A DNA stretch of 49,003 nt. It comes from Myxococcaceae bacterium. Its GTDB lineage: Bacteria > Myxococcota > Myxococcia > Myxococcales > Myxococcaceae. Of this stretch, positions 1 through 49,003 are shown piece by piece. Position 1 is the stretch's first letter. Every line of letters starts with the position of its first letter. The position numbers were made by a program, and so were the translations under genes. The notes under the pieces are model-generated. The model was not told the origin of the DNA, did no database searches, and saw only the letters and a program-made list of their open reading frames with translations. The stretch is from assembly GCA_016926755.1 (NCBI GenBank), contig JAFGNZ010000222.1, positions 1 through 49,003 on the forward strand, given 5' to 3'.

Positions 1-357
1 CACCTCGGGCGCGTTCATCACCTCGCGCACCACCGAGAACTGCGAGCGCGTGCCCTCCGACACCACCAGCGGCCACTCGCGGGGCAGCAGGGGGAGCTGC
101 TCGCGGCTCCAGCGCTTCCACTCGGGCCGCATCTCGTGCGGCTGCGCCAGCCCCACCAGGTGGCCGATGGCCCACGTCACCACGTAGCCGTTGCCGCGGA
201 ACCACCCCTCCCCGCGCTCCGAGGCCCCCAGCGCCCGCGCGACATCCCTCGCCACCGCCGGCTTCTCCGCCACCACCGCCAGCACGGACGCACGGCCCCG
301 CTGAGCCGCCTCGCGGCCCACCTGAAGGGTCCTCTGCGTTTCGGGTCCTGCGCCCAT
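1..357 (-). CDS. topB: DNA topoisomerase III, N-terminal part (cut by window edge)
   Basis: Partial gene, with the 3' end beyond base 1. Translation of the minus strand gives a Toprim-type start of the type IA topoisomerase III family: the stretch VVAEKPAVARDVARALGA is the family's N-terminal nucleotide-binding motif with the conserved Glu-Lys-Pro. It is followed by GYVVTWAIGHLVGL, whose His-Leu pair is also conserved, and by a Trp-rich segment ending RSQFSVVREVMNAPEV. TopB enzymes relax and decatenate DNA and resolve recombination intermediates. The ATG at 357-355 is preceded by GAGGTGGGA at a suitable distance. A GTG at 285 would give a length closer to typical TopB starts, so the first 24 residues are uncertain. 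The upstream 295 bp are duplicated at 4852-5145. Confidence 0.85.
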   Translation of the reverse strand, partial: MGAGPETQRTLQVGREAAQRGRASVLAVVAEKPAVARDVARALGASERGEGWFRGNGYVVTWAIGHLVGLAQPHEMRPEWKRWSREQLPLLPREWPLVVSEGTRSQFSVVREVMNAPEV

Positions 358-361
358 CGCG

Positions 362-657
362 TCCCACCTCATACCGTCCCCCGTCCTCACCGCCCTGCCC
401 CACCCGGTGAGTCATCTCCGGGCTGGCGGCCCTCCTTCCTTATCGTGCCCCACCGACACCGCCTCTCCTGCCGCGCCCAACCCAGGACGGCTGCCTGCCC
501 TGCCACCGGGGAACCTACCTGGCACCTCATCAGAAGATCACCCGCCAGGGCGGATGCCAAGAGGGCGCGCGGGCCTTCGCTCAAGCCCAGCATGAAGCTT
601 GCCTCGGGTAAGGTGGCGCCAGGGCTTCGTTACTCAACAGGGCGGTGCATGTGCAGG
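362..657. repeat. Direct repeat, copy A (~295 bp)
   Basis: Bases 362-657 recur in the same orientation at 4852-5145 with about 90% identity by eye, differing by scattered substitutions and one or two single-base indels. Shared landmarks are the start TCCCACCTCATACCGTCC, an internal block around CTGGCGGCCCTCCTTCCTTA, and the end GGCGCCAGGGCTTC followed by a GCAGG. Outside these limits the flanks are unrelated. The left end lies only 4 bp from the topB start codon, so this copy holds the topB leader and ribosome-binding site. Short ORFs in the repeat are shifted between copies by an indel, which argues against a conserved protein. Confidence 0.85.
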
Positions 658-1029
658 GTCGAGCGCCACGACCGGCGAATGGCGGAGGAACTCTTCCGGA
701 TGATCGGCTCCTGACACCTGCATGTACCTCACCAACGTCATCTTCGAGAACTCGCTTCTTGAGCACGAGCGGTTGGAGCTGCGCGACAAGAACGCGCTCT
801 ACGAGCGGTAACCCGCTGGCTTCCCGTGCGACCAACAGACCTTGTGCTTCCTCTGTACTGCCGAGGGCACCCTGGCTGATGGGTGAAGCCGCAAGCCGCC
901 GGCTGCAAGTGGGGCTCATCGTGACAAGGCTTCCGGGGGACTCAGGGGGGCTCGGCGCGGTGCTGAGCCACGGGCTGAGAGGCGTCGAGGCGCACGAGCC
1001 CTGATTTTGAGGAGATGAGGTAAGGCGCT
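658..1029 (+). other. Intergenic stretch with a possible gene fragment
   Basis: No convincing gene between repeat A and the FG-GAP gene. At 722-811 an ATG-started 29-codon frame reads MYLTNVIFENSLLEHERLEL and continues for nine more residues to a TAA. Just upstream, in another frame, lies RRMAEELFRMIGS followed by a stop. These two patches have protein-like composition and could be the decayed, frameshifted end of a gene brought in with the island; I cannot name a family. Near the right end, GAGGAG at 1009-1014 and AGGTAAGG at 1018-1025 form the ribosome-binding region of the next gene. Confidence 0.3.
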
Positions 1030-2526
1030 GTGAGAAGAGGACTGATTCAAACTTGTCTACGCTTTTGCATCTCCAGTTGGCTGTTGTCGCTAGGCCTCTT
1101 CGTGCCATCTGCGGTCAGCGCCGCGCTGGGGGAGAACGATGCGGGTGATTCCTTCGGCCAATCGATCGCGGTGGGGGACTTCAATCGCGATGGGTACGAC
1201 GATTTCGCCGTCGGAGCGCCCGGAGATGTTGGGCGAAGTGGTTCGTCCAAAGGAGCTATCTACATCTTCCGAGGATCGGCGACGGGCATTACCCCGTGGC
1301 AACGCCTAGACCAGGGGGGTATGTCGGACAGTGATGGGGGGAGGCTCGGGCTTGGCTGGTCGCTCGCTTCAGGTGACTTCGACGGCGATGGCTTTGACGA
1401 CTTAGCCGCCGGATCTCCGACTGAAAGTTCCGGGGACATTCTCGAGTCGGGTGCTGTCTACACCTATAAGGGTGGCCCGGGCGGGCTCAGCGCATGGCTT
1501 AGATTGGACCAGGAATTCAAGGGCCCGAATGGAATAGCCCTGGGCGGGAATGAAACTCGTGATTACTTCGGCTGGTCACTGACTGTGGGCGACTTCGACG
1601 GCAACCTCAAAGATGACCTGGCGGTCGGAGCGCCCTCAGAATCTCCCGGCGACCAGCCGAACTCGGGCGTCGTCTTTCTTTTCGACGGAACGGCGAATTG
1701 GCTCGTTCCGCGCAAGGTGCTCGATCAGCGACCGCTCGGTGGGAATGAGAGCGGGGACCGTTTTGGAGAGTCCCTCGCTGTTGGCGACTTCAATCACGAC
1801 GACTTCCACGACCTCGCCGTAGGGGCGCCCTTGGAAGCACCGGGAGGCGATCCGAGTTCGGGCGCCGTCTTCGTCTTCCACGGCTCTCTTGGAAGCCTCT
1901 CTCCATGGAAAGTGTTGACTCAGGCGGGACTTGATCAAAACGAGAGCGACGACCAGTTTGGCTATTCCTTGGCGGCAGGGGACCTTGACGGAGACCGCAT
2001 GGATGATCTCGCGGTAGGTGCGCCCAGGGAGACCCTGGGGAACGGGCCGAGTTCGGGCTTCGTCTACATCTTCCGTGGGTCGAGCGCAGGGCCCACCGCA
2101 TGGAAGGGCCTCGGCCAAGCCGGGTTGAGTGCTAACGAGGAATTCGATCGGTTCAGCATCGCGCTGACGATCGGGGACTTCGATGGGGATGCCCTGGAGG
2201 ATCTCGCGGCAGGGGCGCCCAATATTCGCTATGTGTATGGAATTGATACTGATCCCAACTCGAACCCCGTCTTCCTATTTCGCGGGTCGAAGGACGGGCC
2301 ACGCCCATGGAAATGGTTGGATCAGGCAGGGCTGGAGATGAACGAACTAGGAGATTGGTTCGGCGTGGCGCTCGCGTCGGGCGACTTCAACAATGACGAC
2401 AGGGATGACCTCGCGGTAGGCGCGCACTACGATGCTCCCTGCACCGACCCACCCTCCGGTGTCGTCTACATCTACCAGGGCGCTAACAACCCTACGGCCT
2501 GGCTGCCAATCAGCCAGGAGATGTGA
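1030..2526 (+). CDS. Secreted seven-repeat FG-GAP (integrin-alpha-like) beta-propeller protein
   Basis: 498 residues. A GTG start is chosen because AGGTAAGG lies just upstream and the translation begins with a signal peptide: MRRGL, a hydrophobic core, and a predicted cut after AVSA around residue 32. The rest is seven FG-GAP repeats of about 60 residues, each built on a core such as VGDFNRDGYDDFAVGAPGD, LASGDFDGDGFDDLAAGSP or LAAGDLDGDRMDDLAVGAP. The DxDxxxDD loops are calcium-binding type, and seven repeats match the blade number of integrin-alpha propellers. There is no anchor, lipobox or C-terminal domain, so secretion or surface association is inferred. Such proteins are usually adhesive or matrix components. 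Codon use is less GC-biased than in genes beyond 5.2 kb, suggesting acquisition. A C1q-like gene follows on the same strand. Confidence 0.9.
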   Translation: MRRGLIQTCLRFCISSWLLSLGLFVPSAVSAALGENDAGDSFGQSIAVGDFNRDGYDDFAVGAPGDVGRSGSSKGAIYIFRGSATGITPWQRLDQGGMSDSDGGRLGLGWSLASGDFDGDGFDDLAAGSPTESSGDILESGAVYTYKGGPGGLSAWLRLDQEFKGPNGIALGGNETRDYFGWSLTVGDFDGNLKDDLAVGAPSESPGDQPNSGVVFLFDGTANWLVPRKVLDQRPLGGNESGDRFGESLAVGDFNHDDFHDLAVGAPLEAPGGDPSSGAVFVFHGSLGSLSPWKVLTQAGLDQNESDDQFGYSLAAGDLDGDRMDDLAVGAPRETLGNGPSSGFVYIFRGSSAGPTAWKGLGQAGLSANEEFDRFSIALTIGDFDGDALEDLAAGAPNIRYVYGIDTDPNSNPVFLFRGSKDGPRPWKWLDQAGLEMNELGDWFGVALASGDFNNDDRDDLAVGAHYDAPCTDPPSGVVYIYQGANNPTAWLPISQEM

Positions 2527-2529
2527 AAT

Positions 2530-2664
2530 ATGGTTAAATGTAGAGCAAGAGCAGACATTGATCCCTTGCGACACGAAAGCATTTTTCGAACTGCCATTGA
2601 AGACAGCATGGTGGCGTTCTTTGCCGACGCATGCGCTTTAGAGTGTCTTACCGAATGCTCTTAA
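2530..2664 (+). CDS. Possible small protein (44 aa) between the FG-GAP and C1q-like genes
   Basis: ATG at 2530-2532, only 3 nt after the FG-GAP stop codon, with GGAG at 2518-2521 spaced 8 nt upstream, and a TAA at 2662-2664. It reads MVKCRARADIDPLRHESIFR, then TAIEDSMVAFFADACALECL and TECS: a mixed-charge helix-like first half and a Cys-containing tail. No signal peptide and no known family. The tight spacing to the previous stop and the good ribosome-binding site argue for translation; the short length and low-GC setting argue for caution. It could also be a fragment of a larger lost gene. Confidence 0.3.
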   Translation: MVKCRARADIDPLRHESIFRTAIEDSMVAFFADACALECLTECS

Positions 2665-2692
2665 GAAGGCAAAACTCCGCCTTGAGGACACC

Positions 2693-3301
2693 ATGAAAAA
2701 CGCTTGGAGGATAGTCCTGGTGGGTTTGATTCCTGCTCTTTGGACCAACCAGGCTCACCCAGCCGGGCCGCTGCAGGGGGAGGTCCTGCTCGCACAGCAT
2801 GCGCCCATTCCTGAGCAAGACGCGGCTGAACATGCATCATACATCTTGCCGCCGCGATGCCCGGACTCGGAAATAGTCGGCTTCACGATCAAAGGAAAGC
2901 ACCACATCTCCGATCGCAACGGCGCATCCCCATTTTTTGACAGGCCATCACGCAACCAAGAGGTAAACACGAGCCCGAGCCTGATTGGCCAATTCACCGC
3001 CCCCTGCACCGGGCTCTACTCGTTCACCGTCTCCTTTGTAAAGGACGCCTACGCAAACAATGGGACCACGGACGATGTCTACATGCATATCCTGCATTAC
3101 GAGCAAGTAACTGGCAAAACAAAGGTGGTTGGGGAAGCCATGAGCGGAGAGGGCACCGGGAAGCGCGGCACCGGAACCGCCACCATCGTCCTTTACATGG
3201 TGCGAGGCGACCAAGTGTATCCTACTGTCTCGTCCGACGCAGGCGCCACCCGGCACCTGATCATCTTCTCCTTCACAGGTTATCTGATAAAGGCAGACTA
3301 A
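2693..3301 (+). CDS. Secreted C1q/TNF-like (jelly-roll) domain protein
   Basis: 202 residues, starting with a signal peptide (MKNAWRIVLVGLIPALW, then a likely cut near the AHPAGP segment). From about residue 90 to the end it shows C1q-family landmarks: IGQFTAPCTGLYSFTVSF matches the F-x-AP-x-x-G-x-Y-x-F strand, then a variable middle, VRGDQVYPTVSSD matches the L-x-x-GDxV strand, and IIFSFTGYLI near the C-terminus matches the closing F-x-G-x-L strand. C1q domains form trimeric binding heads; no collagen-like stalk is present. Base composition is clearly AT-richer than the rest of the window. It lies 28 nt after the small ORF and 166 nt after the FG-GAP gene, and the pair may act together outside the cell (inference). 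The domain call rests on motif recognition only. Confidence 0.65.
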   Translation: MKNAWRIVLVGLIPALWTNQAHPAGPLQGEVLLAQHAPIPEQDAAEHASYILPPRCPDSEIVGFTIKGKHHISDRNGASPFFDRPSRNQEVNTSPSLIGQFTAPCTGLYSFTVSFVKDAYANNGTTDDVYMHILHYEQVTGKTKVVGEAMSGEGTGKRGTGTATIVLYMVRGDQVYPTVSSDAGATRHLIIFSFTGYLIKAD

Positions 3302-3312
3302 CGCTGAATGAG

Positions 3313-3336
3313 CCTTGAGGTGCACCCCTTTCAAGG
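3313..3336 (+). terminator. Hairpin after the C1q-like gene
   Basis: CCTTGA (3313-3318) and TCAAGG (3331-3336) form a perfect 6-bp stem starting 11 nt after the stop codon of the C1q-like gene. The loop contains the self-complementary GGTGCACC. There is no T-tract, so it is a weak terminator candidate at best. Confidence 0.25.
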
Positions 3337-3540
3337 TACAGGTAGCGGTTGAGCCTAGGGAGAACGTGCGAGCGACGGGCGCGGCTTCAGCCGGGAGCAG
3401 ATGGACTGGGGTGAGGGTCATTCGGAGGTCGAGCCCCCTCCTACACACACCCAGGCCACCTTGGGAGCATAGGTCAGCGCAGTCCTGTCGCAGGCAGGAC
3501 GCGCCGGATGTCACAGCGGACCGTGTGTAACTGCCCCTGC

Positions 3541-4710
3541 TCAGGTGCTCTCCTTGCCACGGAGCACACGCGCAGTGGAAACGTGCCGTCTGGCCACTTC
3601 CCCCGGCGCATTGCCTTTCTTGACTTTCTTCTTGGGCGCTCGTGGATGCTTGCGCAGCTTCGCCGGGCTGACGCGCGCTGCCATCCGTTGCAGGGTGCGG
3701 CTCAGTTCCTCCGCTGTCTGGGGTTCAAAATCCTCCCAGAGGGTTTCTGGCACGGCAATCATCATACCGCCGTAAGTGGCTTTCACTTCACCAGCAATGT
3801 AATAGGAAGACACCTCAGTGGCGCTCAACTGGTGTTCGGCCTCGACCGCGGACTGCAACACCGACAGCACGTTGTAGGCCAGCACTGCCACACCGAAGGC
3901 CAGCAAGGCCGCACGCGGGTGCCCCAGCGTGCTCACCTCACTCTGGAGCACCGACTCCAGGCGACCGAACATGCCTTCGATGCTCCAGCGGCGGCGGTAC
4001 AACGTGGCGATGTCCTGGGCGCTCATCCGCTCCGCAGGGACATTCGTCAACAGGCGGATGAGCGTTTCCCCATCTTCAGTGGGCTCATCCAACTGCAATT
4101 CGATTCGCCGCAGCGCCACCTTCCGTCCTGTCTCATCTTCAATCGGGACGGCCTGTTCGAAGACAACCCCTGTCTCCACTCGCCCCATCTCTTTCAACGG
4201 CCCCACTTCTGTCGGGTGGGGCGAACTGCCGTGCTCGCGGATGATGAAGGCGGCCTGCTTGTCATGGATGGCCACCAGAATCCTCGTCGTCGAGAAGTTC
4301 CTATCGGCCAGCCACAACTCTCCTGGCTGCACGCGGGAAAGGATAGGCCCCATCAAGGCGCGCTCCTGCGCATGGGCATCCTCGGCTGGCAAGATGTCCT
4401 CGACCAAGTCCACCTCTGGCGCATACACCACCAAAGACTGCCCGGGCAGGGCCGCTCCCCGGAAGCCTCGCAGCGGTTTGAGCCGCTTCTCGCTGGCGGC
4501 CAGGTGGTTGCCATCCAACACGCGCACCCGGTAGCCCCCGGCCCAAGGCTCCTGCCGCGCCTTCATGGGCTTGACCACGGGAGAAAGTTGCTCAGCGCTG
4601 CCTTGTACAGTTATAGGCCAGGGTGCGCACAGCCAAGCCGTCACCTCCAGGGAGCAAGCAGAGGCCATGCACGGCTGGCGCGCATCCTCCTGGAGCACCA
4701 CGTCCAGCAT
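3541..4710 (-). pseudogene. IS4-family DDE transposase, probably N-terminally truncated
   Basis: The 389-codon frame carries the RNase H-fold core of IS4-type transposases (DDE_Tnp_1). The first Asp is in VLDGNHLAASEKRLKPLRG, the second in LWLADRNFST, and the YREK-like region is YRRRWSIEGMFGRLES with its catalytic Glu. The basic tail (RAPKKKVKKGNAP) is also typical. Related proteins normally have roughly 100 residues ahead of the first Asp region that include a Leu-Tyr-x-Lys-Leu helix. Here similarity seems to begin near GSAEQLSPVVKPMKARQ (around base 4608), and the 34 residues before it are Cys/Pro-rich and unlike a transposase. I saw no clear terminal inverted repeats or target duplication. 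Most likely a broken insertion sequence; a short functional variant is not excluded. Confidence 0.75.
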
Positions 4711-4731
4711 CTAATGGTGGCTGTAGGCCCC

Positions 4732-4755
4732 CAGGACTCAGAATGATGAGTCCTG
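4732..4755. promoter_or_regulatory. Perfect 9-bp inverted repeat (hairpin or operator)
   Basis: CAGGACTCA (4732-4740), a 6-nt loop GAATGA, then TGAGTCCTG (4747-4755): perfect 9-bp arms. It lies just upstream of the transposase frame on the minus strand. The hexamer pair GTCCTG/CAGGAC also forms a weaker hairpin at 3482-3500 on the other side of the transposase, so both may be IS-end or regulatory remnants. No T-tract follows on either strand. Confidence 0.45.
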
Positions 4756-4800
4756 CCGCCAGCTTCGGACCAGCCGGAGCCGCGGTTCCGTGCCACTGCG

Positions 4801-4817
4801 ATCGCGGTGACCGCGAT
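4801..4817. promoter_or_regulatory. 17-bp perfect palindrome, operator-like
   Basis: ATCGCGGT (4801-4808), centre G, ACCGCGAT (4810-4817): 8-bp arms around one central base, the size and symmetry of a dimeric repressor site. It sits 35 bp from repeat copy B and upstream (minus strand) of the transposase remnant. The binding protein is unknown. Confidence 0.4.
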
Positions 4818-4851
4818 AGATTCGCCGCGCCTCCTGAAGATCGTCTCCACA

Positions 4852-5145
4852 TCCCACCTCATACCGTCCTTGTCCTCACCGCCCTGCCCCACCCAGTGAG
4901 TCATCTCCGGGCTGGCGGCCCTCCTTCCTTATCGTGCCCCACCGACACCGCATCCCCTGCTGTGCCCAACCCAAGACGGCTGCCTGCCCTGCCACCGGGG
5001 GTCTACCTGGCACCTCATCAGAAGATCACTCGCCAGGGCGGATGCCAAGAGGGCGCGCAGGCCTTCGCTGAGGCCCAGCATGAACCTTGCCTCGGGTAAG
5101 GTGGCGCCAGGGCTTCATCGCTTGACGGGGCGGTGCGTATGCAGG
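4852..5145. repeat. Direct repeat, copy B (~295 bp)
   Basis: Second copy of the repeat at 362-657, in the same orientation. Because copy A is the leader region of topB, copy B reproduces that leader, including the GAGGTGGGA ribosome-binding-like block, now facing (on the minus strand) the palindromes and the transposase remnant instead of topB. Together the copies bracket about 4.2 kb. Homologous recombination between them would delete the island and leave one copy next to topB. Confidence 0.85.
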
Positions 5146-5241
5146 TTCGCAAAGCAGGGGCGTTGTGGTTGGCCCTTTTGACAGCGTGCGCGAGAAGGGA
5201 AGAGCTCCTCGCGGGCTTCATCCAGCTTCAGCTCCCGCCAG

Positions 5242-5712
5242 TTACGCCTCCTCGTCGGGCAGGAGCGCGCGGAGCAGCTCGTCATCGGGACCGAGCGGGC
5301 GCCAACCAGGCGGCGGTGGCGTTGCCAGGAGCGCTGCCGCGACCTGCTTGCCGCGCTCAAGATGGGTTTCTGGCGTGAAGCCAGACCATAGACCGAGTGC
5401 TTTCGCGACCTTGAAACGGTTTGCGTCATCCAGTACGGCTGGCCAGCCGTTCGGGAGGTGCTGAGATAGCTCGCGCACGAGCTGCCCGCGCACCAGGCGC
5501 GTGAGCTGACGGCTCCGCTCCGCCTCGGCAACCAACCCGCTGAACACCTGCACCGCGTTGACGTCTTCCTCGCCAAGCTCCTCGGCCAGCGTCACCAGCG
5601 AGGCAGTGGGGCGCGACTCGGCGAAGGCGGTGAGCGAATCGTAACCGCGCTCGCGGACCCGCTCATGCAGGCGGACCTTCCAGTGACCCTCCCAGGAGCG
5701 ATCCTCACTCAT
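5242..5712 (-). CDS. Unknown cytoplasmic protein (156 aa)
   Basis: A 156-residue, largely helical, soluble protein without signal peptide or membrane segment. It starts at an ATG preceded by GGAGAAGG, an excellent ribosome-binding site. Features visible are a charged N-terminus (WKVRLHERVRERGYDSLTAF), an Asp/Glu-rich middle, and a C-terminal part with the run TPPPPGWRPLGPDDELL. I recall similar proteins in other myxobacteria but do not recognise a named domain, so no function is given. It lies 43 nt downstream of the esterase gene on the same strand and may share its transcript. Confidence 0.75.
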   Translation of the reverse strand: MSEDRSWEGHWKVRLHERVRERGYDSLTAFAESRPTASLVTLAEELGEEDVNAVQVFSGLVAEAERSRQLTRLVRGQLVRELSQHLPNGWPAVLDDANRFKVAKALGLWSGFTPETHLERGKQVAAALLATPPPPGWRPLGPDDELLRALLPDEEA

Positions 5713-5755
5713 CGCCTTCTCCCTGAGACAAAAGTGTGAAAGGTGGAGGAGTTAT

Positions 5756-6661
5756 TCAGCGAGCGCTGAGCTTGCCGCGCACGAAGGCGCCGATGCGGTC
5801 GAAGGCTGCGTTGGCGTCGGGCAGCACGGGCGCGAACAGGTGCCACACGTGCCAGAGCTCGGGCCAGATCTCGAGCTCGACCTCGACACCGGCGCCCTTG
5901 GCGCGCTCCGCGAGCCGGGTCGAGTCCGAGAGCAGGATCTCCTGGTCGCCCACCTGCACGAGCATGGGCGGCAGGCCGCGGTGGTCGCCGAACAGCGGCG
6001 AGACCAGGGGCCCCTCGCGGTCGTGCTCGCCGGTATAGAGCTTGCCGAAGGGCTCGAGCAGCTCGGGCTTGAGCCAGGGATCAACCCCGGCGCGGGTCCT
6101 CACCGATTCGCCGCTGACGGTCATGTCGGTCCACGGCGAGAGCAGCACGGCGGCCGCCGGCAGCGGGGCGCCGGCGTCGCGCAGGGCGAGCAGGGTGGCC
6201 AGGGTCAGACCGCCGCCGGCGGAGTCGCCGAGCAGGACGATCTTGTCGGGCGCGAAGCCGAGCGCGAGCAGGCCTCGGTAGGCTGCGACTGCGTCGTCGA
6301 GCGCAGCCGGGAAGGGGTGCTCGGGGGCGAGGCGATACTCGGGCAGCACGGCCTGCATCCCGCAGGCGATCCCCGCCCGGCCGGAGAGCGCGCGGTGGGT
6401 GACGCAGGAGCCCATCACGTAGCCGCCGCCGTGCAGGTGGAGCAAGGCGTGTGAGGTGTTGCAGCCCGGGCCGACCAGCCACTCGGTGCGAAGGCCGGCG
6501 AGCTCGCGGCGCTCGATCTGAAGTCCCTCGGGGAGCGCGGCGCTGGCCCCCAGACTTTCGAGGGCCTGGCGTTGCCGCTCGAGGGGAACCCCTGAGCTGA
6601 AGGCTGGGGCGACCTGCTCCGACAGTGTCTTGCGCAGCCCGTCTCTGATGGCGGTATTCAT
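5756..6661 (-). CDS. Alpha/beta hydrolase, HSL-type esterase
   Basis: 301 residues of the hormone-sensitive-lipase (esterase family IV) type. The oxyanion-hole motif HGGGY is at residues 77-81, the nucleophile elbow GDSAGG at 145-150 with Ser147, an acidic residue for the triad in the GDQEILLSD segment (238-246), and the likely catalytic His271 in LWHVWH. Family members hydrolyse short-chain esters and amides in the cytoplasm. No signal peptide. The ATG at 6661 has only a weak ribosome-binding site (CTCTCAGC upstream). The gene is followed after 43 nt by the unknown 5242-5712 gene. The physiological substrate cannot be read from the sequence. Confidence 0.92.
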   Translation of the reverse strand: MNTAIRDGLRKTLSEQVAPAFSSGVPLERQRQALESLGASAALPEGLQIERRELAGLRTEWLVGPGCNTSHALLHLHGGGYVMGSCVTHRALSGRAGIACGMQAVLPEYRLAPEHPFPAALDDAVAAYRGLLALGFAPDKIVLLGDSAGGGLTLATLLALRDAGAPLPAAAVLLSPWTDMTVSGESVRTRAGVDPWLKPELLEPFGKLYTGEHDREGPLVSPLFGDHRGLPPMLVQVGDQEILLSDSTRLAERAKGAGVEVELEIWPELWHVWHLFAPVLPDANAAFDRIGAFVRGKLSAR

Positions 6662-6980
6662 GCTGAGAGCCTACTCCAGCGCGCGGCTCCGGGGCCGGGT
6701 GTTGCTCCCATCGAAGGATGGAGGCCCTGTAAGAACGTGTCACCACGCCTACCCACATGGAGGCACAGCAGCGAGCCACCGCTGCGTCCCCGAGCGCTCC
6801 AGGGCCCGGTGCTCCCTGACGCCGTGGCGTCTACAAACAAGCCTTTGGCGCTGAGCAGGAAAACTCGCCGAGGCGTTTCCGCCATCATGCTGCTCGCTGC
6901 TTCCGCGCACCTCCAGGTGCACGGAAGAGGGGGATCAGCCCAGCGCGCAGTCACCAGGCCCGTTCATCGGAGAGACGAGT
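6662..6980. other. Intergenic stretch without a recognisable gene
   Basis: About 319 bp between the esterase start and the next candidate ORF. Long open frames exist on both strands, but their amino-acid composition (Arg/Ala/Gly/Pro runs) is that of high-GC noise. It should hold the esterase promoter on the minus strand; I found no clear -35/-10 pair. Confidence 0.5.
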
Positions 6981-7343
6981 ATGCAGTCGCCTTCGCAGCA
7001 CCGTTCGCGTCGGGGGGATGCACCCACAGGGGTGTCCAGAACGGTCCTGCTCGAGGAGTCCGGCGAGAGCGCCCGGCCCCCCCGGCGGTTGCCCCGTCCT
7101 TTATGGACGCGCCCGCTCGCCACGATCCAGCGCCGCCCCGCGTTGACGCTGACCGCCTTCGCTCGCGCGAAGCGGCGCCAGCTCGACGCGCTGATGGTGG
7201 CGGAGGTGACGGCCTCGCTGCGCCTGGAGGTGGAGGGGCGGACTCGGCTCGCTTCGCTGCTGCCCACCCGGGAGAGGCTCCCGGGGCCCGTGGCGCGCCG
7301 GGGCGTCCACCGGGTCTTCGCCCTCCACGGGGATGGGCTCTAG
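6981..7343 (+). CDS. Possible small protein (120 aa), unknown
   Basis: ATG at 6981 preceded by GGAGAG (6968-6973), with the frame ending at TAG in 7341-7343. The C-terminal half (ALTLTAFARAKRRQLDALMV, then AEVTASLRLEVEGRTRLASL) has normal protein composition, while the N-terminus is Arg/Pro/Ser-rich. No signal peptide or known domain. Independent support comes from a strong plus-strand intrinsic terminator at 7532-7568, which implies a rightward transcript here. It remains a weak call because high-GC DNA readily makes such ORFs. Confidence 0.4.
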   Translation: MQSPSQHRSRRGDAPTGVSRTVLLEESGESARPPRRLPRPLWTRPLATIQRRPALTLTAFARAKRRQLDALMVAEVTASLRLEVEGRTRLASLLPTRERLPGPVARRGVHRVFALHGDGL

Positions 7344-7531
7344 GAGCTGAGCTGAGCGCCACCGCTCGGTGGCCATTTCTGGAAGTAGGGAGTGCTGGGG
7401 AAGCCAAGGGCCCCGTCACTCCCGGGCGGGGAAGGTGCTCCGCATGCCGGGCAGAGCACCGAGGTTGGGAGACTTGAGGCGGGAACGCTCACCGGGAGGG
7501 GAGAGCGGCTCCGCGGATCGGGTCGGCGCTG

Positions 7532-7568
7532 GGGGGTGCCTCGAGAGAGGCATCCCCCTCTGCTTTTT
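7532..7568 (+). terminator. Strong intrinsic terminator (plus strand)
   Basis: GGGGGTGCCTC and GAGGCATCCCCC pair around a GAGA tetraloop into an 11-bp stem with one G-T wobble, followed after CTCTGC by TTTTT (7564-7568). The T-tract is on the plus strand, so it terminates rightward transcription, opposing the gene that ends at 7568 on the minus strand. Confidence 0.75.
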
Positions 7569-8755
7569 CAGGGGGTAGTGCTCCTGCCACCGCCGCCCTG
7601 GCGCTGGTGCCACGCGGCGAGCACCTCGCGCTCGCGCTCCGGGGTGAGGCCCGCGCGCAGCTTCTCCTGGCGCTCGGGCGGCAGCGTCTTGAACCAGGCC
7701 AGGGTGTCTCGCGCGGTGTCCGCCGCGGGGCGGAACGTCAGCCCTCGCGCCAGGGCCCGAGCGTTGCTCACGCGGCCCATGCCCTTCGCCTCGCCGGAGC
7801 GGGGAATCCACACGGGCATCTGCGACCAGGGCTTCACCTTCTGCTGCTCCACCAGCCAGTCCGACTCCACCCAGGTGAAGGTGGCATCACCGCCGCATCC
7901 CGCCTTGCAGGCCTCCAGCATCCCCCGCATGGAGAGGGTGCTGGCCGGGCCCGTGGCGTTGAAGGTGCCCACCGTCCGGCCCTCCACCAGCCCCAGCGTG
8001 AACGCGGCCAGATCCCTCACGTCGATGAACTGCACCGGATCCTCCCCATCCCCGGGAGAGAGCACCTCGCCGCCGCGCGCCACCCGCACCGGCCAGTAGG
8101 AGAAGCGATCCGTCGGATCCTCCGGGCCCGTGATGAGGCCCGGGCGGAGGGTGGTGATGCGGCCGGGCATGGCGGCCTCGGCGGCCTTCTCGCACAGGGC
8201 CTTGAGGGCGCCGTAGTGCTGGGAGACGTCCTCCGTCTTCTCGTCCGCCACGGTGGCCACCGGCGACTCCTCGTCGATGCCGTACGGGCTCATGTCCGCG
8301 TAGACGGAGATGGTGGAGATGAAGACGTAGTGCTCCACGCTGGGGGCGAGCAGCTCCGCGCTGGCTCGCACCACGCGGGGCACATAGCCGGAAGTGTCGA
8401 TGACGGCGTCCCACTGACGGCCCTCGAGCGCCTTGAGGTTGCCGTCCCGGTCCCCCAGGAGCTTCTCCACGTCCGGGAACAGGTGGGGCCGCGTCTTGCC
8501 GCGGTTGAAGAGGGTGAGGGTATGGCCGCGCGGCCGCGCCAGCTCCACCAGCGCCGGCCCGAGGAAGCCCGTCCCTCCGAGGATGAGGATCTTCTTCTTC
8601 GCGGCCGGAGCCGTGCCCAGGCCCGGCGCGCCCTGGGCCTGAGTGGGGGTGCCGCCCTCCTTCACCACCTGGGTGGACGAGCACCCTGCGGCCCAGAGCG
8701 AGCCGAGCGCGGTCGCCCCCTGGATCAACCCTCTGCGAGACAGCGTCATGGCCAT
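7568..8755 (-). CDS. Tat-exported lipoprotein of the NAD-dependent epimerase/dehydratase (extended SDR) family
   Basis: 395 residues. The N-terminus has a twin-arginine motif (SRRGLIQG, Arg7-Arg8) and a lipobox ending at Cys25 (LWAAGC), so the protein should fold in the cytoplasm with its cofactor, leave by Tat and be lipid-anchored. After a Pro/Gly linker comes a Rossmann fold: ILILGGTGFLG with the GGxGFxG dinucleotide motif at 61-67, and the YxxxK pair Tyr182/Lys186 in HYGALK. Extended SDRs act on nucleotide sugars or similar substrates; an envelope location for one is uncommon. The start has GGGAGGGAAC upstream. The gene follows the translocase-like gene after 27 nt, so both are probably one transcript. 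Confidence 0.88.
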   Translation of the reverse strand: MAMTLSRRGLIQGATALGSLWAAGCSSTQVVKEGGTPTQAQGAPGLGTAPAAKKKILILGGTGFLGPALVELARPRGHTLTLFNRGKTRPHLFPDVEKLLGDRDGNLKALEGRQWDAVIDTSGYVPRVVRASAELLAPSVEHYVFISTISVYADMSPYGIDEESPVATVADEKTEDVSQHYGALKALCEKAAEAAMPGRITTLRPGLITGPEDPTDRFSYWPVRVARGGEVLSPGDGEDPVQFIDVRDLAAFTLGLVEGRTVGTFNATGPASTLSMRGMLEACKAGCGGDATFTWVESDWLVEQQKVKPWSQMPVWIPRSGEAKGMGRVSNARALARGLTFRPAADTARDTLAWFKTLPPERQEKLRAGLTPEREREVLAAWHQRQGGGGRSTTP

Positions 8756-8782
8756 GTTCCCTCCCTGTGAATGTTCGAGGCC

Positions 8783-10072
8783 TCAGCGGGCCGGGGAGTC
8801 CGTGGGGAGGGAGGCCAGCGGAGCCGGCTCGGCGCCGCGCCGGGTGCGCGGGTGCCTGGCCAGGTAGAAGGAGACGGCCAGCCACAGGCCCGCCACGGGC
8901 ATGGCCGTCAGCAGCACCCCCGCCGCGCCGAGCCCCAGCGCCGTGAGCCCCCCCTCCATCCACCCCCCCACCACGTCGCCCCCCCGGTACACCACCGTGT
9001 CGATGAAGTTCTTCGCCTTGTACTTCTCCTCGCGGCTCACCGTGGTGAAGAGGATCTCCCGCGAGGGCCGCTCCAGCGCGTAGTGCGAGGCGCCGCGCAG
9101 CGCCCGCACCCCGACGAACAGCAGGAGGGCGGGCACCGCCGCCAGGCCCAGGAAGCCCAGGGCCGTGATGATCGGCGCGACGGCCATCGCCACCGCCAGG
9201 CCCAGCTTGGAGATCAACCGCCCGGTGACGAAGGCCTGGAGCAGCAGCGTGAGCCCCTGCACCCACAGCTCGATGTTGGCGAAGGCCGTGGTGCGCGCGG
9301 CGGCGCCGGTGGCCACCGCGTCCACGAGCCTCACCTGCAGGATGTACAAGAAGGAGGAGGTGACGGTGTAGAAGACCGTCTGCATCCCCAGCCCGAGCAG
9401 GAAGGGCGAGGTGAACAGCAGCCTGAGGCCGGAGAGCACGCCGCCCCCCACCGGCTCTCCCGGAGAGGGGGGCTGCTGGACGTCATGGGCCCAGCGCGAG
9501 AGCCGCCGGACGCACTGCGCGCTCACCTCCAGCAGCAGCGCGGTGATGAGGATGAGGTTGACGGGCCCCAGGGGCACGGCGAGCTGGCGGACCAGGAAGA
9601 GCCCCACCAGGATGCCCGTAGTCCCTCCCCCGGCGATGAAGCCGAAGAGCCGCCGGCTCTGCTCGCTGGCGAACAGGTCCGCCATGAAGCTCCAGAAGAC
9701 GGAGACGACGAACAGGTTGTAGACGCTGAGCCAGACGTAGAAGGTGCGCGCCACCGTCTCGCGCGCCACGCCCAGCTTCAGCAGCACGAAGAAGCCCAGC
9801 AGGTTCAGCAGGAAGAAGCGGTAGACGAGCGGGAGGACACGCTTGCGCGGCCAGCGCGACACCAGGGCCGAGAAGAGCGGCACCGCCACCAGCATCACCA
9901 CGAAGGTGGCCGTCCACAGCAGCTTCAAGTCCTTCACCCCGCCCGCCGTCCCCATCTCGTCACGCAGCGGCTTGAGGATGAAGTAGCCGCACATCAGCGT
10001 GAAGAAGTAGAGGAAGGACCAGAGGACGGCCCCCACCTCCTCCTCCCGCACCTCCACGAATCGCTTGAGCAT
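8783..10072 (-). CDS. NTP/NDP-exchange-translocase-like (MFS-type) membrane protein
   Basis: 429 residues with about 12 membrane helices. The first helix region FTLMCGYFILKPLRDEMG carries the K-P-x-R-D signature of the ATP/ADP translocase (Npt/Tlc) family, and the C-terminal half has SREILFTTVSREEKYKAKNF, also typical of the free-living relatives of this family. Classical members exchange ATP for ADP or import nucleotides including NAD; the substrate of free-living bacterial members is mostly unknown. The ATG at 10072 is preceded by GGGAG. It is the first gene of a likely two-gene unit with the Tat-exported epimerase-like lipoprotein. The pairing suggests a shared nucleotide-linked substrate or cofactor, which is inference. 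Confidence 0.82.
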   Translation of the reverse strand: MLKRFVEVREEEVGAVLWSFLYFFTLMCGYFILKPLRDEMGTAGGVKDLKLLWTATFVVMLVAVPLFSALVSRWPRKRVLPLVYRFFLLNLLGFFVLLKLGVARETVARTFYVWLSVYNLFVVSVFWSFMADLFASEQSRRLFGFIAGGGTTGILVGLFLVRQLAVPLGPVNLILITALLLEVSAQCVRRLSRWAHDVQQPPSPGEPVGGGVLSGLRLLFTSPFLLGLGMQTVFYTVTSSFLYILQVRLVDAVATGAAARTTAFANIELWVQGLTLLLQAFVTGRLISKLGLAVAMAVAPIITALGFLGLAAVPALLLFVGVRALRGASHYALERPSREILFTTVSREEKYKAKNFIDTVVYRGGDVVGGWMEGGLTALGLGAAGVLLTAMPVAGLWLAVSFYLARHPRTRRGAEPAPLASLPTDSPAR

Positions 10073-10142
10073 GGGCGCACGCTCCCAACCCCCACCGGGG
10101 CCGCCTATTCCCGGCCCATGCCCGCCCCTCGGGCGAGGGGGC

Positions 10143-11438
10143 TCATGAGCCGCCCAGCGTGGCGCGCAGGGCCGCCTCGACCCGAGGCAGCGCCTCGCGG
10201 ATCTCCGCCAGGGAGGCGGCCCCCACGGAGAGCCGGAACCAGCCGGTGTCCTCCTTCAACCCGAAGGCCTGGAAGGGCACCACCGCGAAGCTCGCCTTGT
10301 CCAGCAGCAGCTTGCGGATGTCGTCATTGCCCTTCAGGCCCGCCTTGCCCACCAGGTCGAACTGCACCGAGAGGTAGATGGCCCCCTGAGGCTCGATGGC
10401 GCGCACCGGCAGCCCCGCCTCGCGCATCCGCGCGAAGCCCTGGTGGAGCGCCTCCAGCCGCTCCTTGAGCTGGCGGTTCATCGTCTCCATGAACGCGGCG
10501 GTGCCCGGCACGTCCTCCAGCGCGCGCGCCACCGCGATCTGCTCCGCCTTGGGCGCCCACGCCCCCACGTGGCCAATCACGTCCCGCATGCGCGAGATGA
10601 TGGACGGCGGGCCGACGCCCCACCCCACCCGCACGCCCGTGGCGGCGAACGACTTGGAGATGCCGTCCACGAAGACGGTGTAGTGCGCCATCTCCGGCAC
10701 CAGCTCCACCGGCGTCACGTGCTTCACCCGGCCGAAGCTCAGCGTCCAGTAGATCTGATCGTACATCAGGATCAGCGGCCGCTGGTTGCGCTCCTTGCGC
10801 GCGCGGTTCTCCGCGACGATGCGCTCGCAGATGGCCTTGAGCGCCTCCGGGGTGATCATCGTCCCGGTGGGGTTGAGCGGGCTGCACAGGCACAGCATCC
10901 GCGCGCTCGACAGGTGCGGGGCGAGCTGCTCCACCGTGGGCATGAAGCCGTGGTCCGCCTCCGTGACGACCACGATGTCCCGGGCCCCCATCATGTGGGT
11001 GTAGTGGTTGTTGTTCCACGAGGGCACCGGGTAGATGACGGTGTCTCCCGGATCCAGCAGGGTGCGGTAGGTGCCGTAGATGATGGGCCGAGCCCCGCCG
11101 GCGATGACGATGCCCTCCATCGGGTACTTCAGGCCCAGGGCGCGCTCGTAGAGGCGCTGCACGCTCTGGCGCAGCTCCAGCACGCCGTCCGAGGGCGGGT
11201 AGTTGGTCTCCCCCGCCTGGAGCGCGGCGGCGATGCCCTGCCCCAGCTGGGCGGGGATGGGGAACTCGCGCGGGCTGAAGTCCCCCACGGTGAGGTTGCA
11301 CACCTTGCGGCCTTGGGCGGTCAGCTCGCGGATCTCCGCCGCGATGCGGAGGATCTCGCTGCCGACGAGCCCGCGCGCCATCGTGCCAACGACGGTGTCG
11401 TCCCGCTTGGGGAGGAGGGTGGTGAGATCAAGGGCCAT
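10143..11438 (-). CDS. Class I/II pyridoxal-phosphate aminotransferase
   Basis: 431 residues of the fold-type I aspartate-aminotransferase family. Visible are the substrate and PLP region NYPPSDGVLELR (79-90), SPLNPTG (186-192), the PLP-binding Asp227 in MYDQIY, the Schiff-base lysine Lys262 in SKSFAATGVRVGW, and the matching Arg downstream. The open frame runs on to 11807, but the upstream part is Arg/Pro/Trp-rich noise. MALDLTTLLP at 11438 has GGAG upstream and gives the family length. The enzyme moves an amino group between an amino acid and a 2-oxo acid in the cytoplasm; the exact substrate is not evident. It stands alone, 70 nt before the translocase gene on the same strand. Confidence 0.9.
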   Translation of the reverse strand: MALDLTTLLPKRDDTVVGTMARGLVGSEILRIAAEIRELTAQGRKVCNLTVGDFSPREFPIPAQLGQGIAAALQAGETNYPPSDGVLELRQSVQRLYERALGLKYPMEGIVIAGGARPIIYGTYRTLLDPGDTVIYPVPSWNNNHYTHMMGARDIVVVTEADHGFMPTVEQLAPHLSSARMLCLCSPLNPTGTMITPEALKAICERIVAENRARKERNQRPLILMYDQIYWTLSFGRVKHVTPVELVPEMAHYTVFVDGISKSFAATGVRVGWGVGPPSIISRMRDVIGHVGAWAPKAEQIAVARALEDVPGTAAFMETMNRQLKERLEALHQGFARMREAGLPVRAIEPQGAIYLSVQFDLVGKAGLKGNDDIRKLLLDKASFAVVPFQAFGLKEDTGWFRLSVGAASLAEIREALPRVEAALRATLGGS

Positions 11439-11586
11439 GCGGTCGCTCCAGTCGGCGCCCGGCGAGCTCGTGCCGCCACGGCGGGGGGACCATACACGCC
11501 ACGCGGCGCTCATGGGCATCCATCGACGGGGTGGGAGGACGCCAGATATTCGCGGAGCTACACCGCCAGTACAGCCCCGCGCTCCC

Positions 11587-12147
11587 TCAGGCGGGGTAGG
11601 GCTTGCCGCTGTCCGGACTGGCCAGGGACAGCAGCGTTCCCACCGCGCTGGCCACGGCCGGGAAGGGCCGCGGCGTGCTCGTCCCCAGCGCGTTCCACGT
11701 CTTGGGGCCCACCACGCCGTCGGCCTCCAGGCCCTTGGCCCGCTGGAACGCCAGCACGGCGCGCTCCGTCTTCGGGCAGAAGAGGCCGTCCTTGGAGCCC
11801 GGATCAAAGCCGTGGGTCTCCAGCACCTTCTGAAGCACCACCACCGCCGGCTCGCACACGCCCCGCTTGAGGACGGGCCGCAGCCCCGAGCCCCTGCGCG
11901 TGTCCAGCGCCGCCCACGTCCGGGGGCCGGCGATCCCGTCCACCTCCAGCCCGCGCGCCCGCTGGAACGCCATCACCGCCGCCTTGGTCTTCGCCCCGAA
12001 GACGCCATCCACCTTGCCCGGCTCGAAACCCGCCGCCTGCAGCTGACGCTGGAGGTACTCGACCTCCGGTCCGCATGCGCCCTGCTTGAGAGAGGAGAAG
12101 CACTCCGTGGCGGTAGGCGACCAGGGGGCTGACTGCTTCGACGGCAT
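11587..12147 (-). CDS. Protein with two peptidoglycan-binding (PG_binding_1) domains
   Basis: Two tandem PG_binding_1 modules make up nearly the whole protein. The first runs CGPEVEYLQRQLQAAGF ... KVDGVFGAKTKAAVMAFQ ... GIAGPRTWAAL; the second CEPAVVVLQKVLETHGF ... KDGLFCPKTERAVLAFQ ... GVVGPKTWNAL. These modules bind cell-wall peptidoglycan. There is no catalytic domain and no recognisable signal peptide, which is odd for a wall-binding protein; it may be exported by another route or act on wall fragments. I prefer the ATG at 12147 (MPSKQSAPWS) because GGAG sits 7 nt upstream; an ATG at 12165 lacks such a site. It faces away from the DUF1028 gene, which also has a C-terminal peptidoglycan-binding-like part. 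Confidence 0.85.
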   Translation of the reverse strand: MPSKQSAPWSPTATECFSSLKQGACGPEVEYLQRQLQAAGFEPGKVDGVFGAKTKAAVMAFQRARGLEVDGIAGPRTWAALDTRRGSGLRPVLKRGVCEPAVVVLQKVLETHGFDPGSKDGLFCPKTERAVLAFQRAKGLEADGVVGPKTWNALGTSTPRPFPAVASAVGTLLSLASPDSGKPYPA

Positions 12148-12510
12148 CAAGAACTCCAGGCGCACGATTCGGCGGGGGGCGCTTTATCGAAGATCCACGC
12201 GCGAGATGCCAGTCCCCCCAGGGATGAGAGCGCGCTTCTCGTACCTCAAAGGTTGGCTTCTGTCAGGGATTCAGCAGGCCCGCCGCGGGCGTCACCTGCG
12301 ACCCACCTGAGTAGCCCTCCACCCCATCCCGGAACAGTTGAAATTCCGAAAAATCTCGGAAATAAATGCATTAGCTGACAGAATTAATAAAGCCGAAAAT
12401 CAGTCTCGAGCGCGGGGGGCGTCTTAGAGGCATCCGTTGTCAAACGCTTTACCCATTCTCACGACTCCACCCGCGCTCGCTCGACGTGCCGTCACCCCGC
12501 GAGGCCCACC
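12148..12510 (+). promoter_or_regulatory. Divergent intergenic region with an AT-rich promoter-like segment and an inverted repeat
   Basis: No gene in these 363 bp between the divergent peptidoglycan-binding and DUF1028 genes. Bases 12338-12400 are strikingly AT-rich for this genome. They contain TTGAAA (12338-12343) as a possible -35, AATAAA (12361-12366) 17 bp further as a poor -10, and a perfect 6-bp inverted repeat TTCCGA-N6-TCGGAA (12344-12361) lying in the spacer. This is a plausible promoter/operator for the DUF1028 gene. Confidence 0.4.
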
Positions 12511-13515
12511 ATGAAGCACCCATCCCGACTGTCCCTCCTCCTCTCGTTCCTCCTGGCGGCGTCCGCCTCCGCGGCAGACGTCGCCAGCGCTCCCACCCTC
12601 AACACGAGCGTGCTCGGCACCCGCTCCATCGCGGCGTGTGATCCGGTGAGCCGCGCCTGCGGGGTGGCCGTGATGTCCTTCCCGGTCACCTCCTCCACCG
12701 TGCCCTACGGCAAGCCGGGGATCGCCGTGGCGTCCCAGATGCTGCCCTCCGTGGACGAGGCCCAGGCCCTCATGGCGCGCGTGGACGCGGGCGAGACGCC
12801 GCAGCAGGCGCTGGCGGCGATCCTCGCGGCGGACCCCATGCCCTTCATGCGGCAGATCGGCGTCGTGTCCCTGAGCGCGGACGGCACGGTGCACGTGGCC
12901 CAGCACACCGGGGAGGCGAGCTGGACGGAGCGGTGCTCGGTGGCCGGCGCCACCTACGCGGTGCAGGCGGCGGGGCAGACGAGCGCGGCGGTGTGCCAGG
13001 CCATGGCGCAGGGCTTCGAGCAGGCCTCGGGCAGCTTCCCCCTGCGGCTGATGGCGGCGCTCAAGGCGGGCGCCCGCGTGGGCCAGGACACCCGCGGAGA
13101 GCGCTCCGGCACCCTTCGCGTCTGGTCCGCCATCTCCCCGCTGAGCGTGGTGACCCACCTGGTCGCCGACGCCTCGGTGAGCGGCAAGCCGGACGCGCTC
13201 GCGCAGCTGGAGGGGGAGCTGTACCGGTACCTCGGGCAGGTCGCCCCGCCGGACAGCGCGGATATGATGACGCTCGATGCCGGCACGGCCCGGCGCCTGA
13301 AGCGCGTGCTGCGCGGGCTCGGCTACTACCGCGGCCCGATGGATGGCCGCTGGAACGCCGACGCGGAGACCGGCCTGGTGGCGCTCCAGACGAACAACGT
13401 GTTCTTCCCCCGGCCCACCGTGGGGACCTTCGGCGGCGGCCCGCGGAAGATCGACAGCGCGCTCGTGCAGTTCATCCTCCGCGCCGACGACGGGACGCTC
13501 GTCCCCGCGTACTGA
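12511..13515 (+). CDS. Secreted DUF1028 (Ntn-hydrolase-like) protein with C-terminal peptidoglycan-binding-like domain
   Basis: 334 residues. The signal peptide MKHPSRLSLLLSFLLAASASA is cut before ADVAS. Residues about 37-235 match the DUF1028 family: SIAACDPVSRACGVAVMSFP near the start, the RQIGVVSLSADGTV strand, TGEAS, and LRLMAALKAGARVGQDTRGE, where the family normally has the G-G-D-x-RG signature. DUF1028 resembles N-terminal nucleophile hydrolases but has no proven reaction. Residues 255-320 (ARRLKRVLRGLGYYRGPMDG onward) look like a peptidoglycan-binding fold, a fusion known in this family. GAGG precedes the ATG. The AMIN-like lipoprotein gene follows on the same strand after two tandem hairpins. 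Confidence 0.85.
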   Translation: MKHPSRLSLLLSFLLAASASAADVASAPTLNTSVLGTRSIAACDPVSRACGVAVMSFPVTSSTVPYGKPGIAVASQMLPSVDEAQALMARVDAGETPQQALAAILAADPMPFMRQIGVVSLSADGTVHVAQHTGEASWTERCSVAGATYAVQAAGQTSAAVCQAMAQGFEQASGSFPLRLMAALKAGARVGQDTRGERSGTLRVWSAISPLSVVTHLVADASVSGKPDALAQLEGELYRYLGQVAPPDSADMMTLDAGTARRLKRVLRGLGYYRGPMDGRWNADAETGLVALQTNNVFFPRPTVGTFGGGPRKIDSALVQFILRADDGTLVPAY

Positions 13516-13545
13516 GGTCCTCCACTCCTCGCTGGAACGCGCGGT

Positions 13546-13588
13546 GCCTCCCATGCGAAAGGGAGGCGCCGGCCTGTCGGAACAGGCC
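13546..13588 (+). terminator. Two tandem hairpins between the DUF1028 and AMIN-like genes
   Basis: First stem GCCTCCC (13546-13552) with GGGAGGC (13561-13567), second GGCCTGT (13571-13577) with ACAGGCC (13582-13588) around CGGA. Both are perfect 7-bp stems, but no T-tract follows and the next gene's AGGAG begins 4 nt later. They may attenuate transcription or protect the mRNA end rather than terminate fully. Confidence 0.4.
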
Positions 13589-13604
13589 TCCAGGAGCGTG
13601 ATGG

Positions 13605-14282
13605 ATGGCGCAGGCGAAGGTATTCGGACGTTGGGCGAGGGTGCTCTGGCTCGCGAGCTGCTTGAGCGTGGTGGGGTGCTCGAAGAAGGAGGAGCCGGCG
13701 CCCCAGGCCGAGCCCACGCCTCCCGCGAGCGTCGCGCAGCCCTCGAGCACCCCGGAAGCGCCACCCGCGGAGCCGTCCACTCCGCCGTCCCCGGCCCCCC
13801 CCTCACCGACGCCGCCCCCTGCTCCCGTGGCCCCCGAGGACCCGAAGAACCGCGAGTGGACGGCGGGCACGGTGAAGCTGAAGCGCTCCGGCCTGAAGCC
13901 GGTGACGCTGCGCTCGGTCCGTGAGGGGCGCAACGAGGGCTTCGACCGGGTGGTGTTCGAGTTCGATGGGGCGCAGGTGCCCGGCTACTCGATCGAGTAC
14001 GTGGACAAGCCGATCATCCAGTGTGGCTCGGGGGATCCGACGGAGGTCGCGGGCCAGGGCTGGCTCCGGGTGAGCCTCACCCCCGCACAGGCGCACGAGG
14101 ACGGCCGGGCCACGGTCACCTCGCGCGAGCGAGAGGCCGGCCTGCCCGTCATCCAGGAGCTGGAGCTCACCTGTGACTTCGAGGGCGAGGTGACCTGGGT
14201 GCTCGGCAACGCGCGCCCCAACCCGTACCGGGTGCTGGAGCTGCGCGAGCCCACCCGCCTCGTGGTGGACGTGCGGCACTGA
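13605..14282 (+). CDS. AMIN-like-domain lipoprotein
   Basis: 225 residues. The signal peptide ends in a lipobox with Cys25 (LSVVGCSKK). A 60-residue Pro/Ala/Ser/Glu linker (about 27-85) carries the C-terminal domain away from the membrane. That domain has the look of the AMIN-like family: GFDRVVFEFDG, VPGYSIEYVDKP, a central GQGWLRVSLTPA strand, LTCDFEGEVTWVLG, and LREPTRLVVDVRH at the end. AMIN-type domains commonly bind the cell wall or mediate envelope localisation. AGGAG at 13592-13596 supports the ATG at 13605. An out-of-frame ATG at 13601 also exists. The gene converges with malQ, with only 9 bp between the stops. Confidence 0.85.
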   Translation: MAQAKVFGRWARVLWLASCLSVVGCSKKEEPAPQAEPTPPASVAQPSSTPEAPPAEPSTPPSPAPPSPTPPPAPVAPEDPKNREWTAGTVKLKRSGLKPVTLRSVREGRNEGFDRVVFEFDGAQVPGYSIEYVDKPIIQCGSGDPTEVAGQGWLRVSLTPAQAHEDGRATVTSREREAGLPVIQELELTCDFEGEVTWVLGNARPNPYRVLELREPTRLVVDVRH

Positions 14283-14291
14283 GGGCGCGCC

Positions 14292-16313
14292 TCACGGCCT
14301 CCGCGAGGCGGCGGCCGCGCGCTCCAGGGCGGAGATGAGCTCGCGGTGGCGCGTGCGGGAGGGCGCTCCGCCGGCGCGCAGGGCCAGGGCCAGCGCCAGG
14401 GGCAGGTTGAGCGCGGCATTGTCCGCCAGCTTCTCCCGGTACCCGCGCGGGTAGTCCGTTGGGACACGCAGGCTCCAGTTCTCCTCGTTGACGGTGCCGG
14501 GCGCGTTGTAGATGTCGAGCAGCCCGAGCAGATCGGCGAAGAAGATCATCACGTTGCGCGCCCGGCAGGCGAGGAGATCGGCGAACTTCGCCTGCACGAG
14601 CAGCCCCGGCTCTTCCGCGAGCCGCCGCGCGAACGCCTCGCGCCCCTCGGGCTCCGGGTGGAGGCGCCAGGCCAGATAGTCCGCCTGCGCGCGATCAGCG
14701 CCTGTCTCCCGCCACCGGGCGGCCACGCGCCACAGGGGCGGAGTGTCGTGGGTGCCCACCATCACCCAGTCCTCCGGGGCCGCGTTCTCGCTCCGGTAGA
14801 CGTCGGCCGGATCCTTCAGGTTGGCCTTCTGGGTGACGCGGAAGCGCCCCAGGCCGTACTGCGCCAGCACGCGCTGGAGCGGGTAGGGCTGGGTGCTCAG
14901 CACCTCGGCCAGCAGGTCCGTCAGCGCTCGTCCGTGGCGGCGAGAGGACGTGACGATGGTGTCGAAGAGGATGCTGTACTGGCGCACCTGCTCGGGCGTG
15001 AGCGCGCGCACCCAGCCATCCGCGTGGCGCGGCACGGAGCGATCGAGCTGCTCCGGCGTGGCGATGGCGTACCGCGCCAGCTCCGGATGATCCGGCAGGT
15101 CCGGCGAGTCGAAGAGCCGCGCTCCCGTCTGCACGGCCCGCAGCGCGTCCGGCTCGCCCGCGCGGTAGACCCAGGGGCACACCAGCCCGTGCGGATGGTC
15201 GATGCGCAGCCCGTCATACTCCCCCAGCATCTTGTGCATCCGCGCGTCCATGAAGCGCAGCACGGGGCCGGACCGGCGCTCCGGGGAGAGGCCCTGGTGC
15301 GGCTCGAAGAACCGGGCGGGGTCCAGCACCGGGTAGTTCCACGGCTGGCCCTCGGGGTTGGTGCGGCTGGGCGGAGCGCCCATCAGGTACGTGCGCAGGA
15401 ACAGCTCCTGCCACGCCCACGCATCCTCCAGCGAGAAGCCGATCTGCAGATCCCCGTAGAGCTTGAGGCCCAGGCCCACCGCCTGGTCCCGCAGCTTCAT
15501 GTGGCAGGTATGCACGAGGAGCTGCTGGAAGGCGTAGCGCTCGATGAGCTCCGCGTACTTCGAGAGCAGGGCCCGCCCGCGCGCCTCGCACGCCGCCTCC
15601 TCACCCGGGGCCGGGGCGAACAGCCGCGCGTCGAGCGCCGCCTCTCCCTGTCCTGTCCACCGCCGCCAGTCGCGCTGCCCGTGCTCGACGCAGAGGGCCT
15701 CGAAGAGGGCATCGCGCAGCAGCCAGTCGCGGTGCTCCTTCTGAAAGGCGTCGAGGCCCAGGCTCAGACGCTCGATGGCGGGGTGCACTTGCTCCTGGGC
15801 CCGCCTGCGCTGGAAGGTGGCCCACACCTCGTCGAGCGCGGCGTGCTGGGCTCGGAAGGCGTGGCGATAGCGCGCCCCAGGTCCGACGCCAGCAGGGAGG
15901 GAGTCCACCAGGGAGGACAGCCCGTCCGGGCTCAGCAGCGCGCCCTGGTCCGGCTCCACCAACGCGGCGGCTGGGATGTTGAGCACGTTGCGGGAGAAGA
16001 GCGTCGAGTCATACGGCGAGGCGTTGAACTCGGAGGTCTGCCCCTGAGGCCCGAGCTGGATACCGGTGAAGCCCAGCTCGCGGGCGAACTCGAGGAAGCG
16101 GGCGGCGCCTCGGGAGTAGGGCGAGCCGCGGCCGATGTCCTCTTGCGGCTCGCTGGGGAAGCTCGAGTCGTGGATGCCCAGCACCAGGTTGCGCACGTCC
16201 AGCGCTGCCAGGGCCGCGGTGATGAGCTGTCGGTGGTCCTCGGGGAGCACCTCCACCTCCAGCCTTGTCCCCTCGGGGACACCCGAATCATCCGAGCCGT
16301 TCTGTTCCGCCAT
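14292..16313 (-). CDS. malQ: Divergent 4-alpha-glucanotransferase (GH77, amylomaltase)
   Basis: 673 residues of the GH77 type, which moves alpha-1,4-glucan segments between maltodextrins in the cytoplasm. Visible are ASPYDSTLFSRN near residue 98 (substrate region), GAPPSRTNPEGQPWNYP (312-328), the nucleophile Asp372 in LRIDHPHGL, and VGTHDTPPLW, where the family normally has GTHDNDT. The acid/base position seems to be LLAEVLSTQPYP, in place of the usual EDLG. The open frame continues to 16463, but the ATG at 16313 (MAEQNGSDDS) follows a close CGGGAG and gives a sensible start. Several canonical loops differ from E. coli MalQ, so specificity may be altered. It converges with the AMIN-like gene. 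Confidence 0.85.
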   Translation of the reverse strand: MAEQNGSDDSGVPEGTRLEVEVLPEDHRQLITAALAALDVRNLVLGIHDSSFPSEPQEDIGRGSPYSRGAARFLEFARELGFTGIQLGPQGQTSEFNASPYDSTLFSRNVLNIPAAALVEPDQGALLSPDGLSSLVDSLPAGVGPGARYRHAFRAQHAALDEVWATFQRRRAQEQVHPAIERLSLGLDAFQKEHRDWLLRDALFEALCVEHGQRDWRRWTGQGEAALDARLFAPAPGEEAACEARGRALLSKYAELIERYAFQQLLVHTCHMKLRDQAVGLGLKLYGDLQIGFSLEDAWAWQELFLRTYLMGAPPSRTNPEGQPWNYPVLDPARFFEPHQGLSPERRSGPVLRFMDARMHKMLGEYDGLRIDHPHGLVCPWVYRAGEPDALRAVQTGARLFDSPDLPDHPELARYAIATPEQLDRSVPRHADGWVRALTPEQVRQYSILFDTIVTSSRRHGRALTDLLAEVLSTQPYPLQRVLAQYGLGRFRVTQKANLKDPADVYRSENAAPEDWVMVGTHDTPPLWRVAARWRETGADRAQADYLAWRLHPEPEGREAFARRLAEEPGLLVQAKFADLLACRARNVMIFFADLLGLLDIYNAPGTVNEENWSLRVPTDYPRGYREKLADNAALNLPLALALALRAGGAPSRTRHRELISALERAAAASRRP

Positions 16314-16350
16314 GGAGCTCCCGAGAACCTCGCCGCCGGAACCATACCCG

Positions 16351-16512
16351 ATGCGGCTCCGTTCCCGGGGTCCCGCTTGCAGCTTCAGCGGCACGGTGCT
16401 CACCCCCGGGGAGGCGCGCCAGCGCGAGCTGGGCGCTCCCGGCAGCCAAGCGACGCTCTCCATCCGCCGCGACGGTCAGCCGCGCTCGGTCACGCTCACC
16501 CGCGCTCGATGA
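16351..16512 (+). pseudogene. Possible remnant of a PDZ-domain C-terminus
   Basis: On the plus strand, between malQ and the efflux genes (both on minus), the frame ending at TGA 16510-16512 reads VLTPGEARQRELGAPGSQAT, then LSIRRDGQPRSVTLTRAR. The pattern G-x-x-G-S-x-V-x-L-x-I-x-R-x-G followed by a beta strand is how many PDZ domains and PDZ-ended proteases finish. Upstream the frame becomes the antisense of malQ and is not protein-like. No ribosome-binding site is seen. Best read as a gene fragment; a chance resemblance is possible. Confidence 0.3.
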
Positions 16513-16524
16513 TGAGCCGGGGCT

Positions 16525-19500
16525 CTACTCCTGGCGGGACTGAGGCACTGGGCGCGCCTCTCCGCCGTGGGTCGGCTTCGGCGTGCCGTGCCCGAACCAC
16601 TTCTGGAACTTGCCGAAGAACCAGCTCCGCATGTTCGAGAGGATCTCGTACACCGTCGGGATCACCAGCAGCGTGAGCAGCGTGGAGGTGATGACGCCGC
16701 CGATCACCGCGCGCCCCAGCGGGGCCCGGAAGTCGGCGCCCTCGCCCCGCCCCAGCGCCACCGGAGTCATCCCGGCGATCAGCGCCAGCGTCGTCATCAT
16801 GATGGGGCGCAGACGGATCCGCCCGGCCTCGATGATCGCATCCCGCAGCGGTATCCCACGCTCCTGGTGGGACCACTTGGCGAAGTCGATGAGCAGGATG
16901 GCGTTCTTCGCCACGATGCCCATCAGCAGGATGACGCCAATGAGGCTCATGATGTTCAGCGTGTCGCCGGTGATGAGCAGCGCCAGCACCACGCCGATGA
17001 GCGACAGCGGCAGCGAGAGCAGGATGGCCAGCGGATCCAGGAACGAGCCGAACTGCACGACCAGGATGAGGTACATCAGCAGCACGGCGGTGATCAGCGC
17101 GACCAGCACGCGGCCGAACACCTCCGCCGTGTCCGCCGCCTCGCCGCCCTCGGAGAGCACATAGCCCTCCGGCAGCGGGATGGACGCCAGCCGCGCGTGG
17201 ATGTCCCTCATCACCTCCGACAGCGAGCGCCCCTGCACGTTGGCCTGGATGTTGACGACCTTCTCCCGGTTGAGGTGGTTGATCTGCGCGGGCCCTATCG
17301 TCTCGCGGATCTCCGCCACCTGCCCCAGGGGCATCACCACCGGCGCGCCGCCCGCTCCGCCGGGGAGCACGATCGGCAGCTGCGCCAGATCACTCGGCCT
17401 CCGGCGGGCCTCCGGCGCCAGGCGCACCATCACGTCCCGGGTCTCTCCCGTGGGGTCCACCCAGTCGCCCGCATCCAGCCCCGCGAACGCGGGCCGCAGC
17501 GACTGCGCCACCTGCCCCACCGTCACCCCGAGCTGCCCGGCCAGCCCGCGCCGCAGCTCCACCTCCAGCTCTGGCCGCTGGGCGCGGGTGGACAGCCCGA
17601 CGTCCACCGCGCCAGGCACCTGCGCCACCTCTCCCTTCAGCTTCTCTGCCAGCTCGCTCAGCATCCGCGCGTCCGGCCCGGTCAGCTGGAGCTGAACGGA
17701 CTTCATGGCCCCGCCGAAGCCGGTGGTGAAGACGGACACGCTCGCCCCGGCGATCCGCGTCACCTCCTCGCGGACGATGGAGCCCAGCTCATCCTGGCTC
17801 AGCTCGCGGGTGTCCTTGGGCTTGAGCCGCACGTACACCAGCGCCTGATCCACGCCCGGCGAGCGCAGCGGCAGCGGCGTGCCGAGGGTGGCGTACGTGT
17901 ACGCCACCTCCGGGTGGCTCCGGGCGATGCGCGACACCTCCTCCACCTTGCGCCGCGTGTACTCCAGGTTGGAGCTGGGGGGCGCTTCCACCAGGATCTC
18001 CATCTCGCTGTTGTCGCTCACCGGGACGAAGCCGCCGCCGCCGAACAAGCCCTGGAGCGCCAGCGCGCCCACGAACGAGCCCACCGCCAGCAGCACCATG
18101 GCCAGCCGGTGATCCAGCGCCCAGGCGATGACGCGCTTGTAGCGGTTCGCCTGCTGGTCGAACCAGCGGTTGAAGTGCGTCAGCGCCCGCGAGAGGGTGC
18201 TCCGTCGCACCCCCTTCTCCACCTGGGGATCCGCCCAGTACGCCGAGAGCATCGGATCCAGCGAGAAGCTCACGAAGAGCGACACCAGCACCGCGCACGC
18301 GATGGTGAGGGCGAAGGGCTTGAACCACTGCCCGGCCTCGCCGTACATGAACGCGATCGGGACGAACACCGCCACGATGGAGAAGGTGGTGGCCGCCACC
18401 GCGAGGCCGATCTCGTTCGTGCCCTCGTGGGAGGCCGTCATGTGGTCCTTCCCCATCTCGATGTGACGCACGATGTTCTCGCGCACCACGATGGCGTCGT
18501 CGATGAGGATGCCGATGGCCAGCGACAGGCCCAGCAGCGACATGGTATTGAGCGTGAAGCCGAACGCCCACACGCTGATGAAGGCCGCCAGCACGCTCAC
18601 CGGCAGCGCCAGGCCAGTGATGATGGTGGAGCGCCACGAGTTGAGGAAGAGGAACACCACCAGCACCGTGAGGATGGCGCCCTCCAGCAGCGCCTCCTCC
18701 ACGTTGCGCACGGCCGCCGCCACGCGCGTGCCGGCGTCTCGGACGATCTCCAGCCGCACGCCCGGAGGGAGCCGGGGCTCGAGCGCCTTGATGCGCGCGC
18801 GCAGGGTGTCCGCCACGTCCGTGGTGCTGTAGCCCTTGGCCTTCAGCACGTCGATGCCCACGGCCTGCTTGCCGTTGAAGAGGGTCAGCGTGCGCGGCTC
18901 CTCCGTCCCATCCTTCACCTGCGCCACCTGCCCCAGCCGGATGGCCTGCCCATTGCGCGCGGCGATGACGAGCCGGGTGAAGTCCTCGGGCGTCTCCAGC
19001 CGGCCCTTGAGGCGGATGGTCTGCTCCTCCAGCGCCTCCGTGACGCGCCCCACCGGCGCGGCGAGGTTCTGCACCTGCAGCGCCTGCACCACCTCCGCCA
19101 CGCTCAGCCCCGCCGCCTGGAGCGCCGCCGGCCTCAGCTCCACCGTCAGCTCGCGCTCGATGCCGCCCACCACCGTCGCCTGCGCCACCCCCGCCACGCC
19201 GCGCAGCTCGCGCACCACCATCGGGTCCGCGATGCGCGTGAGCGTGGTGGCCGGCAGCGTGTCCGACGTCAACGTCAGCGAGAGGATGGGCAGGTCCGCT
19301 GGATCGAACCGCGTGAGGATGGGCTCCTCCATCTCCTGCGGCAGCTCCTCGCGCTTGCCGGAGATGGCGTCCCGGATGTCTTGCGTGGCCTGCTGGATGT
19401 CCTTCTCGAAGTTGAAGAAGACGGTGAACGTGGCCAGGCCATCGGTGGCGCTGGAGGTCGTCTTGCTGCCGTCCAGGCCGCTGATGCTGAAGATGGCGTC

Positions 19501-19704
19501 CTCGACGGGCTCGACGATCTCCCGCTCCACCACGTCCGGCGAGGCGCCCGGATAGGCGATGGTGACCGCCACGACGGGCGGCTGGACGTCGGGGAACTCA
19601 TCCGTCTCCAGGTTGATGAGCGCGATGAGCCCGAAGACGACCAGCGCCACCATGCAGGTGATGGTGACGATGGGGCGCTTGATGGCGAAGTCGGAGATGA
19701 ACAC
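16525..19704 (-). CDS. RND efflux pump inner-membrane transporter (HAE1/AcrB family)
   Basis: 1059 residues, the usual length for hydrophobe/amphiphile RND pumps. It begins FISDFAIKRPIVTI, the classic first helix, followed by a large periplasmic porter domain. TM4 has SLAIGILIDDAIVVREN with the proton-relay pair Asp402/Asp403, and a second half repeats the layout with GIVAKNAILLIDFAK in TM10 carrying the relay Lys. It pumps drugs, dyes or metabolites out of the cell using the proton gradient, in a tripartite complex. The start is GTG at 19704 with GGGAG 5 nt upstream; the translation MFISDF fits the family exactly. It follows the adaptor gene after 39 nt. No outer-membrane channel gene is adjacent. 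Confidence 0.95.
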   Translation of the reverse strand: MFISDFAIKRPIVTITCMVALVVFGLIALINLETDEFPDVQPPVVAVTIAYPGASPDVVEREIVEPVEDAIFSISGLDGSKTTSSATDGLATFTVFFNFEKDIQQATQDIRDAISGKREELPQEMEEPILTRFDPADLPILSLTLTSDTLPATTLTRIADPMVVRELRGVAGVAQATVVGGIERELTVELRPAALQAAGLSVAEVVQALQVQNLAAPVGRVTEALEEQTIRLKGRLETPEDFTRLVIAARNGQAIRLGQVAQVKDGTEEPRTLTLFNGKQAVGIDVLKAKGYSTTDVADTLRARIKALEPRLPPGVRLEIVRDAGTRVAAAVRNVEEALLEGAILTVLVVFLFLNSWRSTIITGLALPVSVLAAFISVWAFGFTLNTMSLLGLSLAIGILIDDAIVVRENIVRHIEMGKDHMTASHEGTNEIGLAVAATTFSIVAVFVPIAFMYGEAGQWFKPFALTIACAVLVSLFVSFSLDPMLSAYWADPQVEKGVRRSTLSRALTHFNRWFDQQANRYKRVIAWALDHRLAMVLLAVGSFVGALALQGLFGGGGFVPVSDNSEMEILVEAPPSSNLEYTRRKVEEVSRIARSHPEVAYTYATLGTPLPLRSPGVDQALVYVRLKPKDTRELSQDELGSIVREEVTRIAGASVSVFTTGFGGAMKSVQLQLTGPDARMLSELAEKLKGEVAQVPGAVDVGLSTRAQRPELEVELRRGLAGQLGVTVGQVAQSLRPAFAGLDAGDWVDPTGETRDVMVRLAPEARRRPSDLAQLPIVLPGGAGGAPVVMPLGQVAEIRETIGPAQINHLNREKVVNIQANVQGRSLSEVMRDIHARLASIPLPEGYVLSEGGEAADTAEVFGRVLVALITAVLLMYLILVVQFGSFLDPLAILLSLPLSLIGVVLALLITGDTLNIMSLIGVILLMGIVAKNAILLIDFAKWSHQERGIPLRDAIIEAGRIRLRPIMMTTLALIAGMTPVALGRGEGADFRAPLGRAVIGGVITSTLLTLLVIPTVYEILSNMRSWFFGKFQKWFGHGTPKPTHGGEARPVPQSRQE

Positions 19705-19743
19705 GGCGACTCCCGGCGAAGAGCGTGGGTGGACGGATCGGCT

Positions 19744-20946
19744 TCAACGGGACGCTGGCGAGGTGAGGTCCTGCCGTGGCTGCTCCTGCAGGCCCTGCTG
19801 CTCCTGGGAGGCGGGCGCCCGCGGCAGCTGCACGGAGGTCCCCTCGGCCAGCTCCCGCGCCGAGCCCAGCACCACCACGTCCCCGGCCTGGAGGCCCGAG
19901 CGAATCTCCACCTGCTGCGCCACCTCGTCGCGCAGGCCGGGCTCCACCGATACGCGCTCCACCTTGCCCTCCCTCACCCGGAGCACCGAGGGCGTCGTCG
20001 TGCGCAGATCCACCGCCCCCGCCGGCACGGCGAGCGCCTCGCGCGACTCGGAGGCCACGCGCCCCTGGGCGAACAGCCCCACCCGCAGCGCCTGCTCCAC
20101 GTTGGGGAGGGCCACGTAGATGCGCACCTGCCCGGTGGCCGCGTCCACCACCGGGTTGACCCGCTCGATCTTCCCCTCGAAGGACTCGTCCCCGTAGCCG
20201 GAGACCCGGAAGTCCACCGGCGTGCCGGGCTGCAGCGCGCCGGCGTGCTCGGCGGGGACGGAGGCCTCCAGCCGCAGGCTCGAAGGGTCCACCACGGTGA
20301 CCAGCGGGGAGCCCGGCGCGACGATGTCCCCCGCGTTCGCCTGGCGCTCGCTCACCACCCCGTTGAAAGGAGCGGTGATGCGCGTGCGGCCCAGCTGCTC
20401 CTGCGTCAGCGCGTGACGGGCCTGGGCCTCGGAGCGCTGCGCCTCGGCCTGCTCCCGCGCCAGCTTGATGCGGTCGAAGTCCCGCTGGGTGATGACGCCG
20501 GCCTCGGCCAGCTTCGCGTTGCGCTCCTCCTCGGCCCGGGCCACCTCCAGCGAGTTGCCCGCTACCCGCGCCGCGGAGCGCGCGGCGATGGCCTGATCCT
20601 GGAGCGCCGCGTCATCGATGCGCATGAGCAGCTCGCCGCGCTTCACCGGCTGGCCCTGCTCCACCTTCACCTCCAAGAGGGCGCCGCCCACCTCCGCGCG
20701 AAGGGTGGCCGCGCGCTGGGCCTGGAGCGAGCCGGAGATGACCGGGCCGCTCTCCAGCTCCCGCACCTCCGCCCGCGTCACGTTCTCCGCGCCGAGCAGC
20801 ACCGGGGCCTCCGCCTGAGGCGCGGCGGACTCGGCCTTCTGGCCATTGCAGCCCCCCAGGCCCGCGAGCCCCAGCGCTCCCAGCAGCACCCCGGACCGGC
20901 AGCCCCGCACGAGCGCGCGCAGCCCTCCTCCCGGAACCTGTCGCAT
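19744..20946 (-). CDS. RND efflux periplasmic adaptor (membrane fusion) lipoprotein
   Basis: About 400 residues. Signal peptide with a lipobox near residue 33 (LAGLGGCNG). Then the adaptor layout: a beta/lipoyl half-motif (LRAEVGGALLEVKVEQGQPV), an Ala/Glu-rich alpha-hairpin (roughly residues 115-180), the second lipoyl half (RITAPFNGVVSERQANAGD) and beta-barrel plus membrane-proximal parts to a Gln-rich tail. It bridges the RND transporter and an outer-membrane channel. The ATG at 20946 is preferred because GGGGAG lies 6 nt upstream; the GTG one codon earlier would be too close. It is first in a two-gene operon with the transporter and shows the E-L-E-S-G-P segment common in MexA-like proteins. 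Confidence 0.93.
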   Translation of the reverse strand: MRQVPGGGLRALVRGCRSGVLLGALGLAGLGGCNGQKAESAAPQAEAPVLLGAENVTRAEVRELESGPVISGSLQAQRAATLRAEVGGALLEVKVEQGQPVKRGELLMRIDDAALQDQAIAARSAARVAGNSLEVARAEEERNAKLAEAGVITQRDFDRIKLAREQAEAQRSEAQARHALTQEQLGRTRITAPFNGVVSERQANAGDIVAPGSPLVTVVDPSSLRLEASVPAEHAGALQPGTPVDFRVSGYGDESFEGKIERVNPVVDAATGQVRIYVALPNVEQALRVGLFAQGRVASESREALAVPAGAVDLRTTTPSVLRVREGKVERVSVEPGLRDEVAQQVEIRSGLQAGDVVVLGSARELAEGTSVQLPRAPASQEQQGLQEQPRQDLTSPASR

Positions 20947-20992
20947 CACCTGCTCCCCTGTCTCTGGAGATCTCCCGCGCCCGGATCTGTCG

Positions 20993-21937
20993 CTACGGCA
21001 GGGCGCCGGGGATCTCGCTGATGATGAGCGTGCCAGGAGAGAAGCTCGCGGCGCAGGTGCTCACCAGCCGGCCATCCGCGCACGCGATCTGCGTGGTGGA
21101 GCGGTTCTGCGAGGTGAAGCAGCTGGCCCCCTCGGGGGTCCACTCGGCCTCGGCCGACCAGGACTCCGTGTCCACCTGCACGCTCACCGCGTCATAGAGG
21201 TTCACCAGGTTGCCATCCACGGTGTGAGGGGTGCCATCGCCACAGAAGTCCCCGCGCAGCAGCCGGGTGCACGCCTGGTGGTGGTCCGCCAGGCTCTGGC
21301 CATTCACCGAGCGCCAGGGCGCGTAGCCGAACCGCACGCACTTGGCGAGCGCCGCCCCCTCACACGCGAAGGTGAAGTGGGTCGTGTCGTAGTCCTTCGC
21401 GCCGCCACCAGCCACGCCCTCGCGGTAGTCCCAGCTGCCCTCCAGCGGGATGGCGTCGAGCGCCGTGCCGTCGGCCGCCACGCAGATGGGCTGCCACTGC
21501 CCGGTCGCCGGCTCCTGGTACGTCACCCGGTAGCTCCACACATCCTGCTCGGCGCCCGTGCCGGGGGTGACGCCCTCGATGCGCAGCGGCACCGTGGTGC
21601 CGTCATCCAGGTTGCCGATGAAGCGCACCTGCTGGAAGTCGATCCCCGACAGCTCCTCCATGTCCAGGAGGCCATGGAAGACGCTGCCTTCCAGCCACGT
21701 CTCCTCCAGCGGAGTGCTCATCCCCTCCCGCCGGGCGCCGTCATAACGCACCGAGACGATCGTGCGGTTCAGGAGCGGGCCGTTCAGGTTCCTGCCGTTC
21801 AGGTTCCTGCCGTTGCCCACCGTCAGCTCCGACGCCGCGACGCCTACGGACGGGGAGAGCGCCTGTGGCTCCGCCGTACCACACCCCACCGCGACCCAGG
21901 CAGCAACCGCCGCCCCCACCACGTGCTTTGCACCCAT
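20993..21937 (-). CDS. ADYC-domain lipoprotein
   Basis: 314 residues. I start it at 21937 rather than the frame's first ATG at 21997, because GGGAGGC lies 4 nt upstream and a lipoprotein signal follows directly (MGAKHVVGAAVAAWVAVGC, Cys19). After a short Asn/Leu/Gly repeat (NGRNLNGRNLNG) comes a region with conserved Cys residues: KCVRFGYAPWRSV, then LRGDFCGDGTPHTVDGNLV and NLYD, then WSAEAEWTPEGASCF. The CGDGxxHT-x-x-G-x-x-xNLYD block is the core that gives the myxobacterial ADYC domain its name (here GDFC instead of ADYC). Function is unknown; the cysteines suggest disulphides in the envelope. The gene is separated from the efflux operon by 46 nt and could be co-transcribed into it. Confidence 0.8.
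   Translation of the reverse strand: MGAKHVVGAAVAAWVAVGCGTAEPQALSPSVGVAASELTVGNGRNLNGRNLNGPLLNRTIVSVRYDGARREGMSTPLEETWLEGSVFHGLLDMEELSGIDFQQVRFIGNLDDGTTVPLRIEGVTPGTGAEQDVWSYRVTYQEPATGQWQPICVAADGTALDAIPLEGSWDYREGVAGGGAKDYDTTHFTFACEGAALAKCVRFGYAPWRSVNGQSLADHHQACTRLLRGDFCGDGTPHTVDGNLVNLYDAVSVQVDTESWSAEAEWTPEGASCFTSQNRSTTQIACADGRLVSTCAASFSPGTLIISEIPGALP
21765..21809. repeat. 15-bp tandem repeat inside the ADYC gene
   Basis: CCGTTCAGGTTCCTG occurs perfectly at 21780-21794 and 21795-21809, with a degenerate third unit at 21765-21779. It keeps the reading frame and encodes the NGRNL/NGPLL pentads just after the lipoprotein signal, so unit number could vary between strains. Confidence 0.7.
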
Positions 21938-22130
21938 GGATGCCTCCCGTCCATCTGCGACTTCGCGGACGGTGTGCAGTGGGTCCCAGGAGCACAAGCT
22001 GCCCAGCGGCGGTCAGGCACTTGCACCGTCTAACGGAGGGCACTCGACTGCCCCAGAACCACGGGGGGCGCGGGCGCTTCGTTGAGAAGCCATCATTCCG
22101 CTGGGCAAATCGGGGGGCGTGCCGCGGAAT

Positions 22131-25100
22131 TCAGGGCGTCGGCGTGGGAAGATCCGCGCACACGCGCAGGCCCAGGGTCAGGTCCCGCATGCCGGGCTCG
22201 GGCAGCTCCCGGTTGGAGGAGCGGGCGGTGGTGGCCGCGAAGTAGTAGCTGCCGCCGCGAGCGACCTGCTTGTTGGGCTCCAGCCAGGAGTGAGTCCACT
22301 CCCAGACATTGCCCGCCATGTCCTCCACCCCGAAGGGGCTTCGGGAGTCCGGGTGGCTGCCCACCTTGTCCGGGCCAAAGCCGCCGGCCTGCTTGCCGTA
22401 GGTGTAGTCGAAGTTGGCTTCGTGCGGCCGGAGCTTGTCGCCGTGAGGGTACTCGCGCCCATCCGCGCCGCGCGCCGCGCGCTCCCACTCCAGCTCCGTG
22501 CACAGCCGGGCGCCTGGCACCGGGCCTCCCGGCCGCGCCAGCCACTGCGCATAAGCCTGGGCGCTCTCGAAGGTGATGCCCGCCACGGGCATCTGCAGCC
22601 AGTCCTGCGCCTGGTTCCGGTCCCGACTGGCGTACCGCAGCAGCTCTCCGGCGCGGACCTTGTAGGTGATGGTGCTGGGCTGCAGCGTCAGCTGCCAGGT
22701 GCCCTGCACCTTCTCCAGCTTCATGAGGGAGCCCAGATCCGGCGTGTGGAGGCGTCGCTGCTCTTCGGAGATCCCCTCCAGGAAGGCGATCCACTCCGCA
22801 TACGTCGTCTCATGGCGTGCGATGAGGAAGCCCTGCGTCCGCACCTCGTGGAGCGGGACAGCGTTGAAGAAGTCCCGGACGCTGGCCTCGGCGGCGCTGC
22901 CGAAGAGCAGCGGCCCCGGTGGCACATAGACGAAGCCCCGTGGCAGGGAGCCCGCGGGCGGCAACGGCAGCGTCAGGCTGCGGTCGTCCCCGCGAGCCAG
23001 CTTCAGCGGGAGGGAGGCGGGCTCGCGCCCTGGAGCGCTGACCGTCACCCGGTAGTACCCCGGCTGTACGGGGATCTTCTCCCAGGCGCCCGGCTGCAGC
23101 GGCAGCGGCGCTCCCTCCACCTCATGGCCCTCCGCGTCACGCGACATGAGCCGCAGCTCCACCTTCGCGTCAGGCACCTCCACCCTCACCGTGAGCAAGG
23201 CCGGGACGTTCCACTGCCGCCAGAGGCGCTCGCCCTCGTCGTACAGCCGGAGCCGCTGCAGGAGCGCCGGGAGCATGTCCAGGCTCCCCTCCTGCTCCGC
23301 CAGGAGGGCCCTCTCATAGAGATAGCCCGCCAGCGCGGCCTTCACCTCCACGCGATCAGGCGCCCGCACCAGCGCGTGCTCCAGCTGGTCCGCCACGAAG
23401 TCGAAGCGCTCTCGCACCTGAGCGCTGCTGGCGGCGGCATGCTCCCAGGCCTTGTCGCCCTCCGCCTTTTGACCGGAGCCATAGAGGCGGAAGGCCTCGG
23501 CGCGCTCGGTGCGCAGCGCCTCGCGGTCGCGGCGGGCCCGCTCGATCGCCCGAGCGCCCGTGGCGAGGTAGTCCTTCACCTCCAGATCCAGCTGCCAGCG
23601 CTCGCGCAGCCGCCCGCCGCCGTAGACGAGCCCGAGCAGCACGAGGAAGCCCGCGGCCAGCGCGCGCCGCACCGCCCTGCTGCGCACCACCGTCCGGCGC
23701 GACGCCTCCAGGAAGTCCTGCTCCCGGCGCGTCAGCTCGCCCGGATCCAGCACCACCGCCTCGGCCAGCTGGCGAGTTCCCCAGAGCACGTCTCGCGTGT
23801 GGCCCAGCCGCTCCCAGTGCGCGGCGGCCGCCTCGAGCCGGGCCTGCACCTCGCGGCGATCCGCCGCCTCCACCAGCCAGTGCGCCAGCGTCCTCCAGCC
23901 GGTGACGAGCGCCTCGTGCGCCACCTCGTACGAGGCGCCGTCCTCCGCCTCGCGGGCCACCAGCAGGCGCGCGCGCACCAGCGCCTCCAGCGCGGCGCGG
24001 TAGCGGGGATCATCGCCCACCAGCTCCCGATCCGTCTTCCGCGCCCGCGTGCCGTCCTCGGTGATGAGGCGCAGCAGCACCCCGCGCGCGGCCACGCGCT
24101 GATCCGGCAGCAGGCTGTCCACCGCCGCGTCCGCGTGCCGCGCCAGCGCGCCGGCCACCCCGCCCAGCCCATCCAGCGCCGCCTGGGTGATGAGCTCGGC
24201 GGCCTTGTCGCGCGCCTCCCACAGCTCCGCCAGGGCGAACTGGAGCAGCGGCAGCCCACCCTCGGTGGTGGCGGTGGCTTCCACCAGCGTGTCCACCAGC
24301 GCCTCGGACTCGAAGCGCACGCCCTTGGCGCGCGCGGGGCCGACGATGGCCTCCCGCGTCTCCTCCGGCGAGAGGGCGCGCAGCAGGTACAGCGCGCGCG
24401 GCACCTCGCCGCCCAGCCCCGCCACCGCGGTCAGCCGGGTGAGGAAGTCGCTGCGCCCGGTGGCCAGCAGGCGCACGCCGGTGACGCCCTCGGCCAGCTC
24501 CCCGAGCGCGAGCCCCGCATGCGTCGCCTCCTCCGGGCTGGCGAGCGTCACCAGCTCCTCGAGCTGATCCACGTACAGCACCAGCCCCGCGTTCGAGCCC
24601 AGCTTCGCGCGCAGCCGCCGGGCCAGGCCCGTGGGCTCCTTGCGGATGAACTCGGCCAGCGGCTCCTCCGCCTCCTGCAGCACGGGCGCCAGCGCGGCGG
24701 CCAGCGCGGACACCGGGCGGCGGCCCGGCACCAGCCGCGCGCTCTGCCAGCGCCGCGCGTCCTCCAGCGCCCCGTCGGTGATGAGGGGGAGGACACCCGC
24801 CAGACACAGCGAGGACTTGCCCACGCCCGAGTCGCCGGTGATGAGCAGGAAGGGCTCGCCCTTGAGGCGCTCCAGCACCGCGCGCTGCTCTCGCCGCCGG
24901 CCGAAGAAGAGGGCGCGGTGCTCGGCCTCGAAGGCCTGGAGGCCGCGGTAGGGGTTGCCCTCGGGGATGGCCCCGGAGGAGCCCTCGTCCCGGTCCAGCT
25001 GCTCCAGCGCGTCCAGCATGGCCGCGGCGCTGGCGTAGCGCTCGGAGGGCTCCCTCCGCAGGCAGCGGTCGATGACGGCCGCGAGGCCCGGCTCCACGCC

Positions 25101-25943
25101 GGGCGCGGCCTCGGCCAGGGGGCGCGCGTCCCGCGAGCGCACCACCTCGGAGAGCTGGCGCCAGGGCACGTCCCGGAAGGGGCCCTTGCCCGCGCACAGC
25201 TCATAGAGGACGACGCCCAGCGAGTACACGTCGCTGCGCGCCGTCACCTCCTCGCCGGCCCAGGCCTCCGGAGACATGTAGTAGGGCGTCCCCACCAGCG
25301 CGCCCCGAGGCAGCGAGGGCAGGAAGACGCCGTCCAGCGAGCGAGCGCCGAAGCCGGGGCTGGCCTCCGGATCCATCTCCGCGGGCAGCTCCGGCGGAGA
25401 GGGGATGCTGGGCTGGCCGCGCCGGGCGGTCTCGGCCGAGGCGTTCGGATCCAGCAGCTTGGCCAGCCCGAAGTCGAGCAGCTTCACCTCTCCGCTCTCG
25501 GTGAGCACGGCGTTGCCGGGCTTGATGTCGCGGTGCAGCACGCCGCGGCGGTGCGCCGCGCTCAGGCCGCGCGCCAGATCCCTGCCGATGGCCAGCGCGC
25601 GCTCCGAGGGCACGGGCTTGGCGAGCCGGTCCAGGCTCACCCCGCGGATGAACTCGGAGATGAGGTAGGGCTGATCCTCCAGCTGGCCCACCCGGTAGAG
25701 GGTGACGACGTTGGGGTGCTGGATGCGGGCGGCGGCCCGGGCCTCCACCAGGAAGCGGGCCAGGGCGTTGGGGCCCAGCGAGGGGATGAACTTCACCGCG
25801 ACGGGGCGCTCCAGCAGCGTGTCATGCGCCAGGTACACGCGGCCGGTCCGCCCTCGGCCGATGAGCCGGACCAGACGGTACTCGTCGAACTCCTCGGGAG
25901 GAGTCCACGAATCGGGCGGCGGCGGGGAGGCGGGAGAGGCCAC
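22131..25943 (-). CDS. Ser/Thr protein kinase fused to a STAND NTPase and an extracytoplasmic FGE-type domain
   Basis: 1270 residues. (1) Hanks kinase, about 22-310: GRGRTGRV loop, Lys51, HRDIKPGN with catalytic Asp139, DFG 157-159, GTPYYMSPE 218-226; all key residues are present. (2) nSTAND-type NTPase, about 330-740: NPYRGLQAFE entry motif, Walker A GDSGVGKSS 370-378, Walker B LVLYVDQLEE, and a winged-helix-like segment with GGLPLLQFALAELW. (3) One membrane helix, about 760-778. (4) Coiled/TPR-like and beta-rich parts to 1000. (5) Formylglycine-generating-enzyme (sulfatase-modifying) fold, about 1002-1265: FVYVPPG, ARLCTELEWERAARG, MAGNVWEWTHSW, ARGGSYY. The cysteines used for catalysis after GGSY are absent (Phe and Ala instead), so this outer domain is more likely a ligand sensor. 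Start GTG at 25943. A response-regulator gene ends 66 nt upstream. Confidence 0.92.
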   Translation of the reverse strand: MASPASPPPPDSWTPPEEFDEYRLVRLIGRGRTGRVYLAHDTLLERPVAVKFIPSLGPNALARFLVEARAAARIQHPNVVTLYRVGQLEDQPYLISEFIRGVSLDRLAKPVPSERALAIGRDLARGLSAAHRRGVLHRDIKPGNAVLTESGEVKLLDFGLAKLLDPNASAETARRGQPSIPSPPELPAEMDPEASPGFGARSLDGVFLPSLPRGALVGTPYYMSPEAWAGEEVTARSDVYSLGVVLYELCAGKGPFRDVPWRQLSEVVRSRDARPLAEAAPGVEPGLAAVIDRCLRREPSERYASAAAMLDALEQLDRDEGSSGAIPEGNPYRGLQAFEAEHRALFFGRRREQRAVLERLKGEPFLLITGDSGVGKSSLCLAGVLPLITDGALEDARRWQSARLVPGRRPVSALAAALAPVLQEAEEPLAEFIRKEPTGLARRLRAKLGSNAGLVLYVDQLEELVTLASPEEATHAGLALGELAEGVTGVRLLATGRSDFLTRLTAVAGLGGEVPRALYLLRALSPEETREAIVGPARAKGVRFESEALVDTLVEATATTEGGLPLLQFALAELWEARDKAAELITQAALDGLGGVAGALARHADAAVDSLLPDQRVAARGVLLRLITEDGTRARKTDRELVGDDPRYRAALEALVRARLLVAREAEDGASYEVAHEALVTGWRTLAHWLVEAADRREVQARLEAAAAHWERLGHTRDVLWGTRQLAEAVVLDPGELTRREQDFLEASRRTVVRSRAVRRALAAGFLVLLGLVYGGGRLRERWQLDLEVKDYLATGARAIERARRDREALRTERAEAFRLYGSGQKAEGDKAWEHAAASSAQVRERFDFVADQLEHALVRAPDRVEVKAALAGYLYERALLAEQEGSLDMLPALLQRLRLYDEGERLWRQWNVPALLTVRVEVPDAKVELRLMSRDAEGHEVEGAPLPLQPGAWEKIPVQPGYYRVTVSAPGREPASLPLKLARGDDRSLTLPLPPAGSLPRGFVYVPPGPLLFGSAAEASVRDFFNAVPLHEVRTQGFLIARHETTYAEWIAFLEGISEEQRRLHTPDLGSLMKLEKVQGTWQLTLQPSTITYKVRAGELLRYASRDRNQAQDWLQMPVAGITFESAQAYAQWLARPGGPVPGARLCTELEWERAARGADGREYPHGDKLRPHEANFDYTYGKQAGGFGPDKVGSHPDSRSPFGVEDMAGNVWEWTHSWLEPNKQVARGGSYYFAATTARSSNRELPEPGMRDLTLGLRVCADLPTPTP

Positions 25944-26009
25944 GGTGGGTGCCTACGCGCCCGGATCCCGGCGATCAAGCCGTCCCGGGAGCCAGTGCGC
26001 ACAAGGCTG

Positions 26010-26465
26010 CTAACGCTTATCCTTCGCCTTGCTCGGCTTGAGCATGCTGCGGATCTTGTTCTCCAGATCCTGGGGCAGACAGGGCTTGGCGACGAACTCG
26101 TCGGCTCCGGCCTCCTTGGCGTTGTTCTCGCTGCCGGCGAGCACATGGCCGCTGAGGGCCATCACGGGGATGTCGCGGGTGCGCGAGTCACCCTTGATGA
26201 GGCGGGTGGCCTCCCAGCCATCCATCACCGGCAGGGACAGGTCCATCAGGATGATGTCGGGCGAGGCCTCCTGGGCCTTCTCCACGGCCTCGGCGCCGTT
26301 GCGCGCGGTCTCCACCTGGAAGCCCGCGAACTCCAGGTACTCGGCGTACATCTCCCGGGCATCATCGAAGTCATCAACGACGAGGACGCGCTTCTTGGAG
26401 GACGTGGGTTCTGAGCCTTCATCCACGGGGGCGGGTGGAAGGGCTGTGGTGGCCGACTGACTCAT
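26010..26465 (-). CDS. Single-domain response regulator (CheY-like)
   Basis: 151 residues: a 25-residue disordered leader, then one receiver domain with the acidic pair Asp31/Asp32 (VVDDFDD), phospho-acceptor Asp75 (ILMDLSLP), Ser105 (MALSG) and Lys128 (AKPC), and a basic tail. There is no output domain, so it acts by binding a partner or in a phosphorelay. The open frame begins at 26516, but the ATG at 26465 is a better fit to protein composition, with GGAG upstream, although at a longish spacing. It is followed after 66 nt on the same strand by the kinase-STAND-FGE gene. No histidine kinase is nearby, so it is orphan or linked to the Ser/Thr kinase. Confidence 0.9.
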   Translation of the reverse strand: MSQSATTALPPAPVDEGSEPTSSKKRVLVVDDFDDAREMYAEYLEFAGFQVETARNGAEAVEKAQEASPDIILMDLSLPVMDGWEATRLIKGDSRTRDIPVMALSGHVLAGSENNAKEAGADEFVAKPCLPQDLENKIRSMLKPSKAKDKR

Positions 26466-26505
26466 GCGCGGGAGTTCTCCAGCGATCGGGGGAACGGTCG
26501 GGATC

Positions 26506-26516
26506 ATTCTATACAT
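26506..26516 (-). promoter_or_regulatory. Possible -10 element for the response-regulator gene
   Basis: On the minus strand the AT-rich string ATGTATAGAAT stands out from the GC-rich surroundings about 41 nt before the chosen start codon; TAGAAT or TATAGA could serve as a -10. No matching TTGACA-like -35 is visible 17 bp upstream, so the call is weak. Confidence 0.25.
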
Positions 26517-26583
26517 AGCCCGCCCCCCGTGCCCGATCCCCGCCGGGCCGCCAGGAGTGCACTACCACGCGTTTGGAGTGTCT

Positions 26584-26627
26584 GGAAAACGACACCGCCC
26601 CCTCGAAGCCAGGCTCCGAGAGGGCGG
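26584..26627 (-). terminator. Intrinsic terminator of the large lipoprotein gene
   Basis: Read on the minus strand: CCGCCCTCTCGG, a short loop, then the complementary CGAGGGGGCGG (stem about 11 bp with one G-T pair; plus-strand 26595-26627), followed by a T-run in GTCGTTTTCC (plus-strand 26584-26589). It lies about 30 nt after the stop codon at 26656, in the right orientation to end that transcript. Confidence 0.75.
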
Positions 26628-26655
26628 CATCCAGACCGCGATCGACGGCTGCTGC

Positions 26656-28320
26656 CTAGGGAGTAGTAGGCGGAGGAATAGCGATCAGAGTCGCGTTGAC
26701 CTCGAGGTTCTCCAGCTGCGGCACACCCCAGGCAGACTCGTAGGTGTCAAATGCCGGATTGTTGAGCAGGCCGAAGGCGAAGACGAGCGGGATTGTGGAG
26801 CCCGTGCCCGCACTGAAAGACTTGTACGTGGTCGTCCCATTCCCATAGCGGAAGTAGAACCGGCTCGTGAACCCCGAGCCAGCGATTGGGAAGACCGGCC
26901 GCGGATCTGCATGGATCCCGCTGATAGTGCCGAACGCCTGGGGTTCGAGCTCCTCCAAGTCGAAGCCAACGATGCTCCTGTCGCTGTCTTTCCACTCCCC
27001 AGTCACGAGTGTGGCCGTGGTCGGACTCAGATCCTCTTTGAAGAAGGCATAGGCCTTGGTGCCAAAGCGGTTCATGACCTGATTGAAGGTGACGACCACG
27101 TACTCGCCACTGTCGAGCTGGTTGTTGCCGCTCGGGGCGTTCAGGTCGTAGAACCGAACGGAGGCCTCGATGCGGATGGGCTGTGGGAGGGCCGGATCAC
27201 CGCAGAAGAACGCAACCGCTGGTGACGTCGAGAAGAGAGCTCCATTCCGGGTGGAAACCGCACGAACGTAGAGGTTGTACTCCTTGCCGGGCTGAAGAGC
27301 CGGCGGAGTCACCGTCAGGACCGTCCCGCCGCTCGTCACCGCCTTGCCAGGAATGATGCTCTGTCCCCCGTATTCGTCGGTGAGCCCCACGATGACCGAG
27401 CTGGTCTGCACGGGCTGGTTGAAGACGATGTAGATGTTCTCGCCCGGCTTGATCATGTTGTACTGCGGCAGGATCGGGCCACCCTTGAGCGCGGCGATAT
27501 TGGTGTAGACGACGCCAAAGGCCCCGTCAGCGTCCGGGTCCAGCTCAAAGGCGAACGGCAGCTCCAGCGGCTTGGCGTTGGCCCCCGTGAGCAGCGCCTG
27601 ACCGGTGTAGGTCCTCACGATGCCATTGGCCTCCAGGGTGCCATCGCCGTTCTCGTCGTACGCGGAGACGACCAGGGTGTACTCACCGTCCAGCCGGTCG
27701 ATATCGGCGGGGTTGGGGACGTTCGCGAAGGTGACGACGCCGTTCGCGTCCGCGATCGACTCGATCACGACGGTGCTCGAGTTCCACTCCGCCGACCCGA
27801 AGAGGAGCGCGCCCGCCTTCGCCACCTCGAGGGTGGCCTTGGCGCCCTGAGCCGGACGCCCCGTGGGCCCGATCAGCATGAACGTCACCGAGGCGTTGGT
27901 CTCGCTCAGGAGCACCGGCCCAAAGCTCACGTTGCCGTTGTTGATGGGCACGTTGCCCGCCGAGTTGGGCACCGTCGCGGAGGCCCGCATCGTGGCATAG
28001 CCCTCCTTGCTGACCGTCAGCAGCACCTGGGCGCCGCCCGGCACGTCCTGGAAGAAGAAGTTGCCGGACTCGTCCGTGGTGGCCGTCCTCGGCGCGGTGG
28101 AGCTGCCAAACGTCAGCGCGACGTTGGCGGTCGCGAGCGGCCGCTGCTGCGTCGTCAGCACCTGGCCGGAGACCGTGCCCTTGGGCGTGGACGGCACCAC
28201 CACCGACACGTTGTTGGGATCGCGGATGCCGTCGGCGACACCGTCACCGTTCTCATCTGGCGGCTCACCACAGGCGATCATCAGGAACGGCACGAGGGCC
28301 ATCGCCAGCTTCTTCATCAT
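26656..28320 (-). CDS. Large envelope lipoprotein with carboxypeptidase-regulatory-like and Ig-like parts
   Basis: 554 residues from the ATG at 28320; the open frame extends upstream but without protein-like sequence. AAGG lies 5 nt before the ATG. The signal peptide ends in a lipobox (FLMIAC, Cys18). A short Asp/Asn-rich segment (DENGDGVADGIRDPN) resembles a calcium loop. Then GTVSGQVLTTQQRPLATANV and ATTDESGNFFFQDVPGG are typical of the carboxypeptidase-regulatory (transthyretin-like) fold, followed by further beta-sandwich stretches with Ig-like character (IYIVFNQPVQTSSVIVGL). There is no catalytic motif. Likely a structural or adhesive surface lipoprotein; exact role unknown. It has its own intrinsic terminator and diverges from the HIT gene. 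Confidence 0.82.
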   Translation of the reverse strand: MMKKLAMALVPFLMIACGEPPDENGDGVADGIRDPNNVSVVVPSTPKGTVSGQVLTTQQRPLATANVALTFGSSTAPRTATTDESGNFFFQDVPGGAQVLLTVSKEGYATMRASATVPNSAGNVPINNGNVSFGPVLLSETNASVTFMLIGPTGRPAQGAKATLEVAKAGALLFGSAEWNSSTVVIESIADANGVVTFANVPNPADIDRLDGEYTLVVSAYDENGDGTLEANGIVRTYTGQALLTGANAKPLELPFAFELDPDADGAFGVVYTNIAALKGGPILPQYNMIKPGENIYIVFNQPVQTSSVIVGLTDEYGGQSIIPGKAVTSGGTVLTVTPPALQPGKEYNLYVRAVSTRNGALFSTSPAVAFFCGDPALPQPIRIEASVRFYDLNAPSGNNQLDSGEYVVVTFNQVMNRFGTKAYAFFKEDLSPTTATLVTGEWKDSDRSIVGFDLEELEPQAFGTISGIHADPRPVFPIAGSGFTSRFYFRYGNGTTTYKSFSAGTGSTIPLVFAFGLLNNPAFDTYESAWGVPQLENLEVNATLIAIPPPTTP

Positions 28321-28512
28321 CCCCACCTTGAAAGTTTTTCTGAAAGAGTCCACGCCGCGACACTCGGCGGCAGGGTGACACTCTCCGACGCAGGCCCGTG
28401 GCGTCAAGGTGGGGCGAACCCGAGCAACCCACACCGTCCCTCGGATCAAACCACGCCGCTCTGGCGCCTCCTCTCCCACCTCCACCCCTGCCCCCCCTGG
28501 TACGCTGCCCCC

Positions 28513-28962
28513 ATGTCCGATGTGAACGCCCCCTGCCTCGGCTGCGCCATCGTGAGCGGCGCCACCCGCCCCGTCGGCGGCATCATCGCCCGGGCCCCCG
28601 GGCTCGTGCTCCATGGCGTCGCCGCCCCCAGCCCCGTGCCCGGCTGGGTCGTCATCTCCAGCGAGCGCCACGCGCGCGCCCTCTATGAGCTGGACGACGC
28701 CGTCGCCCGCGAGCTCGGTGCCTTCGCCGCCCGGGTGATGCGTGCCCAGCGCAAGGCGCTCGGCGCCGAGCACGCCTACGCCTTCGCCATCGGCGACGTG
28801 CTGCGCCACTTCCACCTGCACCTCGTGCCCCGCTTCCCGGACACCTCCCAGCGCCTCTGGGGCCGCGCCGCCTTCGATGCGCCACCGGCCGATCACCGCC
28901 CCGCCGAGGAGCTGGAGGCCGCCGCGCGCGCCCTGGCCGCCGCGCTGGCCCCTGGCTCATAA
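28513..28962 (+). CDS. HIT-family hydrolase
   Basis: 149 residues with the histidine-triad motif HFHLHLVPR (His99, His101, His103), the signature of HIT nucleotide hydrolases and transferases, and an N-terminal CxxC (Cys8/Cys11) that binds zinc in many relatives. Family members cleave nucleoside phosphoramidates or dinucleoside polyphosphates in the cytoplasm. The open frame begins upstream at 28375, but MSDVNAPCLGC at 28513 is the family-like start; no strong ribosome-binding site is visible. It diverges from the lipoprotein gene and precedes the TonB-dependent receptor by about 105 nt. Confidence 0.88.
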   Translation: MSDVNAPCLGCAIVSGATRPVGGIIARAPGLVLHGVAAPSPVPGWVVISSERHARALYELDDAVARELGAFAARVMRAQRKALGAEHAYAFAIGDVLRHFHLHLVPRFPDTSQRLWGRAAFDAPPADHRPAEELEAAARALAAALAPGS

Positions 28963-29067
28963 GCCTCGGGCCGAGCCCCGCCTGCCTGCCTGCCCTCGCT
29001 GGGAGCAAAATTCGAAGGCGGGGCCGTGGACCTCTCCCCTCCAGGTAGGGAGAATGTCGGTGCTCCC

Positions 29068-31935
29068 ATGACATCGCTTCGCCCCACCCTGCTCCTCCTG
29101 TCGCTGCTGCTCGCCCCCGGCCTCGCGCTGGCCAACAACACCGCGGACGAGGCGGATGTCGCCTTCGAGCTGGGCAACGAGGCGTACGCCAAGGGCAACT
29201 TCAACGAGGCCCTTCGCTCCTACTTCACCAGCTACCGCCTCGTCCCCAACCGCAACGTCCTCTTCAACATCGCCCGCTGCTACGAGGCCCAGAACCGCTT
29301 CAACGAGGCCTACCGCTACTACAATGATCTGCTCGACGAGCAGCCCCCGGACGATGACGCCGCCGAGATCCGGCGCGCGCTGGAGCGGCTCCGCTCCAAG
29401 GTGGCCCTCGTGCGCGTCACCACCAGCCCCGAGGGCGCCGAGGTCTACATCGACCGCCTGGACCTGGGCAGCCGCGGGCGCTCGCCGCTGACGCTCGCGC
29501 TACCCGCCGGCCGCCACAAGGTGCTGGTGAAGAAGGAGGGCTACCGCCCCACCGAGGCCTCCGTGCACCTCTCCCGCGGAAGATCCGCGGTGCAGGACTT
29601 CGAGCTGGTCCTCATCACCGGCACCGTGGAGCTCACCGGCACGCCCGCTGGCGCCGAGGTGCGCACCGCCCCTGACGGCGCCGTGGTGGCCCAGGTGCCC
29701 GGCAAGCTGGCCCTCACGCCGGGCCAGCACGTGCTGTACGTGCGCGCTCCCGGCCACGCCCCCGCGCAGCTCGTGACGGAGGTCCCCGCGGACGGCACCA
29801 TCCAGGTCCCGGTGGCGCTCGGCCCCCAGGAGAAGCCCACCGGGCGCCTGGTCGTCACCGCCAACCGGGAGAACGCCACCGTCCGCGTGGACGGCAAGCC
29901 CACCGGCTTCACCCCCACCGTCGTCACCCTGCCCGAGGGCGATCACATCCTCGAGGTGGAGAGCCTCGATGTGCGCCCCCTGAGCCAGAAGGTGAAGGTG
30001 GTGGCCGACCAGGAGATCAAGGTCCACGCCGAGCTGCGCTACGCCCCCCCGCCGGTGCGCGCCGCCTCCAAGGGGCTCACCTCCGTGGACGAGGCCCCCG
30101 CCTCCACCACCGTGCTCTCCCAGGAGGAGCTGCGCGCCTTCGGCTGGCGGACGCTGGCCGAGGCGCTCGCGGGCGTGCGCGGCTTCTTCCTCGCCGATGA
30201 CCGCACCTATACGTATGTCGGCGTGCGCGGCTTCTCCCCGCCGGGCGATCTCAACACCCGCATCCTCATCCTCTGGGATGGCCACGCGACGAACGACGTG
30301 TGGGCCGGCCAGGGCTACGCGGCGCGCGATCTCTCGGTGGACCTGGAGGAGGTGGAGCGCATCGAGGTGGTCCGCGGCCCCGGCAGCGCCCTCTACGGCA
30401 CCGGCGCCTTCTTCGCCGTCATCAACGTGGTGCCGCGCGAGTCGCTGGGCAACCGGCGCGTGGAGGTGACTGGCGCGGTGGAAGCGCTGGGCACCGCCCG
30501 CCTGCGCGCCTCCGCGGGGTGGGACAACGGCGTGGATCGCTCCGTGGTGCTGTCGGCCGCGGTGCTGCGCGCCTCGGGGGCCGACTTCACGTCACTGGGC
30601 CCCGACACGCGCGTGGAGGGGCTCGACGGCGAGCAGGCCCTCAGCGGCTCCGTGCAGGCGCGCCTCGGCCACCTCACGCTCATGGCCCGCCTCAACGCCC
30701 GCACGAAGGATATTCCCACCGCCCCCTTCGGCACCGCGCTCGGCGCCAAGGGCACCGAGGTCGAGGACGTGCGCGGCTTCGCCGAGGTGCGCTACGAGCG
30801 GCCCCTGAGCGAGCGTGTCAGCCTCTCCCTGCGCGGCGCCTTCGACATGAGCCGCTACCGCGGCTACTGGATGTACGAGGCCGATGGCGGCGAGGGCCTG
30901 GAGCGCTCCACGGACGCGGGCCGCGCCGACTGGCTCTCCGGCGAGGCGCGCGTGCAGCTGTCACTGCTCGAGACGAACCACCTCACCGTGGGCCTGGAGG
31001 CCCAGGGGCAGATCCGCGTGGAGCAGGAGACGTTCGGGGCGGAGGGAGGTGATCCGCTGACCACCCAGGCGCGCTCGGTGCTGTCCCTCTACCTGATGGA
31101 CGAGTGGCGCCTCCACCCGCGGCTGAGCGTGAACGCCGGGCTGCGCGTGGACAAGTACCTGGATCTGGACGCGCTGCCCATCACGCCGCGCCTGGCCGTC
31201 ATCGGGCGCCCGTATGAGGCGGGCCTCACCAAGCTCGTCGTTGGCCGCGCCTTCCGCGCCCCCAACGTCTACGAGCTCTTCTATGACGACCAGCTCGTCA
31301 CCCAGCGGCCCGCCGAGGAGCTGGACCCGGAGACCATCACCACCTTCGAGCTGGAGCACTCGCACGACCTGACGGACGAGCTGCGCTTCACCCTCGCCGG
31401 CTACCACAACCGCATCTCCAAGCTCGTGACGCTGGAGACGGACAACCTGCCGACGCCGCTGTGCGGCACGCCTCCTGGCACCGTGCAGTGCATCGTCTTC
31501 AGGAACAGCACCGAGGAGACGCTCGCCTGGGGCGCCGAGGCGGGCGTGCACTGGCAGCCGGGCCGCTACCTGCTGGTGGACCTGAGCTACTCCTATGTCA
31601 CCCTGCTCAACACCACGGACGAGGTGAAGGCCGCCACGCCCGCCCACATCGCCTCCGGGCGCCTGCTGTTCCCGCTGGGAGGTGGCGAGGTGCGGCTGGC
31701 CACCCAGGCCACCTACCAGAGCGCCCGCAGCACCGGTGAGGGGGGCGCGGAGAACGGCGAGGCGGTGCTGCTGGGTGTCGGCATCTCGGGGGAGCTCTCC
31801 CGCTTCCGCTACTTCGCGGGCGTGCAGAACCTGCTGGATGAGCGGTACCGCCTGCCAGTGAGCGTGGAGAGCTCCACGGGCACCATCCCCCAGTACGGCC
31901 GCACCTTCACCCTGCAGCTCACGGGCTCCTACTGA
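29068..31935 (+). CDS. TonB-dependent outer-membrane receptor with N-terminal TPR and three PEGA domains
   Basis: 955 residues. The signal peptide (MTSLRPTLLLLSLLLAPGLA) is followed by: TPR-like helices about 30-110 (FELGNEAYAKGNFNEALRSY); three PEGA-type domains at about 113-182 (TTSPEGAEVYIDRLDLG), 184-250 (TGTPAGAEVRTAPDG) and 258-324 (TANRENATVRVDGKPTG); a plug domain about 343-455 (VGVRGFSPPGDLNTRILI, VRGPGSALYGTGAFFAVINV); and a 22-strand barrel ending in an aromatic residue (TLQLTGSY), as required for outer-membrane insertion. Usual receptors lack the 300-residue TPR/PEGA front, which should hang in the periplasm and may touch peptidoglycan or TonB. The ligand is unknown. The first ATG of the frame is at 29026; I choose 29068 for its signal peptide. 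The stop codon abuts the next start (31936). Confidence 0.92.
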   Translation: MTSLRPTLLLLSLLLAPGLALANNTADEADVAFELGNEAYAKGNFNEALRSYFTSYRLVPNRNVLFNIARCYEAQNRFNEAYRYYNDLLDEQPPDDDAAEIRRALERLRSKVALVRVTTSPEGAEVYIDRLDLGSRGRSPLTLALPAGRHKVLVKKEGYRPTEASVHLSRGRSAVQDFELVLITGTVELTGTPAGAEVRTAPDGAVVAQVPGKLALTPGQHVLYVRAPGHAPAQLVTEVPADGTIQVPVALGPQEKPTGRLVVTANRENATVRVDGKPTGFTPTVVTLPEGDHILEVESLDVRPLSQKVKVVADQEIKVHAELRYAPPPVRAASKGLTSVDEAPASTTVLSQEELRAFGWRTLAEALAGVRGFFLADDRTYTYVGVRGFSPPGDLNTRILILWDGHATNDVWAGQGYAARDLSVDLEEVERIEVVRGPGSALYGTGAFFAVINVVPRESLGNRRVEVTGAVEALGTARLRASAGWDNGVDRSVVLSAAVLRASGADFTSLGPDTRVEGLDGEQALSGSVQARLGHLTLMARLNARTKDIPTAPFGTALGAKGTEVEDVRGFAEVRYERPLSERVSLSLRGAFDMSRYRGYWMYEADGGEGLERSTDAGRADWLSGEARVQLSLLETNHLTVGLEAQGQIRVEQETFGAEGGDPLTTQARSVLSLYLMDEWRLHPRLSVNAGLRVDKYLDLDALPITPRLAVIGRPYEAGLTKLVVGRAFRAPNVYELFYDDQLVTQRPAEELDPETITTFELEHSHDLTDELRFTLAGYHNRISKLVTLETDNLPTPLCGTPPGTVQCIVFRNSTEETLAWGAEAGVHWQPGRYLLVDLSYSYVTLLNTTDEVKAATPAHIASGRLLFPLGGGEVRLATQATYQSARSTGEGGAENGEAVLLGVGISGELSRFRYFAGVQNLLDERYRLPVSVESSTGTIPQYGRTFTLQLTGSY

Positions 31936-32469
31936 ATGCGCGCCGTGACGGAGGCCCGCACGGCGGCGCGCCAGGTCGCCGACGCGCTCACGCGCGTGGC
32001 CTACCGCGGCGCCTACTCGCTGGCCATGGCGTACTGGTTCGTGCGCCGCCCGTCGATCCAGGGCGTCTTCGTCGGCGTGTGGTGCGGCCGGCGGGTGCTG
32101 CTCCTCCAGAACTCCTACAAGCGCTCCTTCAGCATGCCCGGGGGCGGCCCCCACGCGGGAGAGTCCCACGTGGAGACAGGCCTGCGGGAGCTGCGCGAGG
32201 AGGTGGGCCTCACCCCCAGCGCCTCCCAGCTGCGCGCCGCCTTCGCCGTGGTGGACACCTGGGAGTACAAGCGCGACCACGTCTTCTTCCTGGAGCTGGA
32301 TGTCGACACCGAGCCCCCGTTGACCATCGACCGTCGCGAGGTGGTGTGGGCCGCCTTCCTCGACGCGGACGCCGCGCTCCAGCTCCCCTTGTCTTCTCCG
32401 GTGCGCGCCTACGTCGCGGACGCCGTGCGGCGACGCACGGGCCCCTCCCCGCGCGAGGCCACGCCCTGA
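31936..32469 (+). CDS. Nudix hydrolase
   Basis: 177 residues with a complete Nudix box: Gly70, Glu76, Arg84-Glu85, Glu88-Glu89 and Gly91 fit G-x5-E-x7-RE-x2-EE-x-G exactly, within MPGGGPHAGESH and LRELREEVGL. Such enzymes hydrolyse nucleoside diphosphates linked to another group, including nucleotide sugars and oxidised nucleotides. A 40-residue N-terminal helical extension (EARTAARQVADALTRVAYRG) is additional to the fold. The ATG directly follows the receptor's TGA with no spacer, so translation is probably coupled. The position in a run that leads to a surface-polysaccharide glycosyltransferase makes a nucleotide-sugar role possible, but this is inference. Confidence 0.9.
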   Translation: MRAVTEARTAARQVADALTRVAYRGAYSLAMAYWFVRRPSIQGVFVGVWCGRRVLLLQNSYKRSFSMPGGGPHAGESHVETGLRELREEVGLTPSASQLRAAFAVVDTWEYKRDHVFFLELDVDTEPPLTIDRREVVWAAFLDADAALQLPLSSPVRAYVADAVRRRTGPSPREATP

Positions 32470-32486
32470 GGCACCCGCGAGCCGCC

Positions 32487-32990
32487 ATGCCCTCCGCCTC
32501 CCAGGACAGCCCGATGGACGCCGCCGAGCTGCTCTTCATCCACCCCGGGCACGCCCTCTACCCGGAGGAGCTGGAGCTGCGCTTCCGGGTGCTGCGCGAG
32601 CCGCTGGGCTTCCCGCGCTCCGCCGTGGCCTTCCCCTTCGAGGCCGAGAGCCTCCACCTGGTGGCGCGCCAGGGCGGCGCCGTGGTCGGCTGCGTCCTCT
32701 TCCACCCCGAGGACCCCCAGGGCGGCCGCCTCTTCCAGATGGCCGTCACCCCGCCGCTCCAGGGCCGCGGGCTGGGCGCGCGCCTCGTCACCGCGCTGGA
32801 AGAGGAGCTGCGGCGGCGGGGCTTCACGCGCGTGCACCTCCACGCGCGCGCCCAGGTCGTCCCCTTCTACGAGCGCCTGGGCTACACCCCCTACGGTGAG
32901 CCCTTCACGGAGGTGAACATCCCCCACCGGCACATGCGCAAGACGCTCGCGTCATCTATCCTCCCGGGCCGGAGGAGCCAGGAGGCATGA
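32487..32990 (+). CDS. GNAT-family N-acetyltransferase
   Basis: 167 residues with the GNAT core: the beta4 strand LFQMAVTPPLQGRGLGARLV holds the acetyl-CoA-binding Q-x-x-G-x-G pyrophosphate loop, followed by the alpha3 helix ALEEELRRRGF and the C-terminal VVPFYERLGYTPYGEPF strand-turn typical of the ElaA-like branch. The substrate is unknown. The open frame starts at 32079 as an antiphase of the Nudix gene; MPSASQDSPMDAAELL at 32487 (or the next ATG at 32514) is the sensible start. It overlaps the next gene by 4 bases (ATGA at 32987-32990), a coupled junction. Confidence 0.88.
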   Translation: MPSASQDSPMDAAELLFIHPGHALYPEELELRFRVLREPLGFPRSAVAFPFEAESLHLVARQGGAVVGCVLFHPEDPQGGRLFQMAVTPPLQGRGLGARLVTALEEELRRRGFTRVHLHARAQVVPFYERLGYTPYGEPFTEVNIPHRHMRKTLASSILPGRRSQEA

Positions 32991-33775
32991 CGGGTACCCT
33001 AGAGCGCACGCTGGCCGCGCGCACGCGCGACTTCCTCGAGCTGCACGAGCGCATCCGCTGCATCGAGGACGAGCAGGCCCGGGACGCGCTCCTCGAGGAG
33101 CTCCAGCACCCGTCGCGGCCGTACATCGTCTCCTTCGTCAACGCGCACGCGGCCAACCTGGGCTGGGACACGCCCTCCATGCTGGAGAGCCTGCTGCGCT
33201 CGGACCTGCTGCTGCGCGACGGCATCGGCGTGAAGCTGGGGCTGAAGGCCTTCGGGCGCCCGCACGGGCTGAACATGAACGGCACGGACTTCATCCCGAA
33301 GATCGCCCGTGCCTACAAGGGCCGCCGCGCCGCGCTCTTCGGGACGCGCGCCCCCTGGCTGGAGACGGCCCGGCAGAAGCTGGAGGCCGAGGGGCTGGTG
33401 GTGACGGCGTGCCACGAAGGCTTCTCCCCGCCCGAGACGTACCTGCGGCTGGCGACCGAGACGAAGCCGGAGCTCATCATCCTCGCCATGGGCATGCCCA
33501 AGCAGGAGGACATCGCGGTGCGACTGCGCGAGCAGCTCTCCCACCCGGTCCTCATCGTCAACGGCGGCGCCATCCTCGACTTCCTCGGGGGCAAGGTGAC
33601 GCGGGCGCCCGAGCTGATGCGCAACACCGGCCTGGAGTGGGTCTACCGCCTCTACCTGGAGCCGAAGCGCCTGGCCCGGCGCTACCTCCTGGGCATCCCC
33701 GTGTTCTTCTCTCACGTGGCGATGACGCGCCTGGCCGGCCCGCGGGGAGCCAGGGACCGGCAAGGCGCGCCGTGA
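32987..33775 (+). CDS. epsA: WecG/TagA/CpsF-family glycosyltransferase (EpsA-like)
   Basis: 262 residues. Family signatures are in order: a DGIGV motif at 78-82 with Asp78, NGTD 98-101, the Gly-x-Pro-Lys-Gln-Glu motif GMPKQE 169-174, and GLEWVYRLYLEPKRLARRYL from 215. Members (WecG, TagA) add a ManNAcA- or ManNAc-type sugar to a lipid-linked acceptor at the inner face of the membrane. The M. xanthus EPS locus has a member of this family named EpsA; the symbol is given on that basis, with synteny only partly kept. The start overlaps the GNAT stop. The gene meets the TPR lipoprotein gene head-on with 9 bp between stops. Confidence 0.88.
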   Translation: MTGTLERTLAARTRDFLELHERIRCIEDEQARDALLEELQHPSRPYIVSFVNAHAANLGWDTPSMLESLLRSDLLLRDGIGVKLGLKAFGRPHGLNMNGTDFIPKIARAYKGRRAALFGTRAPWLETARQKLEAEGLVVTACHEGFSPPETYLRLATETKPELIILAMGMPKQEDIAVRLREQLSHPVLIVNGGAILDFLGGKVTRAPELMRNTGLEWVYRLYLEPKRLARRYLLGIPVFFSHVAMTRLAGPRGARDRQGAP

Positions 33776-33784
33776 GCCCCCCGC

Positions 33785-34666
33785 CTACTGCGCCAGGGCC
33801 TGCTGGTTGGCCAGCCGCTGCGCGCACTCGGACTTCATCTGCACGTAGAAGTCCTTGGTCGACTGGCTGATGGCCTGGTTGTACAGCTCCAGCGCCTCCT
33901 CGTAGCGGCCCTGCGCGTCCAGCATCGCCGCCAGGTTGTAGAGGGCCGCCGGGTTCTGCGGGTGGGTCTCCAGGTACGCCTTCAGCTCGGTGGAGGCGCG
34001 GTCCAGGTTGCCGCCCTTGGCGACCTCGATGATCGGCTTCTGGCCCTCGTCCTCATCGTCCAGGCGGATGTCGCGCTGCACGTACCGGGGGGTGATCATG
34101 TTGAGCAGGTTGCGCACCGCGGTGGCCCCCGCCACCGCCGCGGCCTCCTCCTCCGTCTTGAACTTCTCGGAGCTGCCCGCATACTCGGTCTCGGCCAGGA
34201 AGGCCTTGCCCTGGGCGTCAAAAGCCGTCACACCGAGCAGCACCTTGCCCTTCCACAACGTGGCCGCCTCCTGGGTGACCTTGCCCTTGGCGTCCCGCTG
34301 CTCGGGGATCGACTCCGAGTTGGCGGTCCACTCGAGGATGTCGATCTTCATGCCGATCTCGTTCGGCGCCTGCCCCTGGCCCTGGCCACCGGAGACCGTC
34401 ACATTGCGGCCGGCCACCTTGACGGAGATGCCCTCCTCACTCCGGTCCGTGACGGTGAAGTAGCCATCCCCGCGGGCCTGGCGGATCAGCTCACCCACCA
34501 CCTTCTCGCGGGCGCTGCGGCGGCCGGTGCTCTCCACGACCGTCAGCTGCTTGCTGGCGCCGAGGTTGACGGGCGCCGGCTGCAGCACGTTGACGCGAAG
34601 CTTGGGCGAGCAGCCAACCATTCCCGCCAGGGCGAGAGGGATGAGGAGGAGCTTGAGCGATTTCAT
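33785..34666 (-). CDS. TPR-containing lipoprotein
   Basis: 293 residues. The signal peptide MKSLKLLLIPLALAGMVGC has a lipobox with Cys19. The central part (about 30-200) is a beta-rich region that repeatedly refers to stress-like segments (LTVVESTGRRSAREKVVGEL, ILEWTANSES) and matches no family I can name. The C-terminus (about 220-290) carries TPR repeats (STELKAYLETHPQNPAALYN, ALYNLAAMLDAQGRYEEALE). The AAGGAG ribosome-binding site is 10 nt upstream. It probably sits at the inner face of the outer membrane or in the periplasm as a scaffold. It diverges from the acyltransferase gene and lies inside the polysaccharide region on the opposite strand to its neighbours. Confidence 0.8.
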   Translation of the reverse strand: MKSLKLLLIPLALAGMVGCSPKLRVNVLQPAPVNLGASKQLTVVESTGRRSAREKVVGELIRQARGDGYFTVTDRSEEGISVKVAGRNVTVSGGQGQGQAPNEIGMKIDILEWTANSESIPEQRDAKGKVTQEAATLWKGKVLLGVTAFDAQGKAFLAETEYAGSSEKFKTEEEAAAVAGATAVRNLLNMITPRYVQRDIRLDDEDEGQKPIIEVAKGGNLDRASTELKAYLETHPQNPAALYNLAAMLDAQGRYEEALELYNQAISQSTKDFYVQMKSECAQRLANQQALAQ

Positions 34667-34876
34667 CGTGAGTGCACTCCTTGTGGGTGAAGGCCCGTGA
34701 GGGTTGGCGGCGGACTCTAGCCCCCCCGGCTGAACGGCATCCAGCCTGCGGAGGAAGCGCAGCCCTGCCCTCCAGCCCTATGAGGAGCGCGACCCCTTTG
34801 GTGGTATTCTCGGGGGTAGCAGGGCATGTGCCGCTCCCCATGAACCGCCAAGCCGCGTCACGTCCCTGGCACCTGA

Positions 34877-36004
34877 ATGGATATCGCTCGCGCTCACCAG
34901 GAGTTCCTGCGCACCCGCATCTTCCCGGGGCTGGACGGGCTGCGCTGTCTGAGCATCGTCCTGGTGGTGGCCTACCACGTCTCCGGCGCGCACACGGGCT
35001 TCCTGGGCCGTGGCTACCTGGGCGTCTCCCTCTTCTTCGCGATCAGCGGCTTCCTCATCACCTCGCTGCTGCTGCGCGAGCGTGAGGCGCACGGGCAGCT
35101 CTCCCTGGCCCGCTTCTACGGCCGGCGCTCCCTGCGCATCTTCCCCCTCTACTACGCGGTGCTGGGCGCGTACGTGGTGCTGGCGACCTTCTTCGAGAAG
35201 GGCGCGCAGGAGAAGGCCGACTTCTTCGCCAACCTCCCGGCCTTCCTCACCTACACCTCCAACTGGTTCGTCCCCCTGGAGGAGAACAAGCGCGTCATCT
35301 TCTACTTCGCCTGGTCCCTGGCCACCGAGGAGCAGTTCTACCTGATGTGGCCCGGCGTGATGCGCCTGTTCCGGCGCTGGGGCGCCCCGCTCTTCATGGC
35401 GGGGCTGCTCGTCGCCTCCCTCTGGGCTCCCTGGGCCAGGGAGACGGGGCGGCTGGACGACTCCCTGCTCTGGGTGCGCATCCTCGCCAGCTTCTCGCCG
35501 CCCATCTGCATGGGCTGCCTGGCGGCGTACGCGCTCCACTCGCCCCAGGCCTTCAAGTGGGTGTACCGCGTGCTCGGCCACACGTGGGTGCCCCTCCTGG
35601 CCCTGGCCCTCGTGCTGCTCGCGGTGGCGACCGACGGCACGCCCTTCTGGCTCACCTCGCTGGTGATGACGGCGCTGGTCGTCTCCTGCTGCCTGCGCAC
35701 CGGGCACGCCCTCATGCCCGTGCTCACGCTCTCGTGGGTCCGCTACGTGGGGATGATCAGCTACGGCATCTACCTGCTGCACATGATCGCCCTGAACCTG
35801 ATGCGCCGCGTGGCGCCGGGGCAGGGCTTCGCCCTCTACTTCCCGCTGACGATGGCGCTGAGCGTGGCGCTGGCGGGCCTGAGCTACCGCTACTTCGAGA
35901 GCCGCTTCCTGCGCCTCAAGGAGCGCCTGGCCGCGGGCCCTGCGCCTGCGGCGGCTTCCCAGGTGGCGCCTTCGCCGGCTCCAGCGTCAAGTCCATCACC
36001 GTGA
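34877..36004 (+). CDS. Membrane acyltransferase, family 3 (OafA/YrhL type)
   Basis: 375 residues with about ten membrane helices. The opening FPGLDGLRCLSIVLVVAYH contains the conserved His of acyltransferase-3 enzymes. GYLGVSLFFAISGFLITSLL and FYGRRSLRIFPLYYAVL are the other two signature blocks. These proteins carry acetyl or other acyl groups across the inner membrane onto sugars, so decoration of the exopolysaccharide is the natural reading from position. The last 23 residues are a Pro/Ala/Ser tail (ASQVAPSPAPASSPSP) encoded where the gene overlaps the 3' end of the GH44 gene on the other strand by 89 bp. Confidence 0.9.
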   Translation: MDIARAHQEFLRTRIFPGLDGLRCLSIVLVVAYHVSGAHTGFLGRGYLGVSLFFAISGFLITSLLLREREAHGQLSLARFYGRRSLRIFPLYYAVLGAYVVLATFFEKGAQEKADFFANLPAFLTYTSNWFVPLEENKRVIFYFAWSLATEEQFYLMWPGVMRLFRRWGAPLFMAGLLVASLWAPWARETGRLDDSLLWVRILASFSPPICMGCLAAYALHSPQAFKWVYRVLGHTWVPLLALALVLLAVATDGTPFWLTSLVMTALVVSCCLRTGHALMPVLTLSWVRYVGMISYGIYLLHMIALNLMRRVAPGQGFALYFPLTMALSVALAGLSYRYFESRFLRLKERLAAGPAPAAASQVAPSPAPASSPSP

Positions 36005-38651
36005 TGGAGTAGGGCGGCAGCCGCGCCTGCAGCGCCCCGGCGCTCACCGCGGCGGCCTGCTGCGGGGAGAAGCCACCCGGCTCGCCCGCGTACGTCATCA
36101 CCCGCGCCTGCTTCAGCTCCCCGCAGCCCTTGAGGTCCACCCGCGCATCCCTCGCGGTGTCCGGCTCCAGGTTGAGGGCAATGGCCACCACGCGCCGGCC
36201 ATCGTTGCTGCGCGAGGTGAACAGGGAGGTGCCCTCCTCGGCGCGCGAGGGCACATAGGTGTCCTGGAAGCGCCCGCCCTGGCCGTCGAAGTTCCGGAAG
36301 GCGCGGAAGGCCCACCACGTGGGGCTGCGCTCCGGCGGGTAGGTGAAGTGGAAGGCCGCCGTGAGGCCGCCCTCGGCGAAGCGGCCCAGCGCCTCGGCCT
36401 GCGCCAGCCCGCCGCTCATGTGCCGCGTGGCGCCGAAGTTGTACTCGCCGATGGCGATGCCCCGCCCCGGGTAGTTGTCCGCCACCATCTTCTTGAGCCG
36501 GGGGATGAGCCGCACCGGCTCGTCGATCCAGGACTCGTCCTTGTAGTTCGGATCCCACAGCGCGCGCGTGGAGCGGATGCGCCGCGCCGCCGTGTCCGGA
36601 TCCGTGCGCCCGCCCTCCTCGAAGCCGATGCCCTCCCCCTGCGGGTAGAAGTGCACGTCCACCACGTCCAGGATGCGCACGCCCGTCTTCTTCTCGTGCT
36701 CGCGCAGCTTGCGCAGGTACCAGGGCAGCAGCGGCACATCCCCGTGCGCCTTCCTATCCGCGTCCGGACTGGCCCCCTTCGCCACGTCCGCCGCCGAGCG
36801 GAAGTAGCCCGTCCAGCCCCACTCCGCCGGCCCGGCGATGACGGCGTCCGGATCCACCTTCCGCACCGCCGTGCCATAGGAGAGGGTGCGCTCCAGCAGC
36901 TCGTCGTACGTGGTGGGCTCCGGGTGCACGTCCCGGTGCGTGGAGCTCCACAGCATGGGCTCGTTGTCGAGGAAGTACAGGTGCACGCTTCGCCCGCGCC
37001 CCACGTCCTTCTCGCGGATGCCGCGCACCCACTCGGCGATGAACTCGGGCGGGGCCGGCTCGCTCGTCTGCGAGGGCGGCAGCGGCGGCAGCATCCGGCC
37101 CGCGCTGGACACGCCATTGCCTGCCTCCGCCAGCTCCGGCGCCACCGCCTGCTGCGCCCCCAGCTTCGACACCGGGAAGCTCACCGAGCGGGTATCCCTG
37201 GCCACCCAGCCGATCAGCGGCAGGGTGAGCGCGGACTGCACCCCATGGGCGCGGTTGGCCATGAGGAACTCGTCGTAGCCGAACTTCGGATCATCCCCGG
37301 GCGCGGTGTTGCGGAAGTACCAGTCGTTGGCCGTGTTCCAGGCGTTGAGCTTCCAGTTGTAGCGGGTGGTGGGGTTGCCGCCCCAGCGGCGCACCGTGGC
37401 CCCCAGCTCCCACTGGTGCATGTCCTTGCGCTCGCGCAGGGCGTTGAAGGCGATGCCGTAGATCAGCGGGCTGATGGAGTGGCCGGGCGCGGCGCAGTCC
37501 ACGGACATGCCCGCGGGCCGGGGAGGCCCCACCGCCACGCGCGCGCCGCCCGCCGCCAGCGCGCCCACCACCGCGGCATCCGTCCCCGTGAGGCCCAGGT
37601 GATCCAGCTGCACCCACTCCGCGCCCACGCGCCGGTACGCCCGCATGACGATGCGATCGAAGGGCTTGAGCTCCGGGTTCAGCTCCGCCAGCGGCACCAG
37701 CACCTGGACCCACTCGTCCTGCCGGCTCACCAGGTGCTGGCTCCCGACGCGCACCCGCGGGAACAGGGTGGCGTCCTCGGAGTCCACCCGCACCTCCAGG
37801 AACTCGCCGTAGTCGCTCGGGGCCTTGTAGCGGAACGCCAGACCGCCGAAGGCCCCCTGCACCGGGTGTGCCCGCTTGAGCGTCCACCCACCCAGCTCGG
37901 CCATCATCACCTTCGCCGTGCCCAGCCCCTCCACCTGGTGCTCCGTCCAGCCGCTCACCTCCCAGCCCGACTTGAGGCCGCCCTCGTACACCACCTCCGC
38001 CAGCGCCAGCGAGGCGCCGGGCCCCTCCGCCTCGGACACCTGCGCCCCGGGCTGCGTCAGCCCGAGCCGATCCAGCTCCACCCACTCCGAGCCCACGCGC
38101 GTGTGGGCCCGGATGATGATGCGCTCGAAGGAGCGCATCTCCGGGTTCAGCTCGGCCATGGGGATGAGCAGCTGCACCCACTCCCCCTCCAGCCCCGCCA
38201 CGTGCCGCGAGCTCACCCGCACCCGCGGGAACAGGGTGGCGTCCTCGGTCTCCAGCCGGACCTCCAGGAAGTCGCCGTAGTCCGGGGCCTTGTAGCGAAA
38301 GGCCAGCGCCCCGAAGGAGCCGCGCAGGGGGCTGGCGTGCTTGAGCGTCCACCCGCCCAGGTCCGCCATCACCAGCTTCGCCGGCCCGGGGCCCTTCACC
38401 TCGCGCTCGGACCAGCCGAGATCCTCCCAGCCCGGCTTGAGGCCGCCCTCGTACACCACCTCCGCGAGCTCCACCGTGATGCTCGCCTTCGAGGTGGAGG
38501 AGCCCGAGGAGGACGCACCGCGCGCCCCACCGCGCTCACAGGCGGCCAGCAGCGCGGCACACACCGCCAGCAAGGCCACCCATGGCCCCTGGTGCCTCGA
38601 CCTGCTCCCGGTCAGGCCCGGCGTGCGGCGCCCTCCGGCCCCGTGTCTCAT
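35916..38651 (-). CDS. epsB: GH44-family glycoside hydrolase lipoprotein (EpsB-like)
   Basis: 911 residues. A long Arg-rich leader and lipobox (LLAAC, Cys38) mark a lipoprotein. Two tandem domains of about 139 residues (61-199 and 217-355) are near copies of each other and look like carbohydrate-binding jelly rolls. Residues 385 to about 880 match GH44 endoglucanases: SISPLIYGIAFN, RWGGNPTTRYNWKLNAWNTA, the acid/base Glu564 in DNEPMLW, VVDVHFYPQGEG, and the nucleophile Glu736 in GEYNFGATRH. It should cut beta-glucan-like chains and may trim or release the exopolysaccharide; the M. xanthus EPS locus also has a glycosyl hydrolase gene, epsB. Start ATG at 38651 overlaps the preceding gene's TGA (ATGA). 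The 3' end overlaps the acyltransferase gene. Confidence 0.88.
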   Translation of the reverse strand: MRHGAGGRRTPGLTGSRSRHQGPWVALLAVCAALLAACERGGARGASSSGSSTSKASITVELAEVVYEGGLKPGWEDLGWSEREVKGPGPAKLVMADLGGWTLKHASPLRGSFGALAFRYKAPDYGDFLEVRLETEDATLFPRVRVSSRHVAGLEGEWVQLLIPMAELNPEMRSFERIIIRAHTRVGSEWVELDRLGLTQPGAQVSEAEGPGASLALAEVVYEGGLKSGWEVSGWTEHQVEGLGTAKVMMAELGGWTLKRAHPVQGAFGGLAFRYKAPSDYGEFLEVRVDSEDATLFPRVRVGSQHLVSRQDEWVQVLVPLAELNPELKPFDRIVMRAYRRVGAEWVQLDHLGLTGTDAAVVGALAAGGARVAVGPPRPAGMSVDCAAPGHSISPLIYGIAFNALRERKDMHQWELGATVRRWGGNPTTRYNWKLNAWNTANDWYFRNTAPGDDPKFGYDEFLMANRAHGVQSALTLPLIGWVARDTRSVSFPVSKLGAQQAVAPELAEAGNGVSSAGRMLPPLPPSQTSEPAPPEFIAEWVRGIREKDVGRGRSVHLYFLDNEPMLWSSTHRDVHPEPTTYDELLERTLSYGTAVRKVDPDAVIAGPAEWGWTGYFRSAADVAKGASPDADRKAHGDVPLLPWYLRKLREHEKKTGVRILDVVDVHFYPQGEGIGFEEGGRTDPDTAARRIRSTRALWDPNYKDESWIDEPVRLIPRLKKMVADNYPGRGIAIGEYNFGATRHMSGGLAQAEALGRFAEGGLTAAFHFTYPPERSPTWWAFRAFRNFDGQGGRFQDTYVPSRAEEGTSLFTSRSNDGRRVVAIALNLEPDTARDARVDLKGCGELKQARVMTYAGEPGGFSPQQAAAVSAGALQARLPPYSITVMDLTLEPAKAPPGKPPQAQGPRPGAP
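37587..38471 (-). repeat. Internal tandem duplication of the putative sugar-binding domain of the GH44 protein
   Basis: The segments 38471-38055 and 38003-37587 (minus strand) encode two copies of one domain: LAEVVYEGGLKPGW / LAEVVYEGGLKSGW at the start, LGGWTLKHASPLRG / LGGWTLKRAHPVQG, EDATLFPRVRVSSRH / EDATLFPRVRVGSQH, and a matching LxxLGLT end. They are also alike at the nucleotide level, pointing to a fairly recent duplication or gene conversion. Confidence 0.8.
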
Positions 38652-39751
38652 GGCTCTCCGCTCGAGTCCTTCCGCGCGCCCTGCCGGGGATCCTCGCCTC
38701 CCCGCGCGGACGACTGCCAGTAACGCTTGAGGCGCCGGGCTACTTCCCGCCACGAGCCCGCCTCCGCCCGTGCCCCGCGCAGGTACTCCATGGTGTAGGC
38801 CACCGAGGTGCTCTTGAAGGCCACCCGCTCGAGCCCCAGCCGATCGGCCAGCCGCGCCGCGCCCATCAGCGCCCCCGTCACCGGCTTCGTCGGCCCGGGC
38901 AGCATCACCGCGGTGGCCAGCAGCGGCCGCGCCAGCGCGTTCATCTCGAACAGCATCCGCCACGGATCCACCTGCGGCACGTCCCAGTGCCGCTCCGACA
39001 GCCGCGAGTCCATCACGCCGTAGCGGTGCGCCCGCGCCAGCCACTTCTCGAAGCTGGTGTGATCCGAGCCGTGCAGCACGTAGGACTCGTTGCAGAAGCG
39101 CACCTGGCAGCCGGCCTTCTCCAGGCGGATGCCCAGCTCGATGTCCTCCGACTGCTTCAGCCCCGGATCGAAGCCGCCCACCGCCACGTAGTCCTCGCGG
39201 CGGAAGGAGACGTTGCCCGTGTAGAGGTTCCAGCCGTGGGCGCCCTCCTGGTGGAGCCGCTGCGCCAGCCGCTCGTGCAGGTACGCGTACCAGCGCTCGA
39301 ACAGCGGCATGTCCGCGAGGGCCGGATCCGGATCGATGCGCCCCAGCACCACGTGGCGCGAGCCCGGCGGGTGCTGCTCCAGGTGCCGCTGGAGGAAGTC
39401 CTCCGGCACCTGCATGTCGTCATCCGTGATGATGACGACGTCCCCGCGCGCCGCCAGCACCCCGCGGTGCCGCGCCGCCGCCGCGCCCGCGTTCTGCTGC
39501 GTCTCCACCCGCAGCGGGTAGGGCAGCGCCTTCGCCAGCGCCTGGAGGGGGCCCTGCACCGGCTCCCTGGAGCCGTCATCCACCACCACCACCTCGTAGT
39601 CGCCGGGGGGCAGCGTCTGTCGGGCGAGCTGCTCGAGGATCCGCGGGAGCAAGGCCAGCCGGTTGTACGTGGCCATCACCACGCTCACCCGGGGGCGCTG
39701 TGCTTCGGTCCGCGGCGGAGCACCTGCGCTCGCCGAGGGCGCATCGCTCAC
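38648..39751 (-). CDS. GT2-family glycosyltransferase
   Basis: 367 residues. GT-A fold of family 2: VSVVMATYNRLALLPRILEQ start, VVVVDDGSRE, the DxD-type metal site in VVIITDDDMQV, VGGFDPGLKQSEDIELGIRL with the ED catalytic pair, and a helical C-terminus without clear membrane helices. It adds one sugar from a nucleotide-sugar donor to the growing lipid-linked repeat unit in the cytoplasm. The start is GTG at 39751, which overlaps the TGA of the upstream gene as GTGA; the ATG of the GH44 gene in turn overlaps this gene's TGA. It corresponds in position and type to one of the M. xanthus Eps glycosyltransferases, but I do not assign a letter. Confidence 0.9.
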   Translation of the reverse strand: MSDAPSASAGAPPRTEAQRPRVSVVMATYNRLALLPRILEQLARQTLPPGDYEVVVVDDGSREPVQGPLQALAKALPYPLRVETQQNAGAAAARHRGVLAARGDVVIITDDDMQVPEDFLQRHLEQHPPGSRHVVLGRIDPDPALADMPLFERWYAYLHERLAQRLHQEGAHGWNLYTGNVSFRREDYVAVGGFDPGLKQSEDIELGIRLEKAGCQVRFCNESYVLHGSDHTSFEKWLARAHRYGVMDSRLSERHWDVPQVDPWRMLFEMNALARPLLATAVMLPGPTKPVTGALMGAARLADRLGLERVAFKSTSVAYTMEYLRGARAEAGSWREVARRLKRYWQSSARGGEDPRQGARKDSSGEP

Positions 39752-40488
39752 TTCTTGCTCCCCACCCGCTGCTGCAGCGTCACGCTGCCCAGGAAGCGCG
39801 CCTTGCCGATCAGCTCCAGCGTGTGCCGCGCCGCGGAGAACTGCGTGGAGCCCAGCGGCACGCACAGCAGCGCGCGCTCGGCGGACAGCGCCACCTCCAC
39901 GCCCACCGGGTTGGAGAGCACCGAGTCGATGCAGACGACGACCATGCCGCCCTGCTCCACGTACGCCTTCATGTCGCGCACGAGCCGCGAGGCCACCCCC
40001 GGGGGCAGGCCCTCCGCGTCAATCAACCGGATGGGCTTCTCGCGGTACTGGCTGCCCACGGCGACGATGGCGCGCGCGGCGTCCATCCCCGAGGCGCCCG
40101 GCTGCGCCGGCACCACCACCAGCGAGGACCACTTCTCCTTCTGGGTGAGCACCGTCCACAGGTGCAGCAGCTCGCGTGGGATCTGCTCCGAGCTGCCCGG
40201 CGCCACCTCATTGTAGACGGGCTCTTCCGGCGCGAGCGGCACCGGCGCGGGCGTGCCCCGCACGACAGACCAGGGACGAGGACGAGCCTGTCCCGGCTTG
40301 GCGCCATTGCCATCGCCACCCCGGGGAGGCCCTCCACCTCCGGAGTTGTCAGTCGGCTCGAACATAGACGGATCCAGTCTACTCATTTTCTGGCCACTGC
40401 CCAGTGGGACACCGCTCGAAGGATCAGACGACTCAACAGAAAGCCGCCGCCGTTCCGCCCGTGCTACACGCGCCCCTTTGCGGCTCAT
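39748..40488 (-). CDS. CpsD/BY-kinase-like P-loop protein with degenerate Walker A
   Basis: 246 residues from the ATG at 40488, which overlaps the wzy TGA (ATGA); a second candidate start (MSRLDPS) is at 40386. After about 100 disordered, Gly/Pro-rich residues comes a CpsD/ParA-type fold: EQIPRELLHLWTVLTQKEKW precedes LVVVPAQPGASGMDAARAIV. This is where Wzc/CpsD kinases have G-x-x-G-x-GK[S/T], but here the lysine and following Ser/Thr are Met-Asp. The A' region IRLIDAEGL and VVVCIDSVL (Walker B-like) are recognisable, and the end lacks a tyrosine cluster. It is therefore probably unable to hydrolyse ATP or autophosphorylate, and may be a regulatory partner of EpsV, which has no kinase domain of its own. 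Inference from position and motifs. Confidence 0.7.
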   Translation of the reverse strand: MSRKGARVARAERRRLSVESSDPSSGVPLGSGQKMSRLDPSMFEPTDNSGGGGPPRGGDGNGAKPGQARPRPWSVVRGTPAPVPLAPEEPVYNEVAPGSSEQIPRELLHLWTVLTQKEKWSSLVVVPAQPGASGMDAARAIVAVGSQYREKPIRLIDAEGLPPGVASRLVRDMKAYVEQGGMVVVCIDSVLSNPVGVEVALSAERALLCVPLGSTQFSAARHTLELIGKARFLGSVTLQQRVGSKK

Positions 40489-42038
40489 GTGCGTGCGCCT
40501 CCCTCTTGCACCGACGCGGGCAGCCCCGCCGGACTCCCCGCGGGCGCCGGGGCTCCCAGTGGCCGCCAGGCGCCCGTACGGATGGCGAGCTTGCCGGCGA
40601 CGGTGACGCCCACGGCCATGAGGATGGTGCCGTACCAGCTGGTGATGCCCATGTCTCCGAAGCACTGGTTGGTGTAGGCGACGACGATGGAGACGACCAC
40701 CAGGCCCGCCGCGCGCCACTCGGGGGGATGGGCGCGGTGGTAGGCGCGCACGGCGAAGAAGATGGTGACCGCTACAAAGAGCCACACGCCTGTAAAGCCC
40801 ACCACCCCACCGAAGGCCAGGTGGCCCAGCACCGAGTTGTGCGGGTGGTAGAGGTAGTCCTCGAAGAGGTGGGAGATGTCCGCCAGCTGCATCACCTCTT
40901 CGAAGCCATGGCCGTAGCCCGTGCCCAGCAGGGGGTTCTTCTGCCAGGTGGTGATGAGGTTGAGGTTCTCCACGTCGCGGTAGTCCATCACGCCGGTGTC
41001 GTTGTGCTCGCCGACGATCATCGACTTGAACGTGTTCACGGGCGAGAAAAAGCCCGTCGGATTGCTCCAGCCCACCAGCACGTAGACGAGGAACACCGGC
41101 GCCAGCGCCAGGCCCGCGCGCGCCGTGTAGCGCTTCACGATGGACCAGGGGCTGATCAGGAAGATGGCGATCAGGCACTGGTTGAGGGTGGCCCACGCCA
41201 GGCGCCGGTCGTTGTAGTGCAGGCCCATGAAGATGATCAGGCCCACCACCGCCAGGCGCCGGAAGTTCTTCCAGGTGGGCTCCTCCCACCACGCGGCGAT
41301 GAGGATGACCATGCCCGTGACGTAGATCATCGTGTCCGAGTGGGTGGTGGCGTACTCGGTGTACAGCCCCCGGGGCCGGGCGATGAAGACGATGAAGAAG
41401 GCGCCCATGAACGACTTGAAGACGGCCGCCGCCACCACGATGCGCCCCAGGATGCGGTGGTCCTCCGGTCCACGGAAGGAGGCGTTGAAGAGCAGCACGA
41501 AGAGCGGCAGCAGCAGCAGCTTCTGGAGCTGCCACTTCGCCGGCCGCCCATCCCCTCCCCGCAGGATGACGCCCCAGATGTACATCCAGGTGATGGCGGC
41601 CAGGATCAGCAGCAGCGACATCACCAGGGGCCGCGGCAGCGGCGTCAGCTGCTCGTCCGTCTTCAGGCCCGCGGCGCGCCGGTAGACGTAGAGCGTGGTG
41701 AAGCCGATCACCGACAAGTCGATCAGCGTGAAGCCCAGGCCGGGCACGCCGGTGAGGGTGTTGAGGTTGATGAAGAAGAGCCGGCCCAGGAAGAGCGTGG
41801 GCGAGTTCCAGTGCCCCGAGTAGGGCACCTCGATGGCGCAGTCCAGCACCAGCAGCAGGGTGAGGACGGTGAGCACGGGGTAGCGGATGGGCACCTTGGC
41901 CAGCACCCACACCAGGGTGGCCGCCACCACGGGCAGCAGCGCCACCGGCGGGAAGAGGACGAGCAGGCCCAGCGTCGCCAGCACCACGACTCCGAGGAGC
42001 GTGAAGAAGATCGGAGTGCGGGAGAGGAAGGCTTCCAT
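40485..42038 (-). CDS. wzy: Wzy-type polysaccharide polymerase (O-antigen ligase-like)
   Basis: 517 residues, about a dozen membrane helices. A Wzy_C/O-antigen-ligase segment is seen at ENLNLITTWQKNPLLGTGYG and, after a periplasmic loop, YHPHNSVLGHLAFGGVVGF. The Pro-Leu-Leu-Gly-x-Gly and His-Asn-x-x-Leu pattern is the family hallmark. The polymerase joins flipped lipid-linked repeat units at the periplasmic face. Located between epsU (32 nt) and the CpsD-like gene (ATGA overlap), in keeping with the one Wzy of the M. xanthus EPS pathway. The C-terminal tail (APAPAGSPAGLPASVQEGG) is disordered. A WaaL-like ligase is the alternative, but the locus context favours Wzy. Confidence 0.85.
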   Translation of the reverse strand: MEAFLSRTPIFFTLLGVVVLATLGLLVLFPPVALLPVVAATLVWVLAKVPIRYPVLTVLTLLLVLDCAIEVPYSGHWNSPTLFLGRLFFINLNTLTGVPGLGFTLIDLSVIGFTTLYVYRRAAGLKTDEQLTPLPRPLVMSLLLILAAITWMYIWGVILRGGDGRPAKWQLQKLLLLPLFVLLFNASFRGPEDHRILGRIVVAAAVFKSFMGAFFIVFIARPRGLYTEYATTHSDTMIYVTGMVILIAAWWEEPTWKNFRRLAVVGLIIFMGLHYNDRRLAWATLNQCLIAIFLISPWSIVKRYTARAGLALAPVFLVYVLVGWSNPTGFFSPVNTFKSMIVGEHNDTGVMDYRDVENLNLITTWQKNPLLGTGYGHGFEEVMQLADISHLFEDYLYHPHNSVLGHLAFGGVVGFTGVWLFVAVTIFFAVRAYHRAHPPEWRAAGLVVVSIVVAYTNQCFGDMGITSWYGTILMAVGVTVAGKLAIRTGAWRPLGAPAPAGSPAGLPASVQEGGART

Positions 42039-42070
42039 CGTCGTCCGTCAGGGTGCTGGAACCGCTCGCC

Positions 42071-43264
42071 TCAGGGCTTGCGAGCCTCGCGGGTGGTGCG
42101 CACCCACTCCCCCTTCTTGTCTCGAGGACCGGCCACCATCAGCCACACCTTCCAGGCCACGTAGAAGGGCGCCCACATCAGATCCACCAGCCCGCGCGCG
42201 CCCATGCCCGACACCCACCAGCCGCGCAGCACGTACAGGCCCAGGCTGGCCAGGCAGAACGCCCCCGCGTACACGCTGAGCGCCACCTGCCCCTGCCACA
42301 CGGAGAGCGCGCTCGCCGCCCCCGCCACCGCCACCGCGCCCAGCACCACGTAGCTCAGCGGCGGCACGAGCAGATCCATGGCCAGGTCCAGCAGCACCCC
42401 GTCGCGCTTGCGCAGGGCCTCGCCCAGCAGCGGCAGGCCGAACTGCTTCGTCATCGCCCAGCGCCCGCCCTCCCAGCGGCGGCGCTGCGAGCGGGCGGCC
42501 TTCTCCGAGGAGACCATCTCCCCCAGCACCTCGGCCTCCCACGCGTAGTGCACGCGGTGGCCGGCCCGGCCCAGGCGGATGCCGTACTCCAGATCCTCCA
42601 CGATGGAGAACGCGTCGTGCGGCACCTCGCGGATGACGCGGTGGCTGAAGCACATGCCGTTGCCGCGCAGCCCGCAGGAGACGCCCAGCCGCTCGCGGCC
42701 CAGCGAGCGCACCTTGTGGAACAGCGCCAGGGCGATCGTCATCAGCCGCGTGCGCCACGAGGTGTGCGGGTTCATCACGCCGTAGTGCGCCTGGACGGCG
42801 TGCGCGCCCGCCTCGAGCCTGGCGCCGAAGGAGTGGAGCAGGTGCGGCGACACCTCCGTGTCCGCGTCCACCACCACCACCGCGTCGGCGAACCCGTCCT
42901 TCAGGCTGTGCTCGAAGGCGTGTGCCAGCGCGAAGCCCTTGCCGCGCTTCTCCGTGTCATGGCGCACCAGCACCGTGGCGCCCGCCTCGCGCGCCCGGTC
43001 CGCCGTGGCGTCCGAGCAGTTGTCCGCCACCACCAGGATGCGCCGCAGCGCGCCCGGGTAGTCCATGGCGGACAGGTTCGTCACCGTGCGCGCAATGCCC
43101 GCCTCCTCGTTGTGCGCCGGGACGATGACGTCGAACTTCAGGCGCGGGGCCACCCGGGCCAGCGGCGCCTTGTCCGCCGACAGCAGCGTCAGCAGCAGCA
43201 GGTAGCCGCACGCCACCACCACCGGCAGCGCCAGCACCAGCAGCAGCCCGTCCGCCCACGTCAC
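42071..43264 (-). CDS. epsU: Membrane-associated GT2 glycosyltransferase (EpsU-like)
   Basis: 397 residues. An N-terminal membrane helix (LLLVLALPVVVACGYLLLLT) is followed by a GT2 domain: VIVPAHNEEAGI, VVADNCSDAT, the DAD of VVVDADTEVSP, VEDLEYGIRL and the Q-x-x-RW acceptor motif QRRRWEGGRW. Three or so C-terminal membrane helices follow, the layout of a processive-type or membrane-anchored sugar transferase. The open frame reaches 43390, overlapping epsV, but the GTG at 43264 gives the family N-terminus with GGGGTG upstream, 31 nt after the epsV stop. Neighbours and order (epsV-epsU) match M. xanthus. Confidence 0.88.
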   Translation of the reverse strand: MTWADGLLLVLALPVVVACGYLLLLTLLSADKAPLARVAPRLKFDVIVPAHNEEAGIARTVTNLSAMDYPGALRRILVVADNCSDATADRAREAGATVLVRHDTEKRGKGFALAHAFEHSLKDGFADAVVVVDADTEVSPHLLHSFGARLEAGAHAVQAHYGVMNPHTSWRTRLMTIALALFHKVRSLGRERLGVSCGLRGNGMCFSHRVIREVPHDAFSIVEDLEYGIRLGRAGHRVHYAWEAEVLGEMVSSEKAARSQRRRWEGGRWAMTKQFGLPLLGEALRKRDGVLLDLAMDLLVPPLSYVVLGAVAVAGAASALSVWQGQVALSVYAGAFCLASLGLYVLRGWWVSGMGARGLVDLMWAPFYVAWKVWLMVAGPRDKKGEWVRTTREARKP

Positions 43265-43295
43265 GGCGTCACCCCGGCCCTGGACTCCATGGCGC

Positions 43296-44789
43296 TCACC
43301 CCGAGTTCCGATCCAGCTCCGCCAGCACCGGCACGCCCAGCCCTCGCTCCACCTGCCAGCTCTCCAGCACCCGGCCGCTGAGCACGTCACGCGCCAGCGC
43401 CGCGAAGATGGCCAGCACCAGCCCGCCCACCACCCCGCCGATGGCGATGAGCAGCGGGTTGGGCTTGAGGTGCTTGCGGGGGAACTCCGGCGGCACCAGC
43501 TCCGTGAAGCGGTACTTGAAGGACTGCTCGGCGATCTTCTTCTCCAGCCGCGCCGCGTCCATGCGCTTGAGGATCTGCTGCTGCGTGGCCAGCCGGCTGC
43601 GCAGCCGATCCAGGGACATGGCCGCGCTCGGGTTCTCCGACACGGATGGCAACAGCCCCATCAGCACCCGCTCCAGCCCGTACGGATCCGGCGCCGGCTC
43701 GTCCGGGTAGGGCAGCGCCTTGCCGCCCAGCTCTGAGTACTCGGCCAGCAGCTCCTTCTCCTCGGCCTGCAGCGCCTTCACCTGGGGCGAGCCCTGGCGC
43801 AGCGCCGTCACCCGCGTCTCCATCTCCACCACCACGGGGTGGTCCGGCGCGTACATCTCCCGCTTCTGCGCCAGCTCGTCCTGCATCTCCGTCACGCGCT
43901 GGTTGTGCTGCACCTGCGCGTCCGAGATGGCGCGGCGCTTGGCGCGGATCAAGAACCGCAGCTGCGCCAGCTCCTGGTCCGAGGAGGAGAAGCGCGGCAG
44001 CAGCCGCGGATCCCCCACCACGCGCCGCCGCTCCATCATGATCGCGGAGAACGTCTGCTCGAAGTCGTCGTAGGCCTGGCGGACCTCCTCCGCGGCCTGC
44101 TGCTCGTGCGTGGCCAGGATGGCGATGGCGTCTTCGATGCTGCTCAGCTCCTGCTGCAGGCTGTGCCGCTCGAAGCTGGCCCGCGCCTCGCGCACCAGCT
44201 CGTAGGCCAGCTGGGGATCTCCCCACTGCGCCGCCACGGTCACCTTGCCGTCGCTGGTGTCCACCCAGAGGCGCTTCTCCAGCGTGCCCACCATCCCGTC
44301 CATCCGCGCGTCCTCGTCCGGCGGCGCGGAGATCAGCCGCTGCAGCCAGTCCTTGAAGCGCAGCAGCGGCGGGCGCGTGGCCTCGTGCCGATCCAGCAGG
44401 TTCACCTTCTTCACCAGCGCCACCAGGTTGTCCTGGCGCATCACCGCCTCCGCGGCGGCCTTCGTCTGCGCGTCCACCTCGTTGGCCGGGCGCATGGGGT
44501 TGGGCGGATCCGGGTTGAGGATGTTGGCGCGCTCGGGGTTGACCAGCGCGGCGATGGTGGCCGCGCGCCGGGGCAGCAGCTTCGTCTCCGCCTGCCAGGT
44601 GCGCGGCAGGAACTTGGCCGCCAGCAGCCCCAGCACCGCCGTCACCAGGAAGGTGCCCAGCGCCATCTTCCAGTGGCGACGCACCGCGTTGCGCACGTAG
44701 GTGAAGTAGTCGCGCAGCTGCTCCCAGTCGAACACCTGCGCCTGCTGGCGCTCCACCTCGGGCAGCCGCTCCTCATGAGGTGCGGACAT
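43296..44789 (-). CDS. epsV: Polysaccharide co-polymerase, Wzc/Wzz type without kinase domain (EpsV)
   Basis: 497 residues. Two membrane helices, about 42-62 (MALGTFLVTAVLGLLAA) and about 445-467 (LLIAIGGVVGGLVLAIFAAL), enclose a large periplasmic domain with long coiled-coil stretches (ELAQLRFLIRAKRRAISDAQ, DELAQKREMYAPDHPVVVEM). That is the PCP/Wzz plan. The Pro-rich motif before TM2 (PPEFPRKHLKPNP) is typical. The ~30 residues after TM2 end without a BY-kinase domain. EpsV sets chain length and couples Wzy to the export channel. It overlaps the response-regulator gene by 17 nt. A kinase-like protein with dead Walker A is encoded further down the operon. Confidence 0.92.
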   Translation of the reverse strand: MSAPHEERLPEVERQQAQVFDWEQLRDYFTYVRNAVRRHWKMALGTFLVTAVLGLLAAKFLPRTWQAETKLLPRRAATIAALVNPERANILNPDPPNPMRPANEVDAQTKAAAEAVMRQDNLVALVKKVNLLDRHEATRPPLLRFKDWLQRLISAPPDEDARMDGMVGTLEKRLWVDTSDGKVTVAAQWGDPQLAYELVREARASFERHSLQQELSSIEDAIAILATHEQQAAEEVRQAYDDFEQTFSAIMMERRRVVGDPRLLPRFSSSDQELAQLRFLIRAKRRAISDAQVQHNQRVTEMQDELAQKREMYAPDHPVVVEMETRVTALRQGSPQVKALQAEEKELLAEYSELGGKALPYPDEPAPDPYGLERVLMGLLPSVSENPSAAMSLDRLRSRLATQQQILKRMDAARLEKKIAEQSFKYRFTELVPPEFPRKHLKPNPLLIAIGGVVGGLVLAIFAALARDVLSGRVLESWQVERGLGVPVLAELDRNSG

Positions 44790-45198
44790 CGCTCTTGCCT
44801 CCCGGAGTGGCCTCGGCCGCCCTGGCCAACAGCCGCACCACCTGCTGGATGAACTCTTCCTGAGAGAACGGCTTGGTCAAGTATCCGTCCGCCCCCACCT
44901 CTTCGGCCTGTGCGCGATCCAACAGCGTCCCGCGCGCGCTGATCATCAACACCGGCAGCCCCGCCAGCTCCGGCTGGCCGCGGATGTACTCACACACGTC
45001 GTACCCGGACACGTCCGGCAGCGTCAGGTCCAGGCAGACCAGGTCCGGCCGGAGCTGCGCGAGCTGCTCCAGCGCAGCGCGCCCGTTGGAGGCCTCCAGG
45101 ATGCGCGTGATGCCCCGAGCGTGCAGGAACTCGCCCACCATCTTGCGGAACAGGGGCGAGTCCTCCACCACGAGGACCGTGCATTGCGAGACGTCCAT
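44773..45198 (-). CDS. epsW: Single-domain response regulator (EpsW)
   Basis: 141 residues, one CheY-type receiver: acidic residues Glu12/Asp13 (VVEDSPLF), phospho-acceptor Asp57 (VCLDLTLP), Ser87 (MISARG) and Lys109 (LTKPFSQEEF), all in place, and no output domain. In M. xanthus, EpsW is the orphan regulator of the EPS locus. Here it lies between the small membrane-protein gene (24 nt) and epsV (17-nt overlap). It probably controls export or polymerisation after phosphorylation by a distant kinase; the kinase is not in this window. Confidence 0.92.
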   Translation of the reverse strand: MDVSQCTVLVVEDSPLFRKMVGEFLHARGITRILEASNGRAALEQLAQLRPDLVCLDLTLPDVSGYDVCEYIRGQPELAGLPVLMISARGTLLDRAQAEEVGADGYLTKPFSQEEFIQQVVRLLARAAEATPGGKSDVRTS

Positions 45199-45222
45199 GG
45201 GCCGTTCCGGGTCCTCTCCTGA

Positions 45223-45396
45223 TCAATCGTCGAGCTGCGGCCAGATGACCAGCGCGACGAACGCGTAGCAGATGTTGAAGACGACCATCATGAGGATGGC
45301 CTTCTTGACGCCGCGGACCGGGTGACGCTCTCGCGCCGCCAGGCTCGGCAACAAGATGATGGCGTACAGCACGGATAGCAGCAGGAACTTCTTCAT
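45223..45396 (-). CDS. Small two-helix membrane protein (57 aa) between epsX and epsW
   Basis: ATG at 45396-45394, TGA at 45225-45223. The translation is MKKFLLLSVLYAIILLPSLA, then ARERHPVRGVKKAILMMVVF, then NICYAFVALVIWPQLDD. Two hydrophobic segments (residues 3-20 and 34-52) flank a short basic loop, a clear hairpin membrane protein. GC use at third positions and the spacing (12 nt after epsX, 24 nt before epsW) are those of a true operon member, although it is short enough to be missed by gene finders. Function unknown; it may assist the export complex or anchor EpsW. Confidence 0.75.
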   Translation of the reverse strand: MKKFLLLSVLYAIILLPSLAARERHPVRGVKKAILMMVVFNICYAFVALVIWPQLDD

Positions 45397-45408
45397 CGCC
45401 TGGTGGGA

Positions 45409-46617
45409 TTAAAGCCTACCATTCTCCTGACGGATCACCAATCCGACGCCCATGAACCATTTATAAATGGGCTCGTCGTCGAGCAGAAAGGCGCGGAGCC
45501 TCAAGAGTCGCCCAGACGCCACCACGGCCGAGGTGCGAGTAAGCGGCCACTCCACCTTGGCCGACAGCCGCTCGTCGCCGTCCCGCTGGTGCTGCCCCTG
45601 CGTGATGGCCTGGGCCACGGACACCTCCAGGTTCACCTGGGCCTTGCGCCGGCCCTTCCACTCGAAGCCGAGGCTACCCTCGAGGCGGGGGTAGGGCTCG
45701 GTGCTGTAGACGTCGATGTAGGAGAGGTAGCGCGCCGCGAGCTTCGCCTTCACCGGCCAGTGGTAGCCCACCGGCACGGGGACGCTCAGCGAGGCCTCGC
45801 CGCTGGGGTGCAGGAGGGAGCGGGCGGTCCGCTGGACGGGGTTGAGCTGGAGCTGCTGCTCCCCCACCGTCACCCCCGCCTCCAGCCTGCCGTTGATCAG
45901 CGGGTGGAACTGGTACTGCACCAGGGGGGCGGCGTGCAGCAGCGAGACGCGGGAGTCCGTGGAGAAGTGCACGTCCCGGCCGTACACGTTCAGGCCGCCG
46001 ACGAAGCGGCGGGTGAACGAGTGGAAGGCCTGGGCGCGCAGCTCGGGGCCTCTCTGCGCGGGCGTCACCCGCTGCCCGTCGGGGAGGACGGTGGTGGGCG
46101 GATCCAGCAGGCCGTTGATGATGAGGCCCCCCATGACGCCGATGTACGTGCGCCGCAGGGACGTCACCTCGAGGCCCAGCAGGCTCTCCGAGTAGATGTA
46201 GCGGGTGGTGTTCAGCAGCTTCACGTCCCCGGAGCCGGTGGGCGCGGGGACCCGGAAGTCCTCGAAGGGGAAGGAGCCGTAGGTCAGCGACTCCAGGGCC
46301 CACACCTTGAGGCCGCGGGTGAGCCGATACTCGCCCTGCAGGAAGACGAAGCTGCGCACCTCCACCGTGGGCTCGGTGAAGGCGCGGCCCACGGTGATCT
46401 GCGGCTCGAGGATGGCCTTCAGCTCCATGCGCGGCGTGTAGAGGATGACCTGGCCCCGGGGCGTGATCACCAGATCCTGGATCACCGCGCGGTCCTCGCG
46501 CTCCGTGAGGTTCGGCGTCCGCAGGAAGGTCTCCGCGCGGAGCTGGGACGAGTAGCGCAGCGCCGGCGAGGTCGCCAGCACCATGCTCGTCACCAGGGCG
46601 GGGAGGACCGACACCAT
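45409..46617 (-). CDS. epsX: Outer-membrane beta-barrel for exopolysaccharide export (EpsX/WzpX)
   Basis: 402 residues. A short signal (MVSVLPALVTSMVLATSPA) is followed by a chain of amphipathic beta strands, with alternating hydrophobic residues in segments such as LRYSSQLRAETF, QVILYTPRMELKAILEPQIT and LRAQAFHSFTRRFVGGLNVY, and many aromatic girdle residues. There is no globular domain. In M. xanthus, EpsX (also called WzpX) is a beta-barrel porin needed with the short OPX protein to let EPS cross the outer membrane. Its start lies 4 nt after the epsY stop, so the two are translated together. Confidence 0.85.
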   Translation of the reverse strand: MVSVLPALVTSMVLATSPALRYSSQLRAETFLRTPNLTEREDRAVIQDLVITPRGQVILYTPRMELKAILEPQITVGRAFTEPTVEVRSFVFLQGEYRLTRGLKVWALESLTYGSFPFEDFRVPAPTGSGDVKLLNTTRYIYSESLLGLEVTSLRRTYIGVMGGLIINGLLDPPTTVLPDGQRVTPAQRGPELRAQAFHSFTRRFVGGLNVYGRDVHFSTDSRVSLLHAAPLVQYQFHPLINGRLEAGVTVGEQQLQLNPVQRTARSLLHPSGEASLSVPVPVGYHWPVKAKLAARYLSYIDVYSTEPYPRLEGSLGFEWKGRRKAQVNLEVSVAQAITQGQHQRDGDERLSAKVEWPLTRTSAVVASGRLLRLRAFLLDDEPIYKWFMGVGLVIRQENGRL

Positions 46618-46621
46618 CCGC

Positions 46622-47257
46622 TCACTCCACCACCACGACGTCTCCGGTGCGCAGCAGGAACGAGGCGCCCTTGCCCTCGGTGCGGATGACGTTCTCGTAG
46701 TTGAAGCGGATGCGCAGCGGCGCGGGGCTGTCCGGCTGGCGCCGCAGCACGAAGATGCCGTCCAGCTGGGCGTAGTCCGTGAAGCCGTCCGCCTGCGCCA
46801 GCGCCTGCAGCACGCCGGAGCCGGGCTCCAGCTCCTTCATCCCCGGATCCTTCACCTCGCCCAGCACCGCCACCTCGATCTTCTTGGCCTCCTTCACCAT
46901 CACCGTGACGACGGGGTTGCTCACCATCGGCTTGAGCAGCTCCTCGATGCGGCGGGCGAGCACGGGCGGGGTGAGGCCCGCCGCGTCCACGTCGTTGATC
47001 AGCCGCAGCGTGATGCGCCCGTCCTCGCGCACCAGCGTGTCCGGTGAGTACATCTCGTTCTGGTTCCACACCTGGACGATGAGCCTGTCGCCGCGGCGGA
47101 TGAGGTAGCCCTCCTCCTGCAGCGAGGGCGGCTCTCGGTAGGCGTCCACCCAGATGAAGCGGCCAGGGGTGTAGCAGGCGGCCAGCGCCAGCAGCGCGGC
47201 CGGGAGGAGTCTGCGGAGCCAGGGGGAGGAAGGGAGGTTCGAGCAGCGCATACGCAT
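46622..47257 (-). CDS. epsY: Short OPX polysaccharide-export lipoprotein (EpsY)
   Basis: 211 residues. Lipobox around Cys28 (ALLALAACYTPG). A Poly_export domain (YLIRRGDRLIVQVWNQNEMY, LVREDGRITLRLINDVDAAG) is followed by one SLBB domain (VAVLGEVKDPGMKELEPGSG, VLQALAQADGF). The E. coli Wza-type C-terminal amphipathic helix that forms its own outer-membrane pore is missing, so this is the periplasmic OPX class that depends on a separate barrel, here EpsX just downstream (4 nt). The open frame begins at 47461 within wzx; the start MRMRCSNLPSS at 47257 is 17 nt after the wzx stop. Confidence 0.92.
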   Translation of the reverse strand: MRMRCSNLPSSPWLRRLLPAALLALAACYTPGRFIWVDAYREPPSLQEEGYLIRRGDRLIVQVWNQNEMYSPDTLVREDGRITLRLINDVDAAGLTPPVLARRIEELLKPMVSNPVVTVMVKEAKKIEVAVLGEVKDPGMKELEPGSGVLQALAQADGFTDYAQLDGIFVLRRQPDSPAPLRIRFNYENVIRTEGKGASFLLRTGDVVVVE

Positions 47258-47274
47258 AGGAGATCCGTTCCAGC

Positions 47275-48807
47275 TCATCCGGCCGCGGGGGCCTGGGCCG
47301 GCGCGCCCCGCCGGCGCGCCATGCGCAGCAGGCCTTGCAGCTCGTCCAGGCGCACCGCGCCCGACACGAAGATGAGGAAGAGGTAGAGGCAGGCACCCAC
47401 CACCAGGCGCACGGGGCCCAGGTCCGCCAGCGCCATGTGCACCGCCGTCACCACCGCGCACACCGCCAGCGTCTTCACCAGCCGGGTGATGCTCTGCCGG
47501 TCGAAGGCCCGCCGGCCCACCGCGCTCATCAGGAGGAGGACGGCCAGCGCCTCACAGGTGAGCAGCGACAGCGAGGAGGCGCACGCGCCCCCCATGGGGC
47601 CGAACCGCTCCAGGAAGAGCCGCGGCAGGGTGAGGTTGAACAGCGCGTTGAGCACCATGGTCACCACCGAGGTGCGCGTCACCCACCACCCCTTGCCCAG
47701 CACCGTCAGCACGGCGGCGGCCACCATGGCCACGTACGTCAGCACCAGGATGGGCGCCTGCAGCCGCATCACCACCGCCCCCGGCCGGAACGTCTCCCCG
47801 TACACCAGCGTCATCCACGTCTCCGCGCCCAGCGCCATGGCCAGCATCAGCGGGATGGAGAAGGCGCACACCCCCTCCAGCGCGCGGCGGGAGATGCGGA
47901 AGATCTCCTCCTGCGAGTGGGCCGAGGCGCGCGCCAGCAGCGGCATCATCACCCAGGTGAGCACCGGCGCCGCCATCAGCGTGATGTTCGCCAGGTTCAT
48001 GGCGGAGCCGTACCAGCCCACCTCCGTGGTGTGGGTGAGGAAGCCCAGAAGGAAGATGCCCATGGGGCCGTTGGCCGCCAGCGCCGCCTCGTTCATGAAG
48101 AAGGGCAGCGCCCCCACCAGCGCCGTGCGTGTGCCCCGCACGTCGAGCCGCAGCTCCAGGCCCGCGTGCCGGCGCGCCAGCCGGAAGAGCACCACCGCCC
48201 GCACCAGCTCCGAGGCGAGGATGGGCACGCCCAGCCACGGCAGCGGCAGCCCCAGCCCCAGCACCAGCGCCTGGCCCAGGCCCCACACGCACTTGGTGGC
48301 GATGTTCGCCACCGAGAGGCCGTCCACCCGCTCGCGCGCGTGCAGCACCGCCGCCAGCGTCCCGTTGCACCGGAAGAAGAGCTGGTAGACGCCCAGCAGC
48401 AGCACCAGCACCCGGAGGTGATCCGGCTTGCCGTCCAGGTGCATCAGCCCCTGCATCACCCCCAGCAGCGCCACCGCCAGCAGCACCTGCAGCAGCAGCG
48501 TGCCGCCGAAGAACTCGCTGGCGTGCTCCGGCCGCAGGGCCACCTCCTTGCGGATGTAGACCTCCAGCCCCAGCCCGGCCAGCACGAAGAAGACGGCGGT
48601 GAAGCCCTCGGAGGCCCAGTTGAACTGCCCGAAGCCCTCCGGCCCCAGCATGCGCGGCAGCAGCACCCGCATCATCAGCGCGATGCCGTACGTCACCAGC
48701 AGCGAGCCGCCCAGCTTCACGGCGTTGCGCATGGACGTGGCCATATCCAGCGCCGCGGGCGGGGCCGGGGGAGACGCCGCGCTCGTGTGGGGGGGCTGGG
48801 TGGACAT
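47275..48807 (-). CDS. wzx: Wzx-type polysaccharide flippase
   Basis: 510 residues from the ATG at 48807 (MSTQPPHTSAAS, a disordered leader), with about 14 membrane helices. The beginning MRNAVKLGGSLLVTYGIALM, then the LPRMLGPEGFGQFNWA block, is characteristic of the MATE-like Wzx/RfbX family, with the Gly-x-x-Gly-Phe-Gly turn after TM1. It moves the lipid-linked repeat unit across the inner membrane. It is the first gene of the packed run wzx-epsY-epsX-small ORF-epsW-epsV-epsU-wzy and follows epsZ, the order known from M. xanthus. A TTGACG-based promoter candidate lies just upstream. Confidence 0.93.
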   Translation of the reverse strand: MSTQPPHTSAASPPAPPAALDMATSMRNAVKLGGSLLVTYGIALMMRVLLPRMLGPEGFGQFNWASEGFTAVFFVLAGLGLEVYIRKEVALRPEHASEFFGGTLLLQVLLAVALLGVMQGLMHLDGKPDHLRVLVLLLGVYQLFFRCNGTLAAVLHARERVDGLSVANIATKCVWGLGQALVLGLGLPLPWLGVPILASELVRAVVLFRLARRHAGLELRLDVRGTRTALVGALPFFMNEAALAANGPMGIFLLGFLTHTTEVGWYGSAMNLANITLMAAPVLTWVMMPLLARASAHSQEEIFRISRRALEGVCAFSIPLMLAMALGAETWMTLVYGETFRPGAVVMRLQAPILVLTYVAMVAAAVLTVLGKGWWVTRTSVVTMVLNALFNLTLPRLFLERFGPMGGACASSLSLLTCEALAVLLLMSAVGRRAFDRQSITRLVKTLAVCAVVTAVHMALADLGPVRLVVGACLYLFLIFVSGAVRLDELQGLLRMARRRGAPAQAPAAG

Positions 48808-48832
48808 GGCTCGACGAGGACAGGTGCGGCCC

Positions 48833-48861
48833 AGTGAACGACAGCACCGCACCTACGTCAA
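48833..48861 (-). promoter_or_regulatory. Possible promoter upstream of wzx
   Basis: On the minus strand TTGACG (48861-48856) resembles a sigma-70 -35 box. A 17-bp spacer leads to TTCACT (48838-48833), a poor -10 that keeps only three consensus bases. The predicted start would be about 20 nt before the wzx ATG. Given the 111-bp gap after epsZ, an operon promoter here is plausible but unproven. Confidence 0.3.
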
Positions 48862-48918
48862 TTCGCGGGCAGCCTCCCCGCCCCCCTGCCGAGCCGTCGA
48901 GCTGGCACCGTCCTCCGC

Positions 48919-49003
48919 CTAGCTCGCGCCGCTGCCGGTGATGACCACGGGCACCGTCTTCAGGATGAGGCTCAGGTCCGTCAGCAGCGTCCAGTTGTCG
49001 ATG
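48919..49003 (-). CDS. epsZ: EpsZ, polyisoprenyl-phosphate hexose-1-phosphate transferase, C-terminal end (cut by window edge)
   Basis: Only the last 27 codons are inside the window: IDNWTLLTDLSLILKTVPVV then ITGSGAS, with TAG at 48921-48919. The Asn-Trp-x-x-x-x-Asp-Leu-x-x-x-x-x-Thr-x-x-x-Val pattern is the conserved end of the WbaP/WcaJ-like sugar-phosphate transferases that start repeat-unit assembly on undecaprenyl phosphate. With wzx next to it on the same strand it matches epsZ-wzx of M. xanthus. The rest of the gene, including the catalytic part, lies beyond the window. Confidence 0.85.
   Translation of the reverse strand, partial: IDNWTLLTDLSLILKTVPVVITGSGAS

Follow-up and report, generated by a model that had tools for sequence, protein, structure and literature searches.

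What does a protein with the outline of a BY kinase do in an exopolysaccharide (EPS) gene cluster once the residues for catalysis are gone? The question is raised by a minus-strand gene in a 49,003-nucleotide stretch of DNA from a Myxococcaceae bacterium (GenBank assembly GCA_016926755.1, contig JAFGNZ010000222.1, positions 1 to 49,003), hereafter the window. A preliminary description, made from the sequence alone, had seen in it a kinase-dead, CpsD-like partner of the polysaccharide co-polymerase EpsV. Our analysis covers the gene, its missing catalytic residues, the predicted fold, synteny, co-occurrence and purifying selection. The product, an EcpK orthologue, is very probably a docking partner rather than an enzyme, namely a phosphorylation-independent scaffold on the EpsV tail.

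The gene and its neighbourhood

The minus-strand frame 40488-39748 encodes 246 aa followed by a stop (Table 1). Its ATG shares the bases ATGA with the stop codon of wzy upstream, and its stop shares GTGA with the GTG at which the glycosyltransferase gene downstream starts, so that the three genes overlap in the manner of an operon. All eight sequences compared (the window and its seven closest relatives) keep the ATG at 40488, and a further in-frame ATG lies at 40386. In 7/7 pairs, dN was lower than dS, separately for residues 1–34, 35–104, and 105–246. The shared ATG and the dN < dS in all three regions make the start chosen in the preliminary description plausible and indicate that the gene is under constraint.

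Along the minus strand, the cluster runs Wzx, OPX, the EpsX position, a response regulator, EpsV, a glycosyltransferase, Wzy, the ecpK orthologue, a second glycosyltransferase, and a GH44 hydrolase; those names that were assigned by position are presumptive. Pfam searches gave no match for the EpsV-like co-polymerase or for the 402-aa protein, which by its place in the gene order is presumably EpsX. The GH44 protein carries two similar N-terminal modules of ~150 aa each (AEVVYEGGLKPGWE... and AEVVYEGGLKSGWE...). Elsewhere in the window, positions 29026-31935 of the plus strand encode a TonB-dependent receptor whose N-terminal part contains TPR and PEGA domains.

Table 1. Features of the EPS cluster in the window, all on the minus strand.
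Feature	Position	Strand	Basis or remark
Wzx-type flippase (Polysacc_synt; start approximate)	47275..48852	-	domain match
OPX protein (Poly_export, SLBB), EpsY position (start approximate)	46622..47281	-	Pfam
402-aa protein, EpsX beta-barrel position	45409..46617	-	name presumed from position
Single-domain response regulator, EpsW position	44773..45198	-	name by position only
epsV-like polysaccharide co-polymerase, 497 aa, without kinase domain	43296..44789	-	
EpsV cytoplasmic tail VLESWQVERGLGVPVLAELDRNSG	43299..43370	-	proposed EcpK docking segment, docking putative
Glycosyltransferase between epsV and wzy (start approximate)	42071..43306	-	Pfam
Wzy-type polymerase (Wzy_C)	40485..42038	-	Pfam; 42% identity to M. 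xanthus locus
ecpK orthologue, 246-aa BY pseudokinase	39748..40488	-	open frame, M. xanthus AM003 locus identity, BY-kinase fold (predicted)
Degenerate P-loop GASGMD, residues 131-136	40081..40098	-	Lys position is Gly134, Ser/Thr position is Met135
A'-like strand RLIDAE, residues 154-159	40012..40029	-	first Asp kept, DxDxR not
Walker-B-like strand VVVCIDS, residues 183-189	39922..39942	-	Asp188 kept, Pro-Pro lost
C-terminal tail QQRVGSKK, without Tyr	39751..39774	-	
Family 2 glycosyltransferase, directly downstream of ecpK orthologue	38648..39751	-	Pfam and M. xanthus comparison
GH44 glycoside hydrolase of cluster (start approximate)	35916..38600	-	Pfam and M. xanthus comparison

A predicted BY-kinase fold and the lost catalytic motifs

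An AlphaFold2 model of the 212-aa form had a mean pLDDT of 80.3, with ten-residue block means of 89–97 over residues 71–200. Foldseek gave 17 rows at E ≤ 0.001, every one of them a BY-kinase entry (Wzc or Etk). A second structure comparison (VIA rows) placed BY kinases at ranks 1–19 (Z 15.3 to 12.2), the best row having Z 15.3 and an rmsd of 2.4 over 141 aligned residues; the first row of another kind, an SRP GTPase, stood at rank 20 with Z 10.8. CapB, Wzc, Etk, VpsO, and BceF were the closest folds; that the protein would have a fold unrelated to CpsD was not what these comparisons showed.

Pfam and NCBIfam searches returned nothing credible for the window protein or for 56 relatives taken one by one, among which a single weak tyrosine-autokinase match appeared (E 0.081), and sequence searches of the PDB did not find a BY kinase. 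Comparison of a profile of 86 EcpK rows with one of 10 canonical kinases gave a probability of 90.9 with the Walker-B strands aligned, a value that comes from one pairwise profile comparison and not from a database search. Since sequence profiles by themselves lead to no BY-kinase family, the kinship rests on the fold together with this comparison. The window protein is thus predicted to have a BY-kinase fold, which bears out the ParA/BY-kinase outline proposed earlier, including its A' and Walker B-like strands.

The catalytic motifs have been lost from this framework. Where the BY kinases of the same genome read AMPGEGKT and SGPQEGKS, the window protein has AQPGASGMD (residues 128–136). Its A' region (LIDAEGL) and Walker-B region (CIDSVL) each retain the first Asp; DxDxR and DxPP are absent. 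The column of the P-loop Lys holds Ala in 58 of the 86 family rows, Gly in 21, other residues in the remainder, and Lys in none. When the set was extended to 122 rows (the 86 family rows plus 36 rows from 34 loci, three of these in-family, and without the two weak phylum places G147:C285 and G117:C272), Lys was found in 0/116, six rows that do not cover the loop being left out of the count, and Ser/Thr followed in only seven. No relative among these 116 had an intact GK[S/T] in register. One row, L163, has a GKS near the loop, which we did not accept as a P-loop because it lies two residues out of register and lacks a preceding [AG]x4; GK[S/T] elsewhere in the frame of seven other rows was likewise not counted. 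Three positions are near invariant: Trp120 (114/115), Gly228 (122/122), and Gly234 (122/122). After Gly234, the last conserved Gly, no Tyr occurs in any of the 86 family rows, the window included.

As a control, we used 32 canonical BY-kinase loci, mostly fused and Wzc-like, made up of 30 of the best-scoring TIGR01007 places and the two kinases of the window genome. The P-loop was intact in 32/32, and the last 40 residues of these frames contained 2–10 Tyr. A Lys that never appears in related rows and is always present in the controls puts the loss of the P-loop beyond chance. The preliminary description was right on both counts, the GASGMD loop without GK[S/T], whose absence holds across relatives, and the missing tyrosine tail. 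In the window genome, the two canonical kinases (L118 and L119; G000:C32 and G000:C5) have P-loop and tail tyrosines intact; one is fused to a co-polymerase and one stands alone.

Identity with EcpK of Myxococcus xanthus

A contig scan of named genomes with the window protein alone returned no relative; the scan with a Myxococcus alignment returned 12 loci, including one of M. xanthus AM003 (L087). The window protein shares 40% identity over 159 aa with the product of this locus, and the gene that directly follows ecpK there matches its counterpart in the window as well (63% over 350 aa). The M. xanthus gene has a TTG and, 14 codons later, an ATG, the spacing described for the EcpK gene (PMC12004946), and the positions of E52, E59, and E131, counted by hand, also fit. 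Together these agreements identify the window gene as EcpK (formerly MXAN_7447 or WzeX); the window genome gave a single match at E ≤ 10. By sequence and synteny, the window gene is orthologous to ecpK, whose product is a BY pseudokinase coupled to EpsV in the Wzx/Wzy pathway of exopolysaccharide synthesis in myxobacteria.

The core finding, a kinase-dead partner of EpsV, is therefore already known from the 2025 description of EcpK. MXAN_7447 had been proposed as an EpsV partner before it was named as a BY pseudokinase in March 2025 (PMC12004946). According to that paper, deletion of ecpK in M. xanthus causes a strong EPS defect resembling that of an epsV or epsZ deletion, EpsV is then no longer detected, and the two proteins stabilize each other and make contact in two-hybrid assays. 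These experiments agree with what fold, P-loop, tail, and synteny suggest for the window protein as a CpsD/CapB-like partner of EpsV. The window EpsV, said earlier to have no kinase domain of its own, indeed ends 20 residues after its WQ without one. The preliminary description had envisaged regulation of chain length; since the M. xanthus deletion loses both EPS and EpsV, the role of EcpK looks structural rather than one of length control. By analogy, EcpK would play the same role in the species of the window.

The two EcpK proteins are alike in orthologous sequence, predicted fold, lost motifs, pathway, and downstream glycosyltransferase. They differ in a long N-terminal extension of the window protein and in the residues at the E52/E59/E131 positions. 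The window cluster is contiguous, with epsV 2.8 kb away, whereas the eps genes of M. xanthus form two clusters 18 genes apart (PMC12004946). A Lys/Arg-rich C-terminal helix is reported for several EcpK orthologues (PMC12004946); the window tail is short (QQRVGSKK), and the model, of low confidence in this part, predicts no such long helix. The stand-alone BY kinases CapB/CpsD and BtkA/ExoD have a similar fold and, like the window protein, are separate partners of a kinase-less co-polymerase, but the window protein lacks GK[S/T], DxDxR, DxPP, and the tyrosine tail. HfsB of Caulobacter crescentus, a stand-alone pseudokinase needed by the holdfast co-polymerase HfsA, would by its description work alike (PMC12004946).

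EcpK was found in 84/96 genomes of the window's family and in 112 of the 195 sampled across the phylum; EpsV was found in 86/96 family genomes. Both occur in 83 of the 96 and neither in nine, leaving one with EcpK only and three with EpsV only, which are fragmented assemblies (Fisher p 1.6e-9, uncorrected for kinship). The two genes share a contig in 64 of the 83 genomes, 22 bases to 39.6 kb apart, and lie within 5 kb of each other in 33 of these. In one genome (G042), EcpK occurs in a second copy (L031, C1:349175-349705) that shares 70% identity with the window protein, and the single EpsV match lies on another contig.

The EpsV tail, the scaffold model and its alternatives

EcpK has kept a predicted BY-kinase fold but neither the phosphate-binding Lys/Ser of the P-loop nor the tyrosine tail. 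In the proposed mechanism, it very probably binds the short cytoplasmic tail of EpsV, which corresponds to the stretch of Wzc just ahead of the kinase domain. Bound EcpK would then stabilize EpsV and support both assembly and disassembly of the EpsV ring without phosphorylation.

The candidate docking segment was compared in 55 EpsV tails, 54 3' ends picked for spread of genera plus the window. In 55/55, WQ followed by V, I, or L stands a few residues ahead of an LxVL-like strand. No WQ was found around the start of the kinase domain in the 32 canonical loci, and the separate co-polymerase beside the stand-alone kinase of the window genome ends ELRERLTLPVLAVVPN. The WQ tail may form the core of docking, with assembly cycles presumably driven by the scaffold. 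The published docking model for M. xanthus features an Arg-Glu hook and three Glu of EcpK, E52, E59, and E131 (PMC12004946); the term 'Trp' is absent from the main text of that paper.

EpsV ends in Arg-Arg in 15 of 49 pairs, and EcpK is acidic at all three Glu positions in 15/15 of these. Among the other 34 pairs, the E131 position is acidic in three, E52 in 11, and E59 in 26. The window pair has Asp, Ala, and Ser at the three positions and an EpsV without the Arg-Arg end, so the Arg-Glu contact cannot be identical in detail; the E59 position stays Glu in 6/7 rows of the window's genus. The published hook looks lineage-restricted. We did not take the match of Arg-Arg with acidic residues as proof of coevolution, as the 15 pairs come from three genera and a single ancestral change may underlie them. 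Two non-matching tails (G037 and G039) carry an internal Arg-Arg, and the E59 position is often acidic in the remaining pairs.

In a single 674-aa frame of one genome (G045), an EpsV-like part that carries WQ is joined through a linker to an EcpK-like part that lacks the P-loop. It lies at L081:852-2873 (G045:C22) on the minus strand, with a stand-alone EcpK gene ~1.9 kb away on the other strand. Its layout is known, since Wzc-like co-polymerases with a fused pseudokinase are cited in other phyla (PMC12004946), whereas the window pair consists of two proteins. The best structural matches to a model of the fusion fragment were BY kinases. The EpsV tail, which had no aligned relatives, was left as a low-confidence helix (pLDDT near 50), and the model neither supports nor refutes docking. 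A joint MAFFT alignment of the fusion with EpsV tails and EcpK rows was misaligned and was left out.

Alternatives to the scaffold differ in what they would have the kinase fold do. An atypical nucleotide-binding switch, which has lost kinase activity and controls EpsV by holding nucleotide through A' and the Walker-B Asp, could draw on the A' Asp kept in 62/86 family rows and the Walker-B Asp in 77/86 (94/122 in the extended set), and the latter does leave some room for nucleotide binding. Both Asp residues may be structural, however, and with the P-loop Lys never present and Ser/Thr next to it so rare, we regard such a switch as unlikely. Still less probable is a regulatory subunit that forms mixed rings with an active cellular BY kinase. 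Two BY kinases of the window genome do exceed the family cut-off, and an inactive/active pairing has been proposed for CapB1/CapB2 (PMC3795738). A TIGR01007 match at E ≤ 1e-20 was present in 83/92 family genomes, but seven of the nine without one (G008, G045, G049, and G084-G087) hold both EcpK and EpsV, the assemblies being drafts of 88–99% completeness in which a gene may be missed in single cases. A laxer TIGR01007 search of these seven found none over the cut-off (best 58.5 bits), and the 12 loci inspected among their 34 listed matches read like ParA/MinD-type proteins. EcpK with EpsV in the absence of a BY-kinase match argues against a kinase heteromer, as does the wild-type EPS reported without BtkA (PMC12004946).

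That the gene is a decaying kinase without function is hardly credible. Its catalytic motifs are gone, but the dN < dS in every pair, the retention of the gene across most family genomes, the near-invariant Trp120, Gly228, and Gly234, and the strong EPS defect of the M. xanthus deletion (PMC12004946) all stand against decay. The phosphorylation-independent scaffold thus preferred would, in another myxobacterium, confirm that polysaccharide export can retain a kinase fold for its use in assembly and not for catalysis. To the published model the survey adds a possible docking core in the WQ tail of EpsV, genomes in which the pair occurs but no BY kinase is detected, and a fusion found in nature. 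In a broader reading, to which we give about an even chance, EcpK and EpsV would be an ancient docking module that needs no phosphorylation and extends across the phylum Myxococcota; at its core, the conserved WQ(V/I/L)...LxVL tail of EpsV would contact the EcpK domain. The M. xanthus Arg-Glu hook, absent in the window pair, would then be a later addition in a single lineage, and the module would run without any BY kinase and have been fused at least once.

In a further EpsV-like tail (L153, G051:C486), the WQ module occurs twice in tandem (RWQLERGLGLPIL and SWQLEKKLSLPLL), which looks like a duplication of the proposed docking segment.
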